Assembly (NCBI RefSeq): GCF_000424005.1
Contig: NZ_AUJB01000003.1
Location: forward strand, 1-64,000
DNA length: 64,000 bases
Origin: Pseudobutyrivibrio ruminis CF1b
GTDB taxonomy: Bacteria > Bacillota > Clostridia > Lachnospirales > Lachnospiraceae
Direction: 5' to 3'
The notes under the pieces are model-generated. The model was not told where the DNA came from. It did not search any database and worked only from the letters and a program-made list of their open reading frames with translations. Numbering within the stretch: position 1 is the first letter of the stretch; each line of letters begins with the position of its first letter. The position numbers and the translations under genes were made by a program. Shown piece after piece: positions 1-64,000 of the stretch.

Positions 1-163
1 AATGATTTTTATTAACCGGCAAGTTAACAATCATTATTCTATGAGAGGCACTCATTTTTTACAAACCTGATATTTTTACCCTAACAGGAATGCTCTATTC
101 GCCCTTAATTATGCATTCTAGGCATTCTAGGTAGCCATGAATAGAATTTTAAGTCAAGCCGGC

Positions 164-197
164 GTCCATATATATGGACACCCATTCATGGGTGTCC
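164..197. repeat. Overlapping palindromes
   Basis: A perfect 16-bp palindrome (164-179, arms GTCCATAT/ATATGGAC) shares its right end with a second perfect hairpin (176-197, arms GGACACCCAT/ATGGGTGTCC, 2-nt loop). The GGAC in the middle can pair with a GTCC on either side, so the two folds exclude each other. No gene lies close enough to assign a role. Confidence 0.5.
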
Positions 198-206
198 ACC
201 TTCGAT

Positions 207-260
207 GATGACTTTTGACCCGATGACTTTTGACCGATGACTTTTGACTTGACTTTTGAT
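207..260. repeat. Short tandem repeat
   Basis: Three near-exact copies of GATGACTTTTGACC (207-220, 222-235 and from 236), then a partial copy GACTTTTGAT (251-260). There are no spacers, so this is a simple tandem repeat and not a CRISPR. It lies in the gene-free stretch 1-462. A second small duplication, GCATTCTAG twice, occurs near 112-131. I saw nothing convincing in the remainder (298-462). Confidence 0.6.
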
Positions 261-269
261 ATGAAAATG

Positions 270-291
270 GGGTCTGGCAAAAGCCAGACCC
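270..291 (-). terminator. Hairpin, possible terminator of the DGQHR gene
   Basis: Perfect 9-bp stem GGGTCTGGC/GCCAGACCC with an AAAA loop. On the minus strand it is followed by CATTTTC, a weak T-run. It lies about 170 bp past the stop codon at 463, so it may end that transcript. Confidence 0.4.
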
Positions 292-462
292 TCATGTTAT
301 ACAATCAAGTTTGCATCTAAAATCAGCGCCTCACGAAGCCCCCTCAACAAGTAACGGCTTAATACTAGTAGCCCCTTTGAAAGACCATCAACAACTTTGG
401 CAAACCATCAGGAACTTAAATTATCCACTTTAACAAACCCACAAATAGTTTGATTATTCTTT

Positions 463-2730
463 TTAATTTGGTGCTTTGCATAATGCGCTATAGTATTTAT
501 CAATATACATATAATCCAATTTAGTTATTTTTCCTTTAGCCTCAGCCTTTCTTTTTAAATCACCAATATGCTTTAACCAATCGACCGTTTTTTTCTTATT
601 AGTTTTATCATCCTCTACCTTAAATTCTTCCTGAAACATTGTGGACCAATTACTTCCATAAGATATTATTTCACTTACCTCTTTATAAGAAATAAAATCC
701 CACTCAGACACACTTTTAACATCTACACCAAGAACACTATTATTGTTTTTTGCTATCGCTGTATTTGCTATGATTGCATTCTTTGTCGCTTCTGGCACAT
801 ATAAATTTAACCAATTAGATTCATTTGAAAATTTCTGTTTTAATATTTCAATAATTCTTGATTCTAACTTTTGAGCTTCATATAAAACTTCTTCACTATA
901 ATCATCTAAATGGTTTTCAATATATTCTTCTAAGTCAGGTGTGGTATATTGGGGATATCTGTTGTGGAATTCTACTTGCAATTTTCTACGAGAAATATTT
1001 TCAGCAGCAGCACCTTTTGCTGTTTTAATCTCTTGGATTGCTTCATCGCTTAAATTGTTAAGAGTATCCCCTAAACAAATCAATAATGGCTCACATTCTT
1101 TATGGAAATTCTTATCATTAACTATTTCCATATTTTTTTCTGCTAATGTAATATTAACAATATCATCTATAATTCTAATAATAGCAGACATACAATTGTT
1201 AATCGCTATATATCCCTGATTACCTTTATCCCATTCCTCTAAACAGTTTTCTTCAATTGTCCTAAGCGATTTCATTAAAAACGGAAGTAATAAATTTATG
1301 GTTTTATTATTATCCAACTTATCAAATGTTCCATACTTCACCACATCGTTATTTGCTTTACTCTTATATTTATTAAAGAAACTTGTTTTTTCAAGTGCCA
1401 ATCTTAAAGATTCAGATGTTATGCACCGCCTATTCGTACTACTGTTAGTTCCTGTTACTATTCTGTCATAAAGTGGAGAATTATGATTTTCACCCAATCT
1501 TTCACATACCGCAAGCATAACTGCCTTTGTTCTCTCTAAATATGATTCTGAATTCCAAAAAATACTTATGTTAAGGCTGTTCCTTAAAGTCTTATTCACA
1601 GCTTTTTGATTTTCATTAATATCCATAAACATTTTTAATTGCTCATGTTTATCCATGTCAACAAAAGCAACCACTGGTATAGCACTATTTTCACCATGTG
1701 TTGAATCCGAATATCCGTATAATCTATGTTGACCATCAATTATGAATGCAGAACAATATGTTTTTGGTAAATGTATGATTCCAGCACGCGAAAACTTATT
1801 TAGGTTCTCATCAGTCAAAGGATCGAATTTAAAATCATCTCCTTTATTATCTATTGAAATGATAATAGAATTGGGGAAATACCCTCCGTTATCAATAAAT
1901 TGTTTAACTTTTGTCAATCTATCCTTTGTTATTAATCTTTGATACGTTGGCATTAAATTTTCATTCGCATTATCCCTATGTAAAATATATGCTAATTTGA
2001 GTAATCTTTCTGGTTCTATGGAAAATGAATAATATTTTAATCCTTCCCCCATTATTCCTTCAATAGCAGGAACCATATTTTCCATATTTTCTATAATCTT
2101 TCCAGCAAATATATTTCCTAATAACTGGTATTTAGCAGCAGGACCTATATAATTAACCAATTTATCATAATAATCAACAACATCCATTTCAAAATTAGAT
2201 ATATCAAATTCTTCCATTCGTATCCTATCAGCTTTTCCAATAGAATAATTTTTAGTTGCAAATATATATTTAAATTTTCTACCAGGATATTTAGAAGATA
2301 TTTCTTTTATTATTCCATCCCTTATGGTTGGTATTTCTTTTAAATCTTTATCAAATATATGGTTCTTATCATATGTATCACTACACTTACATTCTATAAG
2401 CAAGCACACTTCATCATCTATTGCTACAATGTCAACTTGTTTACTCTGCCTCTTTGAGAATTGAACTTTAAATTCGTTTGTTGAATTAAGTGTTGTAAAA
2501 CCCATTTTATAAAAAATAGTCCAGACTTCATCTTCAAACAAATCTCCTATAGGTTTGCTTTTTTCTATTAAAACGCCGCCCCTCTTATATTCTCTAGTTA
2601 TATACCAGCCTTCTTGTAAATAATTATCAACTGAATCTCTATCAACCTTTTTTTTAACAGTTTTGTTTTTTCTTTCTTTTGCAGCTTTTTTAAGTTCATC
2701 TCCAGAAACCAAATTCTCCCAATTTGTCAT
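463..2730 (-). CDS. PD-(D/E)XK nuclease-like / DGQHR-domain fusion protein
   Basis: A 755-residue protein of the DGQHR family, to which the DNA phosphorothioation repressor DndB belongs. The N-terminal part has a PD-(D/E)XK-like signature (QVD about residue 100, IECK about 112-115), as in restriction-type nucleases. The central part carries the diagnostic IIDGQHRLYGYSD stretch, with DGQHR near residues 331-335. The C-terminal half is long and mixed helical with no recognised motif. The start chosen is the ATG preceded by GGAGG at 5-nt spacing; a start 10 codons further up has no ribosome-binding site. It is the last gene after the DpnII-type restriction-modification operon, with an 80-bp gap. 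Its role is inferred: a DNA-binding or nuclease accessory of that defence locus. No dnd sulfur-modification genes are present. Confidence 0.75.
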   Translation of the reverse strand: MTNWENLVSGDELKKAAKERKNKTVKKKVDRDSVDNYLQEGWYITREYKRGGVLIEKSKPIGDLFEDEVWTIFYKMGFTTLNSTNEFKVQFSKRQSKQVDIVAIDDEVCLLIECKCSDTYDKNHIFDKDLKEIPTIRDGIIKEISSKYPGRKFKYIFATKNYSIGKADRIRMEEFDISNFEMDVVDYYDKLVNYIGPAAKYQLLGNIFAGKIIENMENMVPAIEGIMGEGLKYYSFSIEPERLLKLAYILHRDNANENLMPTYQRLITKDRLTKVKQFIDNGGYFPNSIIISIDNKGDDFKFDPLTDENLNKFSRAGIIHLPKTYCSAFIIDGQHRLYGYSDSTHGENSAIPVVAFVDMDKHEQLKMFMDINENQKAVNKTLRNSLNISIFWNSESYLERTKAVMLAVCERLGENHNSPLYDRIVTGTNSSTNRRCITSESLRLALEKTSFFNKYKSKANNDVVKYGTFDKLDNNKTINLLLPFLMKSLRTIEENCLEEWDKGNQGYIAINNCMSAIIRIIDDIVNITLAEKNMEIVNDKNFHKECEPLLICLGDTLNNLSDEAIQEIKTAKGAAAENISRRKLQVEFHNRYPQYTTPDLEEYIENHLDDYSEEVLYEAQKLESRIIEILKQKFSNESNWLNLYVPEATKNAIIANTAIAKNNNSVLGVDVKSVSEWDFISYKEVSEIISYGSNWSTMFQEEFKVEDDKTNKKKTVDWLKHIGDLKRKAEAKGKITKLDYMYIDKYYSALCKAPN

Positions 2731-2810
2731 AATAACCTCCATTTTATAGATATAATGCACTATTATAAGCAGAATAATTATATCTATTAATCATAATATA
2801 AATGTATTAT

Positions 2811-3683
2811 TTAAAGATCGAACAAACCGCTTTTTCCATAAGCAAATAGTCTATTTAATGTTCCCTCTTCCATATCTTGTATATTAAATAAAGTATCAAG
2901 AACATCAAAAGTTTCTGACAGATTTTTTTTAGCAGATTTCCATCCTCCACCATCTGTTACCCAGATAAACTCCACCCCATTTACCTCTTTCATCTTAGAT
3001 GCAATTAATTCGTAACTTCTTGATGTTTCATTTAGCTTTGAACCACCTCCACCATAAAAATTTGTTTCAATAACATATATATTATCTTGAGCCTTTACGA
3101 CAAAATCCCATCGCTTTGTACTTTTCCCTTCTGCAGAAATCGGTGAAAGATCGACACCCCACTTTTCCTCGATTTCTGTTAAATACATCTCTTTATAGTA
3201 TTCAACGCCGGCCTCCACAAGGTATTTTTCCACCAAATCTTCCATTTGATGTCCACCACGATTTTTTCTACCGTTACTATCAAGGCCTACTTCTATTCCT
3301 AAGCAATAGTCAACAAGGTTATTAATTAGATGGTTTGCTATAAGATCTAACAATCCTGTTTTCCCCATAAATACAATATACTGGTCAACACTATAATTCA
3401 TTTCCTTAAAATTATAGTTAAAGGCACCTTCCGCGTCCTGTGCATATATCTCTGTCTGTCGAACCGCTAATAAAGTTGGTATGCACCTTATAACCTCTGG
3501 ATAACGCTCTATAAGCTTCTTAATATCTTCTTCTATATTTTTAGAGCCAATTAGGCTATTCATAATATTGAGTTCAACTTTCATTGCCTCAACATTCTCG
3601 TATACTTTGTTAAAGTCAACATAATAATCATATTGATTTATACTTGGTCTCATGGTTTTTAACCATTCATCAAAATTACGCAT
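2811..3683 (-). CDS. dpnB: DpnII-family type II restriction endonuclease
   Basis: A 290-residue homologue of R.DpnII/MboI, which cleaves unmethylated GATC. The family core is visible: GLDSNGRKNRGG, then E in the following helix, then WDFVV and VIETNFYGGGGSKLNE, containing the acidic metal-binding positions. The start is the ATG eight bases after GGAG; an in-frame TTG two codons earlier sits too close to that site. The gene overlaps the DpnA-like methylase upstream by 8 bp, the usual order of the DpnII system (methylase, second methylase, endonuclease). GATC specificity is inferred from the family and the paired methylases. Confidence 0.88.
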   Translation of the reverse strand: MRNFDEWLKTMRPSINQYDYYVDFNKVYENVEAMKVELNIMNSLIGSKNIEEDIKKLIERYPEVIRCIPTLLAVRQTEIYAQDAEGAFNYNFKEMNYSVDQYIVFMGKTGLLDLIANHLINNLVDYCLGIEVGLDSNGRKNRGGHQMEDLVEKYLVEAGVEYYKEMYLTEIEEKWGVDLSPISAEGKSTKRWDFVVKAQDNIYVIETNFYGGGGSKLNETSRSYELIASKMKEVNGVEFIWVTDGGGWKSAKKNLSETFDVLDTLFNIQDMEEGTLNRLFAYGKSGLFDL

Positions 3684-4452
3684 TTTCAATTCTCCTTTTT
3701 GATAGATTTATATATTCTTCATTATTATCTATGCCAATATAGAAACGATTCAATTCTTTGGCAACAACACCTGTTGTTGAACTGCCACAAAATGGGTCTA
3801 ATACTATATCACCCTCATTTGTCGATGCTAGTATGATTCGTTCCAATAAATACTTTGGCTTTTGTGTAGGATGCTTTCCATATTCTTTTTCTTTTTTAGA
3901 AGTTAATGCCCCAGTCCAAACATCCTTCATTTGCTTACCACCATTTAGTTCTTTCATTAATTGGTAGTTAAACAGCTGTCTTGCCTTATTTTCATCTTTT
4001 CTAGCCCATAGTATTGTTTCTGTACTATGGGTAAAACACTTACACGCAAGATTAGGAGGTGGATTGGTTTTTTGCCATATAATATTATTAAGAATCTTAA
4101 AACCTTCCTGCTCTAAAGCAGTACCTATAGAATAAATATTATGAAGCGTTCCGCTTATCCATATGGTTCCATTTGGTTTTAATACTCTTTTACAAGCACG
4201 TATCCATTTTCTGTTAAATTTGTGTTTATCCTCAAAGCTATACGCTTTATCCCATGCACCTTTATTCACTGAAACCATTTTGCCTGCTTGACAAGTTATA
4301 CCATCATTAGATAAGAAATATGGCGGATCTGCAAAAATCATATCTATAGATTCTTTTTTGCATTTTGAAAGAAGCTCAAACGTATCTCCCAGATACAATT
4401 GAGTTTGGTCAGTTTCATAGTAAGGCTTTGTTCGTGTGATTTTAAAATTCAT
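3676..4452 (-). CDS. dpnA: DpnA-like adenine DNA methyltransferase
   Basis: A 258-residue beta-class N6-adenine methyltransferase. The catalytic motif IV is near the N-terminus (MIFADPPYFLS, about 38-48), and the AdoMet-binding motif I is at the C-terminus (DPFCGSSTTG), the order expected for M2.DpnII. In that family this enzyme also methylates single-stranded GATC, protecting incoming DNA; that property is family knowledge and is not shown here. Its start overlaps the end of the Dam-like gene by 11 bp and its end overlaps the endonuclease start, so translation is probably coupled. No good ribosome-binding site of its own is visible. Confidence 0.88.
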   Translation of the reverse strand: MNFKITRTKPYYETDQTQLYLGDTFELLSKCKKESIDMIFADPPYFLSNDGITCQAGKMVSVNKGAWDKAYSFEDKHKFNRKWIRACKRVLKPNGTIWISGTLHNIYSIGTALEQEGFKILNNIIWQKTNPPPNLACKCFTHSTETILWARKDENKARQLFNYQLMKELNGGKQMKDVWTGALTSKKEKEYGKHPTQKPKYLLERIILASTNEGDIVLDPFCGSSTTGVVAKELNRFYIGIDNNEEYINLSKRRIENA

Positions 4453-5266
4453 AATTTGTAATAATAACTTCTTTTCCCCGTCTTTTTTTAGCGTTACTAT
4501 TAATATTACGTTTTACATCTGTTGATTCGATTCTAAAACCATCATACAACTCATAGACTAAGTCGACATCATGATTTGAGAGCATACATTTTACTCCCTT
4601 ATCAGAGAGGCTCTTATATAACTTAGATAATCTAACATGGTCATCATATGTAAAGCCGTCTTTTGTATAATCGGTAAATGATGCGGTCTCGCTTACTGGA
4701 ATATAAGGAGAATCAAAATATACAAAATCATTTTCCTTTATTTCTCTGCAAATCTCTTCAAAATCTTTACAGTGGATTTTTACATCAGCCTCTTGCAAAT
4801 AATATCCAATATTCATTAGATTGGCTTCATCCATAGATTTTCCTAGCTGCTTATTATTATATGGAACATTGAATAATCCTTTATTGTTTACACGATAAAG
4901 ACCATTAAAACAATGTTTATTAATCCATATCATGTAAGCTGCACATTCTGCATCAAGCTCTCGATTTTGAATCTTATTGTTGTATTCAACTCTTCTAGCC
5001 AAATAATATTCCTTATCACATGGTCCTTTATCTAATCTATTTACTGCACGTATTACAGCTCTAGGATCTTCTTTTAGCTGTCTATATACATTGATTAACT
5101 GTTCGTTTGTATCATTTATAACTGCCTTCTGTGGTTTTAAATGAAATAAAACGGCGCCTCCACCTATAAATGGTTCATAATATGTATCATACTTGTTGGG
5201 AGTTCTTTCCCATATTTTATCAATGAGCTGTCTTTTTCCTCCAGCCCACTTTACAAAAGGTTCCAT
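4442..5266 (-). CDS. dpnM: Dam/DpnM-type adenine DNA methyltransferase
   Basis: A 274-residue alpha-class N6-adenine methyltransferase. It begins with the hallmark MEPFVKWAGGKRQL (AdoMet motif I/X region), followed by YYEPFIGGGAVLFHL, and ends with the conserved KEVIITNYEF. It should methylate GATC and protect the chromosome from the DpnII-type enzymes here. Motif IV reads DFVYFDSPYIPVS, so the second position of DPPY is serine. The start ATG follows AGGAG at normal spacing. It is the first gene of its operon, with its promoter presumably in 5267-5393, just past the terminator of the neighbouring endonuclease gene. Confidence 0.9.
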   Translation of the reverse strand: MEPFVKWAGGKRQLIDKIWERTPNKYDTYYEPFIGGGAVLFHLKPQKAVINDTNEQLINVYRQLKEDPRAVIRAVNRLDKGPCDKEYYLARRVEYNNKIQNRELDAECAAYMIWINKHCFNGLYRVNNKGLFNVPYNNKQLGKSMDEANLMNIGYYLQEADVKIHCKDFEEICREIKENDFVYFDSPYIPVSETASFTDYTKDGFTYDDHVRLSKLYKSLSDKGVKCMLSNHDVDLVYELYDGFRIESTDVKRNINSNAKKRRGKEVIITNYEF

Positions 5267-5393
5267 CTATAATTTCTCCTGCTTATATTTTTCAAATTTC
5301 CATATTAAGTATATCATAGGCAGTTTAATTTTAAGAATCACATTTTTTAATAATAAAATATTTCTGCCACTAAAATTTTAGATTAAAATCAAA

Positions 5394-5425
5394 AAAGTTG
5401 CATGAGGAATTCCTCTTGCAACTTT
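5394..5425 (-). terminator. Intrinsic terminator after second endonuclease gene
   Basis: A nearly perfect 32-bp inverted repeat: arms AAAGTTGCA/TGCAACTTT around the palindrome GAGGAATTCCTC, with only one T-T mismatch pair. On the minus strand it runs into TTTTTTGATTTT. It separates the 5457-6407 gene from the dpnM operon. Confidence 0.8.
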
Positions 5426-5456
5426 CAGATATAATCTCTGCACTTTTTGGAAAATA

Positions 5457-6407
5457 TTAGGCGATGTCTCTGCATGGAATTTCATCAAATTCCTTTGCTA
5501 TCATCTCTTCTATCATTCCTTCTTTCGCAAGCTTAAAATTCATTAGATATTCCAAATGACTAAATCCTTTATTTAACTGATTTGTTGTTCCTTTCCAGCA
5601 CTTGCCGTCTGTTATCAAACCAAATTTGATACCTACTTTATCAAGATCAGCTTGTCTATTAATGTACGAATCGATAATTTCTTCTGGCTTAGAGCCTTTA
5701 TTATTGAAGAAATTCACTTCAATATTCATGCATTTTGTATATGTCCTATTAACAATGATAAAGTCAGCCTTTCTGTTAGCTATATCACTACTTATTGACA
5801 TACCATATTTCGCTAAAACCTTAAATTGCTTTTGAGTTAAAAGTAATAAATCATATTTATCACATACTTCCCTAATTATAGATTCACAAATTATTTCGAA
5901 TATCTTACCTCCACGATTTTTTCTTCCGTTAGAATCCAATCCAACTAAAACGCCTACAATATAGTCTCTTACACTTTTCTCAATAAGATTCTGGAATAAG
6001 TATTTTAGTCCCGTATTTACAAAAAATTCATAATAATTCTTAATTGATTCTTCGCTTAATTCATTTTTGAATTTTGAACCATTAAAATTATATCTTTTGT
6101 AACTACTATATGTTTCATCACAGGCTATCACCAGGTTCTTATCCTTTGTTATTTTCTTTCTGTCTTCTTTAGAAATAGCAATTAGTAAAGGAAATAATTC
6201 AACAACATCAGGTACTTTCTTTAGTAATCTAAAAAACTCATCTCTAAATTTAGACTCATCTTGACGAATAAGTACGTCCATTGCATGTATTTCAATATTG
6301 TATTCATCCAATCCTGTTATATTGTTCCAATCCACAAAAAAACTATATCCTCGATTGGTCTCCATTAAGCCTTCCTCAAACTCTGTTACTAATTCTTTTC
6401 TGTTCAT
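5457..6407 (-). CDS. Second DpnII-family restriction endonuclease
   Basis: A 316-residue protein with the same core as the endonuclease at 2811-3683: GLDSNGRKNRGG with a following glutamate, then KADFIIV and NIEVNFFNNKGSKPEE, then a GLITDG stretch matching the WVTDGG of the first. Outside these motifs the two differ strongly, so this is a diverged paralogue and not a recent duplicate. The start ATG follows AGGAGA. It lies downstream of an HTH regulator and two small genes on the same strand and has its own terminator, so it can be expressed apart from the methylases. Specificity for GATC or a related site is inferred. Confidence 0.8.
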   Translation of the reverse strand: MNRKELVTEFEEGLMETNRGYSFFVDWNNITGLDEYNIEIHAMDVLIRQDESKFRDEFFRLLKKVPDVVELFPLLIAISKEDRKKITKDKNLVIACDETYSSYKRYNFNGSKFKNELSEESIKNYYEFFVNTGLKYLFQNLIEKSVRDYIVGVLVGLDSNGRKNRGGKIFEIICESIIREVCDKYDLLLLTQKQFKVLAKYGMSISSDIANRKADFIIVNRTYTKCMNIEVNFFNNKGSKPEEIIDSYINRQADLDKVGIKFGLITDGKCWKGTTNQLNKGFSHLEYLMNFKLAKEGMIEEMIAKEFDEIPCRDIA

Positions 6408-6450
6408 CTTTGTAGTCTCCTAGTAATTTATAATTTATTTGAATTCTGTG

Positions 6451-6627
6451 TTACCACCTAATATGAACCATACCAGTCGTATCTTCTATCTCCAATATTC
6501 TTGGATAGCCATCTCTATCTAGAACAAATGCAATTTCTCCATCAATCTCCAAGGTACATCCTTGTTCATTAGCAAATTCTTTCTCAAAAAATTCCATAAA
6601 CTTTCTATCTCTAGTAGTATTTTTCAT
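6451..6627 (-). CDS. Small hypothetical protein (58 aa)
   Basis: An open frame of 58 codons from an ATG preceded by GGAAGG (about 9-11 nt away) to TAA, between a small secreted protein and the second endonuclease. The product begins MKNTTRDRKFMEFFEKEF and ends with GMVHIRW; it is charged and shows no signal peptide or known motif. It lies 43 bp upstream of the endonuclease start on the same strand. I do not recognise it. A controlling or accessory role for the endonuclease is only suggested by position. Confidence 0.5.
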   Translation of the reverse strand: MKNTTRDRKFMEFFEKEFANEQGCTLEIDGEIAFVLDRDGYPRILEIEDTTGMVHIRW

Positions 6628-6713
6628 AATTTTAATTTCCTTCCAAAATAAATATCAAGTGCATCAATACTCCTGCTGATTAAGTGCGCTCTGACTCTAG
6701 AATACCCAATAGG

Positions 6714-7046
6714 TTATTCTTTTACCAAACGGGCGGTACAGTTTATCAATTTAATATACTGACCTTCTGCTATAACTATCTCTCTATCACTATTAATATA
6801 ATGGCAATCAACTATATTGTTTAATCCCCCTACATATGAAGAATATATTTCATAATCAGCAAACTTTCCTTCTTCAATAACAGTAACGGTGTACTTTCCA
6901 GGTCGCACACCATAATCTTCTTTTACTGGATAAAAATCCGCTTCGTGTTCCATTCTATAATTAAAGGGTTTTGGTACTGGAGCAAACCCCCACATAAGCG
7001 CTATAGTAAATATAAATATGAATCTAAATACATGTTTCTTCTTCAC
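6714..7046 (-). CDS. Small secreted protein
   Basis: A 110-residue product starting at a GTG behind GAGGAG at good spacing. The N-terminus (MKKKHVFRF then IFIFTIALMWGFAP) is a typical Sec signal or anchor segment. The mature part contains a PGKYTVTVIEEG stretch and two widely spaced cysteines (in DCHYIN and INCTAR) that could pair outside the cell. The fold looks beta-rich. Function is unknown. It lies between the HTH regulator and the 58-residue gene on the same strand. Confidence 0.6.
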   Translation of the reverse strand: MKKKHVFRFIFIFTIALMWGFAPVPKPFNYRMEHEADFYPVKEDYGVRPGKYTVTVIEEGKFADYEIYSSYVGGLNNIVDCHYINSDREIVIAEGQYIKLINCTARLVKE

Positions 7047-7140
7047 AATCAGTCTCCTCTAAGTTATTATTTAGCATTAATATAGACATCCATCTCATAA
7101 TATGGATGTCTATTCTACTCTAAAAGCTACGTTAGTATGG

Positions 7141-7917
7141 TTATACTAGAGTTGGCATTTTTATAACCTCACCATTATCACTGTAGCTCGAACCTATTGT
7201 TTCATATGTAACCTCATTCTTCTTAAGGTCCATTAGTATTAATGAAACATTTGCCTTCAAAGCTAACCCTTGTTGCATAACACCGTCTAACGCTATGAAT
7301 GCATCCGGATTATTGATAATAATTGATACTTTGTGCTTGCTATCAGGTGACATACACGCTATCAGGCCGAGTATGCACATAAATCTTGAAAAATAATCTT
7401 CTTCTAACGATTTGATATATAAATGTTTAAAATACCATCTATCTACATTATTCAGTTTGAAAACAAAGTCTGGTTTAAAACCACGTTCTTCGCTATCCCA
7501 TTCACGTTCATTCACTTCTCTAGTGGCGATACCTTTGTTAAAAAAAGTATCGTCGATTATCTTCCACGCTTTAGAAACGAACTCTCTAGTCTCTATTTGT
7601 ATTTTTTGCTTGCGTACAGCTAAATCCGAAATATATTTACCTTCATTTGGTGATATAATCCTGGCTGCAATCATAAAATCCTCTAAACTAATGCCGTTTT
7701 GTGGGTCTGATTCTGGCGCCGTTAGCTTCTTCATAATATCGATACCTGGAATGTGTTCCCCTCGTTTTAGTCTGGATAAGTAAGACTTATGAATTTCTGT
7801 TTTCTCGGCCACCTGACTCAATGTACGATTACCAATTACTAAGGAAGTAAGCCTTTTTATTTCCTGTTTTGCATCATACTCATCTTCACTAATTTCTTGC
7901 AGATTTCTGTTCTCCAA
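7141..7917 (-). CDS. XRE-family HTH transcriptional regulator
   Basis: About 258 residues. The N-terminal helix-turn-helix is clear (TLSQVAEKTEIHKSYLSRLKRG), typical of XRE/Cro proteins. The C-terminal 150 residues are of unknown family; a PDFVFKLNN segment faintly recalls a nuclease-like fold but catalytic residues are not evident. The start chosen is a TTG with GGAGG 8 nt upstream. An in-frame ATG 22 codons earlier lies upstream of the likely -10 box (7974-7979), so it would not be transcribed. It probably represses its own promoter at 7974-8026 and perhaps the downstream genes up to the second endonuclease. Confidence 0.7.
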   Translation of the reverse strand: MENRNLQEISEDEYDAKQEIKRLTSLVIGNRTLSQVAEKTEIHKSYLSRLKRGEHIPGIDIMKKLTAPESDPQNGISLEDFMIAARIISPNEGKYISDLAVRKQKIQIETREFVSKAWKIIDDTFFNKGIATREVNEREWDSEERGFKPDFVFKLNNVDRWYFKHLYIKSLEEDYFSRFMCILGLIACMSPDSKHKVSIIINNPDAFIALDGVMQQGLALKANVSLILMDLKKNEVTYETIGSSYSDNGEVIKMPTLV

Positions 7918-7973
7918 TAATGTATCCTCCTTAATAAACACTTTATGTCGTACAACCTTAGCTGATGTAATGT

Positions 7974-8026
7974 ATGTTACCACAAAAGTTGCACGTTTGC
8001 AACATTAAAGAAACCACGTTTGAAAC
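7974..8026 (-). promoter_or_regulatory. Promoter with operator for the XRE regulator
   Basis: On the minus strand a -35 box TTGCAA (7997-8002) and a -10 box TAACAT (7974-7979) are 17 bp apart. A palindrome GTTGCA-N4-TGCAAC (7988-8003) covers the -35. The half-site sequence CACGTTTG is repeated 23 bp further out (8015-8022), about two helical turns away. This suggests autoregulation by the HTH protein. Confidence 0.55.
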
Positions 8027-8153
8027 TTTTTTATCTTGTCAATTTTAATGTTTATAAAAAAACATCACATATCCCTATAAACACGCACTTCTACGTGTTG
8101 CGTACCCATAATGTAGCCACCTTGCAATATGATATATTTTTATCTTTTTCTAC

Positions 8154-8191
8154 TTGACCATTATATATTCATGTGATAATTTTTTATCACA
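8154..8191 (+). promoter_or_regulatory. Promoter with palindromic operator for the small HTH gene
   Basis: TTGACC (8154-8159) and TAATTT (8177-8182) are 17 bp apart. A perfect palindrome TGTGATAA-N4-TTATCACA (8172-8191) overlaps the -10 box, and another TATCACA half-site follows near 8203. The rest of the 8027-8310 gap is A+T-rich; an ACACG-N8-CGTGT dyad lies near 8083-8101. Confidence 0.45.
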
Positions 8192-8310
8192 AGTTAAAAA
8201 TATATCACATAAACGGATGTGTATTATGATTGGTTGTTAATGTTCTTTGCCATACAAGAATTACTAGCTGGTCGTTATTTCAATATAATGGAAAGAACAG
8301 GTGACGAATA

Positions 8311-8523
8311 GTGCCAACGATAAAAACAAAAATCAAAGAATTACGAGTTGCGGCTAATATGCAGCAAATAGAGCTCGCAGAAAAAGTAGGTGTCCGTAGG
8401 GAAACAATAGGAAATCTTAAAAACGGTAGGTATAACCCATCTCTGAAACTAGCTATGGATATTGCAAAAGTTTTTGGCAAGACCGTGGAAGAAATATTTG
8501 AATTTCCTGATGATGACATGTAA
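8311..8523 (+). CDS. Small XRE/Cro-type HTH regulator
   Basis: A 70-residue protein that is essentially one helix-turn-helix domain (QQIELAEKVGVRRETIGNLKNG), closest to the YozG/Cro-like repressors common in Firmicutes. The tail VFGKTVEEIFEFPDDDM is the usual ending of that family. It starts at GTG after a weak GGTGA. A palindrome over its promoter (8172-8191) is a likely operator. The next gene starts 42 bp later on the same strand. Confidence 0.8.
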   Translation: MPTIKTKIKELRVAANMQQIELAEKVGVRRETIGNLKNGRYNPSLKLAMDIAKVFGKTVEEIFEFPDDDM

Positions 8524-8565
8524 TAATTAATATTGAATTGAAATAAACTATGAGGGGGATTAATC

Positions 8566-8838
8566 ATGAATTTATTTGACGAAGTATTCGATTCAGACGC
8601 TAATATCTACGGTGTCATCCTAAGTCATAAAGAATACAAAAACAACACTTTCTATGTTCTTTGGAAAAATGAACACATCGGCTTTATCGATTCTGACGAG
8701 GCTGCAATAAAACCTACTGGTAGAAATTTTGCTGATATTCCACTAAAGGATTTAGCTGATTCAATTTCTGAGAATAATCATCCCGTGATATCTAATGGAA
8801 TTGATTGGGGTGAACCCAAGGGCAAGGAAATCTGGTAA
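8566..8838 (+). CDS. Hypothetical protein
   Basis: A 90-residue acidic protein with a strong GAGGGGG ribosome-binding site before ATG. No known domain, signal peptide or membrane segment is visible; it contains FYVLWKNEHIGFIDSDEAA and ends DWGEPKGKEIW. It follows the small HTH gene, probably in one transcript, and is followed by a terminator at 8918-8954. Function unknown. Confidence 0.55.
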   Translation: MNLFDEVFDSDANIYGVILSHKEYKNNTFYVLWKNEHIGFIDSDEAAIKPTGRNFADIPLKDLADSISENNHPVISNGIDWGEPKGKEIW

Positions 8839-8917
8839 TATTACTTTGTTGCGGCACTATAGGACTCAAGCATTACAATATAATACTCTACTAGCACTGT
8901 CTCTTATAATGAAAAGC

Positions 8918-8954
8918 ATGGAGGGGCATCAAGCTAACTTGATGTCCCCTCCAT
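8918..8954 (+). terminator. Terminator between convergent genes
   Basis: Stem ATGGAGGGG-CATCAAG / CTTGATG-T-CCCCTCCAT with one bulged base, followed by TTTG. It lies between the plus-strand gene ending at 8838 and the minus-strand gene ending at 8979. Confidence 0.65.
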
Positions 8955-8978
8955 TTTGTAGGAAAACCTTTAAGGTTA

Positions 8979-9374
8979 TTATAATTCTTGACTTCTTTTT
9001 TCTTCCTCAGCCAAAAGTTTCTCAAAATCTAAATCAAATCTTCTTTCCAATAATTCAAGTATCCGAAAAAGTCCTTCCCCAACAAATAATTGATTTGTTC
9101 CAAATTTATAATTCATTTCACTTACTCTATCTAAATCAATATCATAAAAATAATATTTAGCCTTATACTCACTACCATCTTTGCATATATAATGAACCGG
9201 GTATCTATAAGTCAACCCTTGTATTTGCGTCCAGCCGTTGTAAGAATTCTTATTATGACAACAGCTTCCTAACGTTCTTTCAAGCTCTGTAACTAACAGG
9301 GCAGTCTTTTCATTTCTTTCCAATATAACAAACTCCTCTACAAAAAAATCGCAATCAAAAAGATGCCTGCTCAT
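8979..9374 (-). CDS. Hypothetical protein
   Basis: A 131-residue soluble protein with paired cysteines (GSCCHNK) and many aromatic residues, ending in a charged helix (FEKLLAEEEKRSQEL). I recognise no family. An AGGGGAT lies about 16 nt before the ATG, longer than ideal, so the start is uncertain. It stands downstream of the HNH/MazG pair on the same strand with a 74-bp gap. Confidence 0.5.
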   Translation of the reverse strand: MSRHLFDCDFFVEEFVILERNEKTALLVTELERTLGSCCHNKNSYNGWTQIQGLTYRYPVHYICKDGSEYKAKYYFYDIDLDRVSEMNYKFGTNQLFVGEGLFRILELLERRFDLDFEKLLAEEEKRSQEL

Positions 9375-9448
9375 TATAATACAGAGATCCCCTTTTGAAT
9401 ACTCCGAAATTTTATTTTTTCAATATAATCATAATGCTTTTCTTTCTA

Positions 9449-10612
9449 TTACCACACCTGATAACCTTGCCTTCTGGCACTGTCATATACTGGTTGCATA
9501 TTCTTCTGCAAAATATTGTAAAACTCTGTCTCCGTATTTCCTTTTCGATATAGCTCCTGATTAGCCCAAATGGAATGCAAATTATCCTTAAAACATTTCT
9601 CGTATTTCTGCCTAATTACTGGCTTGCTCACATCATGAATCATTCCGTATAGAATAAATTGGTTTCTTGCAAAAGCTGGGAAATAATTGTCCCACTTTGG
9701 AAGCCTATTGTTCTTTGATGAATTAAGAGATGAATCCATTGGCATAAGATTCCATAGTTCATCATTCATCACAAATGACCATGGAATGAAATGATCGATG
9801 TCATAATTTCCCTGTTCTATTGGCTCATTCTTAAACACATCAATAATCTGCTTTTCATGAAGTATGCATTCCCACAAATCTCTTACATACTTCAGCTTGC
9901 GCATCTTCTCATCCATAGGTGCAAGCTTATAAACAAGGCTTGGTACTTCAGGATTATTATTTTGTAGCCATTTAACCTTTTCAAACTGAATCCAGCCAAG
10001 TATAGAGACCATATTGTCGTTGATTAGTCTTATCCAGTTTTCATTGAATCGAACTTCTCGTTTTAATCCTGCGGAATGACCAAGACAATATGGCAATGGT
10101 CTGGTTTTATTTAGAACCTCGGAATAATCAATCAACACATTTATTCTATTCCAGTTGATTATCGCATTTGCGTTATCAAAAAAACCTGCCAGCGCTCTGT
10201 ATGGAACATTTTTAGTCAGCTGATCTTTGTAAACTTTTAATTCATTATCGTATTTACGGATTTCATTTTTGATTTCCACCTTACTGGCATTAGCTGGTAA
10301 ATCACTTAATTGGGACAGCAAAAGAACGGCTCTCTCCAAGCCATCTCTTACTTCACCCTCCATCATACCACTCAGATGAACATGAAATTCAAGCACGGTA
10401 TACCATGCATTGCAAATCATCTCATCGATAATGTCATTAAATGTAGTTGATTTCACATCTTGGGATATAAGCTGGACTATAGCCTCCAGCCAATAGAATT
10501 TATAACAGTAAGAAGGGTCTTTCATCATCAATGAAAAACCCTCGATATCAAGATTATTATAATACTCCTTATTAATATTCAAGATTGACTGATTATCAAA
10601 ATAATCACTCAT
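9449..10612 (-). CDS. HNH endonuclease-domain protein
   Basis: A 387-residue protein. A helical N-terminal two-thirds without recognised motifs leads to an HNH nuclease domain at about residues 270-310: YDIDHFIPWSF (the D-H pair), NLMPMDSSLNSSKNNRLP (Asn and the SKN triplet). Such proteins are frequent in defence islands. The start ATG follows GGGGGG at normal spacing. It lies 12 bp after the MazG-like gene, so the two form an operon. A nucleic-acid-cutting role is expected; the trigger is unknown. Confidence 0.75.
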   Translation of the reverse strand: MSDYFDNQSILNINKEYYNNLDIEGFSLMMKDPSYCYKFYWLEAIVQLISQDVKSTTFNDIIDEMICNAWYTVLEFHVHLSGMMEGEVRDGLERAVLLLSQLSDLPANASKVEIKNEIRKYDNELKVYKDQLTKNVPYRALAGFFDNANAIINWNRINVLIDYSEVLNKTRPLPYCLGHSAGLKREVRFNENWIRLINDNMVSILGWIQFEKVKWLQNNNPEVPSLVYKLAPMDEKMRKLKYVRDLWECILHEKQIIDVFKNEPIEQGNYDIDHFIPWSFVMNDELWNLMPMDSSLNSSKNNRLPKWDNYFPAFARNQFILYGMIHDVSKPVIRQKYEKCFKDNLHSIWANQELYRKGNTETEFYNILQKNMQPVYDSARRQGYQVW

Positions 10613-10624
10613 GAAATCCCCCCA

Positions 10625-10927
10625 TTAATTATTGCCTTCCCAGAAAATCTTGTTTTTAAATCCACCTCGTTTATCTTGTTTCGCTTGCTTTACTTCCATC
10701 AGTTCTTCGATGGAATGTCCCCTCGCTTTACATATAGCAAACAAAACCTCTAGTACATCAGCCATTTCCTCAATGGATTTATCTGCCTGATATTCAGCTA
10801 CTTCTTCGTTTAGCTTTTTATCTAATTCTGCCAGATATTCATCATCAGTAAGTACCCTTGTAATAGGATTTTTACCATCAGCCTTGATAATATCTGGAAT
10901 CTTATCTCTCACAAGTTTTCCTGACAT
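10625..10927 (-). CDS. MazG-like nucleotide pyrophosphohydrolase
   Basis: A 100-residue all-alpha NTP pyrophosphohydrolase of the MazG/HisE-like superfamily. The metal-binding pattern is visible: NEEVAEY (ExxE) then IEEMADVLE (ExxD). It opens with KLVRDKIPDII, typical of the COG4997 group often annotated as phosphoribosyl-ATP pyrophosphohydrolase-like. Ribosome-binding site GGGGGAG. It is the first gene of the pair with the HNH gene; a nucleotide-hydrolysing partner in defence is possible but not shown. Confidence 0.82.
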   Translation of the reverse strand: MSGKLVRDKIPDIIKADGKNPITRVLTDDEYLAELDKKLNEEVAEYQADKSIEEMADVLEVLFAICKARGHSIEELMEVKQAKQDKRGGFKNKIFWEGNN

Positions 10928-11018
10928 ATTCTCCCCCTACATACATATAGACAGTATATCACAAGATTCCATGAATAATCATAATATATATGCTTTAAAA
11001 TAAGTTTTTCTTGAAAAA

Positions 11019-11046
11019 GTAGAGCTGGAAATAATTCCAACTCTAC
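11019..11046 (-). terminator. Terminator of the NERD gene
   Basis: Stem GTAGAG-N-TGGAA / TTCCA-N-CTCTAC with an ATAA loop, followed on the minus strand by TTTTTC. It is 10 bp past the stop codon at 11056. Confidence 0.75.
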
Positions 11047-11055
11047 AAATCTTTC

Positions 11056-11985
11056 TCACTGAATATTCATAATAAATCTACACTTAGGAAAATTACTGCA
11101 ACCATAGAACTGATTACCAGCATTATCACCTTTCTTGGCAGTTCTAAGAACAAGTTCTCCACCACATTTTGGACATATCAGTTTTTGCTCGGTCTGTGTT
11201 TTGTTCTCTTCACTTGTTGTAGGTTTCTGTGTTTTTGTTGCTTCTACTATATCTTCATATTTCTTTAAATAATCTGTTCGCTGTTCTACATTAAGAGTTA
11301 ATATTGACTCTCCTAACTGGACCATTTCTTTTTTACTGTAGGAAAGAGTCCCTGTTAAATTTCTCAAATAATTAATTAGTTGATCGCAACGAATTACTTT
11401 TTCCTTTACTTCTTTTTTAGCCCATTTATCATTTACTACCGTTTTTTCATTTGCCAGAACAATTACTGTTCTATAGAAATTGTCGAAGGACTTCCCCACA
11501 AATAACTGAGCTATTTTACTAGTACATTCCTTCCAGCATTCCTTGTAAACTGCCAAATGTCTCTCATTTTGTGTAATAGGACTATAGATTCCTTCTTTGT
11601 ATTTACGTCCTTTGTAATCGAAAGATCTAATGAAATCGCCCTTATTATTTATCTCAATATTACCAAACAAATTCTTGCACTCGATAATAACAGCCGCATG
11701 TTTTGATACTACAAAGTAATCAATCTGCGCACTTCTCCCATCATTAGTTTCTATATACAGATCTCTTAATACTACAAGATCCATATCGCTGTTTTTCAGT
11801 TCATAAAGGACATTTTCTTCCCCCTTTATACCAGCGTTTACAATAACTATTTCTTTGTCTATTTTCTCAGCAGCCTCGCTATCATCAGGTACTGTTTTTC
11901 GAAGTTCCTGTAACTTACTCAAGTATTCTTTTGAATCACAAGAATCTTTTAGAATAACAACTTCCGGTTTACTAAAAAGTCCCAT
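11056..11985 (-). CDS. NERD-domain protein with topoisomerase-type zinc ribbon
   Basis: A 309-residue protein. The NERD (nuclease-related) domain spans about 60-180: GIKGEENVLYEL, then QIDYFVVSKHAAVIIECKN with the D and ExK of a PD-(D/E)XK fold. A charged linker follows, then a C-terminal zinc ribbon of topoisomerase I type (CPKCGG and GCSNFPKC). It probably binds or cuts DNA. The ATG chosen has GGGGTG upstream at 6-8 nt; the GTG three codons earlier is part of that site. It lies in the defence island but is not tightly coupled to its neighbours. Confidence 0.8.
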   Translation of the reverse strand: MGLFSKPEVVILKDSCDSKEYLSKLQELRKTVPDDSEAAEKIDKEIVIVNAGIKGEENVLYELKNSDMDLVVLRDLYIETNDGRSAQIDYFVVSKHAAVIIECKNLFGNIEINNKGDFIRSFDYKGRKYKEGIYSPITQNERHLAVYKECWKECTSKIAQLFVGKSFDNFYRTVIVLANEKTVVNDKWAKKEVKEKVIRCDQLINYLRNLTGTLSYSKKEMVQLGESILTLNVEQRTDYLKKYEDIVEATKTQKPTTSEENKTQTEQKLICPKCGGELVLRTAKKGDNAGNQFYGCSNFPKCRFIMNIQ

Positions 11986-12084
11986 ATTTATCACCCCGTC
12001 ACATACACTCTTAAAAACTTTTGTATACTGAATCTTATCATTTGAGTGTGATTATTCCGTTACTAAAAATAAATAATTATAGCA

Positions 12085-12143
12085 AAAGCACCAACCCTCC
12101 GGTTGGTGCCTCCATCGGCGAAGCCGATCTCCAATCCTTCCTT
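12085..12143 (-). repeat. 59-bp two-hairpin repeat, copy 1 (acts as terminator)
   Basis: Contains GCACCAACC-N4-GGTTGGTGC and ATCGGC-GAA-GCCGAT. On the minus strand the first hairpin is followed by TTTTGC, so it can end the GIY-YIG transcript (stop at 12162). It matches 57 of 59 bases of the copy at 13037-13095 on the other side of that gene. Confidence 0.8.
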
Positions 12144-12161
12144 TATTAAGACGAATACTAT

Positions 12162-12941
12162 CTAGTTTGCATTCAAGCCAAATTGTCTTGTCATAAATCT
12201 TTCTTTGTATCTAGACTCAGCCTCTATGATTTCTTTATCAGAAACTTTCATTGGAAAGATATGGAGAATAATATACTTAAACTGCTTAAAATATTCTTCA
12301 CCATGTTTTTTATACAACTCCCTAAGCTTTTTATTACCACCATGATAAGTTTCAGAATATGTTCTCCAACGTGCCCATAAAGATTCATTATTTTCATAAG
12401 CACTACCTATGTATTGTTTTCCAGTATTACCGTCAATAATCATATACACTGCTTTAACACAGATAAAATGCTCATAATAATCTGAGTATTGGTTAGAAAT
12501 AACCTCTTGAAGCTGGTCAAAAGTAAAGTCAACAGAATCATAATCTCTAAACTTCTCTATTGTTCTATTTCCTTCTGAAGGCCAAATTTCATCAACGACA
12601 AACTCTTTTCCCGTACTATTGTAGAATGAGAATTTATAGTTATGCTTAAAAACCAATCTTCCAGCATATAAATCTATGTTTAATGGTACCCTTTCCCATG
12701 TATAGAGATTTTCACCTACTTGTTCAACCAATTTAATTGCAAATCTATATCTGCATTTTGTTCCTGTGATTCCAGCAAGAACCAAGTAAATCCTACCTTT
12801 TAAGTTTACTCCCCTCTTCAAGTCAATGACATCTTTCGTAAGACCCTCATCATTCATATAGTCTTGGTATATATCTTTTCCATACCACCAAACATTATAA
12901 TTATCTATACCTTCAAGCAGCATTAAATCATGAAGCGTCAT
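12162..12941 (-). CDS. GIY-YIG nuclease-family protein
   Basis: A 259-residue protein. The N-terminal part is unrecognised and contains a basic/aromatic beta-rich region. The C-terminal 100 residues carry a GIY-YIG-like domain: AVYMIIDGNTGKQYIGSA with a downstream arginine (WARWRTY) and a FKYIILHIFP segment with E-rich helix after it. The start chosen is the ATG with AGGAGG 9 nt upstream; an in-frame ATG 13 codons earlier would place that site inside the gene. It is bracketed by two copies of a 59-bp repeat, suggesting it entered as a unit. Restriction-like or repair nuclease is likely; target unknown. Confidence 0.72.
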   Translation of the reverse strand: MTLHDLMLLEGIDNYNVWWYGKDIYQDYMNDEGLTKDVIDLKRGVNLKGRIYLVLAGITGTKCRYRFAIKLVEQVGENLYTWERVPLNIDLYAGRLVFKHNYKFSFYNSTGKEFVVDEIWPSEGNRTIEKFRDYDSVDFTFDQLQEVISNQYSDYYEHFICVKAVYMIIDGNTGKQYIGSAYENNESLWARWRTYSETYHGGNKKLRELYKKHGEEYFKQFKYIILHIFPMKVSDKEIIEAESRYKERFMTRQFGLNAN

Positions 12942-13036
12942 CTTGAATTTCCTCCTAAGTATCATTAATTTCTTTCTCATTTTATTCTACATAATATATA
13001 GATATTGTAATGGTTTGGTTAGCTAAATTCAAAATG

Positions 13037-13095
13037 AAAGCACCAACCCTCCGGTTGGTGCCCCCATCGGCGAAGCCGATTTCCAATCCTTCCTT
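13037..13095 (-). repeat. 59-bp two-hairpin repeat, copy 2
   Basis: Same element as 12085-12143, differing at two positions. An extra hairpin ACTCGC-GTA-GCGAGT follows directly (13094-13108). It lies downstream of the 13200-13436 gene on the minus strand and may serve as its distal terminator. Confidence 0.75.
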
Positions 13096-13120
13096 ACTCG
13101 CGTAGCGAGTGGTCTGTGGA

Positions 13121-13192
13121 GTTCGGGCAGACCTGGGCCTGGAAGGCCCTGCTAGGGATGGTCCCCAAATAAAAAATCCGGTCTGCCAGAAC
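13121..13192 (-). other. Structured intergenic element
   Basis: GTTCGGGCAGACC (13121-13133) can pair with GGTCTGCCAGAAC (13180-13192), 12 of 13 pairs. Inside are GGGCCT-GGA-AGGCCC and a GGG/CCC mini-hairpin around ATGGT. It is 7 bp past the stop codon of the 13200-13436 gene. It may be a structured 3' end, or part of the adjoining repeat; no known RNA family was recognised. Confidence 0.4.
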
Positions 13193-13199
13193 CAAATAA

Positions 13200-13436
13200 T
13201 TATTCATCCATTTTTCTTCCACACATAGGACAATACTTTATTGGAACATTTATGGTAGTATCTCCAATGCCATATGAGTTCACTACATTAAACTCTAATA
13301 ATGATTTGTTTGGAAAAACTACCGCTCCAACAGTGCATCCTTTCAGTTTACCTTCTTCTTTAATAACTTCATCAAAAAGCCATTCTCCCAATGAAGTTAT
13401 AGGTTCATTAGCTGTACAATATTTACATCCAGACAT
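13200..13436 (-). CDS. Small zinc-ribbon protein
   Basis: A 78-residue protein with two CxxC knuckles, CKYC near the N-terminus and CPMCGRK at the C-terminus, flanking about 60 residues of beta-rich sequence; a zinc ribbon is likely. The start chosen is the ATG preceded by GGAGG with 8-nt spacing; an in-frame ATG five codons earlier overlaps that site. Similar proteins occur in phages and mobile elements, but I cannot name a function. No same-strand partner is closely linked. Confidence 0.6.
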   Translation of the reverse strand: MSGCKYCTANEPITSLGEWLFDEVIKEEGKLKGCTVGAVVFPNKSLLEFNVVNSYGIGDTTINVPIKYCPMCGRKMDE

Positions 13437-13550
13437 ATGCAATACCTCCATTAAAAATTACAAAGTAAACATAAGTTAAACATTATCTTTTCACATACAG
13501 TTGTTAGTATTACTTAAATGGAATAAATAAGTAGACATTATGTCTATGAC

Positions 13551-13590
13551 AAAGGCTCCAGCTCACCTCCTATTGTTCACTGGAGCCTTT
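13551..13590 (+). terminator. Strong hairpin with T-run, no obvious upstream gene
   Basis: Stem AAAGGCTCCAG/CTGGAGCCTTT (11 bp) with an 18-nt loop, followed on the plus strand by TTTCC. It is preceded by a small dyad TAGACA-N3-TGTCTA near 13533. No plus-strand gene lies just upstream, so it may end a small untranslated transcript or be a relic. Confidence 0.5.
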
Positions 13591-13603
13591 TTCCTGCGTA
13601 AAA

Positions 13604-13635
13604 ACAGCATCTGGCCTATCAAAACCAAATGCTGT
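13604..13635 (-). terminator. Terminator of the 13651-13929 gene
   Basis: Stem ACAGCAT/ATGCTGT with an 18-nt loop, followed on the minus strand by TTTTACG. It is 16 bp past the stop codon. Confidence 0.6.
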
Positions 13636-13650
13636 ATTCCATGACTATAT

Positions 13651-13929
13651 TTAATATGATATATTTTCCAACAATTGGCGAAACTCTTCAAAGCTTTTCG
13701 ATTTACTTTCGCTCATCATTTTTGCAGTGTCTTCAGCAATAGCTTCAGCCATTATCTCAGTCAGTTCCCCTGCCTTTTTAGAAAGTTTCTTTTCTTCATA
13801 TGTCATGAAGTCTTCAAAATCTTCCCTTTCAAGCTGGCCCCTTAAAAGCATATTTCTAAGGCTTATATACTTATGAAAATATACAGTTGCAGCCTTTAAA
13901 TCCTCTATAGTGCATTCGATATTTCCCAT
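13651..13929 (-). CDS. Hypothetical helical protein
   Basis: A 92-residue, mostly helical and charged protein (MGNIECTIEDLKAATVYFHK...), with methionine- and glutamate-rich helices and no membrane segment. GGAGGT precedes the ATG. It starts 11 bp after the lipoprotein gene upstream, so the two form an operon. I do not recognise it. Confidence 0.55.
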   Translation of the reverse strand: MGNIECTIEDLKAATVYFHKYISLRNMLLRGQLEREDFEDFMTYEEKKLSKKAGELTEIMAEAIAEDTAKMMSESKSKSFEEFRQLLENISY

Positions 13930-13940
13930 AGGCTTACCTC

Positions 13941-14273
13941 CTAATTCAGATCTACCTCTTCACCCATCAGGTTCTCTCCCAGCAATGTGTCAGGGTCGAT
14001 GGTGTACCAGTCATAGGTGGCAGTATGATCTTCCAAATTCTCGTACAGATGAATCACAAGTTTTCCGTCATCTGTAGTGGAATCCACCTCTGCACATGGA
14101 GCGCCAGACAGTTTCTTTGCCCTCTCAAGGATTTCCTCCTGGGAAATCTTTGTGGAGTCATTTGTGCCAGGATTGCCACCTGTCTTTTCCTTGCCGCAGG
14201 CCACCAGCAGGCAGCAGGCCATAAGAATCATTATCAAGCCTCTGCTAAATCTAAACCATTTTTTATTCCCCAT
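13941..14273 (-). CDS. Small lipoprotein
   Basis: A 110-residue protein with a lipoprotein signal peptide: basic start (MGNKKWFRFSR), hydrophobic core and lipobox LVAC, then GKEKTGGNPGTNDS. The mature part ends DTLLGENLMGEEVDLN. The ATG chosen has GGAGGT at 7 nt; longer versions lack a site. Probably anchored on the outer face of the membrane; function unknown. Confidence 0.65.
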   Translation of the reverse strand: MGNKKWFRFSRGLIMILMACCLLVACGKEKTGGNPGTNDSTKISQEEILERAKKLSGAPCAEVDSTTDDGKLVIHLYENLEDHTATYDWYTIDPDTLLGENLMGEEVDLN

Positions 14274-14332
14274 TTCTATTACCTCCTCACTTACCAATAC
14301 AGAATACAACTAAATTGTGATTTTTTTCTTAA

Positions 14333-15133
14333 GATTTAGTAAACATCTCACCAGAACATCTATCGAACACTTATAGGGATATAATTAAAAAAGCTGTTAT
14401 TATGAACAATGGTCAGTCATTTTATGTTATACTAGGCATAGAAAATCAAAACGACATTCATTATGCTATGCCTGTTAGAAATATGCTATATGATGCACTT
14501 GCTTATTCGCAGCAGGTGGATGAAATAGCTACCACTAACAGAAATAATTCAGAATCAACACCAGCGAATTATCTATCAGGTATTTCAAAGGATGATAAGC
14601 TAGACCCAGTTATCACTGCCACCCTATATTGGGGCTCGCAGCCTTGGGATGGCCCTGTTTCATTAAAACAGATGCTACGTGATGTGGATACCAGATTGGC
14701 ACCATTTATTAATGATTACAACCTTAATCTATTCTCCATCATTGACCGAGAAGATTTTCCTGAATACAAGACCGAACTTGGTGCCCTGTTTTTATTATTA
14801 AACTGTCGCAATGATGAGGAGAAAATGCAGCATTTAGTCCAAACTAATGCTACTCTCAAACATATATCGAGACCAACAGCCGAGTTGATGCGAGACTATG
14901 CCTCATTGAAAAGGCTGCCTCGTAAGAGTAAGGAAGGTGATTATAATATGTGCAAAGCAATTGAAGATATGAAACGTAAAGGCATGGAAGAAGGCATTGC
15001 AAAAGGTGTAGAACTCCACACACTTGAATCCATCAAAACAATAATGAAAAAATTAAATTACACAGCCGAACAGGCAATGGATTTCTTTGATATTCCTAAA
15101 AAAGATTTCAAAAAATACATGTCCATGCTTTAA
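14333..15133 (+). pseudogene. 5'-truncated Rpn/YhgA-like PD-(D/E)XK gene
   Basis: The longest ATG-started frame is 243 codons (14402-15133), but family-like sequence continues upstream in the same frame without a start: SPEHLSNTYRDIIKKAV precedes it, as far as a TAA just before 14333. Intact Lachnospiraceae relatives have about 70 more residues before the YRDIVKK-like segment. What remains includes LGIENQNDIHYAMPVRNMLYDAL, the TATLYWGSQPWDGP stretch, and the C-terminal helix MEEGIAKG typical of these recombination-promoting nuclease/transposase-like proteins. No ribosome-binding site precedes the ATG. Most likely a decayed copy; expression from the internal ATG cannot be excluded. Confidence 0.65.
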
Positions 15134-15139
15134 ATAACC

Positions 15140-15170
15140 ACACCCAAGAGATTTCTCTTGGGTGTTTTTT
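15140..15170 (+). terminator. Intrinsic terminator
   Basis: Perfect stem ACACCCAAGAGA/TCTCTTGGGTGT with a TT loop and a TTTTT run, directly after the truncated Rpn gene. It is almost the same sequence as the terminator at 17828-17858. Confidence 0.85.
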
Positions 15171-15231
15171 ATCCCTTTAAAGCTATAATAAACATCAATA
15201 CATCTTTCAAATCTTATGTTATTATACCCCT

Positions 15232-15744
15232 ATGAAAAACTTTGAGAAACTTATAACTGAATCCATGAACGAGGTGACACGCATCGGGATCAAGCCTGGT
15301 GTCATCCGGTCATGGTCTATTAATAAAAGAGCGAAAACCAGATGGGGGCTTTGCAAGCAAAACCCAGATAAGACTTTTGAAATCCAGATTGCCGAGAAGC
15401 TCCTGACAGATGACAGGATTTCTGAGCAGGCCTGCAAGGAGACCATCATCCATGAAATTCTTCACACCTGCAAGGGGTGCATGAAGCACACCGGTCAGTG
15501 GAAATACTATGCTGAGGTCATGAACCAGGTCTATGGTTACCACATCAAGAGGGTCACCACAGGCACAGAAAAAGGAGTCGAGGACTACAAGGCCTCAGGC
15601 TCCCTGGCTGTCAAATATGTATTTACCTGCGGCAACTGCGGGGCCACCATTTATCGCAAGCGGGATAGTCGCTTCACAAAGCATTATAGGCATTATGGGT
15701 GTGCCAGATGCGGGGCTGTGGCTTGGCAGAAAGAGGTGGTTTAG
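15232..15744 (+). CDS. SprT-like zinc metalloprotease-fold protein
   Basis: A 170-residue SprT-like protein. The zinc-binding HExxH motif is TIIHEILHTC, followed by a third histidine (KHTGQWK). A C-terminal zinc ribbon has CGNCGATIY and CARCGAVAW. The SprT family resembles the protease domain of Spartan, which acts on DNA-protein crosslinks; the role of short bacterial forms is uncertain. No clear ribosome-binding site is present, and a TATTATA lies about 8 bp before the ATG, so a nearly leaderless message is possible. It is richer in G+C than its left-hand neighbours. Convergent with the transporter at 15750. Confidence 0.78.
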   Translation: MKNFEKLITESMNEVTRIGIKPGVIRSWSINKRAKTRWGLCKQNPDKTFEIQIAEKLLTDDRISEQACKETIIHEILHTCKGCMKHTGQWKYYAEVMNQVYGYHIKRVTTGTEKGVEDYKASGSLAVKYVFTCGNCGATIYRKRDSRFTKHYRHYGCARCGAVAWQKEVV

Positions 15745-15749
15745 GCCTT

Positions 15750-16382
15750 TTAGGCTGTTGTGGCTTTTTCTCTGTGGCTGAAGAAATTGGCCAGTATTCC
15801 GCCCGCTGCATTGCCCAGGGTGATGACTAATAATCTTAAGAATATGTCCACCGAATAGCTTCCGGCCATGTTGTAATAGAACATGTCTGCCACGCAGTGC
15901 TCTGAGCCTATCAGGATAAAGCCCATCACTGCAAGGATTATGGCCAGATACTTTCCACACACGTGCTCATTATTCCTGTACTCATCCACACCTATGAAAA
16001 TGAAGATGTTGCAGAGGACGCCCAGGAAAAACAGGCTCACAAAGGTGTCAGCATTCTTTATTTCGCACAGTGCATTAGCTTTTTCTGTAAGGGCGGCCCA
16101 CTGGCGGGTGTTTCTGATGATGAAGGCCAGTATAAATGAGCCTATGAAGTTTCCGATCCATATGATGAGAATGTTTAAAAGATTCTGGCTGACTTTGCCA
16201 TTTAGCACATAGCAAATCTTACCGGTGAACAGACTGAAGCCCATGGTCAGCACCAGGAACAGTCCTATGCTAAAGAGCGCCGAGCCCACGATTTTATTAT
16301 CTACTGAAAGATAGATCATGCCGCCCAGGCCGATGGAAAACCCGGCAAGAACAGAAGTTAAAAGAGTCTTTTTTGCATCCAT
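15750..16382 (-). CDS. Formate/nitrite-transporter (FNT) family channel
   Basis: A 210-residue membrane protein with about six hydrophobic segments. The family hallmark GSEHCVADMFYYNMAG is present in the second half, matching the FEHSVANM region that lines the pore of FocA/NirC channels. It should move formate, nitrite or another small anion across the cytoplasmic membrane; formate export would suit a fermenter. The ATG follows GGGAG. It is slightly short compared with usual FocA (about 280). Upstream lies a GTTAG-N6-CTAAC dyad, also found before the DUF3793 gene. Confidence 0.75.
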   Translation of the reverse strand: MDAKKTLLTSVLAGFSIGLGGMIYLSVDNKIVGSALFSIGLFLVLTMGFSLFTGKICYVLNGKVSQNLLNILIIWIGNFIGSFILAFIIRNTRQWAALTEKANALCEIKNADTFVSLFFLGVLCNIFIFIGVDEYRNNEHVCGKYLAIILAVMGFILIGSEHCVADMFYYNMAGSYSVDIFLRLLVITLGNAAGGILANFFSHREKATTA

Positions 16383-16472
16383 AACATATCTCCCTTCACT
16401 AATCTCCCAACAAGATAGGTATATTCTATCTTATAGTTGTGTATTTTCTATAGTCTTGATTTAGATGCTTTA

Positions 16473-16498
16473 GCTAACTATCGTTAGCCTTTTCTAAC
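16473..16498 (-). promoter_or_regulatory. Dyad upstream of the FNT gene
   Basis: Two overlapping dyads: GCTAAC-TATC-GTTAGC (16473-16488) and GTTAG-N6-CTAAC (16483-16498). The second has the same half-sites and spacing as the dyad at 47012-47027. It lies about 100 bp before the FNT start, suggesting a repressor or activator site. Confidence 0.4.
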
Positions 16499-16543
16499 TT
16501 CAAATAGTATATATATTGCCCTATGGTATTGTCAATAAAAAAA

Positions 16544-16566
16544 CAGCTATTCATTATGAATAGCTG
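16544..16566 (-). terminator. Terminator of the HTH-nucleotidyltransferase gene
   Basis: Perfect 10-bp stem CAGCTATTCA/TGAATAGCTG with a 3-nt loop, followed on the minus strand by TTTTTTTATTG. Confidence 0.85.
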
Positions 16567-16583
16567 CTTTAACTAGCATTCCT

Positions 16584-17060
16584 TTAACCATATATTTTAA
16601 TACCATCCTTTAATATTTCGCTTAGTAGTTCTGGATTGTTTAGTAGCTGATCAGCATCAAGTAAGTCAACATTTTTTCTAAGTGACTTTGAGACTTTTTC
16701 TACCAAACCATAGAATTTCAATCCCTTTACAGTAGATGAAATAAGTAAGTCTACATCACTATCATCTTTAGCTTTTCCTTTTGAATATGAGCCAAACAAA
16801 TAACAAAAATCGATATTATACTCTTTAAATATCTCACTACATTTATTCTTTATTTGATCTATTGTTAAGACCCCATGTATCTCATCAATGACATTAAGTG
16901 ACTCCAATTTATCTACCATATAGCTATACTTTACTGAGTTCACTTTACTTGGCTCATTCTCATAGGATTTATAAGACCTGATAGATACATTTAAAAATTC
17001 AGCAGCCTGACTCTGGGTCATCCCAATTTCTTTTCTAATCTCTTTTAAGGATTCTGTCAT
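16584..17060 (-). CDS. HTH / MNT-type nucleotidyltransferase fusion
   Basis: A 158-residue protein. Residues 1-60 form an XRE helix-turn-helix (TQSQAAEFLNVSIRSYKSYE). Residues 80-158 form a minimal nucleotidyltransferase: LFGSYSKGKAKDDSDVDLLI has the GS and DxD catalytic signature. MNT proteins are antitoxins in HEPN-MNT pairs, which AMPylate the toxin; here no HEPN gene adjoins it. The promoter has two palindromes containing GTGCAA or TTTGCA half-sites (17095-17138), a likely operator for its own HTH. GGAGGA ribosome-binding site. Confidence 0.78.
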   Translation of the reverse strand: MTESLKEIRKEIGMTQSQAAEFLNVSIRSYKSYENEPSKVNSVKYSYMVDKLESLNVIDEIHGVLTIDQIKNKCSEIFKEYNIDFCYLFGSYSKGKAKDDSDVDLLISSTVKGLKFYGLVEKVSKSLRKNVDLLDADQLLNNPELLSEILKDGIKIYG

Positions 17061-17081
17061 CTCTCATTCCTCCTTAATTAA

Positions 17082-17138
17082 ATTATATATTCACTTTGCA
17101 CTTTTGCAAATCAAAAAAGTGCAATATTTGCACTTTTT
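17082..17138 (-). promoter_or_regulatory. Promoter and double operator of the HTH-MNT gene
   Basis: On the minus strand -35 TTGCAA (17104-17109) and -10 TATAAT (17082-17087) are 16 bp apart. The palindrome TTTGCA-N4-TGCAAA (17095-17110) covers the -35. A second palindrome AAAAAGTGCAA-N3-TTGCACTTTTT (17114-17138) lies just upstream. The first operator has the same TTGCA-N4-TGCAA core and position as the one at 7988-8003. Confidence 0.6.
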
Positions 17139-17185
17139 ATCATTTTAAGGTGCAGATATATATAATACTAGTACTGTTTCTGATG

Positions 17186-17249
17186 TTCGAGAATCAGAAC
17201 ATTTCTCGAACACTTTTCGCTTGTGTGTTCGATTTTTGTATGCTATAGT
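17186..17249 (+). promoter_or_regulatory. Promoter with two interlocked dyads
   Basis: -35 TTGTGT (17221-17226) and -10 TATAGT (17244-17249) are 17 bp apart. Dyad 1 is TTCGAGAA-N9-TTCTCGAA (17186-17210). Dyad 2 is CGAACAC-N11-GTGTTCG (17207-17231) and overlaps the -35. They share bases, so a protein on one would block the other. CGAAC/GTTCG half-sites recall LexA boxes but the spacing is far too long. Confidence 0.5.
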
Positions 17250-17292
17250 ATATGGGTAGCTTACCTATGAAGCTACTAGAAAGATCAGTTCT

Positions 17293-17679
17293 ATGAATAT
17301 TATAGCTAAGATACACAAGGATATATATAGATGTGTCACAGCGGATATTATAACAGATGACGTAATATTAACAAATGAGCGTTTACAACACATAAAACAA
17401 CGCCACCCTAATGACTATGAGCTTTATCTAGAATACATTAAATCGACTGTTGAAGATCCAGACTATATAATTGAAGCAAACAAACCTAATAGTGCTGTTG
17501 CTTTAAAAGATATTATAATTGAAAATAATATCCACTTGAAAGTAATAGTTCGTCTTGTTACATCTAATGATAATCCTGAATATAAAAACTCTGTGATTAC
17601 TTTCCAAACTATACGTGATAAAGAATGGAAAAGACTATTAAAAAACAAGACTATTCTTTACAATAAAAATGAGCCATGA
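17293..17679 (+). CDS. PBECR-like (Barnase/EndoU/ColicinE5/RelE) nuclease-fold protein
   Basis: A 128-residue protein whose pattern ILTNERLQHIKQRHP then DPDYIIEAN and a later ITFQTIRDKEWKR fits the phage-type PBECR nuclease-like domains (Barnase-EndoU-ColicinE5/D-RelE superfamily). Such domains often act as RNases, alone or as tails of larger toxins. The start ATG has only a weak GAAAG site. No protein antitoxin gene is adjacent; instead a candidate structured RNA and a terminator follow in the same direction. The assignment rests on motif pattern only. Confidence 0.55.
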   Translation: MNIIAKIHKDIYRCVTADIITDDVILTNERLQHIKQRHPNDYELYLEYIKSTVEDPDYIIEANKPNSAVALKDIIIENNIHLKVIVRLVTSNDNPEYKNSVITFQTIRDKEWKRLLKNKTILYNKNEP

Positions 17680-17698
17680 TATCATTATGTTAACAAAT

Positions 17699-17808
17699 AC
17701 AAGGATTTTGGAGGTAGAAGAATTCGTCCACGTCTACACGCCGATGGTTTGACAGGAGGAAACTCCGAGAGATGCGGGAGCTATTGGACGCCCGCCCAAA
17801 ATCCTTGT
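17699..17808 (+). ncRNA. Candidate structured RNA after the PBECR-like gene
   Basis: A 110-nt segment closed by a perfect 13-bp stem, ACAAGGATTTTGG (17699-17711) with CCAAAATCCTTGT (17796-17808). Inside it, three further helices can form: GTAGA with TCTAC, GGAG-GAAA-CTCC (a GNRA-type tetraloop), and GCGGG with CCCGC. This gives a multi-branched, cloverleaf-like fold. A separate intrinsic terminator follows 20 bp later, so the segment itself is not just a terminator. It contains no convincing reading frame. I do not recognise the family. It may be the 3' part of the upstream transcript, or an RNA with its own promoter. Confidence 0.55.
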
Positions 17809-17827
17809 TGAATGTTATAAAAAAATC

Positions 17828-17858
17828 ACGCCCAAGAGATTTTCTCTTGGGCGTTTTT
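17828..17858 (+). terminator. Intrinsic terminator
   Basis: Perfect stem ACGCCCAAGAGA/TCTCTTGGGCGT with a short T loop and TTTTTC. It is nearly identical to 15140-15170. Confidence 0.85.
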
Positions 17859-18290
17859 CTATCCATTATCCCTAGGCAGCTTGCTTACCATGTTTGCCAT
17901 ATTTAAAAAGTAATCTGATTTCATGAGTGCCATGCCCTGGTCCTCATCACCAAGTACCACAAGGCTGTCGCCCGGTGAGATATTGAAAATCTTACGAGCC
18001 TTGGCTGGGATTACAATCTGTCCCTTATCTCCCACAGTAACCATTCCAAAGAGATACTTTCCCTTTGGTGCCAGGCCTAACCCCAGATTATCTTCAGGCT
18101 CGTGATTGGCCAGCTCATCAAGAGATACTCCAAGCACCTCCGCAAGGAGCTTGCTCTTCTCAAGATCAGGAAGAGAATCTCCCGCCTCCCACTTGGCTAT
18201 AGACTGTCTGGTGACACCCACCTTCTCAGCCAATTCCTCCTGAGTCATTGATAAAAACTTACGCATCTGGACAAGATTTTTACTAAACAT
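17859..18290 (-). CDS. XRE-AbrB transcriptional regulator
   Basis: A 143-residue protein with an N-terminal XRE helix-turn-helix (TQEELAEKVGVTRQSIAKWEAG) and a C-terminal AbrB/SpoVT-type beta-barrel (TVGDKGQIVIPAKARKIFNI, GDSLVVLGD). Two DNA-binding modules in one chain, each normally dimeric, are typical of a small Firmicutes family. The ATG follows GAGGGC and lies 2 bp after the acyltransferase gene, so the two are co-transcribed and it may control that operon. Confidence 0.85.
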   Translation of the reverse strand: MFSKNLVQMRKFLSMTQEELAEKVGVTRQSIAKWEAGDSLPDLEKSKLLAEVLGVSLDELANHEPEDNLGLGLAPKGKYLFGMVTVGDKGQIVIPAKARKIFNISPGDSLVVLGDEDQGMALMKSDYFLNMANMVSKLPRDNG

Positions 18291-18292
18291 AC

Positions 18293-19390
18293 TTATGCCC
18301 TCTTATCTTTCTTGATTCCAAGTACCGCCCATCTGAAAAATGGTAGTCGTGAAATGATTTCATATAAAATATAGCTTCCTGCAAAAGCTGCTACAAAACT
18401 AAGTAAATATACAGGCAAAGCTGAAAGCAATCCTGGTCTTGCCACATAAACAGCCACCACTGAAATGCACAGATAGTGGAACACATACAGGCCCCAGCTA
18501 TGCTTACTCATCCATGAAGTAAATCCATTTTTGAAATCGAAAAATCTGGCGCCACAACCGATAATGGCAAGACATGCAAACCATGCATATGCTGTAAAGC
18601 TGATAGTTCTGTTTACTGGTGCATCTGCATAACCAGCGCCAAAGTATCTCACACAGAAATTAATTCCCAAAGCTACTGCTATAACAGCTGTAAGGAACAA
18701 CCACTTTTTCACTACCTCTATCACTTCCTCATGTGAAAATACAAAATATCCAAGTAGAAATCCCAGCAAATAAAGCCCGAATCTATATACACAGATAATT
18801 GGTGTGTTAAGTACCTGTGCGGCCAGATGAACTACCACGGTCATAAGCAGTAGCACTACTATATTCGTCTTTCTTCCTAAGTTCCAAATACGGTCCTTCT
18901 CTATCTTTCTTATAAGAACCAAAAGCATCGAAAACAGCCAAAGCATCTGGATGTACCATAACACTCCTATGCCTGAAGCCAGCATAATAAGATAGACTAC
19001 AAACTTTGGAACATCACCCATGGTGTCAAATGCACCACCCAGGCTCATGTTCAAATATCCCTGCAAAAACTGGAAAACCACAAGACCTATTGTGCCAGGC
19101 ACCAGCAGCTTTGTAGTCTTACTTTTGATAAATTCATTATCTGTGTGAGTATCAAGATATAATCTGGAACTGATTCCCGACACTATAAACAGCACCAGCA
19201 TAAACCATGGATACACTGCATACTGAAACACATCGTAGTACTGCACTTCAAGATTAGTAATCTTCCCCTGTACCCCAAGGATTCCTTCCCCGTTATACAT
19301 ATATAACACGTGGTAGATTACAACCAAAACCACCGTGAACCATCTGATGTTATCAAGATAATGCTTTCTGGTATAATTCCGATTATTCAT
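18293..19390 (-). CDS. Membrane acyltransferase family 3 protein
   Basis: A 365-residue polytopic protein with about ten membrane segments. It starts with the family signature YLDNIRWFTVVLVVIYHVLY, where the histidine is the expected catalytic residue. Acyltransferase-3 proteins add acetyl or other acyl groups to cell-surface sugars or peptidoglycan; the substrate here is unknown. AAAGGTGG precedes the ATG. First gene of a two-gene operon with the XRE-AbrB regulator. Confidence 0.85.
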   Translation of the reverse strand: MNNRNYTRKHYLDNIRWFTVVLVVIYHVLYMYNGEGILGVQGKITNLEVQYYDVFQYAVYPWFMLVLFIVSGISSRLYLDTHTDNEFIKSKTTKLLVPGTIGLVVFQFLQGYLNMSLGGAFDTMGDVPKFVVYLIMLASGIGVLWYIQMLWLFSMLLVLIRKIEKDRIWNLGRKTNIVVLLLMTVVVHLAAQVLNTPIICVYRFGLYLLGFLLGYFVFSHEEVIEVVKKWLFLTAVIAVALGINFCVRYFGAGYADAPVNRTISFTAYAWFACLAIIGCGARFFDFKNGFTSWMSKHSWGLYVFHYLCISVVAVYVARPGLLSALPVYLLSFVAAFAGSYILYEIISRLPFFRWAVLGIKKDKRA

Positions 19391-19516
19391 AAATCTTCCA
19401 CCTTTCTTTAATATACCACTTTTGCAACTTTTGTTAACATCATTCTATTTCCCTTTTCTCCCCCAGTCCACCAACTAAAGCTTACATATTTGAGCTTTTT
19501 ATGTAAATTTTAGTTG

Positions 19517-19545
19517 CAAAAAAAGCGAGGTCCTAAAACCTCGCT
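19517..19545 (-). terminator. Terminator of the hydrolase gene
   Basis: Stem AGCGAGGT/ACCTCGCT with a 6-nt loop, followed on the minus strand by TTTTTTT. Confidence 0.85.
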
Positions 19546-19551
19546 CTGATT

Positions 19552-20622
19552 TTACTGTATTGCAGCATCATAGAAATCTACAAACTTATCCATTAATTCT
19601 TTATCAAGACGGTCTGCCCACTTTGCTCTGTCCAATTTAGAATTAATGTATTCAGTCTTGTCTTTCTCAAATTTTATCTGATACTTTCCAGCATAATGAT
19701 TATAAGGAAGATTATCTGCCCACTCATTTAACTCAGTGTTAAATTCTTCCTCATAGTGATTTTCTGGATCATAATATAATCCGTTATGTCCTCTGTGCTC
19801 AAATTTTACAAATTCGAAGCGTGAATCATCCTTATAGTTTTCATAGAATATATCATATCCATAATTTGGAGTGATTACATCATCATCTGCACTGTGAACC
19901 ACCATAACATGAGCTTTTGAAGCCTCGAAAGCATCTAGAGCTGAGTTGGTAGCATATTCTCCATAGTGAACCAGTTCATGGAACTTTACAAATGGCATCA
20001 GTGCATCTACCACATCTCCATTATTGTGCTTTGCAAATGACTCAAACATATCAGATGATCTGTTGAATCCTGCACACTCCACCACTGCTTTCACTTCGGG
20101 ATGATAAGTTAAAACATTACATGCACTGTAGGCACCCCAGCTGTGACCGAATAAAACTATTGGTAAATCAGGAATATTTTTATTTGATTCCACAAATGAA
20201 ATCGCATAATTCAAATCCACTACTCCCTGAGGAGCTGCTCCTACGCCCTTACCCTCGCTGTCATCGCAGCCAGTAGCGTCATACGCAAATACGTAGTAGC
20301 CATTCTGAGCAAAATAATTAGCACAGTCCATGTAGGAATTCTGGCCACCACCATAACCGTGGGCGAGGACTACTATTCCACGCTGGTCTTCACCTGCACT
20401 ATACAAATACCCAGCCAACTTCTGTCCCTTGTTAGATGGGAATGAATATTCTGTGCATTCGAGTCCCTCGAAATCAGACACTCTGAACATCTTTGGCTCA
20501 TAACTCTGACAGCGGACATTAATATTGCTATCGTAGATATACACACTAAAAATCCACCATCCGATGAGCAAAATAATAGGAATTACTAAGGCAATAATCA
20601 GTAATACTCGTTTTTTTGTCAT
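19552..20622 (-). CDS. Membrane-anchored alpha/beta hydrolase
   Basis: A 356-residue serine hydrolase. An N-terminal membrane segment (LLIIALVIPIILLIGWWIF) points the rest outside the cell or holds it at the membrane. The alpha/beta hydrolase fold shows VVLAHGYGGG (oxyanion region), FGHSWGAYSA with the nucleophile serine, an aspartate in SADDDVITP and a histidine in FEHRGHNGL. Related proteins are lipases, esterases or peptidases; substrate unknown. The ATG is the one six bases after GAGAGG; an earlier in-frame ATG overlaps that site. Confidence 0.82.
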   Translation of the reverse strand: MTKKRVLLIIALVIPIILLIGWWIFSVYIYDSNINVRCQSYEPKMFRVSDFEGLECTEYSFPSNKGQKLAGYLYSAGEDQRGIVVLAHGYGGGQNSYMDCANYFAQNGYYVFAYDATGCDDSEGKGVGAAPQGVVDLNYAISFVESNKNIPDLPIVLFGHSWGAYSACNVLTYHPEVKAVVECAGFNRSSDMFESFAKHNNGDVVDALMPFVKFHELVHYGEYATNSALDAFEASKAHVMVVHSADDDVITPNYGYDIFYENYKDDSRFEFVKFEHRGHNGLYYDPENHYEEEFNTELNEWADNLPYNHYAGKYQIKFEKDKTEYINSKLDRAKWADRLDKELMDKFVDFYDAAIQ

Positions 20623-20693
20623 ATGCATCCTCTCCCCGATAAAAATTTTACGAAATCTATTTTACCTTTTCTTTGGTGAAAATGCTACCTTCT

Positions 20694-23135
20694 CTATCCC
20701 ACCAGCTCACGAACCAGCTTTACGCAGCCTGCGGCGTCCTCAGAATAGCCATCTGCACCAATTTCATCCTTAAAGGATTCTGTGATGCAGGCACCACCGA
20801 TGATAATCTTAGATTCACAGCCTCTGTTCTTAGCCTCGATAACCACGTCGGCCATCTTCATCATAGTGGTAGTCATAAGCGCAGAAAGACCTATGATTTC
20901 TGCGTTTAGCTCCATTGCCTTATCTACAATGTCAGCAGCAGGAATGTCCTTGCCCATATCGATTACATTATAACCGTAGTTCTTAAGCATAAGAGCGCAG
21001 AGATTCTTTCCGATATCGTGAATATCACCCTCTACAGTAGCAATAACCACGGTAGCCTTAGGCTCGCCAGATGTGCTGGCAAGAAGTGGCTCTATAAGCT
21101 TCATGCCTGTCTCCATGGCGTTGGCTCCTGCAATAAGCTGTGGCAGGAAATATTTCTTCTTATCATAAAGCTCACCTACCACATTGATCCCCTTGATAAG
21201 GTGCTCCTCGATAATTACCTGAGGCTCCATGCCATCAGCAATGGCCTTGTTCACCTCTTCCACTATCTGCTCTTTCTTTCCCTTTACCACGCACTGGGCG
21301 ATGACAGAAAGTCCCTCGCAGGCAGATGCCACAGTAAGTCCGCCACCGGCACCAGCAGCACTTACGCCACCAGCAGGAGCAGCCGCTGCAGCCTTTGCCT
21401 CCACTACAGGAAGTGCCGAATACTTCTCCAGAGCTCCCGGCTTATTCATAAGTGTATCTGCTGCCGCTGCACAGTACATCAGCATCTCCTGGTTCGGATT
21501 TGCGATAGCCATTGTAAGACCACGGCTCACAGCGATAGTAAGATAAGTCGTATTTACGAATTGACGATTAGGCATACCAAAGGAAATGTTCGAAAGACCA
21601 CATACTGTTGGAAGTCCTAATTCGTATTTACAATAATCAATAGTCTCAAAACACTGAAGACCTGCTGTTCCTTCTGCACCTACAGTCTGCACAAGCACGT
21701 CCACCACAGCATCTTCCTTCTTAAGTCCCAGCTCCACAGCTTTATTAAGTACTGTGTTGATATGCTGTTTCTTCTCATCCATATCCTTAGGAAGACCAGC
21801 TCCAGAAAGAGGAAGTGTAATAAACATTGCACCATACTTCTTGGCAAGCTTCAGCATTGGCTCCATCTTCTCTTCCTCTGCAGAGATGGAATTGATAAGG
21901 GCACGGCCAGGATAAATACGAAGGGCTGCCTCCATAACATCCACATGGCTGGTATCAATACATAAAGGTAAATCCACTGATGATGTAACCTCGTAAATAC
22001 TGTCTACCATCATCTGCTTCTCATCGATGCCGTTCATACCCATATTTACATCAAGGATATTTGCACCTCGCTCCTCCTGCTCTCTGGCAAAATCCACTAC
22101 CATTGAAAGAGACCCGTTGCGAAGTGTCTCCTGAAATTTCTTCTTTCCAGTAGGATTGATTCTCTCGCCAATTACCATAAATGGGCCGTCTAAATCAATC
22201 CATGTATTCATACGCTCTGATGTGACCACGCGAAGTGGCTTGTCCTCTATCTTATGAGGCTTTTTATCCTTAAGGCGTGACACCAGCTCACGAATGTGAT
22301 CAGGTGTAGAACCACAGCAGCCACCGAAAAGTGATGCTCCTGCCTCGTACAATTTCTCGCAGGCATCTGTAAATTCTGCTGGTCCCATCTTATAAACAGT
22401 CTTTCCATTTTCAAGCTCAGGAAGACCTGCATTTGGCTTACACATAATAGGCACTGTAGCCACCGGCGCGATCTGCTCCACCAGCTCAAGCATGGCGTCA
22501 GGGCCAGTACTACAGTTCATTCCGATACAGTCGATGCCCATTGACTGAAGCACGATTGTGGCTGTGTCAGGGCTTGTTCCATAAAGTGTCTTTCCATCAG
22601 GGTTATATGTAAGTGAAACGATAATAGGCAAATCGCATGTCTCTTTAATAGCAAGAACTGCGGCACGACACTCCTGTAGACTCATCATGGTCTCCACTAC
22701 AAACAAATCCACGCCCTCTTCCAAGATAGCTCGCACCTGCTCCTTGTAGCAGTCCACCAGTTCTTCAAACATCAAATCTCCAAGTGGATACAGCTGCTTA
22801 CCTGTCATGGATATATCAGCTGCCACATATTTTCCCTCTGGGCAAATCTCTCTGGTAAGTCTCACAAGAGTACGGTTGATGTTCACAAGATCATCTGCCA
22901 GGCCATACTCATCAAGCTTGATTCTTGTACCTGTAAATGTAGGTGCAAGTACGATATCTGACCCCGCCTCATAATATGCCTTCTGCACCTCCTGAATAGC
23001 CCATGAATTTTCAATAATCCATTTTTCAGGACATACACCTGCTGCCATTCCTCGCTTCTGAAGCTCAGTACCTGTGGCTCCATCAATAAACACTGTTCTA
23101 GTTTCAAGTAACTGTCTAAATTCGTTTCTGGTCAT
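20694..23135 (-). CDS. metH: Cobalamin-dependent methionine synthase (short form)
   Basis: About 813 residues, methylating homocysteine from methyltetrahydrofolate. The order is: homocysteine-binding barrel (1-290, zinc cysteines in MNCSTG and GGCCGSTPDHI), pterin-binding barrel (about 315-575, VIGERINPTGKKKF), B12 cap (about 600-690) and B12-binding domain (DIHDIGKNL, with the cobalt-ligating histidine). The C-terminal AdoMet reactivation domain of the E. coli enzyme is absent, as in many Clostridia, so a separate reactivation protein is needed. The second ATG has GAGGAG at 8 nt. Its start overlaps the LysR stop region, so the two are coupled. An alanine/glycine linker precedes the cap domain. 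Confidence 0.93.
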   Translation of the reverse strand: MTRNEFRQLLETRTVFIDGATGTELQKRGMAAGVCPEKWIIENSWAIQEVQKAYYEAGSDIVLAPTFTGTRIKLDEYGLADDLVNINRTLVRLTREICPEGKYVAADISMTGKQLYPLGDLMFEELVDCYKEQVRAILEEGVDLFVVETMMSLQECRAAVLAIKETCDLPIIVSLTYNPDGKTLYGTSPDTATIVLQSMGIDCIGMNCSTGPDAMLELVEQIAPVATVPIMCKPNAGLPELENGKTVYKMGPAEFTDACEKLYEAGASLFGGCCGSTPDHIRELVSRLKDKKPHKIEDKPLRVVTSERMNTWIDLDGPFMVIGERINPTGKKKFQETLRNGSLSMVVDFAREQEERGANILDVNMGMNGIDEKQMMVDSIYEVTSSVDLPLCIDTSHVDVMEAALRIYPGRALINSISAEEEKMEPMLKLAKKYGAMFITLPLSGAGLPKDMDEKKQHINTVLNKAVELGLKKEDAVVDVLVQTVGAEGTAGLQCFETIDYCKYELGLPTVCGLSNISFGMPNRQFVNTTYLTIAVSRGLTMAIANPNQEMLMYCAAAADTLMNKPGALEKYSALPVVEAKAAAAAPAGGVSAAGAGGGLTVASACEGLSVIAQCVVKGKKEQIVEEVNKAIADGMEPQVIIEEHLIKGINVVGELYDKKKYFLPQLIAGANAMETGMKLIEPLLASTSGEPKATVVIATVEGDIHDIGKNLCALMLKNYGYNVIDMGKDIPAADIVDKAMELNAEIIGLSALMTTTMMKMADVVIEAKNRGCESKIIIGGACITESFKDEIGADGYSEDAAGCVKLVRELVG

Positions 23136-23140
23136 TAACA

Positions 23141-24043
23141 TTACTCCTCAATTGCATGTCTTACATAATCCAAAAATTCCACGGCCACTGGGCCTGGTGT
23201 GTATTCCTTATTAATCAAATATCCAAACTCTATTTGCCCGCCCTCATTGAACAGCTCTATGCCTGGTATATACTCACTCTCATAATTGTTGAAGGATTCT
23301 GCACTAAGATTTGCCAGATGATTCTTCTCAAGCATGTTGTGCATGACATAATCACTATTCGTAATTACGGATATGTCCTTACTAATGTCGATGTAATCTC
23401 CATCTGCTGTCTGCCATTTGCCGTAGCGCAAATATGCGTCATTCTCAGACTGGATAAACTTCAGCCCGCTTAAAACCTTTACATGCTTCTTTTTAGAATA
23501 GGCTTTGTCCTCTGGCTCAAAATAAACCATGCCATTCATGGTCTTTAAGGTGACGAATCTCAGATTATACTTCTTTATCAGGTATTCCACCTGAGACTTT
23601 GAATCCGGAAATACGTAGATAAAACTCAGCTCATCATCGGAAAGACGTACACGCTCGATGAGTGATGGTGTGCTGTCTGCATGTACATAAAAGCACAAGT
23701 CATCCTTCTTATGCTGCTCATAAAACTCAGAAAAGCAGTTTGAAAGCCACGAACTGTGATTCATTCCAATGCGAACCACGTTCTTCTGGGCGTTGGTGCT
23801 TTCTGTCTCCAGTCTGTCAAAATCCATTACCAGATGGCTGGCCTTCTGATAAAATGCACGTCCTTTTTCAGTAAGAGCTATGCCCTTGCTGACGCGCTTG
23901 AACAAAGGATATTCCAGTTCCTTCTCCAAAGAAAGAATAACCTTGCTGACACTTGATTGCGTTGTAAACAATATCTTTGCTGCTTCGCTAAATGAGCCTA
24001 CATCAGCGGATACCACAAAGTATTTCAGCTGTTTTATTTCCAT
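23141..24043 (-). CDS. LysR-family transcriptional regulator
   Basis: A 300-residue LysR-type protein. The N-terminal winged helix is standard (EIKQLKYFVVSADVGSFSEAAKILFTTQSSVSKVI); the rest is an effector-binding domain. The stop codon TAA lies within 6 bp of the metH start, in the same direction, so regulator and enzyme are made from one message. LysR genes are more often divergent from their targets. A methionine- or homocysteine-sensing role like MetR is suggested only by this linkage. No B12, SAM or T-box leader is seen upstream. Confidence 0.88.
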   Translation of the reverse strand: MEIKQLKYFVVSADVGSFSEAAKILFTTQSSVSKVILSLEKELEYPLFKRVSKGIALTEKGRAFYQKASHLVMDFDRLETESTNAQKNVVRIGMNHSSWLSNCFSEFYEQHKKDDLCFYVHADSTPSLIERVRLSDDELSFIYVFPDSKSQVEYLIKKYNLRFVTLKTMNGMVYFEPEDKAYSKKKHVKVLSGLKFIQSENDAYLRYGKWQTADGDYIDISKDISVITNSDYVMHNMLEKNHLANLSAESFNNYESEYIPGIELFNEGGQIEFGYLINKEYTPGPVAVEFLDYVRHAIEE

Positions 24044-24127
24044 TATTTATCCCCTCACATTATCAGTGTGTATTCTCTATTGGAATACCTATCACTTTAC
24101 TATGCTAAAGAGTATACCATAAGAAAA

Positions 24128-24152
24128 GGAGCAGTCCAATAAGAACTGCTCC
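24128..24152 (-). terminator. Second terminator after the surface-protein gene
   Basis: Stem GGAGCAGT/ACTGCTCC with a 9-nt loop, followed on the minus strand by TTTTCTT. It lies between the strong terminator at 24217-24240 and the LysR gene. In the gap 24044-24321 nothing else was found. Confidence 0.55.
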
Positions 24153-24216
24153 AAAACATTCAAATTTACTCTATTTAACTACAACTGGTAACTTTCCTCT
24201 AAAGAGTAAAAAAGCA

Positions 24217-24240
24217 CCGCCCTCCATTTCTGGAGGGCGG
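24217..24240 (-). terminator. Terminator of the surface-protein gene
   Basis: Perfect GC-rich stem CCGCCCTCCA/TGGAGGGCGG with a TTTC-type loop, followed on the minus strand by TGCTTTTTT. Confidence 0.88.
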
Positions 24241-24321
24241 CACTTATAGGGTATTAAAAAGTTGAAAGTGTATGGTTTTTATGAGCTTTTTCCTCAAGTA
24301 GCCCACAAGAAGTCATATTAT

Positions 24322-27300
24322 TTACTCTTCATCCTTTCTTCTTCTCTTTGCAAATACAATGAGAACAATTGCTGTTGCTGATAAAACAAATCCCCAAACA
24401 ACATTTCTTGCTACAACAAATGCTGCATTGTCTGTTGAAGTAAAGTTAGCTTGTGTTGCAACTACTGGAGTTTCTGGATCATCATACATCAAAGCGTATG
24501 TTGAGAACTGACCTGTTGAAATTGTAATTGTCTCAGTGTCATTATCCTTGTCATCAAGTAATGTGCTGACACCTTCATGTGCTCTCATAATGTAATATGT
24601 ATCTGACAATCCTTTATAATTATCAGGAATATCAACAACGATATCAATTGGATCTGTATCTGTAATCTGGTTCCAATCTTCGTCATCAATTCTCATGAAC
24701 ATGCTGATATCGATGTAATCTGCCATTGCAAGAGCTGGCTTTTCTGCTGCTAGTGAAGCAACACCATCTGTTATTACCTGCTTATCAAGTTCTGGAATTG
24801 TATCTTCTTCAAGTGGAAGTACCTCTACCTTTATTTCAAGAATGCTTCCTGCTGCAACCATTGCGTACTGCTCTTCTGTAAGAATAGACTTTGCAACTGC
24901 CTTTGCATCTGCAAGGCCTGCAGTATTTCTTGAATTTTCAGGTACCTCAAGCTTAACAACCACTGCGCCTTCGCCCATAACAAGTGCTATTGGTGTCTCC
25001 TTTACAGGAATCTTATTTATTTCTTCGTTATCCTTGCTATTTCCAAGGGCATCTTCAGCCTTAATTTCAGCCATTGCTGTAGACATATCTAATGTAGGAT
25101 CTGCGACTCTTACAATCTCGCCTCCTGTTTCGCTAAGCTTATCCAAAAGCTTTGACTTTGTATCTTCAGTCATATCGCCCCAGATATCGCCCTTGTCAAT
25201 GATATTTCCTTTGCCAAGTGCATCATCAAGAACCTCTGCTGCAACATTGAGAAGCTTCTCAACAACTGGTGTTTTTTCTTCTACTACAGGCTCAGTCACT
25301 GGCTCTACTACTGGTGTTTCAGGAATTTCCTGAACTACTGGCTTTGGAGCTGCTGGAGCTGGCTCCGAAGATTCTTTTACTGGTGCAGGTGCTGGCTTGT
25401 TGATTTTTACAGTATAGGTACCATATGCTGGCTCATGACCTGGTTTCTCCAACTTATAGTAAACCACATACTCTCCATCATCCTTGAATTTTGGTACAGT
25501 ATTTGTGTATACTCCATCAGGTGCATCGCTATATGTTATAACTGCATCTGGATCATTGTTAATAAGTGGGAATTCATTTTCCTGACCATTGTATGTGATT
25601 ACTGGTGTTTCTACTGTAGGAGCAGGGTAAATTGTAACCGCATAACTTCCTGTTTTAGGACTTCTTCCCTCCCTTTCAATTGTATAATAAACTCTATGTG
25701 TACCTACCTCTGAAAATGTAGGAACAGTTGTTGAAAACTCGCCATAAGCTGATGTGCTATATTTAATAAGTGCGTTTTCATCATCTGTTGTAATTCCAGT
25801 AGAATGTGGTTGTCCATCATATACTACTGTTGCCTCTCCATTATTTGGAGTGTTTATTGTCAATGAACGAGCAATTTCTACAGGAATTGTAATTGTGTAA
25901 TCCTCTGTATTTGTGCCGCTTACTGTAAGATATAAATATCCATCTGTTCCACCAAACCTATCATCAATTGCATAAGTTAAATTTCCACCTGAGATGGATA
26001 CATTACCAAAGCTAGCAATATTATTTGGTGTCATCTGTCTATTTACAGATATTACAGCGCCAGGTTCTATATTCTTTAGGTATTCCTCAAGTGATACAGT
26101 TGTATAATAATTTGTATCTTCATCTGAACCAAGTGATAATGATTCTGTTGCTACAACTGGTTCTACTGTCTGCTTATTAATTGTTACATTATAACTTCCA
26201 TATGTTGTACGATATCCATCTAATACAGCCTTGTAATAAATTGTATAAGTACCTGCATTTGTCAACTCAGGAAGTGGGCCATATTCCTGATTTACATCAA
26301 GACTATACGTAATAATTGCACCTGTATTTTCTGAAGTTGCTCCAAATGTCTTTGGTGTTCCATCATAAACTATAGTCTTGTTTTCTGGTAATGTTACTGA
26401 TACTGTTCCCTTAGTTGTAACAGTCACACCATCACTTTCCACTGATGCTGGAGCTGAACTTGTAGCTTTTTTTCTAGCTTTAATAACATATGATGTGTTT
26501 TCCGACAAACCTGTAAATGTGTAAACTCCATTAGTTAATGCTGGTGTTACCCATTCACCAACTTCATTTGTAGAATAAAGAATATACTCTGTATTAGGAT
26601 CATTTGATTTAATTGTTATTGAGTTTGATGAACTGACAATCTGTTCTCTACCAATATCTGCCGGCTTTGCAGCATTGCCATCATCATATGTACCTGCGCC
26701 ATCTATAGATGGTTTAGCCTGTCTGTCAGCTACAGTGAGTGTCTTGCCCCTTGCCTCACCATTTTTCTCATTAATTGTAATTGTTTTTCCAATGAAATTA
26801 TGCTGTGTTTCGCCTCCATCATCAGGACCTACCATCTTTATACAGCCATTAGAATCTGCAGTAACAGTATGATGAGCATCAGAACCTGATACTGTAATAT
26901 CATAAGTTGTTCCTGGCACAAGACCTTCAATTTGTTCTAAGGTGTAATTAACATTTCCTGCAACAGCGCCTGTAGCTGAAACTGTACCAACACCAAATTT
27001 AAACTGTACAAGTTTTAAATCTGATCCGCTCCAAGAAACGCTCATAGCTGAATCTTCGCCATTAATTTTTGTAACTACGAGTTTGTCGCCACTTTCCTTT
27101 GTTTTTTCTGATGTAAGTGGATTATCATCATCATAACCATAAATCGTTTCTGTATTAAACTGAGAATGTTGCCAGTATTGTCTATAAGCTCCTATCCAGT
27201 ACTTTAATCCAGTACGAGTAATTGGAGTAATTACAAAAGCTGGGTCGTCTGGGTCACTATTTACTGAACTTTCTGCCCCTATCATAGCAATCTGCTTGAG

Positions 27301-29361
27301 AGAGTTATCACTGTTTAATGTTGACTCTAATGCAGCGTTATCAGCATATGTAAAATCGTCTCCCTCTCCTAACATTGTGTCAGTCCCAAAAGAAAAATTA
27401 TCACCACTTAAATATGCATTAATAAAAACTGCAGCTAAATCTGTTTTGTCAAACTTAAAACATAAATCACTAACAGAACCTGAGACATTCCATGCGCTAG
27501 AGTTGTAAGAGGTGTTTAGCATATATGTAGTACTATTTCTTGTATATTCCCCTCTAATATCAAATCCACTGCCATTTACACTATATGCCATCAGGCCATT
27601 AGAAACATACCAAGAATATCCGCCTGATTTTGGCCATGTTCTTCCATCACGTCCACATCCTATTATCTGAACTGCTTCACTATAATGTCCGTTTACAATA
27701 CATGCAAACCATGTTCCACTTGAAAGATTTTCACCTGTAATGTTAAGTTCTCTAGATGTAGCATCATTTGTAATTGGAGTCCAATCTACTTTGTTATTAC
27801 TCTTAACCCACTGGTAGCTAGCTGTTTTTCCATCGGCAATTTTCATTGCAAGTTTAACAGAACTATTTCCTTGGCTCTTGAGATATGGGTAACCATCATT
27901 TTCCATAACATCTTCTGCAGATGTCATGTTTACACCATAAATTGAAAAACTATCTGTCTCTGCTTTTACTGTATCACCTACAACATCTACATCCAGCTTT
28001 TCAGCCTCTGTAGCTCCATTTTCCGAATCTGGGATATGATAAACATTAACATTCAAATCATCATTTGCTATTTTTTCTGATTCAAATGAAACGTATACCT
28101 GTCCTTTTGTTGTATCAGGCTGAATCTCTTCGCCTGCTGCATTTAAAACCTTAATATCAAATACATATGAATCTACTACAGGAATTTCTTCTTCAATTTC
28201 CTCTACTGCTGTATCAAATACTTCTTTCTCTTCTGCTGTAGCTGTTCTAGCTGATAATGTTGCATCTGCTGGGAACACGCCTTCATCTGCCTTTACTGTG
28301 ATAGTAACGCCATCCACTACCACACTCTTATTGAATGGAGCTTCCTCTTCTTCACCAATGATAACTGTAATTGTTGGAAGTGATGCATTTAACTGATATG
28401 AAGTAGATACACTTGCTACATATACAAATGTTGCACCTTCTACACTTGAATCAAATGCTTCTGCTGAACTTCTAGCTACGTCCAATGTCCAAGTTACTCC
28501 ACCAAGAGTAACTGCTGAAGATGTTGTAACATACTCTACTGTACGTGTAATATTTCCAGCTGCTTCTGTCTGCTCCACTACTGGCTGCTCTACAGGTGTT
28601 TCTAAAACAGGCTCCTCTGCTGGCTCTGAAGACTCTTCTGGTTCTGACTGCTCTTCTGGAGCTGAACCTTCTTCCTCTGCTGCCTTTACAACCATAGCTG
28701 GGAACAATCTATCTACAATATATGCTACAGGAGATATTCCATTTAATGCTGTATCATCTGATGTAGGTATTGAATCAGATGCTGGCTCAGATGCTGGCTC
28801 AGATGCTGGTTCAGATACTGGCTCAGATGCTGGCTCAGATGCTGCTGGTTCTGAATCAGTTGAAGCTGTGGCTGGTGTATCAGCCTCGGATGTTGTTTCA
28901 CCAATAACAACATCATCTGTAGACTCTGGCTGTTCATTACCCTCATTCTCCTCTTCTGTAACCTCAGGAATCTCTGTTGTAGACTCTGACGCTTCTGGCT
29001 CAGTTGGAGGTTCTATTTCTAAATTCTCTGGATTCTCACCTAGAGTCTCTGAAGGAATAACTCCACCTTCAAATACAGCTGCACCAGCTACAGCAGTATC
29101 ACTTACCACTTCTCTTGTTGTTTCAACTGTAGCAGTAAATGAATCTGGGAAAACAATATCACTTTCCTGGGCACCAACTGGAAGATGCTGTACTGCGACA
29201 TCCGTGTCAAGACCATCGATAGAAGTAATGATATCACTTCCCTCAATGACTTCAGCTCTTGATACTGGCACATTAAATCCCATGGTAAATGTCATTGCAA
29301 ATGCCATGATAAATGCCAGTGCACGATTAAAAACTTTAAATCCTTTTTGTTCTTTCATCAT
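24322..29361 (-). CDS. Very large surface protein with C-terminal membrane anchor
   Basis: A 1679-residue secreted protein. A signal peptide (MMKEQKGFKVFNRALAF, then AFAMTFTMGFNVPVSRA) is followed by a long Glu/Ser/Pro/Thr-rich region with SEPASEP-type repeats. Central parts include a ruler-like domain with many aromatics. Near 1000-1350 are MBG/YDG-type Ig-like repeats (TIVYDGTPKTFG, TVVYDGQPHSTG, VITYNGQENEFP, each ending near YYK or YYT). The C-terminus is a membrane segment (WGFVLSATAIVLIVFAKRRR) and a charged tail; I see no LPXTG, so it is held by the membrane and not by sortase. The start has GGAGG at 7 nt. Adhesion to fibre or neighbours is likely but unproven. Monocistronic, with its own terminators. 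Confidence 0.85.
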   Translation of the reverse strand: MMKEQKGFKVFNRALAFIMAFAMTFTMGFNVPVSRAEVIEGSDIITSIDGLDTDVAVQHLPVGAQESDIVFPDSFTATVETTREVVSDTAVAGAAVFEGGVIPSETLGENPENLEIEPPTEPEASESTTEIPEVTEEENEGNEQPESTDDVVIGETTSEADTPATASTDSEPAASEPASEPVSEPASEPASEPASDSIPTSDDTALNGISPVAYIVDRLFPAMVVKAAEEEGSAPEEQSEPEESSEPAEEPVLETPVEQPVVEQTEAAGNITRTVEYVTTSSAVTLGGVTWTLDVARSSAEAFDSSVEGATFVYVASVSTSYQLNASLPTITVIIGEEEEAPFNKSVVVDGVTITVKADEGVFPADATLSARTATAEEKEVFDTAVEEIEEEIPVVDSYVFDIKVLNAAGEEIQPDTTKGQVYVSFESEKIANDDLNVNVYHIPDSENGATEAEKLDVDVVGDTVKAETDSFSIYGVNMTSAEDVMENDGYPYLKSQGNSSVKLAMKIADGKTASYQWVKSNNKVDWTPITNDATSRELNITGENLSSGTWFACIVNGHYSEAVQIIGCGRDGRTWPKSGGYSWYVSNGLMAYSVNGSGFDIRGEYTRNSTTYMLNTSYNSSAWNVSGSVSDLCFKFDKTDLAAVFINAYLSGDNFSFGTDTMLGEGDDFTYADNAALESTLNSDNSLKQIAMIGAESSVNSDPDDPAFVITPITRTGLKYWIGAYRQYWQHSQFNTETIYGYDDDNPLTSEKTKESGDKLVVTKINGEDSAMSVSWSGSDLKLVQFKFGVGTVSATGAVAGNVNYTLEQIEGLVPGTTYDITVSGSDAHHTVTADSNGCIKMVGPDDGGETQHNFIGKTITINEKNGEARGKTLTVADRQAKPSIDGAGTYDDGNAAKPADIGREQIVSSSNSITIKSNDPNTEYILYSTNEVGEWVTPALTNGVYTFTGLSENTSYVIKARKKATSSAPASVESDGVTVTTKGTVSVTLPENKTIVYDGTPKTFGATSENTGAIITYSLDVNQEYGPLPELTNAGTYTIYYKAVLDGYRTTYGSYNVTINKQTVEPVVATESLSLGSDEDTNYYTTVSLEEYLKNIEPGAVISVNRQMTPNNIASFGNVSISGGNLTYAIDDRFGGTDGYLYLTVSGTNTEDYTITIPVEIARSLTINTPNNGEATVVYDGQPHSTGITTDDENALIKYSTSAYGEFSTTVPTFSEVGTHRVYYTIEREGRSPKTGSYAVTIYPAPTVETPVITYNGQENEFPLINNDPDAVITYSDAPDGVYTNTVPKFKDDGEYVVYYKLEKPGHEPAYGTYTVKINKPAPAPVKESSEPAPAAPKPVVQEIPETPVVEPVTEPVVEEKTPVVEKLLNVAAEVLDDALGKGNIIDKGDIWGDMTEDTKSKLLDKLSETGGEIVRVADPTLDMSTAMAEIKAEDALGNSKDNEEINKIPVKETPIALVMGEGAVVVKLEVPENSRNTAGLADAKAVAKSILTEEQYAMVAAGSILEIKVEVLPLEEDTIPELDKQVITDGVASLAAEKPALAMADYIDISMFMRIDDEDWNQITDTDPIDIVVDIPDNYKGLSDTYYIMRAHEGVSTLLDDKDNDTETITISTGQFSTYALMYDDPETPVVATQANFTSTDNAAFVVARNVVWGFVLSATAIVLIVFAKRRRKDEE

Positions 29362-29570
29362 GCTTCCACCTCCTATAAAACTCCTTAACACCCCTATATA
29401 TAAAAAAGTTTATCTGAAATGATGTTCCGCAACGTTATATTTAACTATATATATTGCTTAACTGCCGTTTATTGTAATGTCAACTTGTGTCTAAATTATG
29501 TATTGTCAGAAAACTAATTGTGAATTACAAGTAACCTATGTAGTTTATTCCTCAACATGTCCAAAAAAAA

Positions 29571-29600
29571 GCTACCGACCTGTAACAAACGGTCGGTAGC
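29571..29600 (-). terminator. Terminator of the lipoprotein gene
   Basis: Perfect 10-bp stem GCTACCGACC/GGTCGGTAGC with a 10-nt loop and a run of eight T on the minus strand. The gap 29362-29570 is A+T-rich and holds the start region of the surface-protein gene; a TTGACA occurs on the minus strand near 29480 without a good -10 at normal spacing. Confidence 0.88.
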
Positions 29601-29638
29601 CTTTAATAATTCGATAATATTTAAAACCTTATATTCTT

Positions 29639-30562
29639 TTAATACTGAACAAATTCAATTGAATCAATGATTGCTGCAAGTGCATCTGATACTGGGATAT
29701 CGATTGCATCATCACCACTGTTGTGTACTGTAAACTCGAATGTCACTGATCCATCCATGATGTCTCTGCCAAGTGCTGACATGTGAAGTCCAGAACCTGT
29801 ATCCTCAGTGACTGGCATCATTGCATTGTAGCAAGTTACATCCTCTGTTCCTGGGAAAGTGCTCTCTGAATACTCTGTATCGCTTCCCCATGAATCGCCA
29901 ATTGCCTTAATAGCAGTCTTCGCATCATCAAGATTGTAAGTAGCTGTAATCATGCATGTTCCTGCACAGTCACCTGTGTATACGAATGTTGTAACAGGGC
30001 CTGACTGATTTACCTCGATTACATCTGGGTTATATCTAACTTTCCAGTTGTAAGGAGACTCATATACTAAATCTTCGCCATTCATAGCGTGTACGTAGTT
30101 CTCACCACTAAATCCGTTTGGATCAACACCATCCAACTTTTCGAATACTACATCAACGCCGTCCTCAAATGAACCTGTTACCTTGTTGTCATCGAAAGAC
30201 TTAACTGTAAATACCTGGTCTACTGGATCCATGCTTCCTACATGGAATGTTAACTCATTCTCACCAACCTCACATGTAAAGAAATCAGCGCTTCCTGTGA
30301 TGCCATCCTCGATGCTTCCTGAACCATCACCGAAGAATACATAGAAATATGTCTTCTCTGGGTTAACTGCATCTGCAGCATAGTTTGCGTAAACACCCTT
30401 TGTGAAATAAGTGATTGCTGACATAGCCACTGCTTCGTCTTCAATCTGTGCTGTCTCACTGTCAACTGATGCTGACTTTCCACAGCCAACCATGCCCATT
30501 ACCATTGTAAGAGCAAGTCCAAGTGCAAATGCCTTTTTCATTACTGAATTAATCTTTGTCAT
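29639..30562 (-). CDS. Secreted lipoprotein
   Basis: A 307-residue lipoprotein: basic start, hydrophobic core and lipobox MVGC (Cys about 27), then a short acidic spacer. The mature part has a lipocalin-like beta region (TYFYVFFGDGSGSIEDG...) and a second half with a FTVHNSGDDAIDIPVSDAL ending. No known family recognised. AAAGGAGA precedes the ATG. Its promoter (30626-30671) has the same TGTGA repeat layout as two promoters in the signalling block next door, so it is probably a regulated output of that system. Confidence 0.7.
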   Translation of the reverse strand: MTKINSVMKKAFALGLALTMVMGMVGCGKSASVDSETAQIEDEAVAMSAITYFTKGVYANYAADAVNPEKTYFYVFFGDGSGSIEDGITGSADFFTCEVGENELTFHVGSMDPVDQVFTVKSFDDNKVTGSFEDGVDVVFEKLDGVDPNGFSGENYVHAMNGEDLVYESPYNWKVRYNPDVIEVNQSGPVTTFVYTGDCAGTCMITATYNLDDAKTAIKAIGDSWGSDTEYSESTFPGTEDVTCYNAMMPVTEDTGSGLHMSALGRDIMDGSVTFEFTVHNSGDDAIDIPVSDALAAIIDSIEFVQY

Positions 30563-30625
30563 TGTTTCTCTTCTCCTTTAAAAAATTATTTATTGTGTTT
30601 GTCTTGTCCTCTTGTTTACATGCAA

Positions 30626-30671
30626 ATAATATCACCCTTAATATCACACAAGTGTCACACGAAAGATCACA
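30626..30671 (-). promoter_or_regulatory. TGTGA-repeat promoter of the lipoprotein gene
   Basis: On the minus strand TGTGA elements at 30655-30659 and 30644-30648 are spaced 11 bp; the -10 box TATTAT (30626-30631) starts 12 bp after the proximal element. Two further elements (TGTGA at 30667-30671, GGTGA at 30632-30636) extend the series with 12-bp steps. The same layout is at 40861-40894 and 43539-43572. Confidence 0.6.
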
Positions 30672-30683
30672 AATAAAAAAAGA

Positions 30684-30710
30684 GAGAATACGCCCCTTGG
30701 CCGCATTCTC
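30684..30710 (-). terminator. Terminator of the signalling operon
   Basis: Stem GAGAAT-N-CG / CG-N-ATTCTC with a 9-nt loop (one mismatch), followed on the minus strand by TCTTTTTTT. It closes the long operon running from 40802 to 30729. Confidence 0.8.
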
Positions 30711-30728
30711 CCTTTATTATCAAATTTG

Positions 30729-31412
30729 TTATTCTGCTTCCTCCATAAAGAAAACTTTTATTTTATTTAAAAACTCATCCTTAGGCATGGTCTTTAAAAA
30801 ATACCCCTGATGATTCAGATGCTCTACAGAACGAATACTTTCCTGGCTGTCATTTCCAGATAAGAAAATGACTGGTAATTCCTTCATCTCATCATCAGCC
30901 CGCAGTGTCTCTAAAACCTCAAGACCTGATGTGACTGGCATCTCATAGTCAAGTAAAACCAAATCCGCCTTGTTACTTCCAAGCCATTTGATTGCTCTGG
31001 CTCCTGATGTGACCATGGACACTTTATAATCATTCACCATCCATTCTCTCACCAGACTCATATAATTTGGATCATCATCCACTATAAGTATTTTTTTCTT
31101 ATCTCCAGCTGAATCCTGACTATCATCAGAATTAATGCTCGCTATATAAGCCTTGTAATCTATTGGCTTCTGTAAGGGAATGATTCTTCTGTTCCCCAGA
31201 TTATTTTCAACAAAAGCTTTTACCTCCCCAGGTAAATCTTTGCCATCTTCCTCACAAAACGTAATTACGGATATCTCATCCCAAAGTTCTTTTATTTTCC
31301 CCTCATCATAAGTAGAAAATACAGACTCAATACCTGAGTCCCCAAGCTTCTTAACAAGAATCTTTATGATAAAAGATTCCTTCTCCCCCAGAATTAAAAC
31401 CTTATGTCCCAA
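30729..31412 (-). CDS. Double-receiver-like response regulator without output domain
   Basis: A 227-residue protein. Residues 1-95 look like a degenerate receiver fold (HKVLILGEKESFIIKILVKKLG) lacking clear acidic pocket residues. Residues 105-225 are a standard receiver: KKILIVDDDPNYM, phospho-acceptor in DLVLLDYEMPVTSG, LSGND and FLKTMPKDE. There is no DNA-binding or enzymatic output, so it may be an intermediate in a phosphorelay. It appears to start at TTG with GGGGGCG upstream, 24 bp after the Hpt gene. Last gene of the operon. Confidence 0.8.
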   Translation of the reverse strand: MGHKVLILGEKESFIIKILVKKLGDSGIESVFSTYDEGKIKELWDEISVITFCEEDGKDLPGEVKAFVENNLGNRRIIPLQKPIDYKAYIASINSDDSQDSAGDKKKILIVDDDPNYMSLVREWMVNDYKVSMVTSGARAIKWLGSNKADLVLLDYEMPVTSGLEVLETLRADDEMKELPVIFLSGNDSQESIRSVEHLNHQGYFLKTMPKDEFLNKIKVFFMEEAE

Positions 31413-31436
31413 TATTAAATCGCCCCCATTACATTC

Positions 31437-32066
31437 CTATACTACCTGTATTCCAAGTAGCTCTTCTAGTCCGTCCCAATCACATTGACGAAGCATATTC
31501 TCCACCTTATCCACTATGGCCTGCTTATCCTGTGGCAGCTCATACAGACTCAGTTCTTCCAGAATCATTTCCACTCCGTCAGTATCCAGGGTAGGTACCA
31601 CTTCTTTCAGTGCATCAAAAGCATCTTCCAGTTCATCGTCCGATATAGGCTTTTTATTCTCCAGGCGCTTTTGCTTTTCCTGCATATAAGGAAGAAGTCT
31701 CTCCTTGTAACTTCTGTAGAGCTCCAGCAAATGATCCAGATTCTCATCTATTACAGAAAGCTCATTCTTCTTTCCAGCCATCTCCAGCGAATAGGCCAGC
31801 TCGCACATTTCAGTAGCACCAATCATTCTTGAGGCAGTTTTCAAAGCATGTACCTTTACAGTAAAATACGAGATATCTCCTTCCTTAAAAGACTTTTCCA
31901 ACTCAGCAATCTTTTCATCTATATCCAGATAGAAGGATTTAAGATATTTATCGAAATCTCTTACACTGCCGCAATAGCACAATCCATCTGAGATAGAAAT
32001 TCCATCTACCCCTGACAATCCTATAAGTTCCTGTGGAACACTATTGTCTTTGATTGCATCCCCCAT
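31437..32066 (-). CDS. Histidine phosphotransfer (Hpt) protein
   Basis: A 209-residue helical protein. The Hpt motif FTVKVHALKTASRMIG contains the phosphorylatable histidine. A C-terminal region (ISDDELEDAFDALKEVVPTLDTDG) resembles the extension that also follows the Hpt domain of the hybrid kinase at 34527-36521, so the two Hpt modules are paralogous. It can carry phosphate between that kinase and the receiver gene just downstream. AGGAG ribosome-binding site. Confidence 0.82.
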   Translation of the reverse strand: MGDAIKDNSVPQELIGLSGVDGISISDGLCYCGSVRDFDKYLKSFYLDIDEKIAELEKSFKEGDISYFTVKVHALKTASRMIGATEMCELAYSLEMAGKKNELSVIDENLDHLLELYRSYKERLLPYMQEKQKRLENKKPISDDELEDAFDALKEVVPTLDTDGVEMILEELSLYELPQDKQAIVDKVENMLRQCDWDGLEELLGIQVV

Positions 32067-32141
32067 GCCTTCTCCTCAAAACTAATTATATGTACAATAT
32101 ACCATACTTGCGAAAATAATCATCCATTTCTGGAAATATTC

Positions 32142-34511
32142 TTATATTTTTTTACTGATTCGTATATCCGTTAGAGCCACCTGGTCTCCACTTATAGAAA
32201 TGTAAATATCCTTTGTTCCATCCAGGATGGTTGTTCTATTCTCAATATCGATTCCAAGGTTTTCTGTTTTGATATCGATTGTATTTCCTTTTCTCACAAA
32301 TGATACGGAGCATTCAAGTCCAGATTTGTGCTTCTGCTTCCAAACATCCCAGCCTGGGAATGTCTCCTTCTTCTTCATTGTGAAATGGTTCTCTGCTATT
32401 CCGTCGTCACCAGACACTTCACCATTTATCTTTATCAAAGCATACTCACGATAATTATTTCCAAATAGCTTTTGATCATCGGAATAATATAAAACTATGT
32501 AAGGACAGTGCCATACCAGACTTGAAGATGGCAGACTCATTGCATGGAAATCCAGCTTCAGTCTGTCCTCAAGTGGGATTGCTTCTGTGGCAGCAGAGCG
32601 ATACTGATCTATCTGCACATTGGCCACATCTGATTCCATTCGATTGATAAATGTATCCTCTTCCACAATTTTAGGAATATCAGATTCCCTGATAATCTCG
32701 TTAGTAACATCCACAGTGATATCATACACTTTACAATTCTCACCTGTAATGGAAACGTATGCTGCCTTTGAACGGTCAGGCAATGCCAGGATTACATCGA
32801 ATTTTCCCTTGGCACTGTTGATTTCCAGCTTTACATGATCCTCATATTTTGCAGCAATAATCTCAAAGCTCTCAGTCGAGATTTCCCCTTCCTGTTTCTG
32901 GATTGGCTGCACTTTCATATTTCTGGCAGAGGTAGAAATTACTCTTCCATCGAACCAGACTTCTCCATACTCCAGATAATGATACGCCTCGATACCTTTT
33001 GTAGTATCATGGAAAAATCCATCAAATGAATCATATAAAACTATGGCAGGCTCTGAGAACATGCCAGCTATATCTTCGATTAGCGATGTCTTAAAACTAA
33101 TCTTTGTAATCTTCTCTACAATTGGGATTCCAACAGTAGCCGCATCCCTGTATGACTTACATGTTATTTCCTGCTCCACTTTAATTGGAGTTTTCTTAAT
33201 GACTTCATTGTTCTCCTGATCTAAAAGACGCACCATTATAGCTGCAATATCAGGATCAAATCTAATACCAGATTGCTTGATAAGCTCCTCACGAATGGTC
33301 TGCAAAGGAAATGGACCACGATAACTTCTGCGGGATGTCATGGCATCATAAGCATCAGCAACACTTATGATTCTTGCAATTTCAGGAATTTCTTTTCCCT
33401 TTAATCCATTTGGGTATCCACTTCCATCGTAGCGCTCATGGCTGTAAAGGGCAGCTTCCCTAAGATATGGAAATTCCACTATACTTGAAAGAATCTCACT
33501 GCTGAGTTCTGGTACACTTTCAATTACTTTTCTTTCCTCATCAGTCAGTTGCTCTTTCTGGTCAAGAAGAGAATCTGGAATACCAACCAGGCCTACATTA
33601 TGCATAAGGGCTGCATAATATATCTCATCGCATTCCTCCTCTGTTTTCCCCATTACCATGGCAATCTTTCTTGCCAGTCTGGCTACTCTTGAAGAATGAC
33701 CTATTGAATATTCATCACGCTTTTCTACAGCATACATAAATGCAGTGGCAGTCTGATCAAAAAGGCGCTTAACGCTCTTCTTTTCTTCTTCCAGCATTCG
33801 CATCTCATGGTTGTGAACATCCAATACAGTATGATTGATATCAATATACGTAAATACGTATAAAGAAATTGAAACCACAACCATAGCCATGTTTGTAATA
33901 GATAATCCGTATGTGTAAATCTGAATTATTCCCATCGAAACTGGTAACACAATATAGATAATCAGTGATATGTATACCCATTTACTAAAGAAATGACGAT
34001 ACTGAACCAACACCGTCAATAATATAAACGGAGTAATAACTGGGATCACATAACTTATAAGAAATCCAGGTCCTCGGTGATAATTGTTTGATTCATCAAA
34101 ATAATAAAACAATCCTGTAAACTGAGACAGTACAACCACACTCATATCTATGAAGCAGGCAATACTTACAATGGTCAGACGTTTTGGAATTTTCTTAAGT
34201 CTTCCCTCACGCATGATAATATTTTCAAGATACCAACCGAATCCTAAAACAGCACATGGTGTCAATAAGTAAACGAAGAAGTTGCTGACTCTCACCATCA
34301 GATATGCAGTAGGACCAGGCTGACCTGCATAAATATAGGCCATTCGATCAAAGATCATCAATAGTGTGGCAACGAACAGCATAAAAATCAGTATGTGCTT
34401 TCTGCGCCTCTCCAAAAACTTTGTAATGAAAAGAAGCAGGGTAAAGCATAGACTGATTATGCTAAGTACCAGCATTATATCTAATTGATTAGCTCTGATA
34501 ATATTATACAT
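32142..34511 (-). CDS. 7TM protein with degenerate HD-GYP and two C-terminal beta domains
   Basis: A 789-residue membrane protein. Residues 1-230 contain about seven membrane helices of the histidine-kinase-type 7TM region. Residues 250-430 are an HD-GYP domain that keeps H272, the SHER segment, DGSGYP and VADAYD but has lost several metal ligands: HD is H304-N305, the KxH histidine position is V333 in ESVPELS, and the HHE pair is S357-H358. It probably senses and does not hydrolyse c-di-GMP. Residues 453-605 and 636-789 are two related beta-rich domains (SYRDAATVGIPI and QYRSAATEAIPL starts; VSITGENCKVYDI and ISISGDQVALTDI ends). Ribosome-binding site GGGGAC. It follows the hybrid kinase by 15 bp. 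Confidence 0.82.
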   Translation of the reverse strand: MYNIIRANQLDIMLVLSIISLCFTLLLFITKFLERRRKHILIFMLFVATLLMIFDRMAYIYAGQPGPTAYLMVRVSNFFVYLLTPCAVLGFGWYLENIIMREGRLKKIPKRLTIVSIACFIDMSVVVLSQFTGLFYYFDESNNYHRGPGFLISYVIPVITPFILLTVLVQYRHFFSKWVYISLIIYIVLPVSMGIIQIYTYGLSITNMAMVVVSISLYVFTYIDINHTVLDVHNHEMRMLEEEKKSVKRLFDQTATAFMYAVEKRDEYSIGHSSRVARLARKIAMVMGKTEEECDEIYYAALMHNVGLVGIPDSLLDQKEQLTDEERKVIESVPELSSEILSSIVEFPYLREAALYSHERYDGSGYPNGLKGKEIPEIARIISVADAYDAMTSRRSYRGPFPLQTIREELIKQSGIRFDPDIAAIMVRLLDQENNEVIKKTPIKVEQEITCKSYRDAATVGIPIVEKITKISFKTSLIEDIAGMFSEPAIVLYDSFDGFFHDTTKGIEAYHYLEYGEVWFDGRVISTSARNMKVQPIQKQEGEISTESFEIIAAKYEDHVKLEINSAKGKFDVILALPDRSKAAYVSITGENCKVYDITVDVTNEIIRESDIPKIVEEDTFINRMESDVANVQIDQYRSAATEAIPLEDRLKLDFHAMSLPSSSLVWHCPYIVLYYSDDQKLFGNNYREYALIKINGEVSGDDGIAENHFTMKKKETFPGWDVWKQKHKSGLECSVSFVRKGNTIDIKTENLGIDIENRTTILDGTKDIYISISGDQVALTDIRISKKI

Positions 34512-34526
34512 GCGCTGTCCCCCACA

Positions 34527-36521
34527 TCAGGCGTTTTTAATCCATTCTTCCATAGCATCCCAGTCAAAAATCTTAAGCATCTTTGACAAATCGTAAATCT
34601 TAATAGCATCCTCATCAGGAAGCTTGTATTCCATAAGTCCATCCACAACCATAGATACTGCATCGTAATCCATAAGTGGAATCATTTCTTTCAAAGTAGC
34701 GTATGCATCTGCCAGCTCTTCCTTAGAGATAGGCTCCTTGTCCTCATCATCAGTCACTACTACCTTGAGAGATTTGAGCTTTTCTTTATAAGCTCCGTAC
34801 TCTGCCAAAAATCTGTCGTTATTGGCATCTATAAATTCCATGTCTTTTTTCTTTCCAGCTTCCTCCAGCTGTAAAGCAAGTTCTGCCAGGTCAAGTGCAC
34901 CGATAATTCGACATGAGCTTTTCAGTGCGTGAACCTTGATAGTATAAAGTCGGATATTTCTTTCTTCATAGGCATCCCTGATTACCTTTGTATTTGAATC
35001 GATGGTATCAAGGAACAGCTCAAGTGCAATAATAAAGCTTCCAATACCACCGGAATTCTTAATACCTTCATCAACATTGATACCCTCTGTCTCATTAATC
35101 CAAAGCATATTTTCAGGAAGCTCTTTCAGCTCTTCCACCACTTCATCCCTGTCGATTACTTCCACCATTTCCTCTGGCAGATGTTTCAAAATGGTCTTTT
35201 CTAAAACTTCTGTATCAACAGGCTTTGACAGGTAACCATCGAATCCCTTTGAAAGATAGAAGTCTGCACCCGTGGTAGAGTTTGCAGTAAGAGCGTACAC
35301 TGGAATCTTTGGTTCTATCTCTCGAATCTTTTCCAGAGTCTCTATTCCATCCATTCCTGGCATCATGTGATCCAGCAATACGAAATCAAAATGGTTATCC
35401 TTAATCTTATCTATAGCTTCCTCGCCACTTAAAGCTGTAGTGACAAACACTCTTGTAGCTTTAAGAAGTCCTTTGATTACACTAAGGTTTACTGGGTTGT
35501 CATCTACCACCAGAATATCTGCATCAGGAGCAATAAAGTGAGGCACGTAAGGACCCTTAGAAATAGCTTCATCATGCTCTAAGAAAATACCGATTGGATT
35601 GGCGTCGATAATCTTCTGTCCCAGTGTAAGGATAAACTCTGAGCCCTCACCATAAGTACTTTCGCACCACAGCTGACCACCCATCAATTCTGCAAATCTG
35701 TTTGAAATATCAAGTCCCAGACCTGTTCCCTGGATCTCGCTGTTTACCTCTTCATCCAGTCGCTCGTAGGCAGTGAAGAGACGTCCCATATCCTCTTCCT
35801 TTATACCAATACCTGTATCCTTTACTGCAAAGCGTAGTGTACAGATGTCATTTTCTCTGGCATCCATGGAAACATTGAGAATCAGTCCACCTCTCTGGGT
35901 GTACTTTACGGCATTGGTAAGAAGATTTAAAACAATCTGCTTAATCTTTCCCATGTCTCCGTAAAGACGTTTTGGCATAATCTCGTCTATAACCACATCA
36001 AAGGTAAGTTCCTTTTCTATGGTTCTCACACGAATCATAGAGACGATTGAGCGAAGCATATCCTGAGTGTCATACTCCTGCTCCACCAGGTGCATCTTTC
36101 CTGATTCAATTTTGGAAATATCCAGCAAGTCATTAATCAGACCAAGAAGTGATTCCGATGCATTTCTGATATCAAAAGCATAGTTCATCATGGACATGAA
36201 ATATTCCTTTGGCACTCCTGATGCATCCTCACGCATTACCATCTCATTCATACCCATGATGGTATTGATAGGAGTTCTGATTTCATGAGACATGTTTGCA
36301 AGGAATCTGGACTTGGATGTGTAGGCTCTCTCTGCATCATCCTTAGCCTTTCGGATTTCCTCGTACTGTCTTTTGATGACTGTTGAACGCATGACCAGCC
36401 ACACAATGGCACCACCCAATATAGCAATCAATATCAGGAACAATATATTTATTATTGATAAATTTTCGGTTAAAACAAAACCTACGGAATTTCCCATTTC
36501 TATAAAAAAGCTCCTTCTCAT
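34527..36521 (-). CDS. Hybrid histidine kinase (HisKA-HATPase-REC-Hpt)
   Basis: About 664 residues. A single membrane helix (about 22-45) leads to HisKA (SRFLANMSHEIRTPINTIMG, His79), HATPase (GTGLGLDISNRFAELMGG), a receiver (DILVVDDNPVNLSVI, phospho-acceptor in LLDHMMPGMDG) and a C-terminal Hpt (YTIKVHALKSSCRIIGA). There is almost no extracellular sensor, so the signal probably comes from the membrane partners in the operon. It supports an internal His-Asp-His relay ending on Hpt. Start uncertain: the first ATG is 12 bp after the HD-GYP stop; a second ATG eight codons on has GGAGC at 13 nt. Confidence 0.9.
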   Translation of the reverse strand: MRRSFFIEMGNSVGFVLTENLSIINILFLILIAILGGAIVWLVMRSTVIKRQYEEIRKAKDDAERAYTSKSRFLANMSHEIRTPINTIMGMNEMVMREDASGVPKEYFMSMMNYAFDIRNASESLLGLINDLLDISKIESGKMHLVEQEYDTQDMLRSIVSMIRVRTIEKELTFDVVIDEIMPKRLYGDMGKIKQIVLNLLTNAVKYTQRGGLILNVSMDARENDICTLRFAVKDTGIGIKEEDMGRLFTAYERLDEEVNSEIQGTGLGLDISNRFAELMGGQLWCESTYGEGSEFILTLGQKIIDANPIGIFLEHDEAISKGPYVPHFIAPDADILVVDDNPVNLSVIKGLLKATRVFVTTALSGEEAIDKIKDNHFDFVLLDHMMPGMDGIETLEKIREIEPKIPVYALTANSTTGADFYLSKGFDGYLSKPVDTEVLEKTILKHLPEEMVEVIDRDEVVEELKELPENMLWINETEGINVDEGIKNSGGIGSFIIALELFLDTIDSNTKVIRDAYEERNIRLYTIKVHALKSSCRIIGALDLAELALQLEEAGKKKDMEFIDANNDRFLAEYGAYKEKLKSLKVVVTDDEDKEPISKEELADAYATLKEMIPLMDYDAVSMVVDGLMEYKLPDEDAIKIYDLSKMLKIFDWDAMEEWIKNA

Positions 36522-36533
36522 TATTGAATGCTA

Positions 36534-38705
36534 TCAACCGTGCTCTTTGTTGTACTTTCTAAATATTACTTTTATTTCTGGCAGAGAATCTAAAAAGACC
36601 TCCACACATTTTGGATCGAACTCTGTGCCAGCTCTTTCCTTTATATAATTAATTGCTTCATCAAATGAATATTTTTTACCGCTGCTGCCCTTACCTGAAG
36701 TAAGTACATCAAACTGATCAGCCACCGCCATGATTCTGGCTGAAAGTGGGATTACCTCTCCATGGAGACCTTCCGGATATCCATTTCCATCCCATCTCTC
36801 GTGGTGATATGCCGCCATGTTTCTGGCTTCCTTCAGGTAGTTCTCTCCGGAAACAGTAGTGATGGCATTTTCCATTATCTTCTTACCTGCAGTGGTATGA
36901 GTCCTCTTTATTTCTTCCTCTTCACGGGTAAGCTTTCCGACTTTATTTAAAATACTGTCTGGAATATTAATCTTTCCAATATCGTGAAGTGGTGCCGAAC
37001 GAACCACATCCGAGATAAATTTATCGTTAACCTTACCTGGATAATAGCCCTTCTTCTTCAGTCCCTCTGCAATAATCTTTACATAGGAAGCTGTCTTTTG
37101 AATGTGGGCACCACTGCTCTCGTCACGATTTTCCACCAAACCCGCCATGGTCACAATCAGACCATCCTGCATCTTTGTGGTGTTTTCTGTAAAGTGACGA
37201 ATACTTCGAATCTGCTCTGCCTGGTTTAAAGCCATGTTGCAGATAGACTGATAAAGCATCTCCACTTCATCTCCAGTGTGAACATCTATCTTTCGTAAAT
37301 CCCTAACAGCCTTGTCGATTTCCACCTGATTGTCACCGGCCTTGATAAATCTCTCCACGCCCAGTCCCATTCGGCTGATTGGATATACCAGATATCTTCC
37401 TGTGGTCCACATTCCGTTTGCCAGAATGGTAATGATAATTCCAATCATAACAAGTAGAACTCGCCACATGAATTCCATCAGATACTCAGCCACATACTCT
37501 ACCGATGCATCAGCTCCGGCATAGCAGACACAGTTTCCCTTTGAATCATATACAGGATAAAATGAAGTCACTATCCAGCTGTAGGAATTATCCGATTCTG
37601 TAGGTGGAATGATTTTTCCCTCTTTGAAATCATCTACATAACATAAAAATTCTTCGTCTAGACGAACTCTGTGTCCAGGCGCATAACCCTCATCATCACC
37701 TTCATATCCAAAATTTTCATAATCACTTCTGGCATCCAAATCAAATATAAAGATCATATCCTCATCTTCAATTTTTACAATGTAAAGATATGCTACACCT
37801 ACAGCGTTATCTCTAATCTTATACAGCATATCTTCCGTTTCCTTGTAGCCCGGCGCATTTTCTCCGTACTGCAAAAATCTTTCTATCTTATTAGGGTCAA
37901 CTATAGAAGCCGCAAACTTTGCCGCAGATGTGGCAATCTCCTTTTTCTCATCAAGATCCTTGTGGAAATACATTCGCATTTCAATTACAGACATCATGAT
38001 AATAACAAGTACCGAAACACCAAAAAGAAGTGCTGTCAGTCTGGTGCGCATGGAATGCTTTGCATCCTTGCTCCATGCTCTCATGGCCACCATCTCTTCA
38101 TTGGAAAGGGGAGTCTGCTTCCATCCGGCATATATTAACTTTTGTTTATATTTCTCTGGAATAAAGTGAATGATATTTAAGGCAATACCAATAGATAATG
38201 CCTTATCCATAATATTGACGACTGTATTTACCACTGCGAAAGTGGCCGCATAGGAAATGCCAGTAGCCATTGTCAGTCTTTCTATAGAATCCTGAATCAG
38301 GACATTTTGAGGTGACATAAACAGGTGCCACTGAATATAAGCACCCACTCCACCACTTAAAATACCTGCTGCCAGACCAAAGTAGACCTTATATCTAAAA
38401 CCACGATAAGCGAAACGCTCCATATATAAGGCAGACAGCATGGCAATTAAGATGTTAACAATAGCGAAATACATAGATACGCCATTGTAGATTGAACATA
38501 GAGCATTAGTTATAAGTCCTGTGAAGATACCTGGCAGAATTCCGCCTACACAGGATACTACAACAGTGCCTATGGTATCCAAAAACAGAGGAACGCCTGT
38601 CAAATTGGTTAAAAATGCGGGCAGCAAATTAATGGCTACCCCAAATAAAACCAGCAGCCATCTGAGCCACAAACTCTGATCCCCATACTCCAATCGTTTT
38701 TTCAA
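36534..38705 (-). CDS. Membrane HD-GYP phosphodiesterase
   Basis: A 723-residue protein. Residues 15-185 are membrane helices resembling an ECF S-component-like sensory region (LFLDTIGTVVVSCVGGILPG). An extracellular Cache-like domain (about 235-420), a membrane helix and a HAMP-like linker follow. The C-terminal HD-GYP domain looks complete: PLHDIGKINIPD, IKRTHTTAG, AYHHERWDGNGYPEG and VADQFDVLTSG. It should hydrolyse c-di-GMP. The start chosen is a TTG with GGGAGG 7 nt upstream; an earlier in-frame TTG overlaps that site. It pairs with the degenerate HD-GYP two genes on. Confidence 0.85.
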   Translation of the reverse strand: MKKRLEYGDQSLWLRWLLVLFGVAINLLPAFLTNLTGVPLFLDTIGTVVVSCVGGILPGIFTGLITNALCSIYNGVSMYFAIVNILIAMLSALYMERFAYRGFRYKVYFGLAAGILSGGVGAYIQWHLFMSPQNVLIQDSIERLTMATGISYAATFAVVNTVVNIMDKALSIGIALNIIHFIPEKYKQKLIYAGWKQTPLSNEEMVAMRAWSKDAKHSMRTRLTALLFGVSVLVIIMMSVIEMRMYFHKDLDEKKEIATSAAKFAASIVDPNKIERFLQYGENAPGYKETEDMLYKIRDNAVGVAYLYIVKIEDEDMIFIFDLDARSDYENFGYEGDDEGYAPGHRVRLDEEFLCYVDDFKEGKIIPPTESDNSYSWIVTSFYPVYDSKGNCVCYAGADASVEYVAEYLMEFMWRVLLVMIGIIITILANGMWTTGRYLVYPISRMGLGVERFIKAGDNQVEIDKAVRDLRKIDVHTGDEVEMLYQSICNMALNQAEQIRSIRHFTENTTKMQDGLIVTMAGLVENRDESSGAHIQKTASYVKIIAEGLKKKGYYPGKVNDKFISDVVRSAPLHDIGKINIPDSILNKVGKLTREEEEIKRTHTTAGKKIMENAITTVSGENYLKEARNMAAYHHERWDGNGYPEGLHGEVIPLSARIMAVADQFDVLTSGKGSSGKKYSFDEAINYIKERAGTEFDPKCVEVFLDSLPEIKVIFRKYNKEHG

Positions 38706-38766
38706 GCCTAATCCTCCCAATTAATACTTTCAGACTAATATTTTTCCTCTGTTTGTTCAAGGATTT

Positions 38767-40347
38767 CTAAAAGTATTTAAAACTAAGCATTGTGATATCA
38801 TCAAACCGAGGTGAATCCTCAACAAATTCATCGATATCTTTCTCTACGTTCTCCAGAAGTTCTTTCACATCCCCATCTGAATTATAGTTGAGAGCCTTCA
38901 ACATTCTTTCTGGTCCGTAAAGTTCATTTTTTGCATTAGTAGCCTCAGGCACACCATCCGTATATACGAATAAACAGTCGCCATGATTCAGATGGAATTC
39001 CTGCTCCCTAAACTTCATTCCTTCCATTGCAGCTACTGCAGGTGAATGCTTGTAAATATCAAGCTCAAATTTACCCCCTGCTCTTTTTATAACTGGATGT
39101 TCATGACCTGCATTTGCAGACACAACCTTACCAGTAGAAATCTCAATAATTCCCAGCCATACAGTAACGAAGAGGTCCGCATCATTTCCCTCGCAAAGCT
39201 GGTTGTTTACATCGTAAAGAATATCTGCTGGAGAGAATTTCTTATCCATCAGAGCTCTGTACTTAATAAGTGTTCTGGCATTTACCATGAAAAGGGCAGC
39301 TGGCACTCCCTTCCCTGATACATCAGCCATTACAAGACCCAAATGGTCTTCATCAATTAAAAAGAAATCATAAAAATCCCCACCAACCTCTTTAGCCGGT
39401 GTCATTGTCGCGTAGATGTCGAATTCCTTTCTCTCAGGAAATGGAGGAAAGTTTCTTGGAAGCATATCTGCCTGAATCTTTGCCGCTACGTTTAATTCAG
39501 CTGTGATACGCTCTTTTTCTGCAGTGATGGTCTGGATATTATCGATGTAATCCACTATATCCTGCTCCATGCTTTGAACAGATTTGGCCAGCTCCTCCAG
39601 CTCATCACCAGTTTTTATATCATTGAGTGAATCGTCGGTAGTAGTATTTTCCGCGAACCACTTAATGTTCCTTCTAAGTATCATCAACGGATGGATGATA
39701 TACGAATTCATATAATGCCAGTTCAACAGGCAGAATCCTCCCAGAAGAACCAGGGCAATAATCACCATATTTATAATAAATCTTCTAAGTGTGGAATGGA
39801 TTACTTCCATATTCGTATCTACGAATAAAAGTGCTACCACCTCACCTTTTCTATCCTTTACAGGAAGACAGCTGGATGTTAGAAATCCATACTGTGAATG
39901 TCTTACCAGATAACTTTTTGGTCTCACGCCCTCAGTGTAAGCTTTCCAGATTTCGTCAAATGGCGCAGCAATTGGATCTCGAAAACCCATATTGCTTCCG
40001 GAATCATAAATATATTTTATTGTTTTGTCTTCATATGGGACGCCAATGTATATATATGCGGCACCTGAAAATTCCTGAATATAATTTAGGTACATTGACA
40101 TGTCCTCATAGTACTTGTCCTCGTACCAGGTTCTGGAATATTCAGCAATTTTCTCGTGGTCAATCTGGTTTAAAATAATGTTGGCCACCACGTAGCCGCG
40201 CTCGTTATAGATTCTCTGAACCGCCCGGTCAAATATCAAAGAACCGCTAATACACATAGCAATATTGACCAGCAACGTAAATACGATAATACCCGCAAGC
40301 GCCTTCGCATGAATACCAAATTTTTTCTTCTTTAATAATCTTGCCAT
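38767..40347 (-). CDS. SpoIIE/RsbU-type PP2C phosphatase with sensor
   Basis: A 526-residue membrane protein: a helix at about 14-36, an extracellular Cache-like sensor (FSGAAYIYIGVPYED), a second helix near 190-210, HAMP and coiled coil, then a PP2C domain (about 290-526): AKEVGGDFYDFF and LGLVMADVSGKGVPAALFM hold metal-binding aspartates; DSPRFDDITML ends it. In partner switching such enzymes dephosphorylate the STAS antagonist, here probably the protein at 42363. GAAGGGGAT precedes the ATG. It follows the GHKL kinase gene by 17 bp. Confidence 0.9.
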   Translation of the reverse strand: MARLLKKKKFGIHAKALAGIIVFTLLVNIAMCISGSLIFDRAVQRIYNERGYVVANIILNQIDHEKIAEYSRTWYEDKYYEDMSMYLNYIQEFSGAAYIYIGVPYEDKTIKYIYDSGSNMGFRDPIAAPFDEIWKAYTEGVRPKSYLVRHSQYGFLTSSCLPVKDRKGEVVALLFVDTNMEVIHSTLRRFIINMVIIALVLLGGFCLLNWHYMNSYIIHPLMILRRNIKWFAENTTTDDSLNDIKTGDELEELAKSVQSMEQDIVDYIDNIQTITAEKERITAELNVAAKIQADMLPRNFPPFPERKEFDIYATMTPAKEVGGDFYDFFLIDEDHLGLVMADVSGKGVPAALFMVNARTLIKYRALMDKKFSPADILYDVNNQLCEGNDADLFVTVWLGIIEISTGKVVSANAGHEHPVIKRAGGKFELDIYKHSPAVAAMEGMKFREQEFHLNHGDCLFVYTDGVPEATNAKNELYGPERMLKALNYNSDGDVKELLENVEKDIDEFVEDSPRFDDITMLSFKYF

Positions 40348-40364
40348 TATCCCCTTCTTCCCTT

Positions 40365-40802
40365 TTAAATATGCTTCATCATTGTGAGTATATTTTTTCC
40401 ATCTTTATAGTCATAAGAAATCTCGTCCATACTTTTCTTCACCATAAAGATTCCAAGACCTCCGATTTCCCGCTCTTCCGCCGATAGAGTAGTATCCGGA
40501 TCTTCTTTTTCCAGAGGATTGTAAGGAAAGCCCTTATCTTTAAATGTCAGATAGACCTGTCCCTTGTCTGCCTCAAGGTCCAGCTCCATCGGCCCCGTCC
40601 CTGTATCGGGAATAGGTTTACCACCCTCATCCAGTTTGCCGTAAGCATAGTGAGCAATATTGACATATATCTCCTCGACAGCAAGGGTAATCTGCATGAG
40701 CCTGGCCATATCACACTGCTGTGATTCCAAAGCCTCCTCTACAAAACCCATTACTTTTTCCAGGTTTTCAATTGTTGCCTCACACTCAAACTTCTTTTTC
40801 AT
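40365..40802 (-). CDS. RsbW/SpoIIAB-like GHKL ATP-binding anti-sigma-type kinase
   Basis: A 145-residue HATPase_c_2 protein. The N box LAVEEIYVNIAHYAYG and the G box GGLGIFMVKK are intact, as are FKDKGFPYNP residues of the ATP lid. In the known systems this kinase binds a sigma factor or other target and phosphorylates the STAS antagonist. No sigma gene is in the window, so the target is unknown. First gene of the long signalling operon, with a TGTGA-repeat promoter at 40861-40894. Confidence 0.88.
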   Translation of the reverse strand: MKKKFECEATIENLEKVMGFVEEALESQQCDMARLMQITLAVEEIYVNIAHYAYGKLDEGGKPIPDTGTGPMELDLEADKGQVYLTFKDKGFPYNPLEKEDPDTTLSAEEREIGGLGIFMVKKSMDEISYDYKDGKNILTMMKHI

Positions 40803-40860
40803 AAGTATTCTACCTGTAAAACCCCTTCAATAAAAACCACAACCCCCTTTGATAAATCAA

Positions 40861-40894
40861 ATTATAATACTAATAATATCACACAACTGTCACA
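40861..40894 (-). promoter_or_regulatory. TGTGA-repeat promoter of the signalling operon
   Basis: On the minus strand two TGTGA elements (40890-40894 and 40879-40883) are 11 bp apart, and the -10 box TATAAT (40861-40866) starts 12 bp after the proximal one. The repeats take the place of a normal -35 box. The start codon is about 60 bp further on. Confidence 0.65.
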
Positions 40895-40931
40895 CATTGT
40901 TTATTTATCATCAGAATATGTATAAAACAAA

Positions 40932-40956
40932 AGGGACGGCATACTAATCCGTCCCT
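40932..40956 (-). terminator. Terminator of the receiver-winged-helix operon
   Basis: Perfect stem AGGGACGG/CCGTCCCT with a 9-nt loop, followed on the minus strand by TTTGTTTT. Confidence 0.85.
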
Positions 40957-40976
40957 AAAAGTCTGTCCTGTTAAGT

Positions 40977-41798
40977 TTATACTGCGTCCTCGTCCTCATA
41001 CAGCGCGTAGCTTATCTCATCAAGCTCTGCATGGAAGAACTCTGGCCAGCTGTACTGGTTCATGTAATCTCCCAGGTACTGATACTTGGAATCCTTCTTT
41101 TTATCCAGCCAGTCGAAAAGATCACACTCGATTTTATCCTTGGCAATTGCCATACTACCTCGCTGCTTGATAATGATGCCATCTAGCTTTAGCTTTTTAA
41201 ATGTATTCTGCAAATCCTGTCTCAGATTACACAGATATGAAAGCTTCTTCTCTGGGTCGCCGTCATCCTCCCACAATGAAGCAATCAGCTCACCATTAGT
41301 GGTCTGTGCTCCACGGTTGTTAATCAGGATAGCCACGATTTCTTTTGTTCTGTTATATTTGAATGTCACAGGCTCTCCATCCACGAAAAGCTCGAAGTTG
41401 CCAAAAGTCTGAGCGAACACTCTCTTATACTTCTTTCGAAGTTCTGGATATCTGAGAGAATCTAGCTCCTTTGCCACCCTCTTGTCTGCCTCCGGTTTGT
41501 ATATGTAGCCGCTGGCATGAAGTTGCATTGCCTCGTAGGCAAACTCCTTATGCTCGCTTACGTATATTATGTTTGTGTATGGATTAAGCTCCACCAAATA
41601 TTTTCCTAACTCGATTCCTGACAGTTCGGGCATATTTACATCAAGAAATGCCACATCGATTTCTTCCTCTCTGGCTTTAGCCAATGCTGAAAGTGAACTG
41701 TCGAAAGTAAATAGATTAGCGTCACTGTTTGCCTTTTTCACAAGCTTTGTAAGCTTATCAAGAGAAGTGCGCTCATCATCTACTGCTAATATATTCAT
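40977..41798 (-). CDS. Response regulator with winged-helix output
   Basis: A 273-residue protein. The N-terminal receiver has ILAVDDERTS, phospho-acceptor in DVAFLDVNMPELSG, and the YIYKPE lysine. The C-terminal half is a winged helix like OmpR/SARP proteins (FGNFELFVDGEPVTFKYNRTKEIVAILI, then GELIASLWED). Such domains bind direct repeats spaced 10-11 bp, so it is the best local candidate to bind the TGTGA repeats at 30626, 40861 and 43539. GGGAGGG ribosome-binding site. Co-transcribed with the hypothetical gene 13 bp upstream. Confidence 0.85.
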   Translation of the reverse strand: MNILAVDDERTSLDKLTKLVKKANSDANLFTFDSSLSALAKAREEEIDVAFLDVNMPELSGIELGKYLVELNPYTNIIYVSEHKEFAYEAMQLHASGYIYKPEADKRVAKELDSLRYPELRKKYKRVFAQTFGNFELFVDGEPVTFKYNRTKEIVAILINNRGAQTTNGELIASLWEDDGDPEKKLSYLCNLRQDLQNTFKKLKLDGIIIKQRGSMAIAKDKIECDLFDWLDKKKDSKYQYLGDYMNQYSWPEFFHAELDEISYALYEDEDAV

Positions 41799-41811
41799 TC
41801 TGCACCCTCCC

Positions 41812-42303
41812 CTATATTATTGATACTGACTTAATCTTCTGGTTCTTTCGCTGCTCTGCTGTCATGTGAAGAGGATCAGCCTCTCCTACCACCAAAGTAT
41901 CGCCGTCGTTCATTGCCGCATCATGAAGTGGTCCCATATTCATGTCAGCAATAACAAGTGCTGCAAACCTGTCGAAATTGTCATCGTCTATTACAGGGAA
42001 ATGATGCTTCATTCTGTACCAATGATCACTGTCGTATCCTACGCTTCCGATGTAGAGTCGGTCTGCTGTGTTTACCACATCATCCACATCTGCGTACGGG
42101 GCATTTGCCATGGCAGTGTCCTCGCAAAACAAAGTTGCGTATATACGAAGTATCTTATCTCTTACGGTCTCCTCGTGACCATCCTTTGCCACCTTGCCTG
42201 TACCGGATTCCATATGACTATAGAAATAATCCTGTGCCTCGTCGCTGTCGTCAAAATTCAGTATTGCATCGTAAAATTTCTTATCAATAAAACTCTTTCC
42301 CAT
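41812..42303 (-). CDS. Hypothetical protein in regulator operon
   Basis: A 163-residue soluble acidic protein with no recognised motif; it contains FYSHMESGTGKVAKDGHEETVRDKILRIY as separate helices and YDSDHWYRMKHHFPVIDDDNFD, rich in Asp, His and Tyr. No signal peptide. It precedes the receiver-winged-helix gene by 13 bp and may be its partner or sensor. Function unknown. Confidence 0.65.
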   Translation of the reverse strand: MGKSFIDKKFYDAILNFDDSDEAQDYFYSHMESGTGKVAKDGHEETVRDKILRIYATLFCEDTAMANAPYADVDDVVNTADRLYIGSVGYDSDHWYRMKHHFPVIDDDNFDRFAALVIADMNMGPLHDAAMNDGDTLVVGEADPLHMTAEQRKNQKIKSVSII

Positions 42304-42331
42304 GGTACACTTCGCCCTTCCTCAAAAAATA

Positions 42332-42352
42332 AGGGGTAGAATAACCACCCCT
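42332..42352 (-). terminator. Terminator of the STAS gene
   Basis: Stem AGGGGT-N-G / C-N-ACCCCT, followed on the minus strand by TATTTTTT. It is 10 bp past the STAS stop codon. Confidence 0.7.
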
Positions 42353-42362
42353 CAGATAATTC

Positions 42363-42662
42363 TTATTGAATTGTAAATATATCTGAAAAACCAGTAACTT
42401 CGAAAATCTCCTGAACCTCTTCAGTAGGATTGTTCACTACCATTCGGCCCTGCTTGTTCATGATTTTCTGTGCTGATAAAAGAACTCTAAGACCTGCACT
42501 TGAAATGTATTCCAAATTCTTTAAATCAAAAGTAAGCTTTGATACTCCTTCAATAACAGCATTGATTTTTTCTTCCAGCTGAGGAGAGGTGGTTGTGTCC
42601 AGTCTTCCTTCAAGCTCCACAATCAAATCTTCACCTTTTTTCTCATCCTTGATATTTAACAT
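42363..42662 (-). CDS. STAS-domain anti-sigma factor antagonist
   Basis: A 99-residue SpoIIAA/RsbV-like protein: VELEGRLDTTTSPQLEEKI and LEYISSAGLRVLLSAQKIM, where the serine pair of the SSAG motif is the usual phosphorylation site. It is the expected substrate of the GHKL kinase at 40365 and the phosphatase at 38767. GGAGGAG lies upstream. It is transcribed alone, between its own promoter and terminator. Confidence 0.92.
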   Translation of the reverse strand: MLNIKDEKKGEDLIVELEGRLDTTTSPQLEEKINAVIEGVSKLTFDLKNLEYISSAGLRVLLSAQKIMNKQGRMVVNNPTEEVQEIFEVTGFSDIFTIQ

Positions 42663-42725
42663 AAATTATAACTCCTCCTCGTTCTCCTTTAATAAAGCCC
42701 CAATTTTAGGCATTTATTTGAAATA

Positions 42726-42754
42726 ATTATACTCTATCACTTTTTTATTCACAA
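42726..42754 (-). promoter_or_regulatory. Promoter of the STAS gene
   Basis: -35 TTGTGA (42749-42754) and -10 TATAAT (42726-42731) are 17 bp apart. A TGTGA is present but the spacing differs from the three TGTGA-repeat promoters nearby, so this looks like a standard promoter. Confidence 0.6.
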
Positions 42755-42820
42755 CTAAATGATGTTTGTTCACATATTTTTCATAAATCCTGTGTTTTCA
42801 AGGGTTTTCAGACCTTTGCA

Positions 42821-43492
42821 TTAGGTGGCCATGATGAATGCCATCTCAATATGATCCTTCTCCACACCTACTACAACATCCTTAGCAATGCTTCCTACTA
42901 TTGACTTCTCAAGCTCCTCCCAGCAGGCTGTTACCTCTGGCTGGCCATGGCCCTTCTTAAGCGACTCCTTATAGTCATCCATTGTCCACATAAATCCTGT
43001 GAATGCACTTGGGTTTGAAGCAACTGCTGTATCAAGATATGAACCAGATATTCCCATGCCATATCCACTGTACTTCTGCTGAAGCTTCATCACACCATCG
43101 TAGCTTAAAAGACCTGTCTCTACAAAGTCTCTTACCTTTCCCATAAATCCAACTGCAAGAGCATTTGATCCTGTAGATGAAACTGACATCAAATCTGTTT
43201 TCTTATCGATGTCCATGTTTGTCTTTCCCACAAGTCTCAGCCAGCTTTCACCATCATATTTCTCAGCCCATACCATAGCTGTGAAATCACCAGTGATTGC
43301 CTTTACCATTCCGATAGACTCTTCGAAGAGAAGCTTCATATGTAATGAATCCTTCTTATTAAGATGAAGCTCTTCGATACTCTTGTCTACCTGCTCATAA
43401 ACTTCGTTGTATCTTTTCTCATCACTGTTAACGAAGATCTGCTCTGTTGAAAAACTTGGTACCTGTTTCTTATTCTTGATTATAGTCTCCAT
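42821..43492 (-). CDS. Hypothetical protein, possibly a degenerate GHKL relative
   Basis: A 223-residue soluble protein. LHMKLLFEESIGMVKAI sits where a GHKL N box would be, but the asparagine of EExxxN is replaced (EESIGM against EEIYVN in the kinase at 40365). No G box is seen. The C-terminal half (YGMGISGSYLDTAVASNP...) is unrecognised. The ATG chosen has GGGAGG at 8 nt. Its promoter (43539-43572) has the shared TGTGA repeats, so it belongs to the same regulon. The GHKL relation is speculative. Confidence 0.6.
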   Translation of the reverse strand: METIIKNKKQVPSFSTEQIFVNSDEKRYNEVYEQVDKSIEELHLNKKDSLHMKLLFEESIGMVKAITGDFTAMVWAEKYDGESWLRLVGKTNMDIDKKTDLMSVSSTGSNALAVGFMGKVRDFVETGLLSYDGVMKLQQKYSGYGMGISGSYLDTAVASNPSAFTGFMWTMDDYKESLKKGHGQPEVTACWEELEKSIVGSIAKDVVVGVEKDHIEMAFIMAT

Positions 43493-43538
43493 GTCTCTAA
43501 CCTCCCCAAACAAAACTAATGTTGTTTTCTATGGTCAT

Positions 43539-43572
43539 AATTTAACATGGCTTATATCACAAAAGTATCACA
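43539..43572 (-). promoter_or_regulatory. TGTGA-repeat promoter
   Basis: On the minus strand TGTGA elements at 43568-43572 and 43557-43561 are 11 bp apart; the -10 box TAAATT (43539-43544) starts 12 bp after the proximal element, exactly as at 30626 and 40861. Confidence 0.55.
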
Positions 43573-43592
43573 GCTTTTTTCACTAATTAAAA

Positions 43593-43612
43593 AGGACTGC
43601 CATGACAGTCCT
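43593..43612 (-). terminator. Terminator of the MATE gene
   Basis: Perfect stem AGGACTG/CAGTCCT with a 6-nt loop, followed on the minus strand by TTTTTAATT. Confidence 0.8.
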
Positions 43613-43616
43613 AATT

Positions 43617-44969
43617 TTATCTGGTCAAATCCTTTACCCATTTATATTTTTTATAGTGGTAGAAAACCCAAGGAAGCTTTCCTACCTCATCCACACATGT
43701 ACATGCATAAACTGCAAGCACAGGCCAGTGGAAAACAAATGCTCCAAGAAGGGCAAGTGGTACAGCAATGCACCACATACAAACAGCCAGGCTGTAGATA
43801 TCAAAAAGTGTGTCACCACCGGCACCGAAAACGCCGTTGATTACAACAGTATTGATGCAGCGTCCTATCATGTAGAATGCCATGATAACCATCATTCCGA
43901 TAAGATACTGTTTTGCTACTGGAGTAAGAATAATGAAATTCACTACAGCAGGTGTCACAGCTAAAATAATGGCTGTTGAAATAAATCCTATAAAGACAGA
44001 CATCTTTGAAACTCTCTGTCCATATAGTTTTCCTCTTTCAAGATTTCCAGCACCAAGTTCGTTTCCAATAATAATTCCACCGGCAGCGCTGACACCATCA
44101 CAGACGCAGCACATAAGGTCACGAACAACTGCAGCTACAGAATTGGCCGCAGCTGAATCAGCACCAAGATGTCCCATGATGGCTGTGTATGATGTGAAGC
44201 CTACGCCCCAAAACATGGCTGCTCCTGCAAGAGGAAGTCCACAGCGAACATAATCCTTGAAAAGAAGAACATCTCTTACAACCAAATCCTTTAATGCTGG
44301 GTGGATGAAATCCTTTTGGAAAGATGACACCACAGCCCAAATCAATTCGATGATTCTTGAGATAAGTGTAGCGATGGCTGCACCTTCTGCTCCAAGAGCA
44401 GGCATTCCCATAAGTCCAAAAATAAGAATACCGTTAAGAATAATATTTATAACAACTGCACCTGAGCTGATGATCGCGCATCTGTCAGCGTGCTCGGTAA
44501 CTCTCATAATACCAAGATAACACTGAGAAAATCCTGTAAGCAGATATGACCATCCGGCGATTCTAAGGTAGCTTGCACCAATAGAAATAAGAGCTTCGTC
44601 ACTGGCAAAAATCATCATAATCTGTCCAGAAAAACCAACGCAGGCAACACAGAAAAGCAATGAGATAACAAATGCTATTCTGATACTCATTCCAAAAATC
44701 TTATGAAGAGTCTTTTTATCACCCTTGCCCCAGTACTGGGCACCAAGAATAGAGATGGAACCTGTAACGGCACAGAGCATCATGTTCTGGATGAACTGTA
44801 CCTGGGTAGCAAGTGAAACTGCAGCCATTGAGTTCTGCTCGATTCGACCAAGCATCACGGCATCACAGGCAGCTACAAGAGCAAGCATCAAAGCCTGAAA
44901 TGAGATAGGTAATGTTAAGTTAAAGAGTCGGCGCAGAAAATCTTTGTCTGCAAATAATTTGTCTTTCAT
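43617..44969 (-). CDS. MATE-family efflux transporter
   Basis: A 450-residue membrane protein with about twelve helices in two related halves. The start LFNLTLPISFQALMLALVAACDAVMLGRI is typical of MATE proteins, as is ILGAQYWGKGD. It exports cationic drugs or metabolites in exchange for Na+ or H+; substrate unknown. The ATG has GGAGG at 7 nt. Divergent from the DUF362 gene. Confidence 0.9.
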   Translation of the reverse strand: MKDKLFADKDFLRRLFNLTLPISFQALMLALVAACDAVMLGRIEQNSMAAVSLATQVQFIQNMMLCAVTGSISILGAQYWGKGDKKTLHKIFGMSIRIAFVISLLFCVACVGFSGQIMMIFASDEALISIGASYLRIAGWSYLLTGFSQCYLGIMRVTEHADRCAIISSGAVVINIILNGILIFGLMGMPALGAEGAAIATLISRIIELIWAVVSSFQKDFIHPALKDLVVRDVLLFKDYVRCGLPLAGAAMFWGVGFTSYTAIMGHLGADSAAANSVAAVVRDLMCCVCDGVSAAGGIIIGNELGAGNLERGKLYGQRVSKMSVFIGFISTAIILAVTPAVVNFIILTPVAKQYLIGMMVIMAFYMIGRCINTVVINGVFGAGGDTLFDIYSLAVCMWCIAVPLALLGAFVFHWPVLAVYACTCVDEVGKLPWVFYHYKKYKWVKDLTR

Positions 44970-45116
44970 CAAGTAACCTCCAAATAGTGTCTAGGCTTAT
45001 TATATGGGTTACAGACCACAAAAGCAAAGAGAATATCTGGTTGGATTATGCAAAATTTTATTGTATCATTTAGCTATAATCATTTTTATAAATGGTTCAT
45101 TGAAAGGAGTCTTTAT

Positions 45117-46241
45117 ATGGAGAAATCAAAGGTATATTTTACTGATTTTAGAACGGTTCTGGGGGTTAGCCTTCCTGCTAAGTTACAGAAGCTTATTAAA
45201 AAAGCTGGCATCGAAACAATCGATATGGAAGGAAAATTCGTAGCAATCAAAATGCATTTTGGTGAGTTGGGTAATCTGGCATACCTGAGACCAAATTATG
45301 CAAAGGCAGTTGCTGACGTTGTAAAAGAGTGCGGTGGTCTTCCATTTTTAACAGACTGCAACACATTATATCCTGGTAGCAGAAAGCATGCTCTCGAGCA
45401 TTTGGACTGCGCCAATATAAATGGATTTAACACTATCACTACTGGCTGTCAGATACTTATCGCTGATGGTCTTAGAGGTACAGATGACATTGTGGTTCCT
45501 GTTCCTAATGGTGAGTATTGTAAGGAAGCTTACATTGGACGAGCTGTTATGGATGCTGATATTTTCATTTCTCTCAGTCACTTTAAGGGACATGAGCAGG
45601 CAGGTTTTGGCGGTGCCATTAAGAATATCGGAATGGGCTGCGGAAGCCGCGCTGGAAAAATGCAACAGCACAACAGTGGTCAGCCTCATGTAATTGAAAA
45701 TAAATGTAGAAACTGTAAGCGATGTGCAAAGGAATGTGGTTCTGATGCTATCAGCTATGAGAATGGCAAAGCATGGATTGATCCAGATAAATGTAAGGGC
45801 TGCGGACGCTGTATCGGTGCCTGCGCATTTGATGCTATCGAAAATAATAATGGTGATGCGCCTATGATGCTTGGTAGAAAGATGGCCGAGTACACAGCAG
45901 CTGTAGTCACTGGAAGACCTACTTTCCACATCAGCCTTATCACAGATGTTTCTCCAAACTGCGACTGCCACGGAGAAAACGATGCTCCTATCTTACCAAA
46001 CATTGGAATGCTTGCTTCATTTGATCCAGTTGCACTTGATCAGGCCTGTGTAGACCTTTGTCAGAATGCTGAGCCTATCAGAAACAGTCAGCTTGGTGAC
46101 AACATGGCAAAGGAACACTTCCATGACCATGGCGACGTATGGCACAACAGCAATCCTAATGTATCATGGGCAGAGACTCTTGAACATGCTGAAAAGATTG
46201 GTGTTGGATCTCGCCAGTACGAACTTATTACAATGAAATAA
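45117..46241 (+). CDS. DUF362 protein with two 4Fe-4S clusters
   Basis: A 374-residue protein. The DUF362 part has VAIKMHFGELGN, TDCNTLYPGSRKHALEH and SLSHFKGHEQAGFGGAIKNIGMG motifs. A ferredoxin insert near 185-240 carries two clusters: CRNCKRCAKEC and CKGCGRCIGAC. It is probably a cytoplasmic redox or electron-transfer protein; no substrate is established. The ATG chosen has AAAGGAG at 7 nt; an upstream in-frame ATG lies before the TATAAT at 45075-45080 and is unlikely. Single gene with its own terminator. Confidence 0.85.
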   Translation: MEKSKVYFTDFRTVLGVSLPAKLQKLIKKAGIETIDMEGKFVAIKMHFGELGNLAYLRPNYAKAVADVVKECGGLPFLTDCNTLYPGSRKHALEHLDCANINGFNTITTGCQILIADGLRGTDDIVVPVPNGEYCKEAYIGRAVMDADIFISLSHFKGHEQAGFGGAIKNIGMGCGSRAGKMQQHNSGQPHVIENKCRNCKRCAKECGSDAISYENGKAWIDPDKCKGCGRCIGACAFDAIENNNGDAPMMLGRKMAEYTAAVVTGRPTFHISLITDVSPNCDCHGENDAPILPNIGMLASFDPVALDQACVDLCQNAEPIRNSQLGDNMAKEHFHDHGDVWHNSNPNVSWAETLEHAEKIGVGSRQYELITMK

Positions 46242-46257
46242 TTCTGTTTAAAAGCTA

Positions 46258-46280
46258 AAGCCTGACATCACGTCAGGCTT
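46258..46280 (+). terminator. Terminator of the DUF362 gene
   Basis: Perfect stem AAGCCTGAC/GTCAGGCTT with a 5-nt loop and a T-run of seven. Confidence 0.9.
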
Positions 46281-46297
46281 TTTTTGACAAAAAAATT

Positions 46298-46323
46298 CCT
46301 CCAGGCACTGGCATACCTGGAGG
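46298..46323 (-). terminator. Terminator of the DUF3793 gene
   Basis: Perfect stem CCTCCAGG/CCTGGAGG with a 10-nt loop, followed on the minus strand by AATTTTTTT. It faces the DUF362 terminator across a short convergent gap. Confidence 0.75.
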
Positions 46324-46413
46324 CTGTAAAAGGAGTCTAATAACCTTCCCAAGAAACCCGGTTAGAAACTTGGGAATTAGGATTTAGCATAATTAGAAAT
46401 TTCTGAGCAATGC

Positions 46414-46986
46414 TTAAGCTATTACTCTCTGATTCGAATAGATTTTTCGAACCATTTCATCTTTGATGTCATCGAACTTTTCAAATAGCTTTTTTGTCGC
46501 GTCTGGGTTCTCATAGACTTTCCAATATCCTGAGATCTTGTAATCCTCGCCACCATTATCGATGAACCCCTTTACATCGCATAATGGGTATCCAAGGAAC
46601 ACTCCTATCTCGTGTGGAAAATCCTTTCGATTATGAACATATGCATCATAGCGCTCCTGGAAATTGCGAAGGCTATATCCAAATGCATCTGTTCTGTAAC
46701 CGTAGCCCTTAAGGAATTCTCTGACATCCTGTCTAGATAAGTAATCAATAAGCTTATCCCTGTTAAATACCAGGAAAATCACTCTGTTTCGGTCGTAGAC
46801 TAATCTGTAGCCCATGAGACCTGAGTGTCTGAGAAGTAATCTCACTTTGTCTTCCTGATCTTTTGGAACAATTAGAAGGTTAGAAGTCTTAAGCCCCGCG
46901 ATAGTAGGTGCACACTGCAAAACAATCTGTAATTCTACTTTTCGCCTGTCCATGGTGCATAACATTTCAAATACTTCTGTGCTCAT
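46414..46986 (-). CDS. DUF3793 family protein
   Basis: A 190-residue member of DUF3793, recognisable by VLQCAPTIAGLKTSNLL, HEIGVFLGYPLCDVKGFI and GYWKVYENPD. The family is common in anaerobic Clostridia; as I recall, often near flavodoxin or ferrous-iron genes, but its function is unknown. The start taken is the ATG behind AGAGAGAG; an ATG 11 codons earlier lies within the operator. Its promoter region (47012-47063) has two TTAG/CTAA dyads, so it is tightly regulated. Confidence 0.78.
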   Translation of the reverse strand: MSTEVFEMLCTMDRRKVELQIVLQCAPTIAGLKTSNLLIVPKDQEDKVRLLLRHSGLMGYRLVYDRNRVIFLVFNRDKLIDYLSRQDVREFLKGYGYRTDAFGYSLRNFQERYDAYVHNRKDFPHEIGVFLGYPLCDVKGFIDNGGEDYKISGYWKVYENPDATKKLFEKFDDIKDEMVRKIYSNQRVIA

Positions 46987-47011
46987 CGTTACTCTCTCTT
47001 TGTTTTTCTTG

Positions 47012-47063
47012 GTTAGCATTTACTAACTGTGGTTATAGTATACTAATGTAGGTTAGATGTCAA
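47012..47063 (-). promoter_or_regulatory. Promoter and operator of the DUF3793 gene
   Basis: -35 TTGACA (47058-47063) and -10 TACTAT (47035-47040) are 17 bp apart. The spacer contains CTAA-N6-TTAG, and just past the -10 lies GTTAG-N6-CTAAC (47012-47027), identical in half-sites and spacing to the dyad before the FNT gene at 16483-16498. Confidence 0.6.
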
Positions 47064-47127
47064 CACTTTTTTCACATTTTTTTCTTATTGAAAAAGCCTA
47101 TCAATAACTCAAGGGGAAGGCAAAAAA

Positions 47128-47149
47128 AAGAAGAGGTCGCCCTCTTCTT
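47128..47149 (-). terminator. Terminator of the folT-folC-mnmA operon
   Basis: Perfect stem AAGAAGAGG/CCTCTTCTT with a 4-nt loop, directly abutting the mnmA stop codon, with TTTTTTT on the minus strand. Confidence 0.85.
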
Positions 47150-48214
47150 CTAACACTTTATTATTCCGCCACCCAGCACAACATCCTCATCATAGAATAC
47201 TGCTGACTGACCTGGTGTGATGGCTCTCTGTGGCTCATCAAAGACAATCTTTGCTGAAGTCTCACCAACACGAGTAACCTCGCAGGCCTGCTCCGCCATT
47301 CTGTAGCGAACCTTTGCCTTACATCTGAATGTCTCTGGAAGCTCCTCTGGCCCAATCCAGTTGATGTTCTCTACAAATACATCCTTTGAGAACAAATCCT
47401 CATTCTTGCCAAGTACTACCTGATTCTTTTCAATATCAAGCTTTACTACATACAAAGGATGAGCTGCCGCAATACCAAGGCCCTTTCTCTGGCCGATGGT
47501 GTAGCTTACGATTCCTTTGTGTCTGCCAAGGACATTTCCTTCCATATCCACGAAATCACCTGGCTCATATTCCTTACCTGAAAATCTCTTAATAGCTGCC
47601 ACGTAATCACCATCAGGAACGAAGCAGATATCCTGACTGTCAGGCTTATTAGCATTTATAAAATCATGCTCCTCTGCTATTTCACGAACTCTGTCCTTGC
47701 TAAGCTCTCCCAGTGGGAAATCTGTGTGTTCAAGCTCCTCCTGGGTCATGGCATATAAAACGTAAGACTGATCCTTAGAAGCATCAAGTCCTTTCATAAG
47801 GTGATAACCATTATCGCATTTACGAATCCTAGCGTAATGACCTGTAACCACCTTATCACAACCAAGCTCCAAAGCTCTGCGATAAAGCTCGTTAAACTTC
47901 ATGTGTTTATTACACTCGATACAAGGATTAGGTGTCATGGCTCTCTCATAGCATGAGATAAAATTATCTATTACCTTTTCCTTAAATCTATCCTGAAAAT
48001 TGAAGGTGTAGTGTGGCATGCCAAGTCGTCTCGCCACTGATTTCGCATCCTCAACATCATCAAGAGAACAGCAGGTATTAGTAGCACAAACGCCTAAGTC
48101 CTCATTGGCATAAAGCTTCATGGTGCAGCCTACGCAATCATATCCTTCTTCTTTCATTAAAAGAGCCGCCACGCTACTGTCAACGCCGCCGCTCATTGCA
48201 ATCAATGCCTTCAT
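47150..48214 (-). CDS. mnmA: tRNA-specific 2-thiouridylase MnmA
   Basis: A 354-residue enzyme that thiolates uridine-34 of glutamine, lysine and glutamate tRNAs. The PP-loop AMSGGVDSSVAALL binds ATP. Catalytic cysteines are in TPNPCIECNKHMKF and in DSQDICFVPDG. The C-terminal barrel (VRYRMAEQACEV, RAITPGQSAVFY) is complete. The ATG chosen has GGAGG closely upstream; the longer frame has no site. It follows folC by 44 bp. Confidence 0.94.
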   Translation of the reverse strand: MKALIAMSGGVDSSVAALLMKEEGYDCVGCTMKLYANEDLGVCATNTCCSLDDVEDAKSVARRLGMPHYTFNFQDRFKEKVIDNFISCYERAMTPNPCIECNKHMKFNELYRRALELGCDKVVTGHYARIRKCDNGYHLMKGLDASKDQSYVLYAMTQEELEHTDFPLGELSKDRVREIAEEHDFINANKPDSQDICFVPDGDYVAAIKRFSGKEYEPGDFVDMEGNVLGRHKGIVSYTIGQRKGLGIAAAHPLYVVKLDIEKNQVVLGKNEDLFSKDVFVENINWIGPEELPETFRCKAKVRYRMAEQACEVTRVGETSAKIVFDEPQRAITPGQSAVFYDEDVVLGGGIIKC

Positions 48215-48258
48215 ATAGCCTCCATTCATATGATAAGAATATACAGCCATTTCAAGCA

Positions 48259-49545
48259 TCAGTCAACTGTAAGACTACTCAGTAGATACAGCGAACCTGC
48301 CATACAAATCACATCTGCATCCTCTTCCACAGCAGAAATATCTTCACCGGAAAATGGCTGTGCCTTCACACCTCTTGATGTAATCCTCTCAGCCAGCTCA
48401 TCTGCAGACATTGTCCGTGGATTTGGCACTTCCATGGTGTACACCTCTTTTGCCAGAGGTAACAACTCATCAAGCATCACATCCACTTCCTTATCCTTCA
48501 AGATACCAAGAACAAATGTAATCTTATTCTCAGGGAAATATGTGCGCAGTGAATCAGCAAGCACAGCTGCTCCCTGTCTGTTATGTCCTCCATCAATAAT
48601 CACAGGAGGATTATTCTTAATCATTGTAAATCTTCCAAACCAGTCAGTCTTTCTAAGACCGGTTCTAAGGGCTCCATCAGAAACTCTGAAACCGCTTCTT
48701 TTAATCTGCTCGATTACTCTCATGGCAAGGGCAGCATTCTTCACCTGATAAGTACCAAGAAGCTGTGTGCTAAGGGTACTTCCAAATTCTGCCACCATGA
48801 AATCCTGTCCCTTAAGATTTCTGGAAACCACAGCTGGCTCTGACGCAAAATGAAGCTCCACCTTTTTCTCCTGGCAAACCTTTGCAAGGACTTCCACCAC
48901 CTCAGGCTCCTGCTTTGCTGAAACCACAACAGTGCCAGGCTTTATTATACCTGCCTTTTCTGTGGCAATCTCAGCAAGAGTGTTTCCAAGAATAGTCATA
49001 TGGTCGTAGCTAATAGGTGTGATAACGCTTACCACTGGAGATGGAATCACATTTGTAGTGTCCACTCTTCCACCCATGCTCACTTCCATAACAACCATGT
49101 CACAGCCCATATCTTTGAAATATACAAATGACATTACTGTCAGGATTTCATACTCACTTGGGTATATTTCCTCATGAGCAAGCTCATCGTAATACGGTTT
49201 TACGATATTAAATATTCTGGCGAAATCCTCATCAGAAATATCCTGGCCATTCACCTTATACATCTCATTATAAGTAAACAAAAAAGGTGAGGTAAAACAC
49301 CCCACCTTGTAATTTGCTTCCTGTAGAATAGTCGCGATAAAGGCTGAAGTGGATCCTTTTCCATTTGTGCCTGCCACATGGACATATTTTAAATCCATAT
49401 GTGGATTACCAAGCTTTTCCAGCAATGCATTTTCCGCATCAAGGGAAAACATGTCCGCAGGTTTTCCACCGCTTTCAACCGGTGGAACAAAATGGGGGAG
49501 ATTCTTAAAAAACTCTATCGCTTCTTCATAGGAATATTCTCTCAT
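48259..49545 (-). CDS. folC: Folylpolyglutamate / dihydrofolate synthase
   Basis: A 428-residue Mur-ligase-type enzyme that adds glutamates to folates, trapping them in the cell. The P-loop VHVAGTNGKGSTSAFIA, the omega-loop FTSPFLFTYNEMYKVNGQ and VIIDGGHNRQG are typical. The start ATG is 1 bp past the folT stop (TAATATG) with no strong ribosome-binding site, so translation is coupled to folT and therefore to its riboswitch. Confidence 0.94.
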   Translation of the reverse strand: MREYSYEEAIEFFKNLPHFVPPVESGGKPADMFSLDAENALLEKLGNPHMDLKYVHVAGTNGKGSTSAFIATILQEANYKVGCFTSPFLFTYNEMYKVNGQDISDEDFARIFNIVKPYYDELAHEEIYPSEYEILTVMSFVYFKDMGCDMVVMEVSMGGRVDTTNVIPSPVVSVITPISYDHMTILGNTLAEIATEKAGIIKPGTVVVSAKQEPEVVEVLAKVCQEKKVELHFASEPAVVSRNLKGQDFMVAEFGSTLSTQLLGTYQVKNAALAMRVIEQIKRSGFRVSDGALRTGLRKTDWFGRFTMIKNNPPVIIDGGHNRQGAAVLADSLRTYFPENKITFVLGILKDKEVDVMLDELLPLAKEVYTMEVPNPRTMSADELAERITSRGVKAQPFSGEDISAVEEDADVICMAGSLYLLSSLTVD

Positions 49546-49546
49546 A

Positions 49547-50062
49547 TTATGCCATAACTCCTACTTTTACTTTGTCAAAAGCCTTAAGCACACTGTAGAA
49601 CAAAACAGTGTAAACAGGAATCATAATAAGTTCCTTTGGAAGTCTTGTTACTATAGCTGCAACATAGCCGCCCTGTAAGTAAAGAAGACTTAACCAGTAG
49701 CTGTTCATGATTACTCCGACAATTACCGTATATACGATTTGAGTAACGAATACTCTAGCAAATGTAAGCTTCTTGCCATGAAGCATCAATCCGTAGATGA
49801 TACCGCCTACAATGCCGCTGAGAGTAAAGCCAGGGAAGAATGGGCCAGTTGGCTTTACAAGATATCCTCCGATATCTACAAGTGCGCCTACCACACCTGC
49901 TACGCCTGGGCCAAACAACATTCCTGCCATGGAGATTGGCAATGCGCCAAATCTGATCTCAATCAGCTGTGTAATTGGAAGCTTGAAAAATCCAAGTACG
50001 ATTCCAATAGCTGTAAGCATGGCTGCAACAGTAAGTGTCTTTGTGTCCATAAGTTTTTTCAT
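49547..50062 (-). CDS. folT: ECF folate transporter S component FolT
   Basis: A 171-residue membrane protein with about six helices. The N-terminus (TKTLTVAAMLTAIGIVLGFFKLPI) and EIRFGALPISMAGMLFGPGVAGVVGALVD are characteristic of FolT-type ECF substrate-binding proteins. It needs the shared EcfA/EcfT energising module, which is not in the window. The ATG has GGAGGTGC upstream; this ribosome-binding site can be masked by the leader (see 50071-50228). First gene of the folT-folC-mnmA operon. Confidence 0.9.
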   Translation of the reverse strand: MKKLMDTKTLTVAAMLTAIGIVLGFFKLPITQLIEIRFGALPISMAGMLFGPGVAGVVGALVDIGGYLVKPTGPFFPGFTLSGIVGGIIYGLMLHGKKLTFARVFVTQIVYTVIVGVIMNSYWLSLLYLQGGYVAAIVTRLPKELIMIPVYTVLFYSVLKAFDKVKVGVMA

Positions 50063-50070
50063 AAAAAATG

Positions 50071-50228
50071 CACCTCCTTTGCAGTTCCTTTTGTCTACAC
50101 TTGGAGGTGCACTATGCACGTCTCATATGTAGCAGCGGGATGCGACCATAAAACCGCGGATAAAACCTTCGTCCAAATGACAACTCCCTGTTCATCTGGC
50201 ACTTAACGCTTTACAGTCTACTCTGCAT
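50071..50228 (-). promoter_or_regulatory. Tetrahydrofolate riboswitch with Shine-Dalgarno masking
   Basis: The minus-strand leader of folT has the conserved THF-I pieces in order: AGAGTAGAC, GCGTTAAGTG, then GGACGAA, CCGCGGT and GCATCCCGCTGC; GCAG at the 5' end (about 50226) and CTGC (about 50131) close P1. Downstream, TGCACCTCC (50103-50111) is the exact complement of GGAGGTGCA (50071-50079), which includes the folT ribosome-binding site. A competing hairpin GTGCA-N3-TGCAC (within 50108-50120) can sequester the masking strand. Control is therefore probably at translation. Confidence 0.85.
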
Positions 50229-50272
50229 TTGTTTTTTTTGATTATAAGTGTCTTATGAGATAAATGCAATAA

Positions 50273-51949
50273 TTATTTTATTGTAATGTTACCCTTTGTT
50301 GTACCGTAATCCTTAGCAGTGATTGTTCCACCAAGCTTTGTCTGTACGTATTCCATTACAGCTTCGTCCATTACGATACCTGTATCAAACTGGTTCTTTG
50401 AATTCGCAAATGCGTAATATGTGTCACCACCTGCAGCTACGAAATTGTTTGTAACAACAGCGTATGTATCTGTAGCAGAGAACTTCTTACCATTGATGCT
50501 GTCAATTGTAACTCTGCCGATAGCAGCTGGCTTGTAGTATGTAGAATCTGGATAAGCCTCACCCTGTGCAAATGGAACTGCAGTGTTTACAGTGAACTTG
50601 ATTCCTGAAACCTGTGGGAATCCACCGATTGCATCTGGTGTGCAGTATGTGCTGGCCTCAAGAGCCTCAAGAAGCTCAGAACCCTTTACATAAACTACAG
50701 CTACAGTATTTCCAAATGGAAGAACTGTGTTAAGATCCTTCTTTGTTACGCTACCTGCGCTAATAGAAGCACGGATACCACCACCATTTGTTACAGCAAC
50801 AATGTGATCCTCAGGTACTGTGATAGCACCCTTCTCCTTTGTTACCTTCCAAATAAGTGCATCTGTAATTAAGTCGCCAAGGTTTGTCTCCTGTGTACGT
50901 ACACCAGGAGCCTTCTTTCCGTTAAGGTCTACCTCAGACTTAGCAAACTCAACACCGTACTCAGCGTCAACTGCATCTTCGATTGTCTTATCAACTGCAG
51001 AGATGAATGTATCCTTGATGATACCGTCATCTAACTTAACGAGGTACATATCCTCGATTTTCTTTGAAGCATTGTCGATTACAACAACACCTGCTGTCTC
51101 AAGCTTTGTACCTGTAGACTGGATTGGCTCATCACCTGGCTCGTTAGGATCTGCATCCTTGAGAGACATAAGTGTGTGTGAATGACCATCGATTACTAAA
51201 TCAATACCTGTTGTGTTAGCAAGCATATCAACACTTCTGTGTCCATCAGGCGCTGACTCCTCATCAACACCAAGGTGGCTAAGGCAAACAACAAGGTCAA
51301 CTCCCTGAGCCTTAAGAGCCTCTACCTGTGACTGAGCGCATGTGTAAATATCGCTCTTTGAAAGGAACTTAACACCCTTGATTGTTGCAGGATTAACCTT
51401 TGTCTGTGTCTCTGGTGTCTCAAGACCAAAGAAACCAATCTTTAATCCAGAAGGTGTTGTGAAAACAGTATTTGCATCAAAAAGATTCTTTCCCTTAGCA
51501 TCTACTACGTCTGCGCAAACTACCTTGAACTTAGCATTTGAAAGGTTGTACTTAAGCTGAGCATAACCATAATCAAATTCGTGATTTCCAAGTGTTACAA
51601 CATCGTATCCCATGGCATTCATCATGTTGATGGCATACATACCCTTTGTTGAACTAACGTAAGGTGTTCCCTGGCTGAAATCACCTGCATCTGTAAGAAT
51701 AACATCAGCGCCTCTTGCCTTGAGCTCATTTCTAAGAGCTGCAAGCTGTGAGTACTTATCAATTGCACCGTGAACATCGTTTGAGTGAATGATAAGTGTC
51801 TTGCCAGACAAATCCTTTGAGATCTGTGGCATAATCTTGTACTCAGCCTCATAAGCATAAGCCTTGGCTGGAGTAAATCCCATGGTAACTACCATGGCAG
51901 CTGCGAGGACAAATGTACCAATCCTCTTTAAACCATTTAACTTTTTCAT
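50273..51949 (-). CDS. Secreted 5'-nucleotidase / metallophosphatase
   Basis: A 558-residue secreted enzyme with a signal peptide (MKKLNGLKRIGTFVLAAAMVVTMGFTPAKAYA as separate n-, h- and c-regions). The metallophosphoesterase half has IIHSNDVHG, TDAGDFSQG, TLGNHEFDYG and VDGHSH metal ligands; the C-terminal nucleotidase domain has NGGGIR and PFGN. It should release nucleosides and phosphate outside the cell. No anchor or cell-wall motif follows. Monocistronic. Confidence 0.9.
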   Translation of the reverse strand: MKKLNGLKRIGTFVLAAAMVVTMGFTPAKAYAYEAEYKIMPQISKDLSGKTLIIHSNDVHGAIDKYSQLAALRNELKARGADVILTDAGDFSQGTPYVSSTKGMYAINMMNAMGYDVVTLGNHEFDYGYAQLKYNLSNAKFKVVCADVVDAKGKNLFDANTVFTTPSGLKIGFFGLETPETQTKVNPATIKGVKFLSKSDIYTCAQSQVEALKAQGVDLVVCLSHLGVDEESAPDGHRSVDMLANTTGIDLVIDGHSHTLMSLKDADPNEPGDEPIQSTGTKLETAGVVVIDNASKKIEDMYLVKLDDGIIKDTFISAVDKTIEDAVDAEYGVEFAKSEVDLNGKKAPGVRTQETNLGDLITDALIWKVTKEKGAITVPEDHIVAVTNGGGIRASISAGSVTKKDLNTVLPFGNTVAVVYVKGSELLEALEASTYCTPDAIGGFPQVSGIKFTVNTAVPFAQGEAYPDSTYYKPAAIGRVTIDSINGKKFSATDTYAVVTNNFVAAGGDTYYAFANSKNQFDTGIVMDEAVMEYVQTKLGGTITAKDYGTTKGNITIK

Positions 51950-52037
51950 TATTACCCTCCTTATAAAAAATCTCTCTAATCACAATTATATCCATTTTTA
52001 ATAAAAAGGGTAGATTCTATTTATACGTATTTACGAA

Positions 52038-52565
52038 TTATTCTTTGTCTCTTCCCAGAAATCTCATTTTACTCTTGCTGGTAAAATGTGGGTTCTTTGG
52101 ATTGTAAATCTTATGGGTTCCGCTGTTATCTTTAAGGATAATAGATTCAGGCTCATCGTCATCCTTACTTTCAGCCTTTCTTCTTTTGGCCAGATCCTTA
52201 TTGACCTCTTCCAGCTCACCTTTTATTCTGACCATTTCCTTTGCCATGGCCTTCATGACGCTCAATACAGTACTGGCATTTTCCTTGCTTATGAAATCTG
52301 CCATATCAGATTCCTCCAGGCGAATCAGCTTCATATCGGTCTGGGCAACCACAGTATAATTGTCCGGTCTCTTTGTGAGCATGCCATATGCACCAAAACA
52401 ATTTCCCACTCCAAACTTGTCGATTAAGGTTTCCTCTTTCGTGCCGTAGCCTGTGTACATATATGCTCTACCAGACAAAATTACATACAAATATTTATCC
52501 GGCTGTCGCTCCACTACTATCTTCATCCCCTGAGGTGCCACTAAAAGTTTATCTGTATTTGCCAT
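52038..52565 (-). CDS. Cyclic nucleotide-binding-domain protein without HTH
   Basis: A 175-residue protein with a Crp-type beta-roll (YLYVILSGRAYMY, GNCFGAYGMLTKRPDNYTVVAQTDMKLIRL), a coiled-coil helix (about 105-130) and a charged tail with KRRKAES. There is no DNA-binding domain, and the R of the cAMP-binding RxA motif is not evident, so ligand is unknown. GGGGAGG ribosome-binding site. It follows the xylanase terminator. Confidence 0.75.
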   Translation of the reverse strand: MANTDKLLVAPQGMKIVVERQPDKYLYVILSGRAYMYTGYGTKEETLIDKFGVGNCFGAYGMLTKRPDNYTVVAQTDMKLIRLEESDMADFISKENASTVLSVMKAMAKEMVRIKGELEEVNKDLAKRRKAESKDDDEPESIILKDNSGTHKIYNPKNPHFTSKSKMRFLGRDKE

Positions 52566-52614
52566 GTAACCTCCCCCATTTTCCTTCCAGCATTTTCTTT
52601 ATTATACAACAAAA

Positions 52615-52638
52615 GGGCCCTATGTCTCCATAGAGCCC
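52615..52638 (-). terminator. Terminator of the xylanase gene
   Basis: Stem GGGCCCTATG/CATAGAGCCC (one mismatch) with a TCTC loop, followed on the minus strand by TTTTGTTG. Confidence 0.8.
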
Positions 52639-52660
52639 AAGAGTATCTGGGAAAACTTTA

Positions 52661-55600
52661 TTATTTTGTAAATACGATAACAAGTCTTGTGCCAAAGAAT
52701 GGATCTTTACCACGAACCTGACAGATACCTGTTCCAAGGAATCTGCAGTATACACACATGTATGCTTCGTAATCCTTACCATCCTTAAGTGTTACAGTTG
52801 TACCCTTCTTTACGCCGAAGTAAGAAGCCTCATCGTTTGCGTTAACCTTAAACTTCATGCCTAATGTTACGCGGTTTGTCTTCTTATTCCACTTTACGTT
52901 TCTGTCGTTAACAGCTACGCGAAGGACATGTACCTGTGCGTCAGCGATCACATCAAGTGCAACCACCTTCTCACCTGTAAAGTTAGTACCAGTAGCTCTA
53001 ACAACTGCGTAGTACTGTCCATCACCATTTGATGCAAATGCTGGAAGCTTATTCATCTCCTTGCCATTTTCACCAAGCTTGTATGTAACAGTGTAATCGT
53101 TCTTAGAAACTTTCTTACCGTTGAACTTAACAGTTACGTTAGGTGTTGTAGCCTTCTTCTTCTCCTTTAAGTTCTTTGGTGCTTCGAACTCAAATGCCTC
53201 ACCAGCGAAATCAGCTGCTGAAATTGTGAAGTTAGCCTTAAGCTCACCTTCGTACTCGCCCTTAAGCTTAACGATTACTGTTGGAAGTGACTCATCGAAG
53301 TCCTCTCCCATTCCTGAGCTAACCTTTGTTGCTGCGTTCTTGTTATTCTTGTATGAAACCTTGTAATCGATGCCCTTAACTAATGTCTTGTCACCAACTA
53401 CTACAACTACTTCTGGCTTAAGAGCCTTTCCTGTGTAAACTACATCATCAACAAGTGAGATTGCAGGAACTTCCTCAACTGGCTCCTCTGGCTCTACCTC
53501 AGCATCAGCAAGTGTAACCTCACCGTATACTCTAGGTGCGCTCCAGCCGTTACCAGTCTCATCATACCATGTTCTTGTACCGATACGTCCACCGTTAGCA
53601 CCATCGTTGATCTGAAGATCAAGACCGATTGCTGTGCCAACTTCTGGTGTAATATCTGTCCAAGCAAATGCTGCCTCTACCATGTAGCCATCATCTGTTA
53701 ATGTAACAGCGTGCTCACAGTTCTCCTCAAGGCACTTTGTACCATTGAAGCTTGTCTCATTTAAGTAGTTAATTCTGTACTGCTTGTCGTCATCCTCGAA
53801 TGCATCTGACTTATTGTTGTTCTCATCGATAAATACTTCTACAGAATCCTTCTCGTGAACTGCCTCTGCAGTAGCATCAAGAACATCATCCTTTACGTTC
53901 ATAAGAACATAAAGCTTGTTCTCATCCCAGAGAACCTTAGCTGAAGCTGTTGCGTTTGGATGTGTTCCGCCAGTGATTGTAAGTGGTACCTCCTTAGCGT
54001 TATCCCAAACCTTATCAACTTCACCATCAACAGAAGGTGTACCCTTTACAACTGACATATATGGCTTGCAAAGAGCCTTTGCAAAGTACTTGCTTCCCTC
54101 ATCCTGTGTAAGTCTTACGTTGTTGTATGCGTGCTGACCTTCAGTATCTGTTACAACTACATCCATTGCGAACTTAGCTGAAGGAGCAAACTCTGCAGGT
54201 CCTTCGATTGAAAGTACGCACTCACCGTTCTCATCAAATGCAGCCTCAGCTGTCTGAACCTCAGCGCCATCAGCCATAGCCTGAGCAAAATCAACATAAA
54301 GCTTTGCAGATGTAGCACCAGCTGCCTTAACCTTTACAGAAACCTTCTTACCATCCCATACTGGAACAAAGCTGTACTCTGTACCATCGATAGAGATGTT
54401 CTTACCATGAGCGAATGGATCGCTACCAACAGCCTGAACTACTGTAAGGCTATTGATTGCTGGCTCGAGCTTTGTAGGATCTACAAGTGCCCAGTAAGCT
54501 GGCTTAGCCTTGTACTCTCCGTCGAAGAGAAGTGGCACCTGCTTCTGACGTCCGTTTGCGCCACCACCAACGCTACTGCTTGTCTGAAGCCATGAGTTAG
54601 GATCGATTACACCCCAAACTGTAAAGCCGTTTACATCGATACCAGGCTGTGCATCAATTTCCTTGTATGCATCATAAACATCCTTGTATCTGTAAGCTTC
54701 CTTTGTGTACTCAGCAGAAAGCTCTGCGTCTGTACCTCCAAAGTCTGAGCTGCACTTGAAGTCAAGCTCTGTTACCTGAATCTTTCCAACAATCTTTCCG
54801 TATCTGATACCGCAGTCAACAATCTTCTGCTTTGTAGGACCCTGCATATTGTGGTGTCCCTGCATACCATATCCAGAAATTCTTGTAGGAAGAACAGAAT
54901 CCTTCTCATGCTTCTTTACGCTCTCAAGTAACTGAGCGATTGCATCTGGCTTGTTGCCTGAGCACTCATTGTAATCATTGTAATAAAGCTCAAGCTTATC
55001 CTGTCCCATCTCATGTGCATAGTAGTTTGCAAATCTAAACGCATTAAGGATGTAATCTGGAGCATCCTCCTTGCTTCCTGTGCCATAAATTCTAGCCCAG
55101 TTAGATCTCTCACTTGGATCTGCACTTCTGTATGTTCCTGTGCTATCTGAACATGCCTCATTTACAACATCCCATCCGTAGAACATATCCTTGTACTCAG
55201 ATGCGAATACATGCTCAAATACACTCTTAATGAACCACTCATGACGAAGTGTCATCTCCTCTGGAGATACCCATGCACCATTAGGATCATAGTTTTCTTT
55301 AAAGAACCACTCAGGTGTCTGTGAATGCCATGTAAGTACATGACCTCTTACTTTAATCTGGTCATCTGGATGCTCATCATTCCAATCCTTTAATAACTCA
55401 AGCATCTTTTCTGGACGAGAGAAGTCCATCTTTGGAACCTTCATGTTCTCGTGCTTAACACCCTTAGCATCTGTCCATGTTTCCTCAACAATCTGACCAT
55501 CATATGGCTTGTCATTGTTGTAGCCAAAGAGTGAATCTGGCTTGAACTCATTGCCAAATGTAACTGCGTTGAAATGCTTCTCTACAAGGTCCATAAGAGC

Positions 55601-56455
55601 CTTATCAGAGATTTCTGAAAGCATGATAGCTGCACCTGTGTAAGAATCCTTACCAAGACCCTTGTCAGATGAAACATAGTCCTTTAGGTCTGGAATATCC
55701 CACTCGATTTCAGTCTTCTCTTCTTCCTCTGTCACCTCAGATGGTGTTGGGAAATCATCCTTTGAGCCTTTTAAAGTAAGTGTAATGCTTGTGATAGTAT
55801 AATTTGCGCCGCCATCAGCTGTAGTCATCAAACCAATACCATCAAAATCCTGATTATCACTATTTTCAATAACATTTGTACCATAAGCTGGCTTAATCTC
55901 TTCGCCTTCGTTGCGAAGCTTGACAGAAAAGTAATTAACATCACCTTTCTTGATATTTACCTTTACTGACTTAACCTGCTTACCTGTAATACCTTCTGGT
56001 AAACCTAAAACCTTTTCAGCATACTGTCCACTATAGGAAATCTTAAAAGCGCCACCACTGACAGTAATGTCAGTTCCCCATGAGCCGCCTTTGTTATAGT
56101 CCCTATCAAAATCAATCATAGGATATGTGATTTCACATTCCTCATTTGACTCTTCCTCAGCTTCTTCATCCTCAGCAGGATTTGCTGCTTCTTCAGACTC
56201 TTCCTTAACCCCATCAGAGTCCTCATCTTTAGCTTTGTCTGCCTTGTCAGATTCTACTGTTTCTTCTGTTTCTTTTTCAACGTCATCAGAATCCGCTGTT
56301 TCTTCTGCCTTTGATTCTGTGTCCCCTTCTACAGCTACGGTAGCATCATCCACTTCTGTCGCGTGAACAGATGGTGGAACTACAGATGTAGCCATCATTG
56401 CAGAGATTGCAACGAGGGACAAGAATCTGTAAAGTTTTCTTTTTACCATTCCCAT
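52661..56455 (-). CDS. Secreted GH10 endo-beta-1,4-xylanase with CBM9
   Basis: A 1264-residue secreted multidomain enzyme. A signal peptide (to about 32) is followed by an acidic low-complexity region (33-105), a carbohydrate-binding-like beta domain (about 105-235), the GH10 catalytic barrel (about 250-660), a CBM9 module (about 800-1000) and C-terminal Ig-like repeats (YTGKALKPEV, GIDYKVSYKNN). In GH10 the acid/base is in WDVVNEA and the nucleophile in KIQVTELDF; RGHVLTWHSQTPEWFF and YYNDYNE are also conserved. It cuts xylan backbones outside the cell. No membrane anchor or LPXTG is seen; the repeats may bind the wall. GGAG lies 5 nt before the ATG. Confidence 0.93.
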   Translation of the reverse strand: MGMVKRKLYRFLSLVAISAMMATSVVPPSVHATEVDDATVAVEGDTESKAEETADSDDVEKETEETVESDKADKAKDEDSDGVKEESEEAANPAEDEEAEEESNEECEITYPMIDFDRDYNKGGSWGTDITVSGGAFKISYSGQYAEKVLGLPEGITGKQVKSVKVNIKKGDVNYFSVKLRNEGEEIKPAYGTNVIENSDNQDFDGIGLMTTADGGANYTITSITLTLKGSKDDFPTPSEVTEEEEKTEIEWDIPDLKDYVSSDKGLGKDSYTGAAIMLSEISDKALMDLVEKHFNAVTFGNEFKPDSLFGYNNDKPYDGQIVEETWTDAKGVKHENMKVPKMDFSRPEKMLELLKDWNDEHPDDQIKVRGHVLTWHSQTPEWFFKENYDPNGAWVSPEEMTLRHEWFIKSVFEHVFASEYKDMFYGWDVVNEACSDSTGTYRSADPSERSNWARIYGTGSKEDAPDYILNAFRFANYYAHEMGQDKLELYYNDYNECSGNKPDAIAQLLESVKKHEKDSVLPTRISGYGMQGHHNMQGPTKQKIVDCGIRYGKIVGKIQVTELDFKCSSDFGGTDAELSAEYTKEAYRYKDVYDAYKEIDAQPGIDVNGFTVWGVIDPNSWLQTSSSVGGGANGRQKQVPLLFDGEYKAKPAYWALVDPTKLEPAINSLTVVQAVGSDPFAHGKNISIDGTEYSFVPVWDGKKVSVKVKAAGATSAKLYVDFAQAMADGAEVQTAEAAFDENGECVLSIEGPAEFAPSAKFAMDVVVTDTEGQHAYNNVRLTQDEGSKYFAKALCKPYMSVVKGTPSVDGEVDKVWDNAKEVPLTITGGTHPNATASAKVLWDENKLYVLMNVKDDVLDATAEAVHEKDSVEVFIDENNNKSDAFEDDDKQYRINYLNETSFNGTKCLEENCEHAVTLTDDGYMVEAAFAWTDITPEVGTAIGLDLQINDGANGGRIGTRTWYDETGNGWSAPRVYGEVTLADAEVEPEEPVEEVPAISLVDDVVYTGKALKPEVVVVVGDKTLVKGIDYKVSYKNNKNAATKVSSGMGEDFDESLPTVIVKLKGEYEGELKANFTISAADFAGEAFEFEAPKNLKEKKKATTPNVTVKFNGKKVSKNDYTVTYKLGENGKEMNKLPAFASNGDGQYYAVVRATGTNFTGEKVVALDVIADAQVHVLRVAVNDRNVKWNKKTNRVTLGMKFKVNANDEASYFGVKKGTTVTLKDGKDYEAYMCVYCRFLGTGICQVRGKDPFFGTRLVIVFTK

Positions 56456-56480
56456 ATATTCTCCTTTTTTTTGATAATTG

Positions 56481-56563
56481 AAGAACTGCCATTTAAAATT
56501 GCCTTCGGCAATGGGCAGTTCTTGATATCAAGGCATCTCCCCTAAAGGGTCCCCCCTTGATAT
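56481..56563 (-). promoter_or_regulatory. Structured leader of the xylanase gene
   Basis: Two strong hairpins precede the xylanase start. The first (56525-56563) pairs ATATCAAGG with CCTTGATAT. The second (56481-56523) pairs AAGAACTGCC with GGCAGTTCTT and contains an inner ATTGCC-TTC-GGCAAT. The second ends about 16 bp before the ribosome-binding site and lacks a T-run, so it is not a usual terminator. A CCGGCCGG palindrome lies just upstream (about 56569-56576). Confidence 0.5.
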
Positions 56564-56612
56564 ATGCACCGGCCGGTAATTTTATAATACATGGGAGAAA
56601 CATAAAAAAAGA

Positions 56613-56637
56613 GGGGATAATCTATAGGATTATCCCC
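56613..56637 (-). terminator. Terminator of the GH115 gene
   Basis: Perfect stem GGGGATAATC/GATTATCCCC with a 5-nt loop, followed on the minus strand by TCTTTTTTT. Confidence 0.88.
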
Positions 56638-56689
56638 CACAAAATATATGTCGTCTTTTATTCTACTTGATGTATAGTGTTTTCTTGTT

Positions 56690-59581
56690 TTATAATATGT
56701 AATTCTTGCTTTCTTTAGGCCCCAAATATGATTTACGAATCTCTGTGTTAGGATTCCAAAGTACAATCTTTTCTATTACTACTGCTGGGTCTATTGCTGA
56801 AAGTGAAATTTCATTCAATCCCTTCTTAAGGGCAAGCTTACACTCTCCAACATGAATATTATCAAGTACCCCCACTCTCCAACTAGCTGACTTCCATGGA
56901 TCAAAGCCCTTATCTGGAATAGTATTTACAGCAATTCTGTCTGCTCCATTTGCAGCCACACCTATAGAAAGCTTTCCATGGTACACTACCGGATTTGATG
57001 CCGCAGCATAAATCTGGCAGGTATACTCACCATCCTCGGCAGCAAAAACCTTATAAGAAAGTACTGGTGCATCCTCAGTATTATCAAATCTAATATTTTG
57101 AGGATAAGCCTTCATACCACTAAGAGTACGACCAAAGCCTTTTATCTCTTTATATTCTGCAAGCTTAGAACTCTTATTTGAAGCACAATGAGCGGCTTCT
57201 ATAGATATAACACCATTTCCCTCTAAGAAGCAGTTTTCCTTTACTTCAGATAAATCCAGTGTTGATACTTCTACCTGAATCTCCACTACTGGTACGCTTG
57301 TACAATTCTCAGACTCGTCTGCTACCACTTCACCATTATCTACGTATATACGAATCATAGCATTTGGCTTGTGATCCCACTTATCCTTTAATATCTTGAC
57401 CTTATAATTATTTGAAACATCTGTGTGTCCAGCCTCATTCTTTGAAAGAGTTTCTCCAGTAGATAAATCTGTTATCTCTATCCAATCACCCTCCCAGTCA
57501 ATATGGTATTCAAGTGCGCGTAATCCACCGTTTGCCACTTCAAATTCACCAAGCTTATTTGATTCAAAGCATAGTGGCATTTTTAGTACATGTCTTGTCC
57601 AACGATGAGCACAAGTGTAGTCAGTCTGATTAACAACACTAACAATCAATCTTGGATCCCTTACTGGATTAACATAGTGGCTTATTGGGAGTTGACACTG
57701 CTCATCATTCCAATGGATAAATCCAATATGATAAACAGACTGCATATGATTCCATTTGCCATTATTTCTTGTGTGGAATTCATCAGTAAGGCCGCGCTCT
57801 CTTTCAATACATTCTGTAATCAGTTTTGCATATTCATTAGCCTTAGTTTTATGCTGTTTAGCATATAGCTCATTTAAGCCACTGTAAATCTGCATTTTAT
57901 TGATTTCAGCAACTGCATTAACTGGGTAATAAACCTCCTGGAAGAAGCATTCCTCCAAATCAGTTCCTTTTACCTTTTGATACAAATCTTCTGATTTTTC
58001 AGTTGCTTCGTATATACGATTTAATATATGGCGAGCTTCATTTTCATGACATGGATGATAGTGGTCATGATGAAGGGCCTCTGGTCTTCTTCTACCGTTC
58101 CACTTAGTATACTCTGTAGCAAGTTCTGCAGCCTGTACACCCACATCATCCTTAAAGCCAAGTTTATTGAAAAACTGTAATGTATACTCATCTGTTTTAT
58201 TGATTGCTTTTGTGCCCCACTTATCGAAATCATAAGCTAAATCTATGAAATAGCTAAGTGGAAGCTCCTGGTTTTTAATATCTCCTACATTAACAATCCA
58301 TGCTGAGCGGATGCCATAATCATAGGCCATAGTCATCTGCTCCCACACCTTTGTAAGTGGAGATGAATTTATCCAAAGATAAGAAACAGGCTCACCAAAA
58401 TAATCGAAGTGATAATACATTCCAAATCCGCCCGGCTTCTTTCTAAGCTCCTCATCAGGAAGTGTTCTAACATTTGCGAAATTGTCATCGCAAAGCATCA
58501 TAATATCATTATCAAGGACATCCCAATCTTTAAGTCCCTTTGTATTTTCATCACCGAAGTAGTAATCCTCTACCTCCTTGTAAATTGCAAGAAGCTGTGG
58601 ATGCTCAGATGGAGCATACTTGGCGATGAGCTCCTTCTGCTTTGTGATTGCCTTTTTCAAAACATTTATATTGTCCTCAAGAGTGGCATCCTCAGGCATA
58701 AGGTAAGAATCGTTCTCTCCTCGCATACCAATGGTGATTAGATTTTCAAAGTCCTTATTTCTAATAAGACCATCCTTCCAAAATTCTGTTATACCCTCGG
58801 CATTTGAAAGGAAGCTCCAATCAGTACCGTACTGAGGATTATCTCTTCTTAATGTTTGAAACTCCTGTCCTGAACGACAGCATGGCTCATGGTGAGATGC
58901 CCCCATTATTACACCCATCTCATTTGCAAGCTGAGCGTTTTCGATGTGATCTAATGTAAAATCAGAGCGCCACATTGCAGGCCATAGGTAATTGCCCTTT
59001 AATCTAAGAAGAAGCTCAAAAATCTTCTCATACAATTCTGGACATGGTCTGATGCTTCCGAACTTTTCTCTTGCCCAATTGCCAAAGCATGGCTGCTCAT
59101 CATTTATGAAAAAGCCTCTATATTTTACTGATGGCTCCTTAGACACCCTGCAGATGCTCTCATCAAGAACCACCTGACTTAGTCTTTTTACCTTTGCATC
59201 AGCCCAATAATACCATGGTGATACTCCCATTTTTTCTGAAATGCTAAACATTCCATAGATGGCGCCTCTCTTGTCACTGCCTACGATGGCAAGAATCTTC
59301 TGGCCAGCATTTTCACATAAGAAAATACCGTAGACTTCTCTTTTTCCTTTTATCTCACTGACATCAATACCAAGCTTTCCCACATATGGGCTTTCACAAT
59401 GTCCCACGTAAATTACATATTCATCACCTGGAAGCGCCTTTACTATTTCTGGAGTCACCCCGGAAACTCTGTTTATATCCTTGGCAAATATTCCAGTCAT
59501 CTTTTCCAGACCGAATATGCCATTATCCTCTAAAAATATAGGTGCCGCTTTTTTCTCTTTAAGTAATACAAAATCTGCCAT
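56690..59581 (-). CDS. GH115 alpha-glucuronidase
   Basis: A 963-residue glycoside hydrolase of family 115, which removes (4-O-methyl)glucuronic acid from xylan and xylo-oligosaccharides. Typical segments are GSDKRGAIYGMFSISEKMGVSPWYYWAD as separate motifs, KYRGFFINDEQPCFGNWA, GNYLWPAMW, MGASHHEPC and IGMRGENDS. No signal peptide, so it works inside the cell on imported acidic oligomers. GGGAGA precedes the ATG. It is upstream of the xylanase on the same strand but separated by a terminator, so the two are regulated apart. A dyad GTATAC-TA-GTATAG lies about 30 bp upstream. Confidence 0.92.
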   Translation of the reverse strand: MADFVLLKEKKAAPIFLEDNGIFGLEKMTGIFAKDINRVSGVTPEIVKALPGDEYVIYVGHCESPYVGKLGIDVSEIKGKREVYGIFLCENAGQKILAIVGSDKRGAIYGMFSISEKMGVSPWYYWADAKVKRLSQVVLDESICRVSKEPSVKYRGFFINDEQPCFGNWAREKFGSIRPCPELYEKIFELLLRLKGNYLWPAMWRSDFTLDHIENAQLANEMGVIMGASHHEPCCRSGQEFQTLRRDNPQYGTDWSFLSNAEGITEFWKDGLIRNKDFENLITIGMRGENDSYLMPEDATLEDNINVLKKAITKQKELIAKYAPSEHPQLLAIYKEVEDYYFGDENTKGLKDWDVLDNDIMMLCDDNFANVRTLPDEELRKKPGGFGMYYHFDYFGEPVSYLWINSSPLTKVWEQMTMAYDYGIRSAWIVNVGDIKNQELPLSYFIDLAYDFDKWGTKAINKTDEYTLQFFNKLGFKDDVGVQAAELATEYTKWNGRRRPEALHHDHYHPCHENEARHILNRIYEATEKSEDLYQKVKGTDLEECFFQEVYYPVNAVAEINKMQIYSGLNELYAKQHKTKANEYAKLITECIERERGLTDEFHTRNNGKWNHMQSVYHIGFIHWNDEQCQLPISHYVNPVRDPRLIVSVVNQTDYTCAHRWTRHVLKMPLCFESNKLGEFEVANGGLRALEYHIDWEGDWIEITDLSTGETLSKNEAGHTDVSNNYKVKILKDKWDHKPNAMIRIYVDNGEVVADESENCTSVPVVEIQVEVSTLDLSEVKENCFLEGNGVISIEAAHCASNKSSKLAEYKEIKGFGRTLSGMKAYPQNIRFDNTEDAPVLSYKVFAAEDGEYTCQIYAAASNPVVYHGKLSIGVAANGADRIAVNTIPDKGFDPWKSASWRVGVLDNIHVGECKLALKKGLNEISLSAIDPAVVIEKIVLWNPNTEIRKSYLGPKESKNYIL

Positions 59582-59675
59582 GTCATTCTCCCATTTTTAA
59601 AACTTGTATACTAGTATAGCACAAAGGGTTTTATAAGAAAACTACTTTATACTATTTGATAATTATAAATAAAAA

Positions 59676-59707
59676 AGAGGTGATGGAAGGTCAAATCCAT
59701 CACCTCT
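59676..59707 (-). terminator. Terminator of the chemoreceptor gene
   Basis: Perfect 11-bp stem AGAGGTGATGG/CCATCACCTCT with a 10-nt loop, followed on the minus strand by TTTTTATT. Confidence 0.9.
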
Positions 59708-59740
59708 TAATAGGCTTTTTTTATTCTATTTACAATCGAG

Positions 59741-61780
59741 TTACTCTGTTAAATCTGCCTCAATTTTAAACTTGGCAAGTTCATCATTAATTGCAAGTGC
59801 AGAATCTGAAACAGAATTAGCAACATTCTCTACACCCTGGCTTTCTGATGCAATCTGATTTGCACTTTCAGCTAAGGCAGTAATTGTAGCTGAAATTTCT
59901 TCTGAACTAGCTGACTGCTCTTCTGAAATAGCTGCAACAGATGAAGCTATATCATTTACCTCACCCATCATATTAATCATTCGCGCCATAGTTTCAGCTG
60001 CCTGATTCAAATCATCATAAATCTTATTAAAACTTGTTCCTGCCTTTTCTACAGCTTCGCCACTTTCATTAATTGAATCTGTATTTCGCTGAGATTTATC
60101 AGCAAGATCTGATATAAGTCCTGTAATCTGCTTAATAATATCTCCAATTTCCTTAGCGGCATCCTGCGAATTCTGAGCAAGCTTTCCAATTTCATCAGCA
60201 ACAACTGCAAAGCCCTTACCAGCCTCACCGGCACGAGCAGCTTCAATTGAAGCATTAAGTGAAAGAAGATTTGTCTGTTCAGCGATAGAATCAATCATCT
60301 GTACAATATCTGTAATCTGCTTTGCAGACTCACCAACAGTTGTAACAACCTCATTCATCTCACCCATGGATTCAGTAATACGTCCCATGTTTTTCTGAAC
60401 GGCTGACATATCTTCCTGTCCAATCTTTGCCTGTTCAACTAAATCAAGCATTACTGTATTGGTTGAATTACCATTATCAGTCAAATCAGAAACTGCCTGA
60501 GCAAGACTTGTTGCGTTTTCAGCAAGTTCACCAACTGCATTTGTTATGTCATCCATGGTCTCCTGAATCTGCCCCATAGATGTAGACTGATCCGATGCCT
60601 CTGAACTCATCTTTCCAGATGCACTCTTAGAGGTTTCCGAATCCTCCTGAAGCTGCTCAGCCTTACCTTGAATTGAACTAATGGCTCCGTTCATTATTTG
60701 AACGAAACGAGTCATCTCATTACTGATAAGACCAATTTCATCGCCTCTATCCCTTGGCATTTTTGCAGTAAAATCACCATCTGAAATCTTTAAAATACTA
60801 TCTGAAAGGCTATTTACAGGCTTAGTAATTATTCGGCTAACTGTAAGTTGAATTACGATTACTATAAGGAGTATAAGCAATACCATTACAAACAACGAAA
60901 TTTTCATAAAGCTATTTGCTTCCTTCATTACATCATCCACTGAAACAGAAGAAATTAGTGTCCATGGTGTACCAGGAATTGCTGCAGCACTTACATAATA
61001 ATCAATTCCTGTTGTTGGCTGATTAATCTTAATAACCTCTGTAGAACCACTATCTATATAATTCTTACAATCTATTAAGAACTGGCTTCCAGACTCTTCT
61101 ATTTTCATACCATTCTTATCTGTTTCGAAATAAGAAACAATATATTCTTTATCAAGAACAACTGAGCCACCAGTTTTCATAGGAGTAAGCTGAGCGACTT
61201 CATCTTGAAGCTGTGTTAAGAAAACATCAACTCCAGCAACACCAAATTCACCATTATAGAAATCAACTGCTCTAACATATGTAACGCACATTTCACCTGA
61301 ACCTGAATCAATATAAGGCTCTGTGGCTACGAATGTCTGATTATCTTTTCCCAAAGCATACCAACCGCGTTCAGTTGGCTTCCATGAAGCATCCTGTATA
61401 GTTCCATTTGCAAAGAAATATGAGTTATCCGAGAATCCAACATAAATACCAGAGTTTGGAACAGGCTGATAGTTAACTGATGGTTCACAGTACTTTAAAT
61501 ATGTATTATGGTCTTCCATAGGAAGCTGTTCCATAGTGTCACAATACTCACCAAATTTTGCAGTCAGCATCTTAAAGCCACTGCCAAGTGTCTGTGCATT
61601 ATCATTACCCTCTGCCTGCAAATCCATCATTGCAATTTCGGTAATAATACTTCGTGCATTAAAAGAAATAAACAGAATGATACCTACAGTACCTATCAAA
61701 ATAATAGGTACTAAACGAATCATTAATGAAGCACCGATACTCTTCTTAACTCGTTTCGTCTTTTTTGCCTTCTTACCCAT
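59741..61780 (-). CDS. Methyl-accepting chemotaxis protein
   Basis: A 679-residue chemoreceptor. A basic N-terminus and helix (about 20-45), a double Cache sensor outside the cell ([11 protein letters not shown]-like region, [22 protein letters not shown]), a second helix (about 292-318), HAMP (about 320-372) and the signalling coiled coil (about 400-670), whose tip is visible as [40 protein letters not shown] in separate pieces. Cache receptors of this type often sense amino acids, carboxylates or sugars; ligand unknown. GGGGGGTAG precedes the ATG. Single gene. Confidence 0.92.
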
Positions 61781-61903
61781 ATTTATCTACCCCCCAATAG
61801 TAATTAGTGGACACATTACGTCATTAAGTATTCTACAACTAATTGAGGTTCGATTTATTTTTTTCACACTTTTTTCGATATATTCACAGAATATTCTGAT
61901 AGT

Positions 61904-63124
61904 TTATTTCTTGCTAAGTGCTCTGTAAAGGAATGTGAATACTACACCTACTACAGAGATACATGCTGCAATAAGGAATGCCTGCTGGTATGTACCAGTA
62001 GAAGCTACTGTCTTAGCCATAATCTGTGGTCCGAAGTATCCTGCAAGGGCAAAACCGATGAACATAATACCGTAGTTAACTGAGTTGTTCTTTGGTCCGA
62101 ACTGGTCAGCTGTGAATCCTGGGTAAACGCCCATGAATGAACCAAAGCTGATACCTACTACTGAAAGACCTACGAAGAACTGAGCTGTTGCGCCCTCACC
62201 TGTAAGGTAGAGGCAACCAAGACCTAAAGCACCAAGTACGCATGCAAGTGCAAGTGTATTGATACGACCAATCTTATCTGAAAGTGTACCTGCTACGATT
62301 CTACCGAAAGCGTTGAAAAGAGCAAGAACTGAAACTGCAAGTGCTGCTGAAGCCTCACCAATCATAAGTGTAGCTACTGGCTTAGCCTGTGAGATAACCA
62401 TCATTCCTGAGAATGCACCACATGTAAGAAGAAGGAGCATTACGTAGAATACTGGTGTTGAAAGCATACCCTTCCAATCAAGGTTCTTTGGATCTGCTCC
62501 GCCAATCTGTGCTGCTGGCTCCCAGCCTGCTGGTTTGTAACCTTCAGGACACTGTTCAAGGAAAAGACATGATACTGCAATAAGTACAAGGAATACTACA
62601 CCTACTGCCTTAAAAGCAAATGTTACATCTGAGTTTTTCATAACAACTGTAACAATTGGAGGGAGGATAACTGAGCTTAATCCATATACTGCAGTTGTGA
62701 TTCCACCAATAAGTCCTCTCTTATCTGGGAAGAACTTAACACAGGTAGAAATTGTGCTACCGTATGCCATACCAAGTCCAAGACCACCGATAATACCATA
62801 GGCAAAAATAAGGAATCCAATGCTTGTTGCGAAGCCTGAAAGAAACATTCCAAGACCCCACATAATACCACCTACAAGGATAACCTTCTTTGGACCAAAC
62901 TTATCGTTAAACCAACCACCTGAAATCATAGTGATAGGTCCTACAGAATTTGCAATAGTATATACTATTGCAAGATCTCCAGGTGTAAGCTGCTTTCCTG
63001 TAATTCCACTAAGATAAGCTGCCATCTCAGGTGAAAATACGCTCCAAGCATAAATTGAACCTAAGCAAATGTTAATAAAACATGCTGCGATTAAAATAAT
63101 CCATCTTTTCTTATCTAAATTCAT
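61904..63124 (-). CDS. OFA-family MFS transporter (oxalate/formate antiporter type)
   Basis: A 406-residue transporter with twelve membrane helices. CLGSIYAWSVFSPEM at the start and FNDKFGPKKVILVGG (the MFS loop 2-3 motif) identify the OFA group related to OxlT. Members exchange oxalate, formate or other small carboxylates; the substrate here is not known. AAGGAGAA precedes the ATG. It follows the oxidoreductase gene, with a long hairpin in the 198-bp gap between them. Confidence 0.85.
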   Translation of the reverse strand: MNLDKKRWIILIAACFINICLGSIYAWSVFSPEMAAYLSGITGKQLTPGDLAIVYTIANSVGPITMISGGWFNDKFGPKKVILVGGIMWGLGMFLSGFATSIGFLIFAYGIIGGLGLGMAYGSTISTCVKFFPDKRGLIGGITTAVYGLSSVILPPIVTVVMKNSDVTFAFKAVGVVFLVLIAVSCLFLEQCPEGYKPAGWEPAAQIGGADPKNLDWKGMLSTPVFYVMLLLLTCGAFSGMMVISQAKPVATLMIGEASAALAVSVLALFNAFGRIVAGTLSDKIGRINTLALACVLGALGLGCLYLTGEGATAQFFVGLSVVGISFGSFMGVYPGFTADQFGPKNNSVNYGIMFIGFALAGYFGPQIMAKTVASTGTYQQAFLIAACISVVGVVFTFLYRALSKK

Positions 63125-63221
63125 ATTTTTCTCCTTAGTTTTAAAAGTAGTTATGTGTATTATTTTATGGATAATACGTCATACGACTTTCATTTTGTTG
63201 CTTGATTCTTATACTTTATTG

Positions 63222-63314
63222 CATCTTGTAAGTATCAAGCTCTTGGTGTTACTCAAGCGAAGCTTTCTTCAGCTGAGCGGAGTAATATCCAAGGCTTGAG
63301 ACTGTAACAAGATG
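63222..63314 (-). other. Long imperfect hairpin before the OFA transporter
   Basis: A 93-nt segment folds into one long interrupted stem: outer CATCTTGT/ACAAGATG, then TCAAGC/GCTTGA, CTTGG/CCAAG and TTACTC/GAGTAA, then an inner AGC-T-GAAG / CTTC-GCT hairpin closed by AAAG. Internal loops separate these helices in a regular way. There is no T-run after it on the minus strand, so a plain terminator is unlikely. It ends about 98 bp before the transporter start and begins 9 bp past the oxidoreductase stop. Confidence 0.55.
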
Positions 63315-63322
63315 TACACAGC

Positions 63323-64000
63323 CTAGATGTCAAGTGCTGAGTGGTATCCCCAGTAAACTGCGTTTGTAATTGTAGATACCTTTGCAGCATCTCCAATGAC
63401 ACGTACAAATGGAGCTGCATCAAGAAGCTCATTTACAACATCTGTGCGTGAACGCTGTCCAAGTGCGCAGATTACGCTAGCGCCCTCAACAAGAACTTCC
63501 TTGCCATCCTTATCCTCACATACAACACCTTCTGCTGTAACCTTTACAGCCTTAAGTCCAGTATGAACATCTACGTACTTATCAATTTCCTTAAGAAGAA
63601 GTGGACGATGACGTACATTAGCATCTGGTGCAAGAGCATCTCTCATCTCGATGATAGATACCTTCTTGCCTTCCTGTCCAAGGTGAACTGCACACTCGCA
63701 ACCAGCAAGTCCGCCACCCATAACTACTACGTTGTCGCCAACCTTTTCCTTCTCTTTGTAGTAATTGTTTACGATTACTACGTTGTCTCCATCAAGACCT
63801 GGAATTGGTGGAACAAGTGGAGTAGAACCTACTGCGATGATAATTGCGTCAGCATTTTCCTTCTCAGCATATTCCTTAGTAACCTCTGTGTTAAGACGAA
63901 TCTCAACGCCAGCCTTTCTTGCAAGCTTCTCATATGTTCCTGTAAGCTGGTACATCTCATACTTAAATGGAAGTGCCTGCTCACTCTTAAGGATACCGCC
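63323..64000 (-). CDS. FAD/NAD(P)-binding oxidoreductase, C-terminal part (cut by window edge)
   Basis: The frame is open to the right edge, so the 5' part lies outside. The visible 225 residues match the C-terminal FAD/NAD-binding region of old-yellow-enzyme-type NADH:flavin oxidoreductases (2,4-dienoyl-CoA reductase/enoate reductase/BaiH group): GGILKSEQALPFKYEM, ADAIIIAVGSTPLVPPIPG, NVVVMGGGLAGCECAVHLGQEG, and RVIGDAAKVSTITNAVYWGYHSA. A linked role with the OFA transporter, for example in reducing an imported unsaturated carboxylate, is only a guess. Confidence 0.8.
   Translation of the reverse strand, partial: GGILKSEQALPFKYEMYQLTGTYEKLARKAGVEIRLNTEVTKEYAEKENADAIIIAVGSTPLVPPIPGLDGDNVVIVNNYYKEKEKVGDNVVVMGGGLAGCECAVHLGQEGKKVSIIEMRDALAPDANVRHRPLLLKEIDKYVDVHTGLKAVKVTAEGVVCEDKDGKEVLVEGASVICALGQRSRTDVVNELLDAAPFVRVIGDAAKVSTITNAVYWGYHSALDI

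What the first reader, a model, noticed from the sequence alone, without database searches (positions are those of the whole stretch)
30626..43572. Three signalling-block promoters share TGTGA-N6-TGTGA-N12-(-10)
On the minus strand, before the genes starting at 30562, 40802 and 43492, two TGTGA elements lie exactly 11 bp apart and a -10-like hexamer (TATTAT, TATAAT, TAAATT) starts exactly 12 bp after the second. All three lie 60-80 bp before the start codon. The repeats replace the -35 box, as expected for activator-dependent promoters. An 11-bp period suits winged-helix response regulators, and one (40977-41798) is encoded in the block. The lipoprotein at 29639 would then be an output gene. 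The 30626 site has four phased elements.
Basis: partly seen in the sequence, partly recalled or inferred. Interest (0 to 1): 0.75.

Follow-up and report, generated by a model that had tools for sequence, protein, structure and literature searches.

The report
Self-regulating promoter switch in rumen bacteria
A gut bacterium controls a small set of mostly exported proteins with one precisely built DNA switch, probably worked by a regulator encoded beside it; many relatives of this regulator have lost parts of their usual phosphate sensor while keeping a tightly linked partner protein of unknown kind.

Summary
The three sites are among exactly six zero-mismatch copies in the 3.27 Mb genome. Across the genus, 119 strict sites lie in 18 of 29 genomes, with no hits for the reversed pattern. 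Unsearched positions are also conserved: an extended -10 (TGn) and a CA start 7 nt after the -10.

The 40977 response regulator is very probably the activator. In the genus, 17 of 17 genomes with its ortholog carry sites; without it 11 of 12 carry none. A written prediction in another genus held for 2 of 2 motif genomes and 14 of 15 motif-free ones. Some distant homologs keep the 11-bp geometry with other repeat letters beside the regulator gene (12 of 55 in the discovery set; only 2 of 41 held out, no better than a 12-bp period).

Regulators of this clade sit downstream of an orphan gene (41812-42303; 72 of 80 loci, the other 8 contig-edge or distant), and their receivers are decaying: the phosphorylation set is complete in 25 of 94, against 104 of 114 homologs without that gene. 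STAS, RsbW-like and kinase genes are rare neighbours.

The parts
30626..30659 (-). Promoter-operator 1: TGTGACA-N4-TGTGATA direct repeat (TGTGA at 30655-30659 and 30644-30648), extended -10 TGATATTAT (hexamer 30626-30631), before lipoprotein 30562
40861..40894 (-). Promoter-operator 2 (TGTGA at 40890-40894 and 40879-40883; -10 TATAAT 40861-40866), between the regulator gene and the RsbW-like kinase gene
   Evidence: the same place just after the regulator gene is used in several other genera
43539..43572 (-). Promoter-operator 3 (TGTGA at 43568-43572 and 43557-43561; -10 TAAATT 43539-43544), before 43492, 42662, 42303 and the regulator gene: proposed autoregulation
40977..41798 (-). Response regulator: receiver plus OmpR/PhoB-like winged helix plus conserved C-terminal tail; proposed activator
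   Evidence: co-occurrence; co-variation
41812..42303 (-). Orphan 163-aa protein directly upstream of the regulator gene; proposed partner / signal input
   Evidence: no significant Pfam, NCBIfam or PDB relative
42363..42662 (-). STAS anti-sigma-factor-antagonist-like protein, behind promoter 3
42821..43492 (-). Unclassified protein, first gene behind promoter 3
40365..40802 (-). RsbW-like ATPase (HATPase_c_2), first gene behind promoter 2
38767..40347 (-). SpoIIE-type phosphatase
36534..38720 (-). Membrane HD-GYP-type (HD_5) protein
34527..36521 (-). Hybrid histidine kinase with receiver and Hpt
32142..34511 (-). Membrane HD-GYP-type (HD_5) protein; a look-alike lies near the G187 regulator and sites (by eye, L095:16228-18597)
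31437..32066 (-). Hpt protein
30729..31412 (-). Receiver-domain protein
29639..30562 (-). Lipoprotein, output gene of promoter 1; look-alikes lie behind the motif in other genus genomes and at C9:119635-120243 (by eye)

Best explanation
The sites are operators of one activator-dependent promoter class. Two head-to-tail copies of TGTGAYA, 11 bp (about one helical turn) apart, lie at about -40 to -23 in place of a -35 box, followed by a fixed gap and an extended -10 (TGnTAWWWT), with transcription probably starting at CA 7 nt after the -10. The response regulator at 40977-41798 binds them as a tandem dimer, as OmpR/PhoB-family regulators do (recalled), and recruits housekeeping RNA polymerase. 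It activates its own operon (from 43492), the adjoining RsbW-like/phosphatase operon (from 40802) and output genes, many of them for exported proteins. Shown computationally: the motif, its promoter anatomy, its co-occurrence, linkage and co-variation with the regulator. Inferred: binding, activation, tandem dimer. More speculative: in this clade the activity signal comes largely from the directly upstream orphan protein 41812 rather than from phosphorylation, because the receivers are decaying while gene 41812 is kept.
For: Promoter: six exact sites in the own genome, each 46-84 nt before a start codon. 119 strict sites in 18 of 29 genus genomes, 0 reversed-control hits. In 122 sites the unsearched columns are conserved: T and G of the extended -10 87% and 75%, C and A at +39/+40 56% and 64%, G at -1 66%.

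Regulator: in the genus 17 of 17 genomes with the ortholog have sites, 11 of 12 without have none. Prediction written before the search: G701 and G718 hold 73% and 76% orthologs; 14 of 15 motif-free genomes of that genus hold none of 56% or more. PWM>=16 sites beside the regulator in 24 of 80 named loci, 1 reversed-control hit in 552 kb (L328's site was also in the PWM training set). A letters-free scan of 59 loci peaks at period 11, offset 28 with 17 hits, 11 of them on the regulator's strand within 170 nt of its gene; other periods reach at most 7 (4 of the 17 are from close orthologs). Operator difference correlates most with the recognition helix (Mantel r 0.48, p 0.0005; other winged-helix 0.40, wing 0.38, tail 0.37, receiver 0.24 with p 0.01; 25 regulators). 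Winged helix.

Partner: gene 41812 with 17 of 17 genus, 4 of 4 family and 3 of 3 Butyrivibrio-type orthologs, 72 of 80 named loci (the 8 others: 2 contig-edge, 6 under 50% identity), 0 of 40 divergent loci; one clade of 91 tips, support 1.0, midpoint root. D53 + acidic pair + K101 all present in 25 of 94 with gene 41812 against 104 of 114 without (the 94 rows hold 5 duplicate pairs).
Against: No binding or expression data. G026 has 3 sites and no ortholog (29% best hit; 81% complete). G425 (61%) and G721 (64%) have the ortholog, but no strict site in the genome and none by PWM in the stretches held. G062 and G133 have one site each, before GG-leader-like genes, but only distant homologs (30%; 29% and a 41% part). 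G362 has a site that looks to be inside a coding region, and no homolog at E<=1e-35. Two of the 14 'confirmed motif-free' genomes, G501 and G612, carry a 27-bit variant site beside 41-42% homologs, so the strict motif draws the line too sharply. In the held-out divergent set the geometry is not enriched: 2 of 41 at period 11 and also 2 at period 12; the 12 of 55 come from the set in which I first noticed it. 56 of 80 named loci have no site in the few kb held. Co-occurrence is partly shared ancestry. The 25 operators were picked by hand (one shifted by a base), and 7 of them belong to near-identical regulators. The window's own receiver keeps D7, D8, D53 and K101, so phosphorylation may still matter there.
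Confidence: 0.85

Rival explanations
1. The sites belong to WalR or another general OmpR-type regulator that recognises TGT-type direct repeats with 11-bp period.
For: The WalR consensus is TGTWAH-N5-TGTWAH (passage in PMC9210968), the same period and nearly the same letters. That paper's abstract says WalRK is found in all Firmicutes (search listing).
Against: Position 4 is G in all sites found (but the search required it). 11 of 12 genus genomes without the 40977 ortholog have no site. Sites cluster beside this regulator gene. I did not test for a WalR gene in any of these genomes.
Confidence: 0.06
2. The motif is the promoter of an alternative sigma factor released by the STAS / RsbW-like / SpoIIE partner switch of the block.
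For: The three partner-switch proteins are encoded here and two of the promoters drive them.
Against: The -10 is an ordinary extended -10. Neither repeat lies at a normal -35 distance (direct count). In some divergent relatives the repeat letters change while the period stays, as expected for an operator. STAS is near only 7 and RsbW near 3 of 80 regulator loci. No sigma-factor match among the block proteins scanned; the genome was not searched for one.
Confidence: 0.05
3. The regulator is right, but it is controlled by ordinary phosphorylation, for example from the hybrid kinase/Hpt proteins; the conserved gene 41812 has another role.
For: The window receiver keeps D7, D8, D53 and K101, and a hybrid kinase and two Hpt domains are encoded downstream.
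Against: The full set is kept in only 25 of 94 relatives that have gene 41812. Gene 41812 is directly upstream wherever a close ortholog has upstream sequence in the 80 loci, with a 4-nt overlap in 51. Relatives of the hybrid kinase lie within the held flanks in only 3 and of the Hpt protein in 0 of 80 loci.
Confidence: 0.3
4. The repeats are a chance or mobile-repeat artefact.
For: AT-rich DNA yields many TGTGA pairs: 36 in this genome; the loosened pattern is near background.
Against: 0 reversed-control hits for the strict pattern in the genus, family and order scans; unsearched promoter columns conserved; many different downstream genes.
Confidence: 0.01

Closest known systems
OmpR/PhoB-family response regulators acting on direct-repeat boxes that replace the -35 (Pho box; recalled, no call)
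   Same: Receiver plus winged helix; two direct repeats 11 bp apart just upstream of the -10; housekeeping-type -10
   Different: TGTGAYA letters; extended -10; in this clade the receiver is often degenerate and the gene sits directly behind an orphan protein gene
WalR (YycF) box TGTWAH-N5-TGTWAH (PMC9210968, passages read)
   Same: Same period and TGT-N-A-type repeats
   Different: G instead of W at position 4; rigid position relative to an extended -10; absent from 11 of 12 genus genomes that lack the 40977 ortholog
Pseudo-receiver / aspartate-less receiver regulators: RitR, CmrT, BldM/WhiI (PMC4395418 abstract; PMC12632262 abstract and two sections; PMC12548384 passages)
   Same: Receivers that lost phosphorylation residues yet keep a DNA-binding output
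   Different: Here the decay runs through a single clade and coincides with a directly linked orphan protein; the operator is proposed and a regulon can be listed
LytTR regulatory systems (PMC6193735, passages read)
   Same: Autoregulation through direct repeats whose letters diverge while length and spacing are kept
   Different: LytTR repeats are separated by 11-13 bp and lie upstream of a -35; here a winged-helix regulator and repeats that replace the -35

Membership tests
OmpR/PhoB-type response regulator | Receiver domain followed by a winged-helix DNA-binding domain | tested here: met
   Pfam Response_reg 2.5e-20; profile of 26 sequences aligns to DrrB, PhoP, PrrA, KdpE over about residues 2-197; predicted winged helix (mean pLDDT 77.9) and Foldseek top hits. 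Pfam's C-terminal regulator domain itself did not match.
OmpR/PhoB-type response regulator | Phosphorylation residues: acidic pair, D53, K101 | tested here: inconclusive
   Met in the window protein; the full set is present in only 25 of 94 relatives with gene 41812.
OmpR/PhoB-type response regulator | Binds tandem direct repeats about 11 bp apart | not testable with these tools
   Repeat geometry and co-variation support it; no binding assay.
WalR regulon | TGTWAH-N5-TGTWAH box | tested here: not met
   Window sites read TGTGAY-N5-TGTGAT; W at position 4 is G in both halves of all three; consensus from PMC9210968.
WalR regulon | walR gene present wherever the sites occur | not tested
   No WalR query was run.
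Partner-switch sigma-factor regulon | Cognate alternative sigma factor gene | not tested
   No sigma factor among the block proteins scanned; the genome was not searched for one.
LytTR regulatory system | LytTR DNA-binding domain | tested here: not met
   No LytTR match for 40977-41798 in Pfam; predicted winged helix. NCBIfam LytR and BtsR matches cover only the receiver, residues 1-124.
Pseudo-receiver regulators | Lacks key phosphotransfer residues | tested here: not met
   Not met by the window protein itself (D7, D8, D53, K101 kept); 35 of 94 clade rows lack D53.

The most novel reading that the evidence does not exclude
A clade of response regulators is changing its input: phosphorylation of the receiver is being abandoned, and control passes to a directly coupled orphan protein (41812, no sequence or fold match found) that binds the receiver or the C-terminal tail. 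The TGTGAYA direct-repeat promoter is its stable, readable output across Pseudobutyrivibrio, Butyrivibrio and other rumen Clostridia, and the wider regulator family carries diverged operators that could be read as a recognition code for its winged helix.
Probability: 0.45. Interest if true: 0.8.

Novelty: new variant of a known kind. Interest (0 to 1): 0.62.

Why it matters
It proposes an operator, a promoter architecture and a regulon for an uncharacterised regulator clade of rumen bacteria. It also offers a concrete case for an open question: how pseudo-receiver regulators are switched on and off, which a 2025 review calls a mystery (PMC12632262 abstract). Intact and decayed receivers coexist in one clade with the same partner gene, so the question can be tested by swapping receivers on a single reporter. 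The diverged repeats beside some distant homologs (TGTCACG, TGTTGCG, TGTGTCC, TGCAACG and others) could let their targets be read from sequence.

Tried and rejected
Chance: rejected for the strict motif by controls. CRP-type sites: rejected because the half-sites are direct, not inverted (recalled knowledge of CRP). One-mismatch hits in the own genome (8 of 14) were dropped as noise by PWM. G059's one-mismatch hit outside the family and G362's hit were treated as chance.

The idea that the whole signalling block is the conserved unit was rejected within the flanks held. The exported-protein enrichment rests on a crude pattern for N-termini (targets 49 of 72, background 207 of 513, Fisher p 1.2e-5; the background comes from neighbouring genes), so treat it as suggestive. 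GG-leader-like labels come from a pattern (8 of 123 sites; L033 is a ninth by eye), not from a family model. Held-out divergent regulators gave no period-11 enrichment (2 of 41 at period 11, 2 at period 12). In one search the operators were chosen by hand and L387 dropped out because no protein was extracted (26 named, 25 used). Fold of protein 41812: no PDB match, so its action stays inferred. Paper searches for an earlier description (open-licence PMC papers only) gave 1, 0, 5, 0 and 0 papers (five different ones, as PMC6193735 is in two lists); none of the titles or listed abstract openings describes this operator or regulator, and of these papers I read passages of PMC6193735 only.
Full report
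Observation. The three minus-strand sites exist as described. The window lies in a 3.27 Mb, 16-contig genome, genus probably Pseudobutyrivibrio. That is inferred: the G002 regulator contig (34,003 bases) and the G007 one (10,912 bases) match by length and regulator sequence named records of Pseudobutyrivibrio sp. SIG315 and P. ruminis AD2017. Exactly six zero-mismatch copies of TGTGA-N6-TGTGA-N12-TANNNT occur in this genome. The three not in the window are C9:120301 (before a look-alike of the 29639 lipoprotein), C9:122943 (before a 45-aa gene and a PadR / 322-aa / DUF4097 gene run) and C10:52590 (before a 72-aa membrane protein and a lipoprotein, behind a Na/Pi cotransporter gene). With one mismatch allowed there are 14 places against 7 for the reversed pattern, and the extra eight score as noise.

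Promoter anatomy. The strict pattern TGTGAYANTNNTGTGAYA-N10-TANNNT gives 119 sites in 18 of 29 genus genomes and none for the reversed pattern. In 122 unique sites, columns that the search did not specify are conserved: T 87% and G 75% at +25/+26 (extended -10), C 56% and A 64% at +39/+40 (probable start, 7 nt after the -10), and G 66% at -1. Where the script found an ATG with a purine-rich leader, 97 of 112 starts lie 18-84 nt after the -10. In 80 regulator loci fetched by protein, not by motif, 26 of 33 TGTGA pairs with 11-bp spacing have the extended -10 at exactly +28 and at no other offset tested.

Regulon. Behind the 123 unique sites (genus plus four other genera) lie the RsbW-like kinase, the 42821 family, the lipoprotein family, 43-45-aa and about 70-aa small proteins, a PadR gene run, large secreted proteins and short GG-leader-like proteins, including one each in G133 and G062 (grouping by eye and pattern). 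By a crude N-terminal pattern, 49 of 72 targets of 100 aa or more look exported, against 207 of 513 neighbouring genes.

Which regulator. In the genus, orthologs of the 40977 regulator at E<1e-100 occur in 17 of 29 genomes. All 17 have sites. Of the 12 others, 11 have none, and G026 (81% complete) has three. In 397 family genomes the stricter motif occurs in 8 and orthologs of 56% identity or more in 6: own, G013, G244, G431, G425, G172. G244 has four sites, one upstream of the regulator gene. G172 has one strict site plus two near the regulator. G431 has a 39-bit variant near it. G425 has none found. G187 (36% identity) has two strict sites on the regulator contig and a weaker one just after the regulator gene. 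G062 and G133 have one site each with only distant homologs. In 392 order genomes the motif occurs in 10, all in the same family. Two newly found ones, G701 and G718, belong to another genus; their regulators equal those of named Butyrivibrio records. I wrote the prediction that they would hold the ortholog and their 15 motif-free congeners would not. Result: 73% and 76% orthologs in the two, and no ortholog of 56% or more in 14 of 15; G721 (64%) is the miss. Two of the 14, G501 and G612, have 41-42% homologs followed by a 27-bit variant site.

Diverged operators. A scan that ignores letters (7-base repeat, at least 6 matches, extended -10) in 59 family regulator loci peaks at period 11, offset 28 with 17 hits. 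The period-11 row forms a ridge from neighbouring registers, and other periods reach at most 7. 11 of the 17 are on the regulator's strand within 170 nt of its gene; 4 of the 17 come from close orthologs with TGTGA repeats. With a 9-base repeat and only the DNA next to the gene, 12 of 55 divergent regulators (46% identity or less) of this discovery set have such a promoter at period 11, against at most 1 at other periods; shuffling both sets gives a mean of 0.4 and a maximum of 2. The 41 held-out regulators do not confirm it: 2 at period 11 and 2 at period 12. For 25 regulators, operator difference correlates most with the recognition helix (r 0.48), then the rest of the winged helix (0.40), wing (0.38), tail (0.37) and receiver (0.24); the partial correlation of the helix given the receiver is 0.43. 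TGTG-type operators go with Asn at the position of window residue 191 in 12 of 13 regulators, other operators in 1 of 12; without the seven close orthologs, 5 of 6 and 1 of 12.

The partner gene. In 80 named regulator loci (the best 80 of 592; record titles name Butyrivibrio, Pseudobutyrivibrio, Blautia, Ruminococcaceae, Oscillospiraceae and others), gene 41812 is found in 72. The other eight are two contig-edge loci and the six with under 50% identity. In 51 loci the two genes overlap by 4 nt; in the window they are 13 nt apart. It accompanies all 17 genus, all four family and all three Butyrivibrio-genus orthologs held, and none of 40 divergent regulators. Regulators with it form one clade of 91 tips with support 1.0 under midpoint rooting. 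In that clade the acidic pair, D53 and K101 are all present in 25 of 94 rows (five duplicate pairs included), against 104 of 114 in homologs without the gene. Meanwhile the winged helix is more uniform (mean majority residue 0.87 against 0.49; receiver 0.59 against 0.53), though the clade is also a narrower group. The window's own receiver keeps all four residues. Protein 41812 has no significant Pfam, NCBIfam or PDB-sequence match (best stray E 0.002). Its model is good (pLDDT 85.7) and matches no PDB fold. Other block genes are rare within the flanks: phosphatase 7, STAS 7, 42821 6, HD-GYP 3 and 4, RsbW-like 3, hybrid kinase 3, Hpt 0 of 80.

Mechanism. Best reading: a tandem-binding OmpR/PhoB-like activator with autoregulation. 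Steps supported by computation: promoter anatomy, conservation, co-occurrence, co-variation, gene linkage. Steps inferred: binding, activation, dimer mode, and control by 41812. The partner-switch, kinase and HD-GYP genes of the window are targets or local neighbours rather than the conserved core.

Literature. WalR box and C. difficile WalR: passages of PMC9210968. Pseudo-receivers: abstract and two sections of PMC12632262, abstract of PMC4395418, passages of PMC12548384. LytTR systems: passages of PMC6193735. The Pho box geometry is recalled. No description of this operator was seen in the listings of searches.

Noticed in passing
41812-42303: Orphan protein family with many invariant residues (e.g. 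TADRL, HWYRM, RFAAL), no significant sequence or fold match; the constant partner of this regulator clade.
   Followed up: yes
L015:17721-17858 (own genome C9:122721-122858): A 45-aa protein (MKIGEIIKCATLEEVFRKAFELNR...) with 43-45-aa look-alikes behind the motif in many genus genomes; one of the most regular targets, function unknown.
   Followed up: partly
L186, L195, L143, L164, L191, L033, L096, L097: Short GG-leader-like proteins (bacteriocin-type leaders by pattern or eye) behind the motif, including in two other genera.
   Followed up: partly
L017:9481-10525 (own genome C10:51481-52525): A 72-aa membrane protein and a lipoprotein behind the motif, just after a Na/Pi cotransporter-PhoU gene; look-alikes recur in other genus genomes.
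   Followed up: partly
L099, L223, L224, L059: Receivers of close orthologs with lost acidic or phospho-acceptor residues (for example D53 to E or S).
   Followed up: yes
463-6407: By eye, a cluster of restriction-modification-like genes: two adenine-methylase-like and two endonuclease-like ORFs plus a large DGQHR-type ORF.
   Followed up: no
24322-29391 and 52661-56455: By eye, a large surface protein with repeats and a multi-domain xylanase-like protein; no strict motif copy in front of them.
   Followed up: no
L352 (G364), upstream of the regulator gene: An 11-bp repeat of GGGGGCA / TGCCCCC type readable as a promoter on both strands beside a divergent homolog.
   Followed up: no
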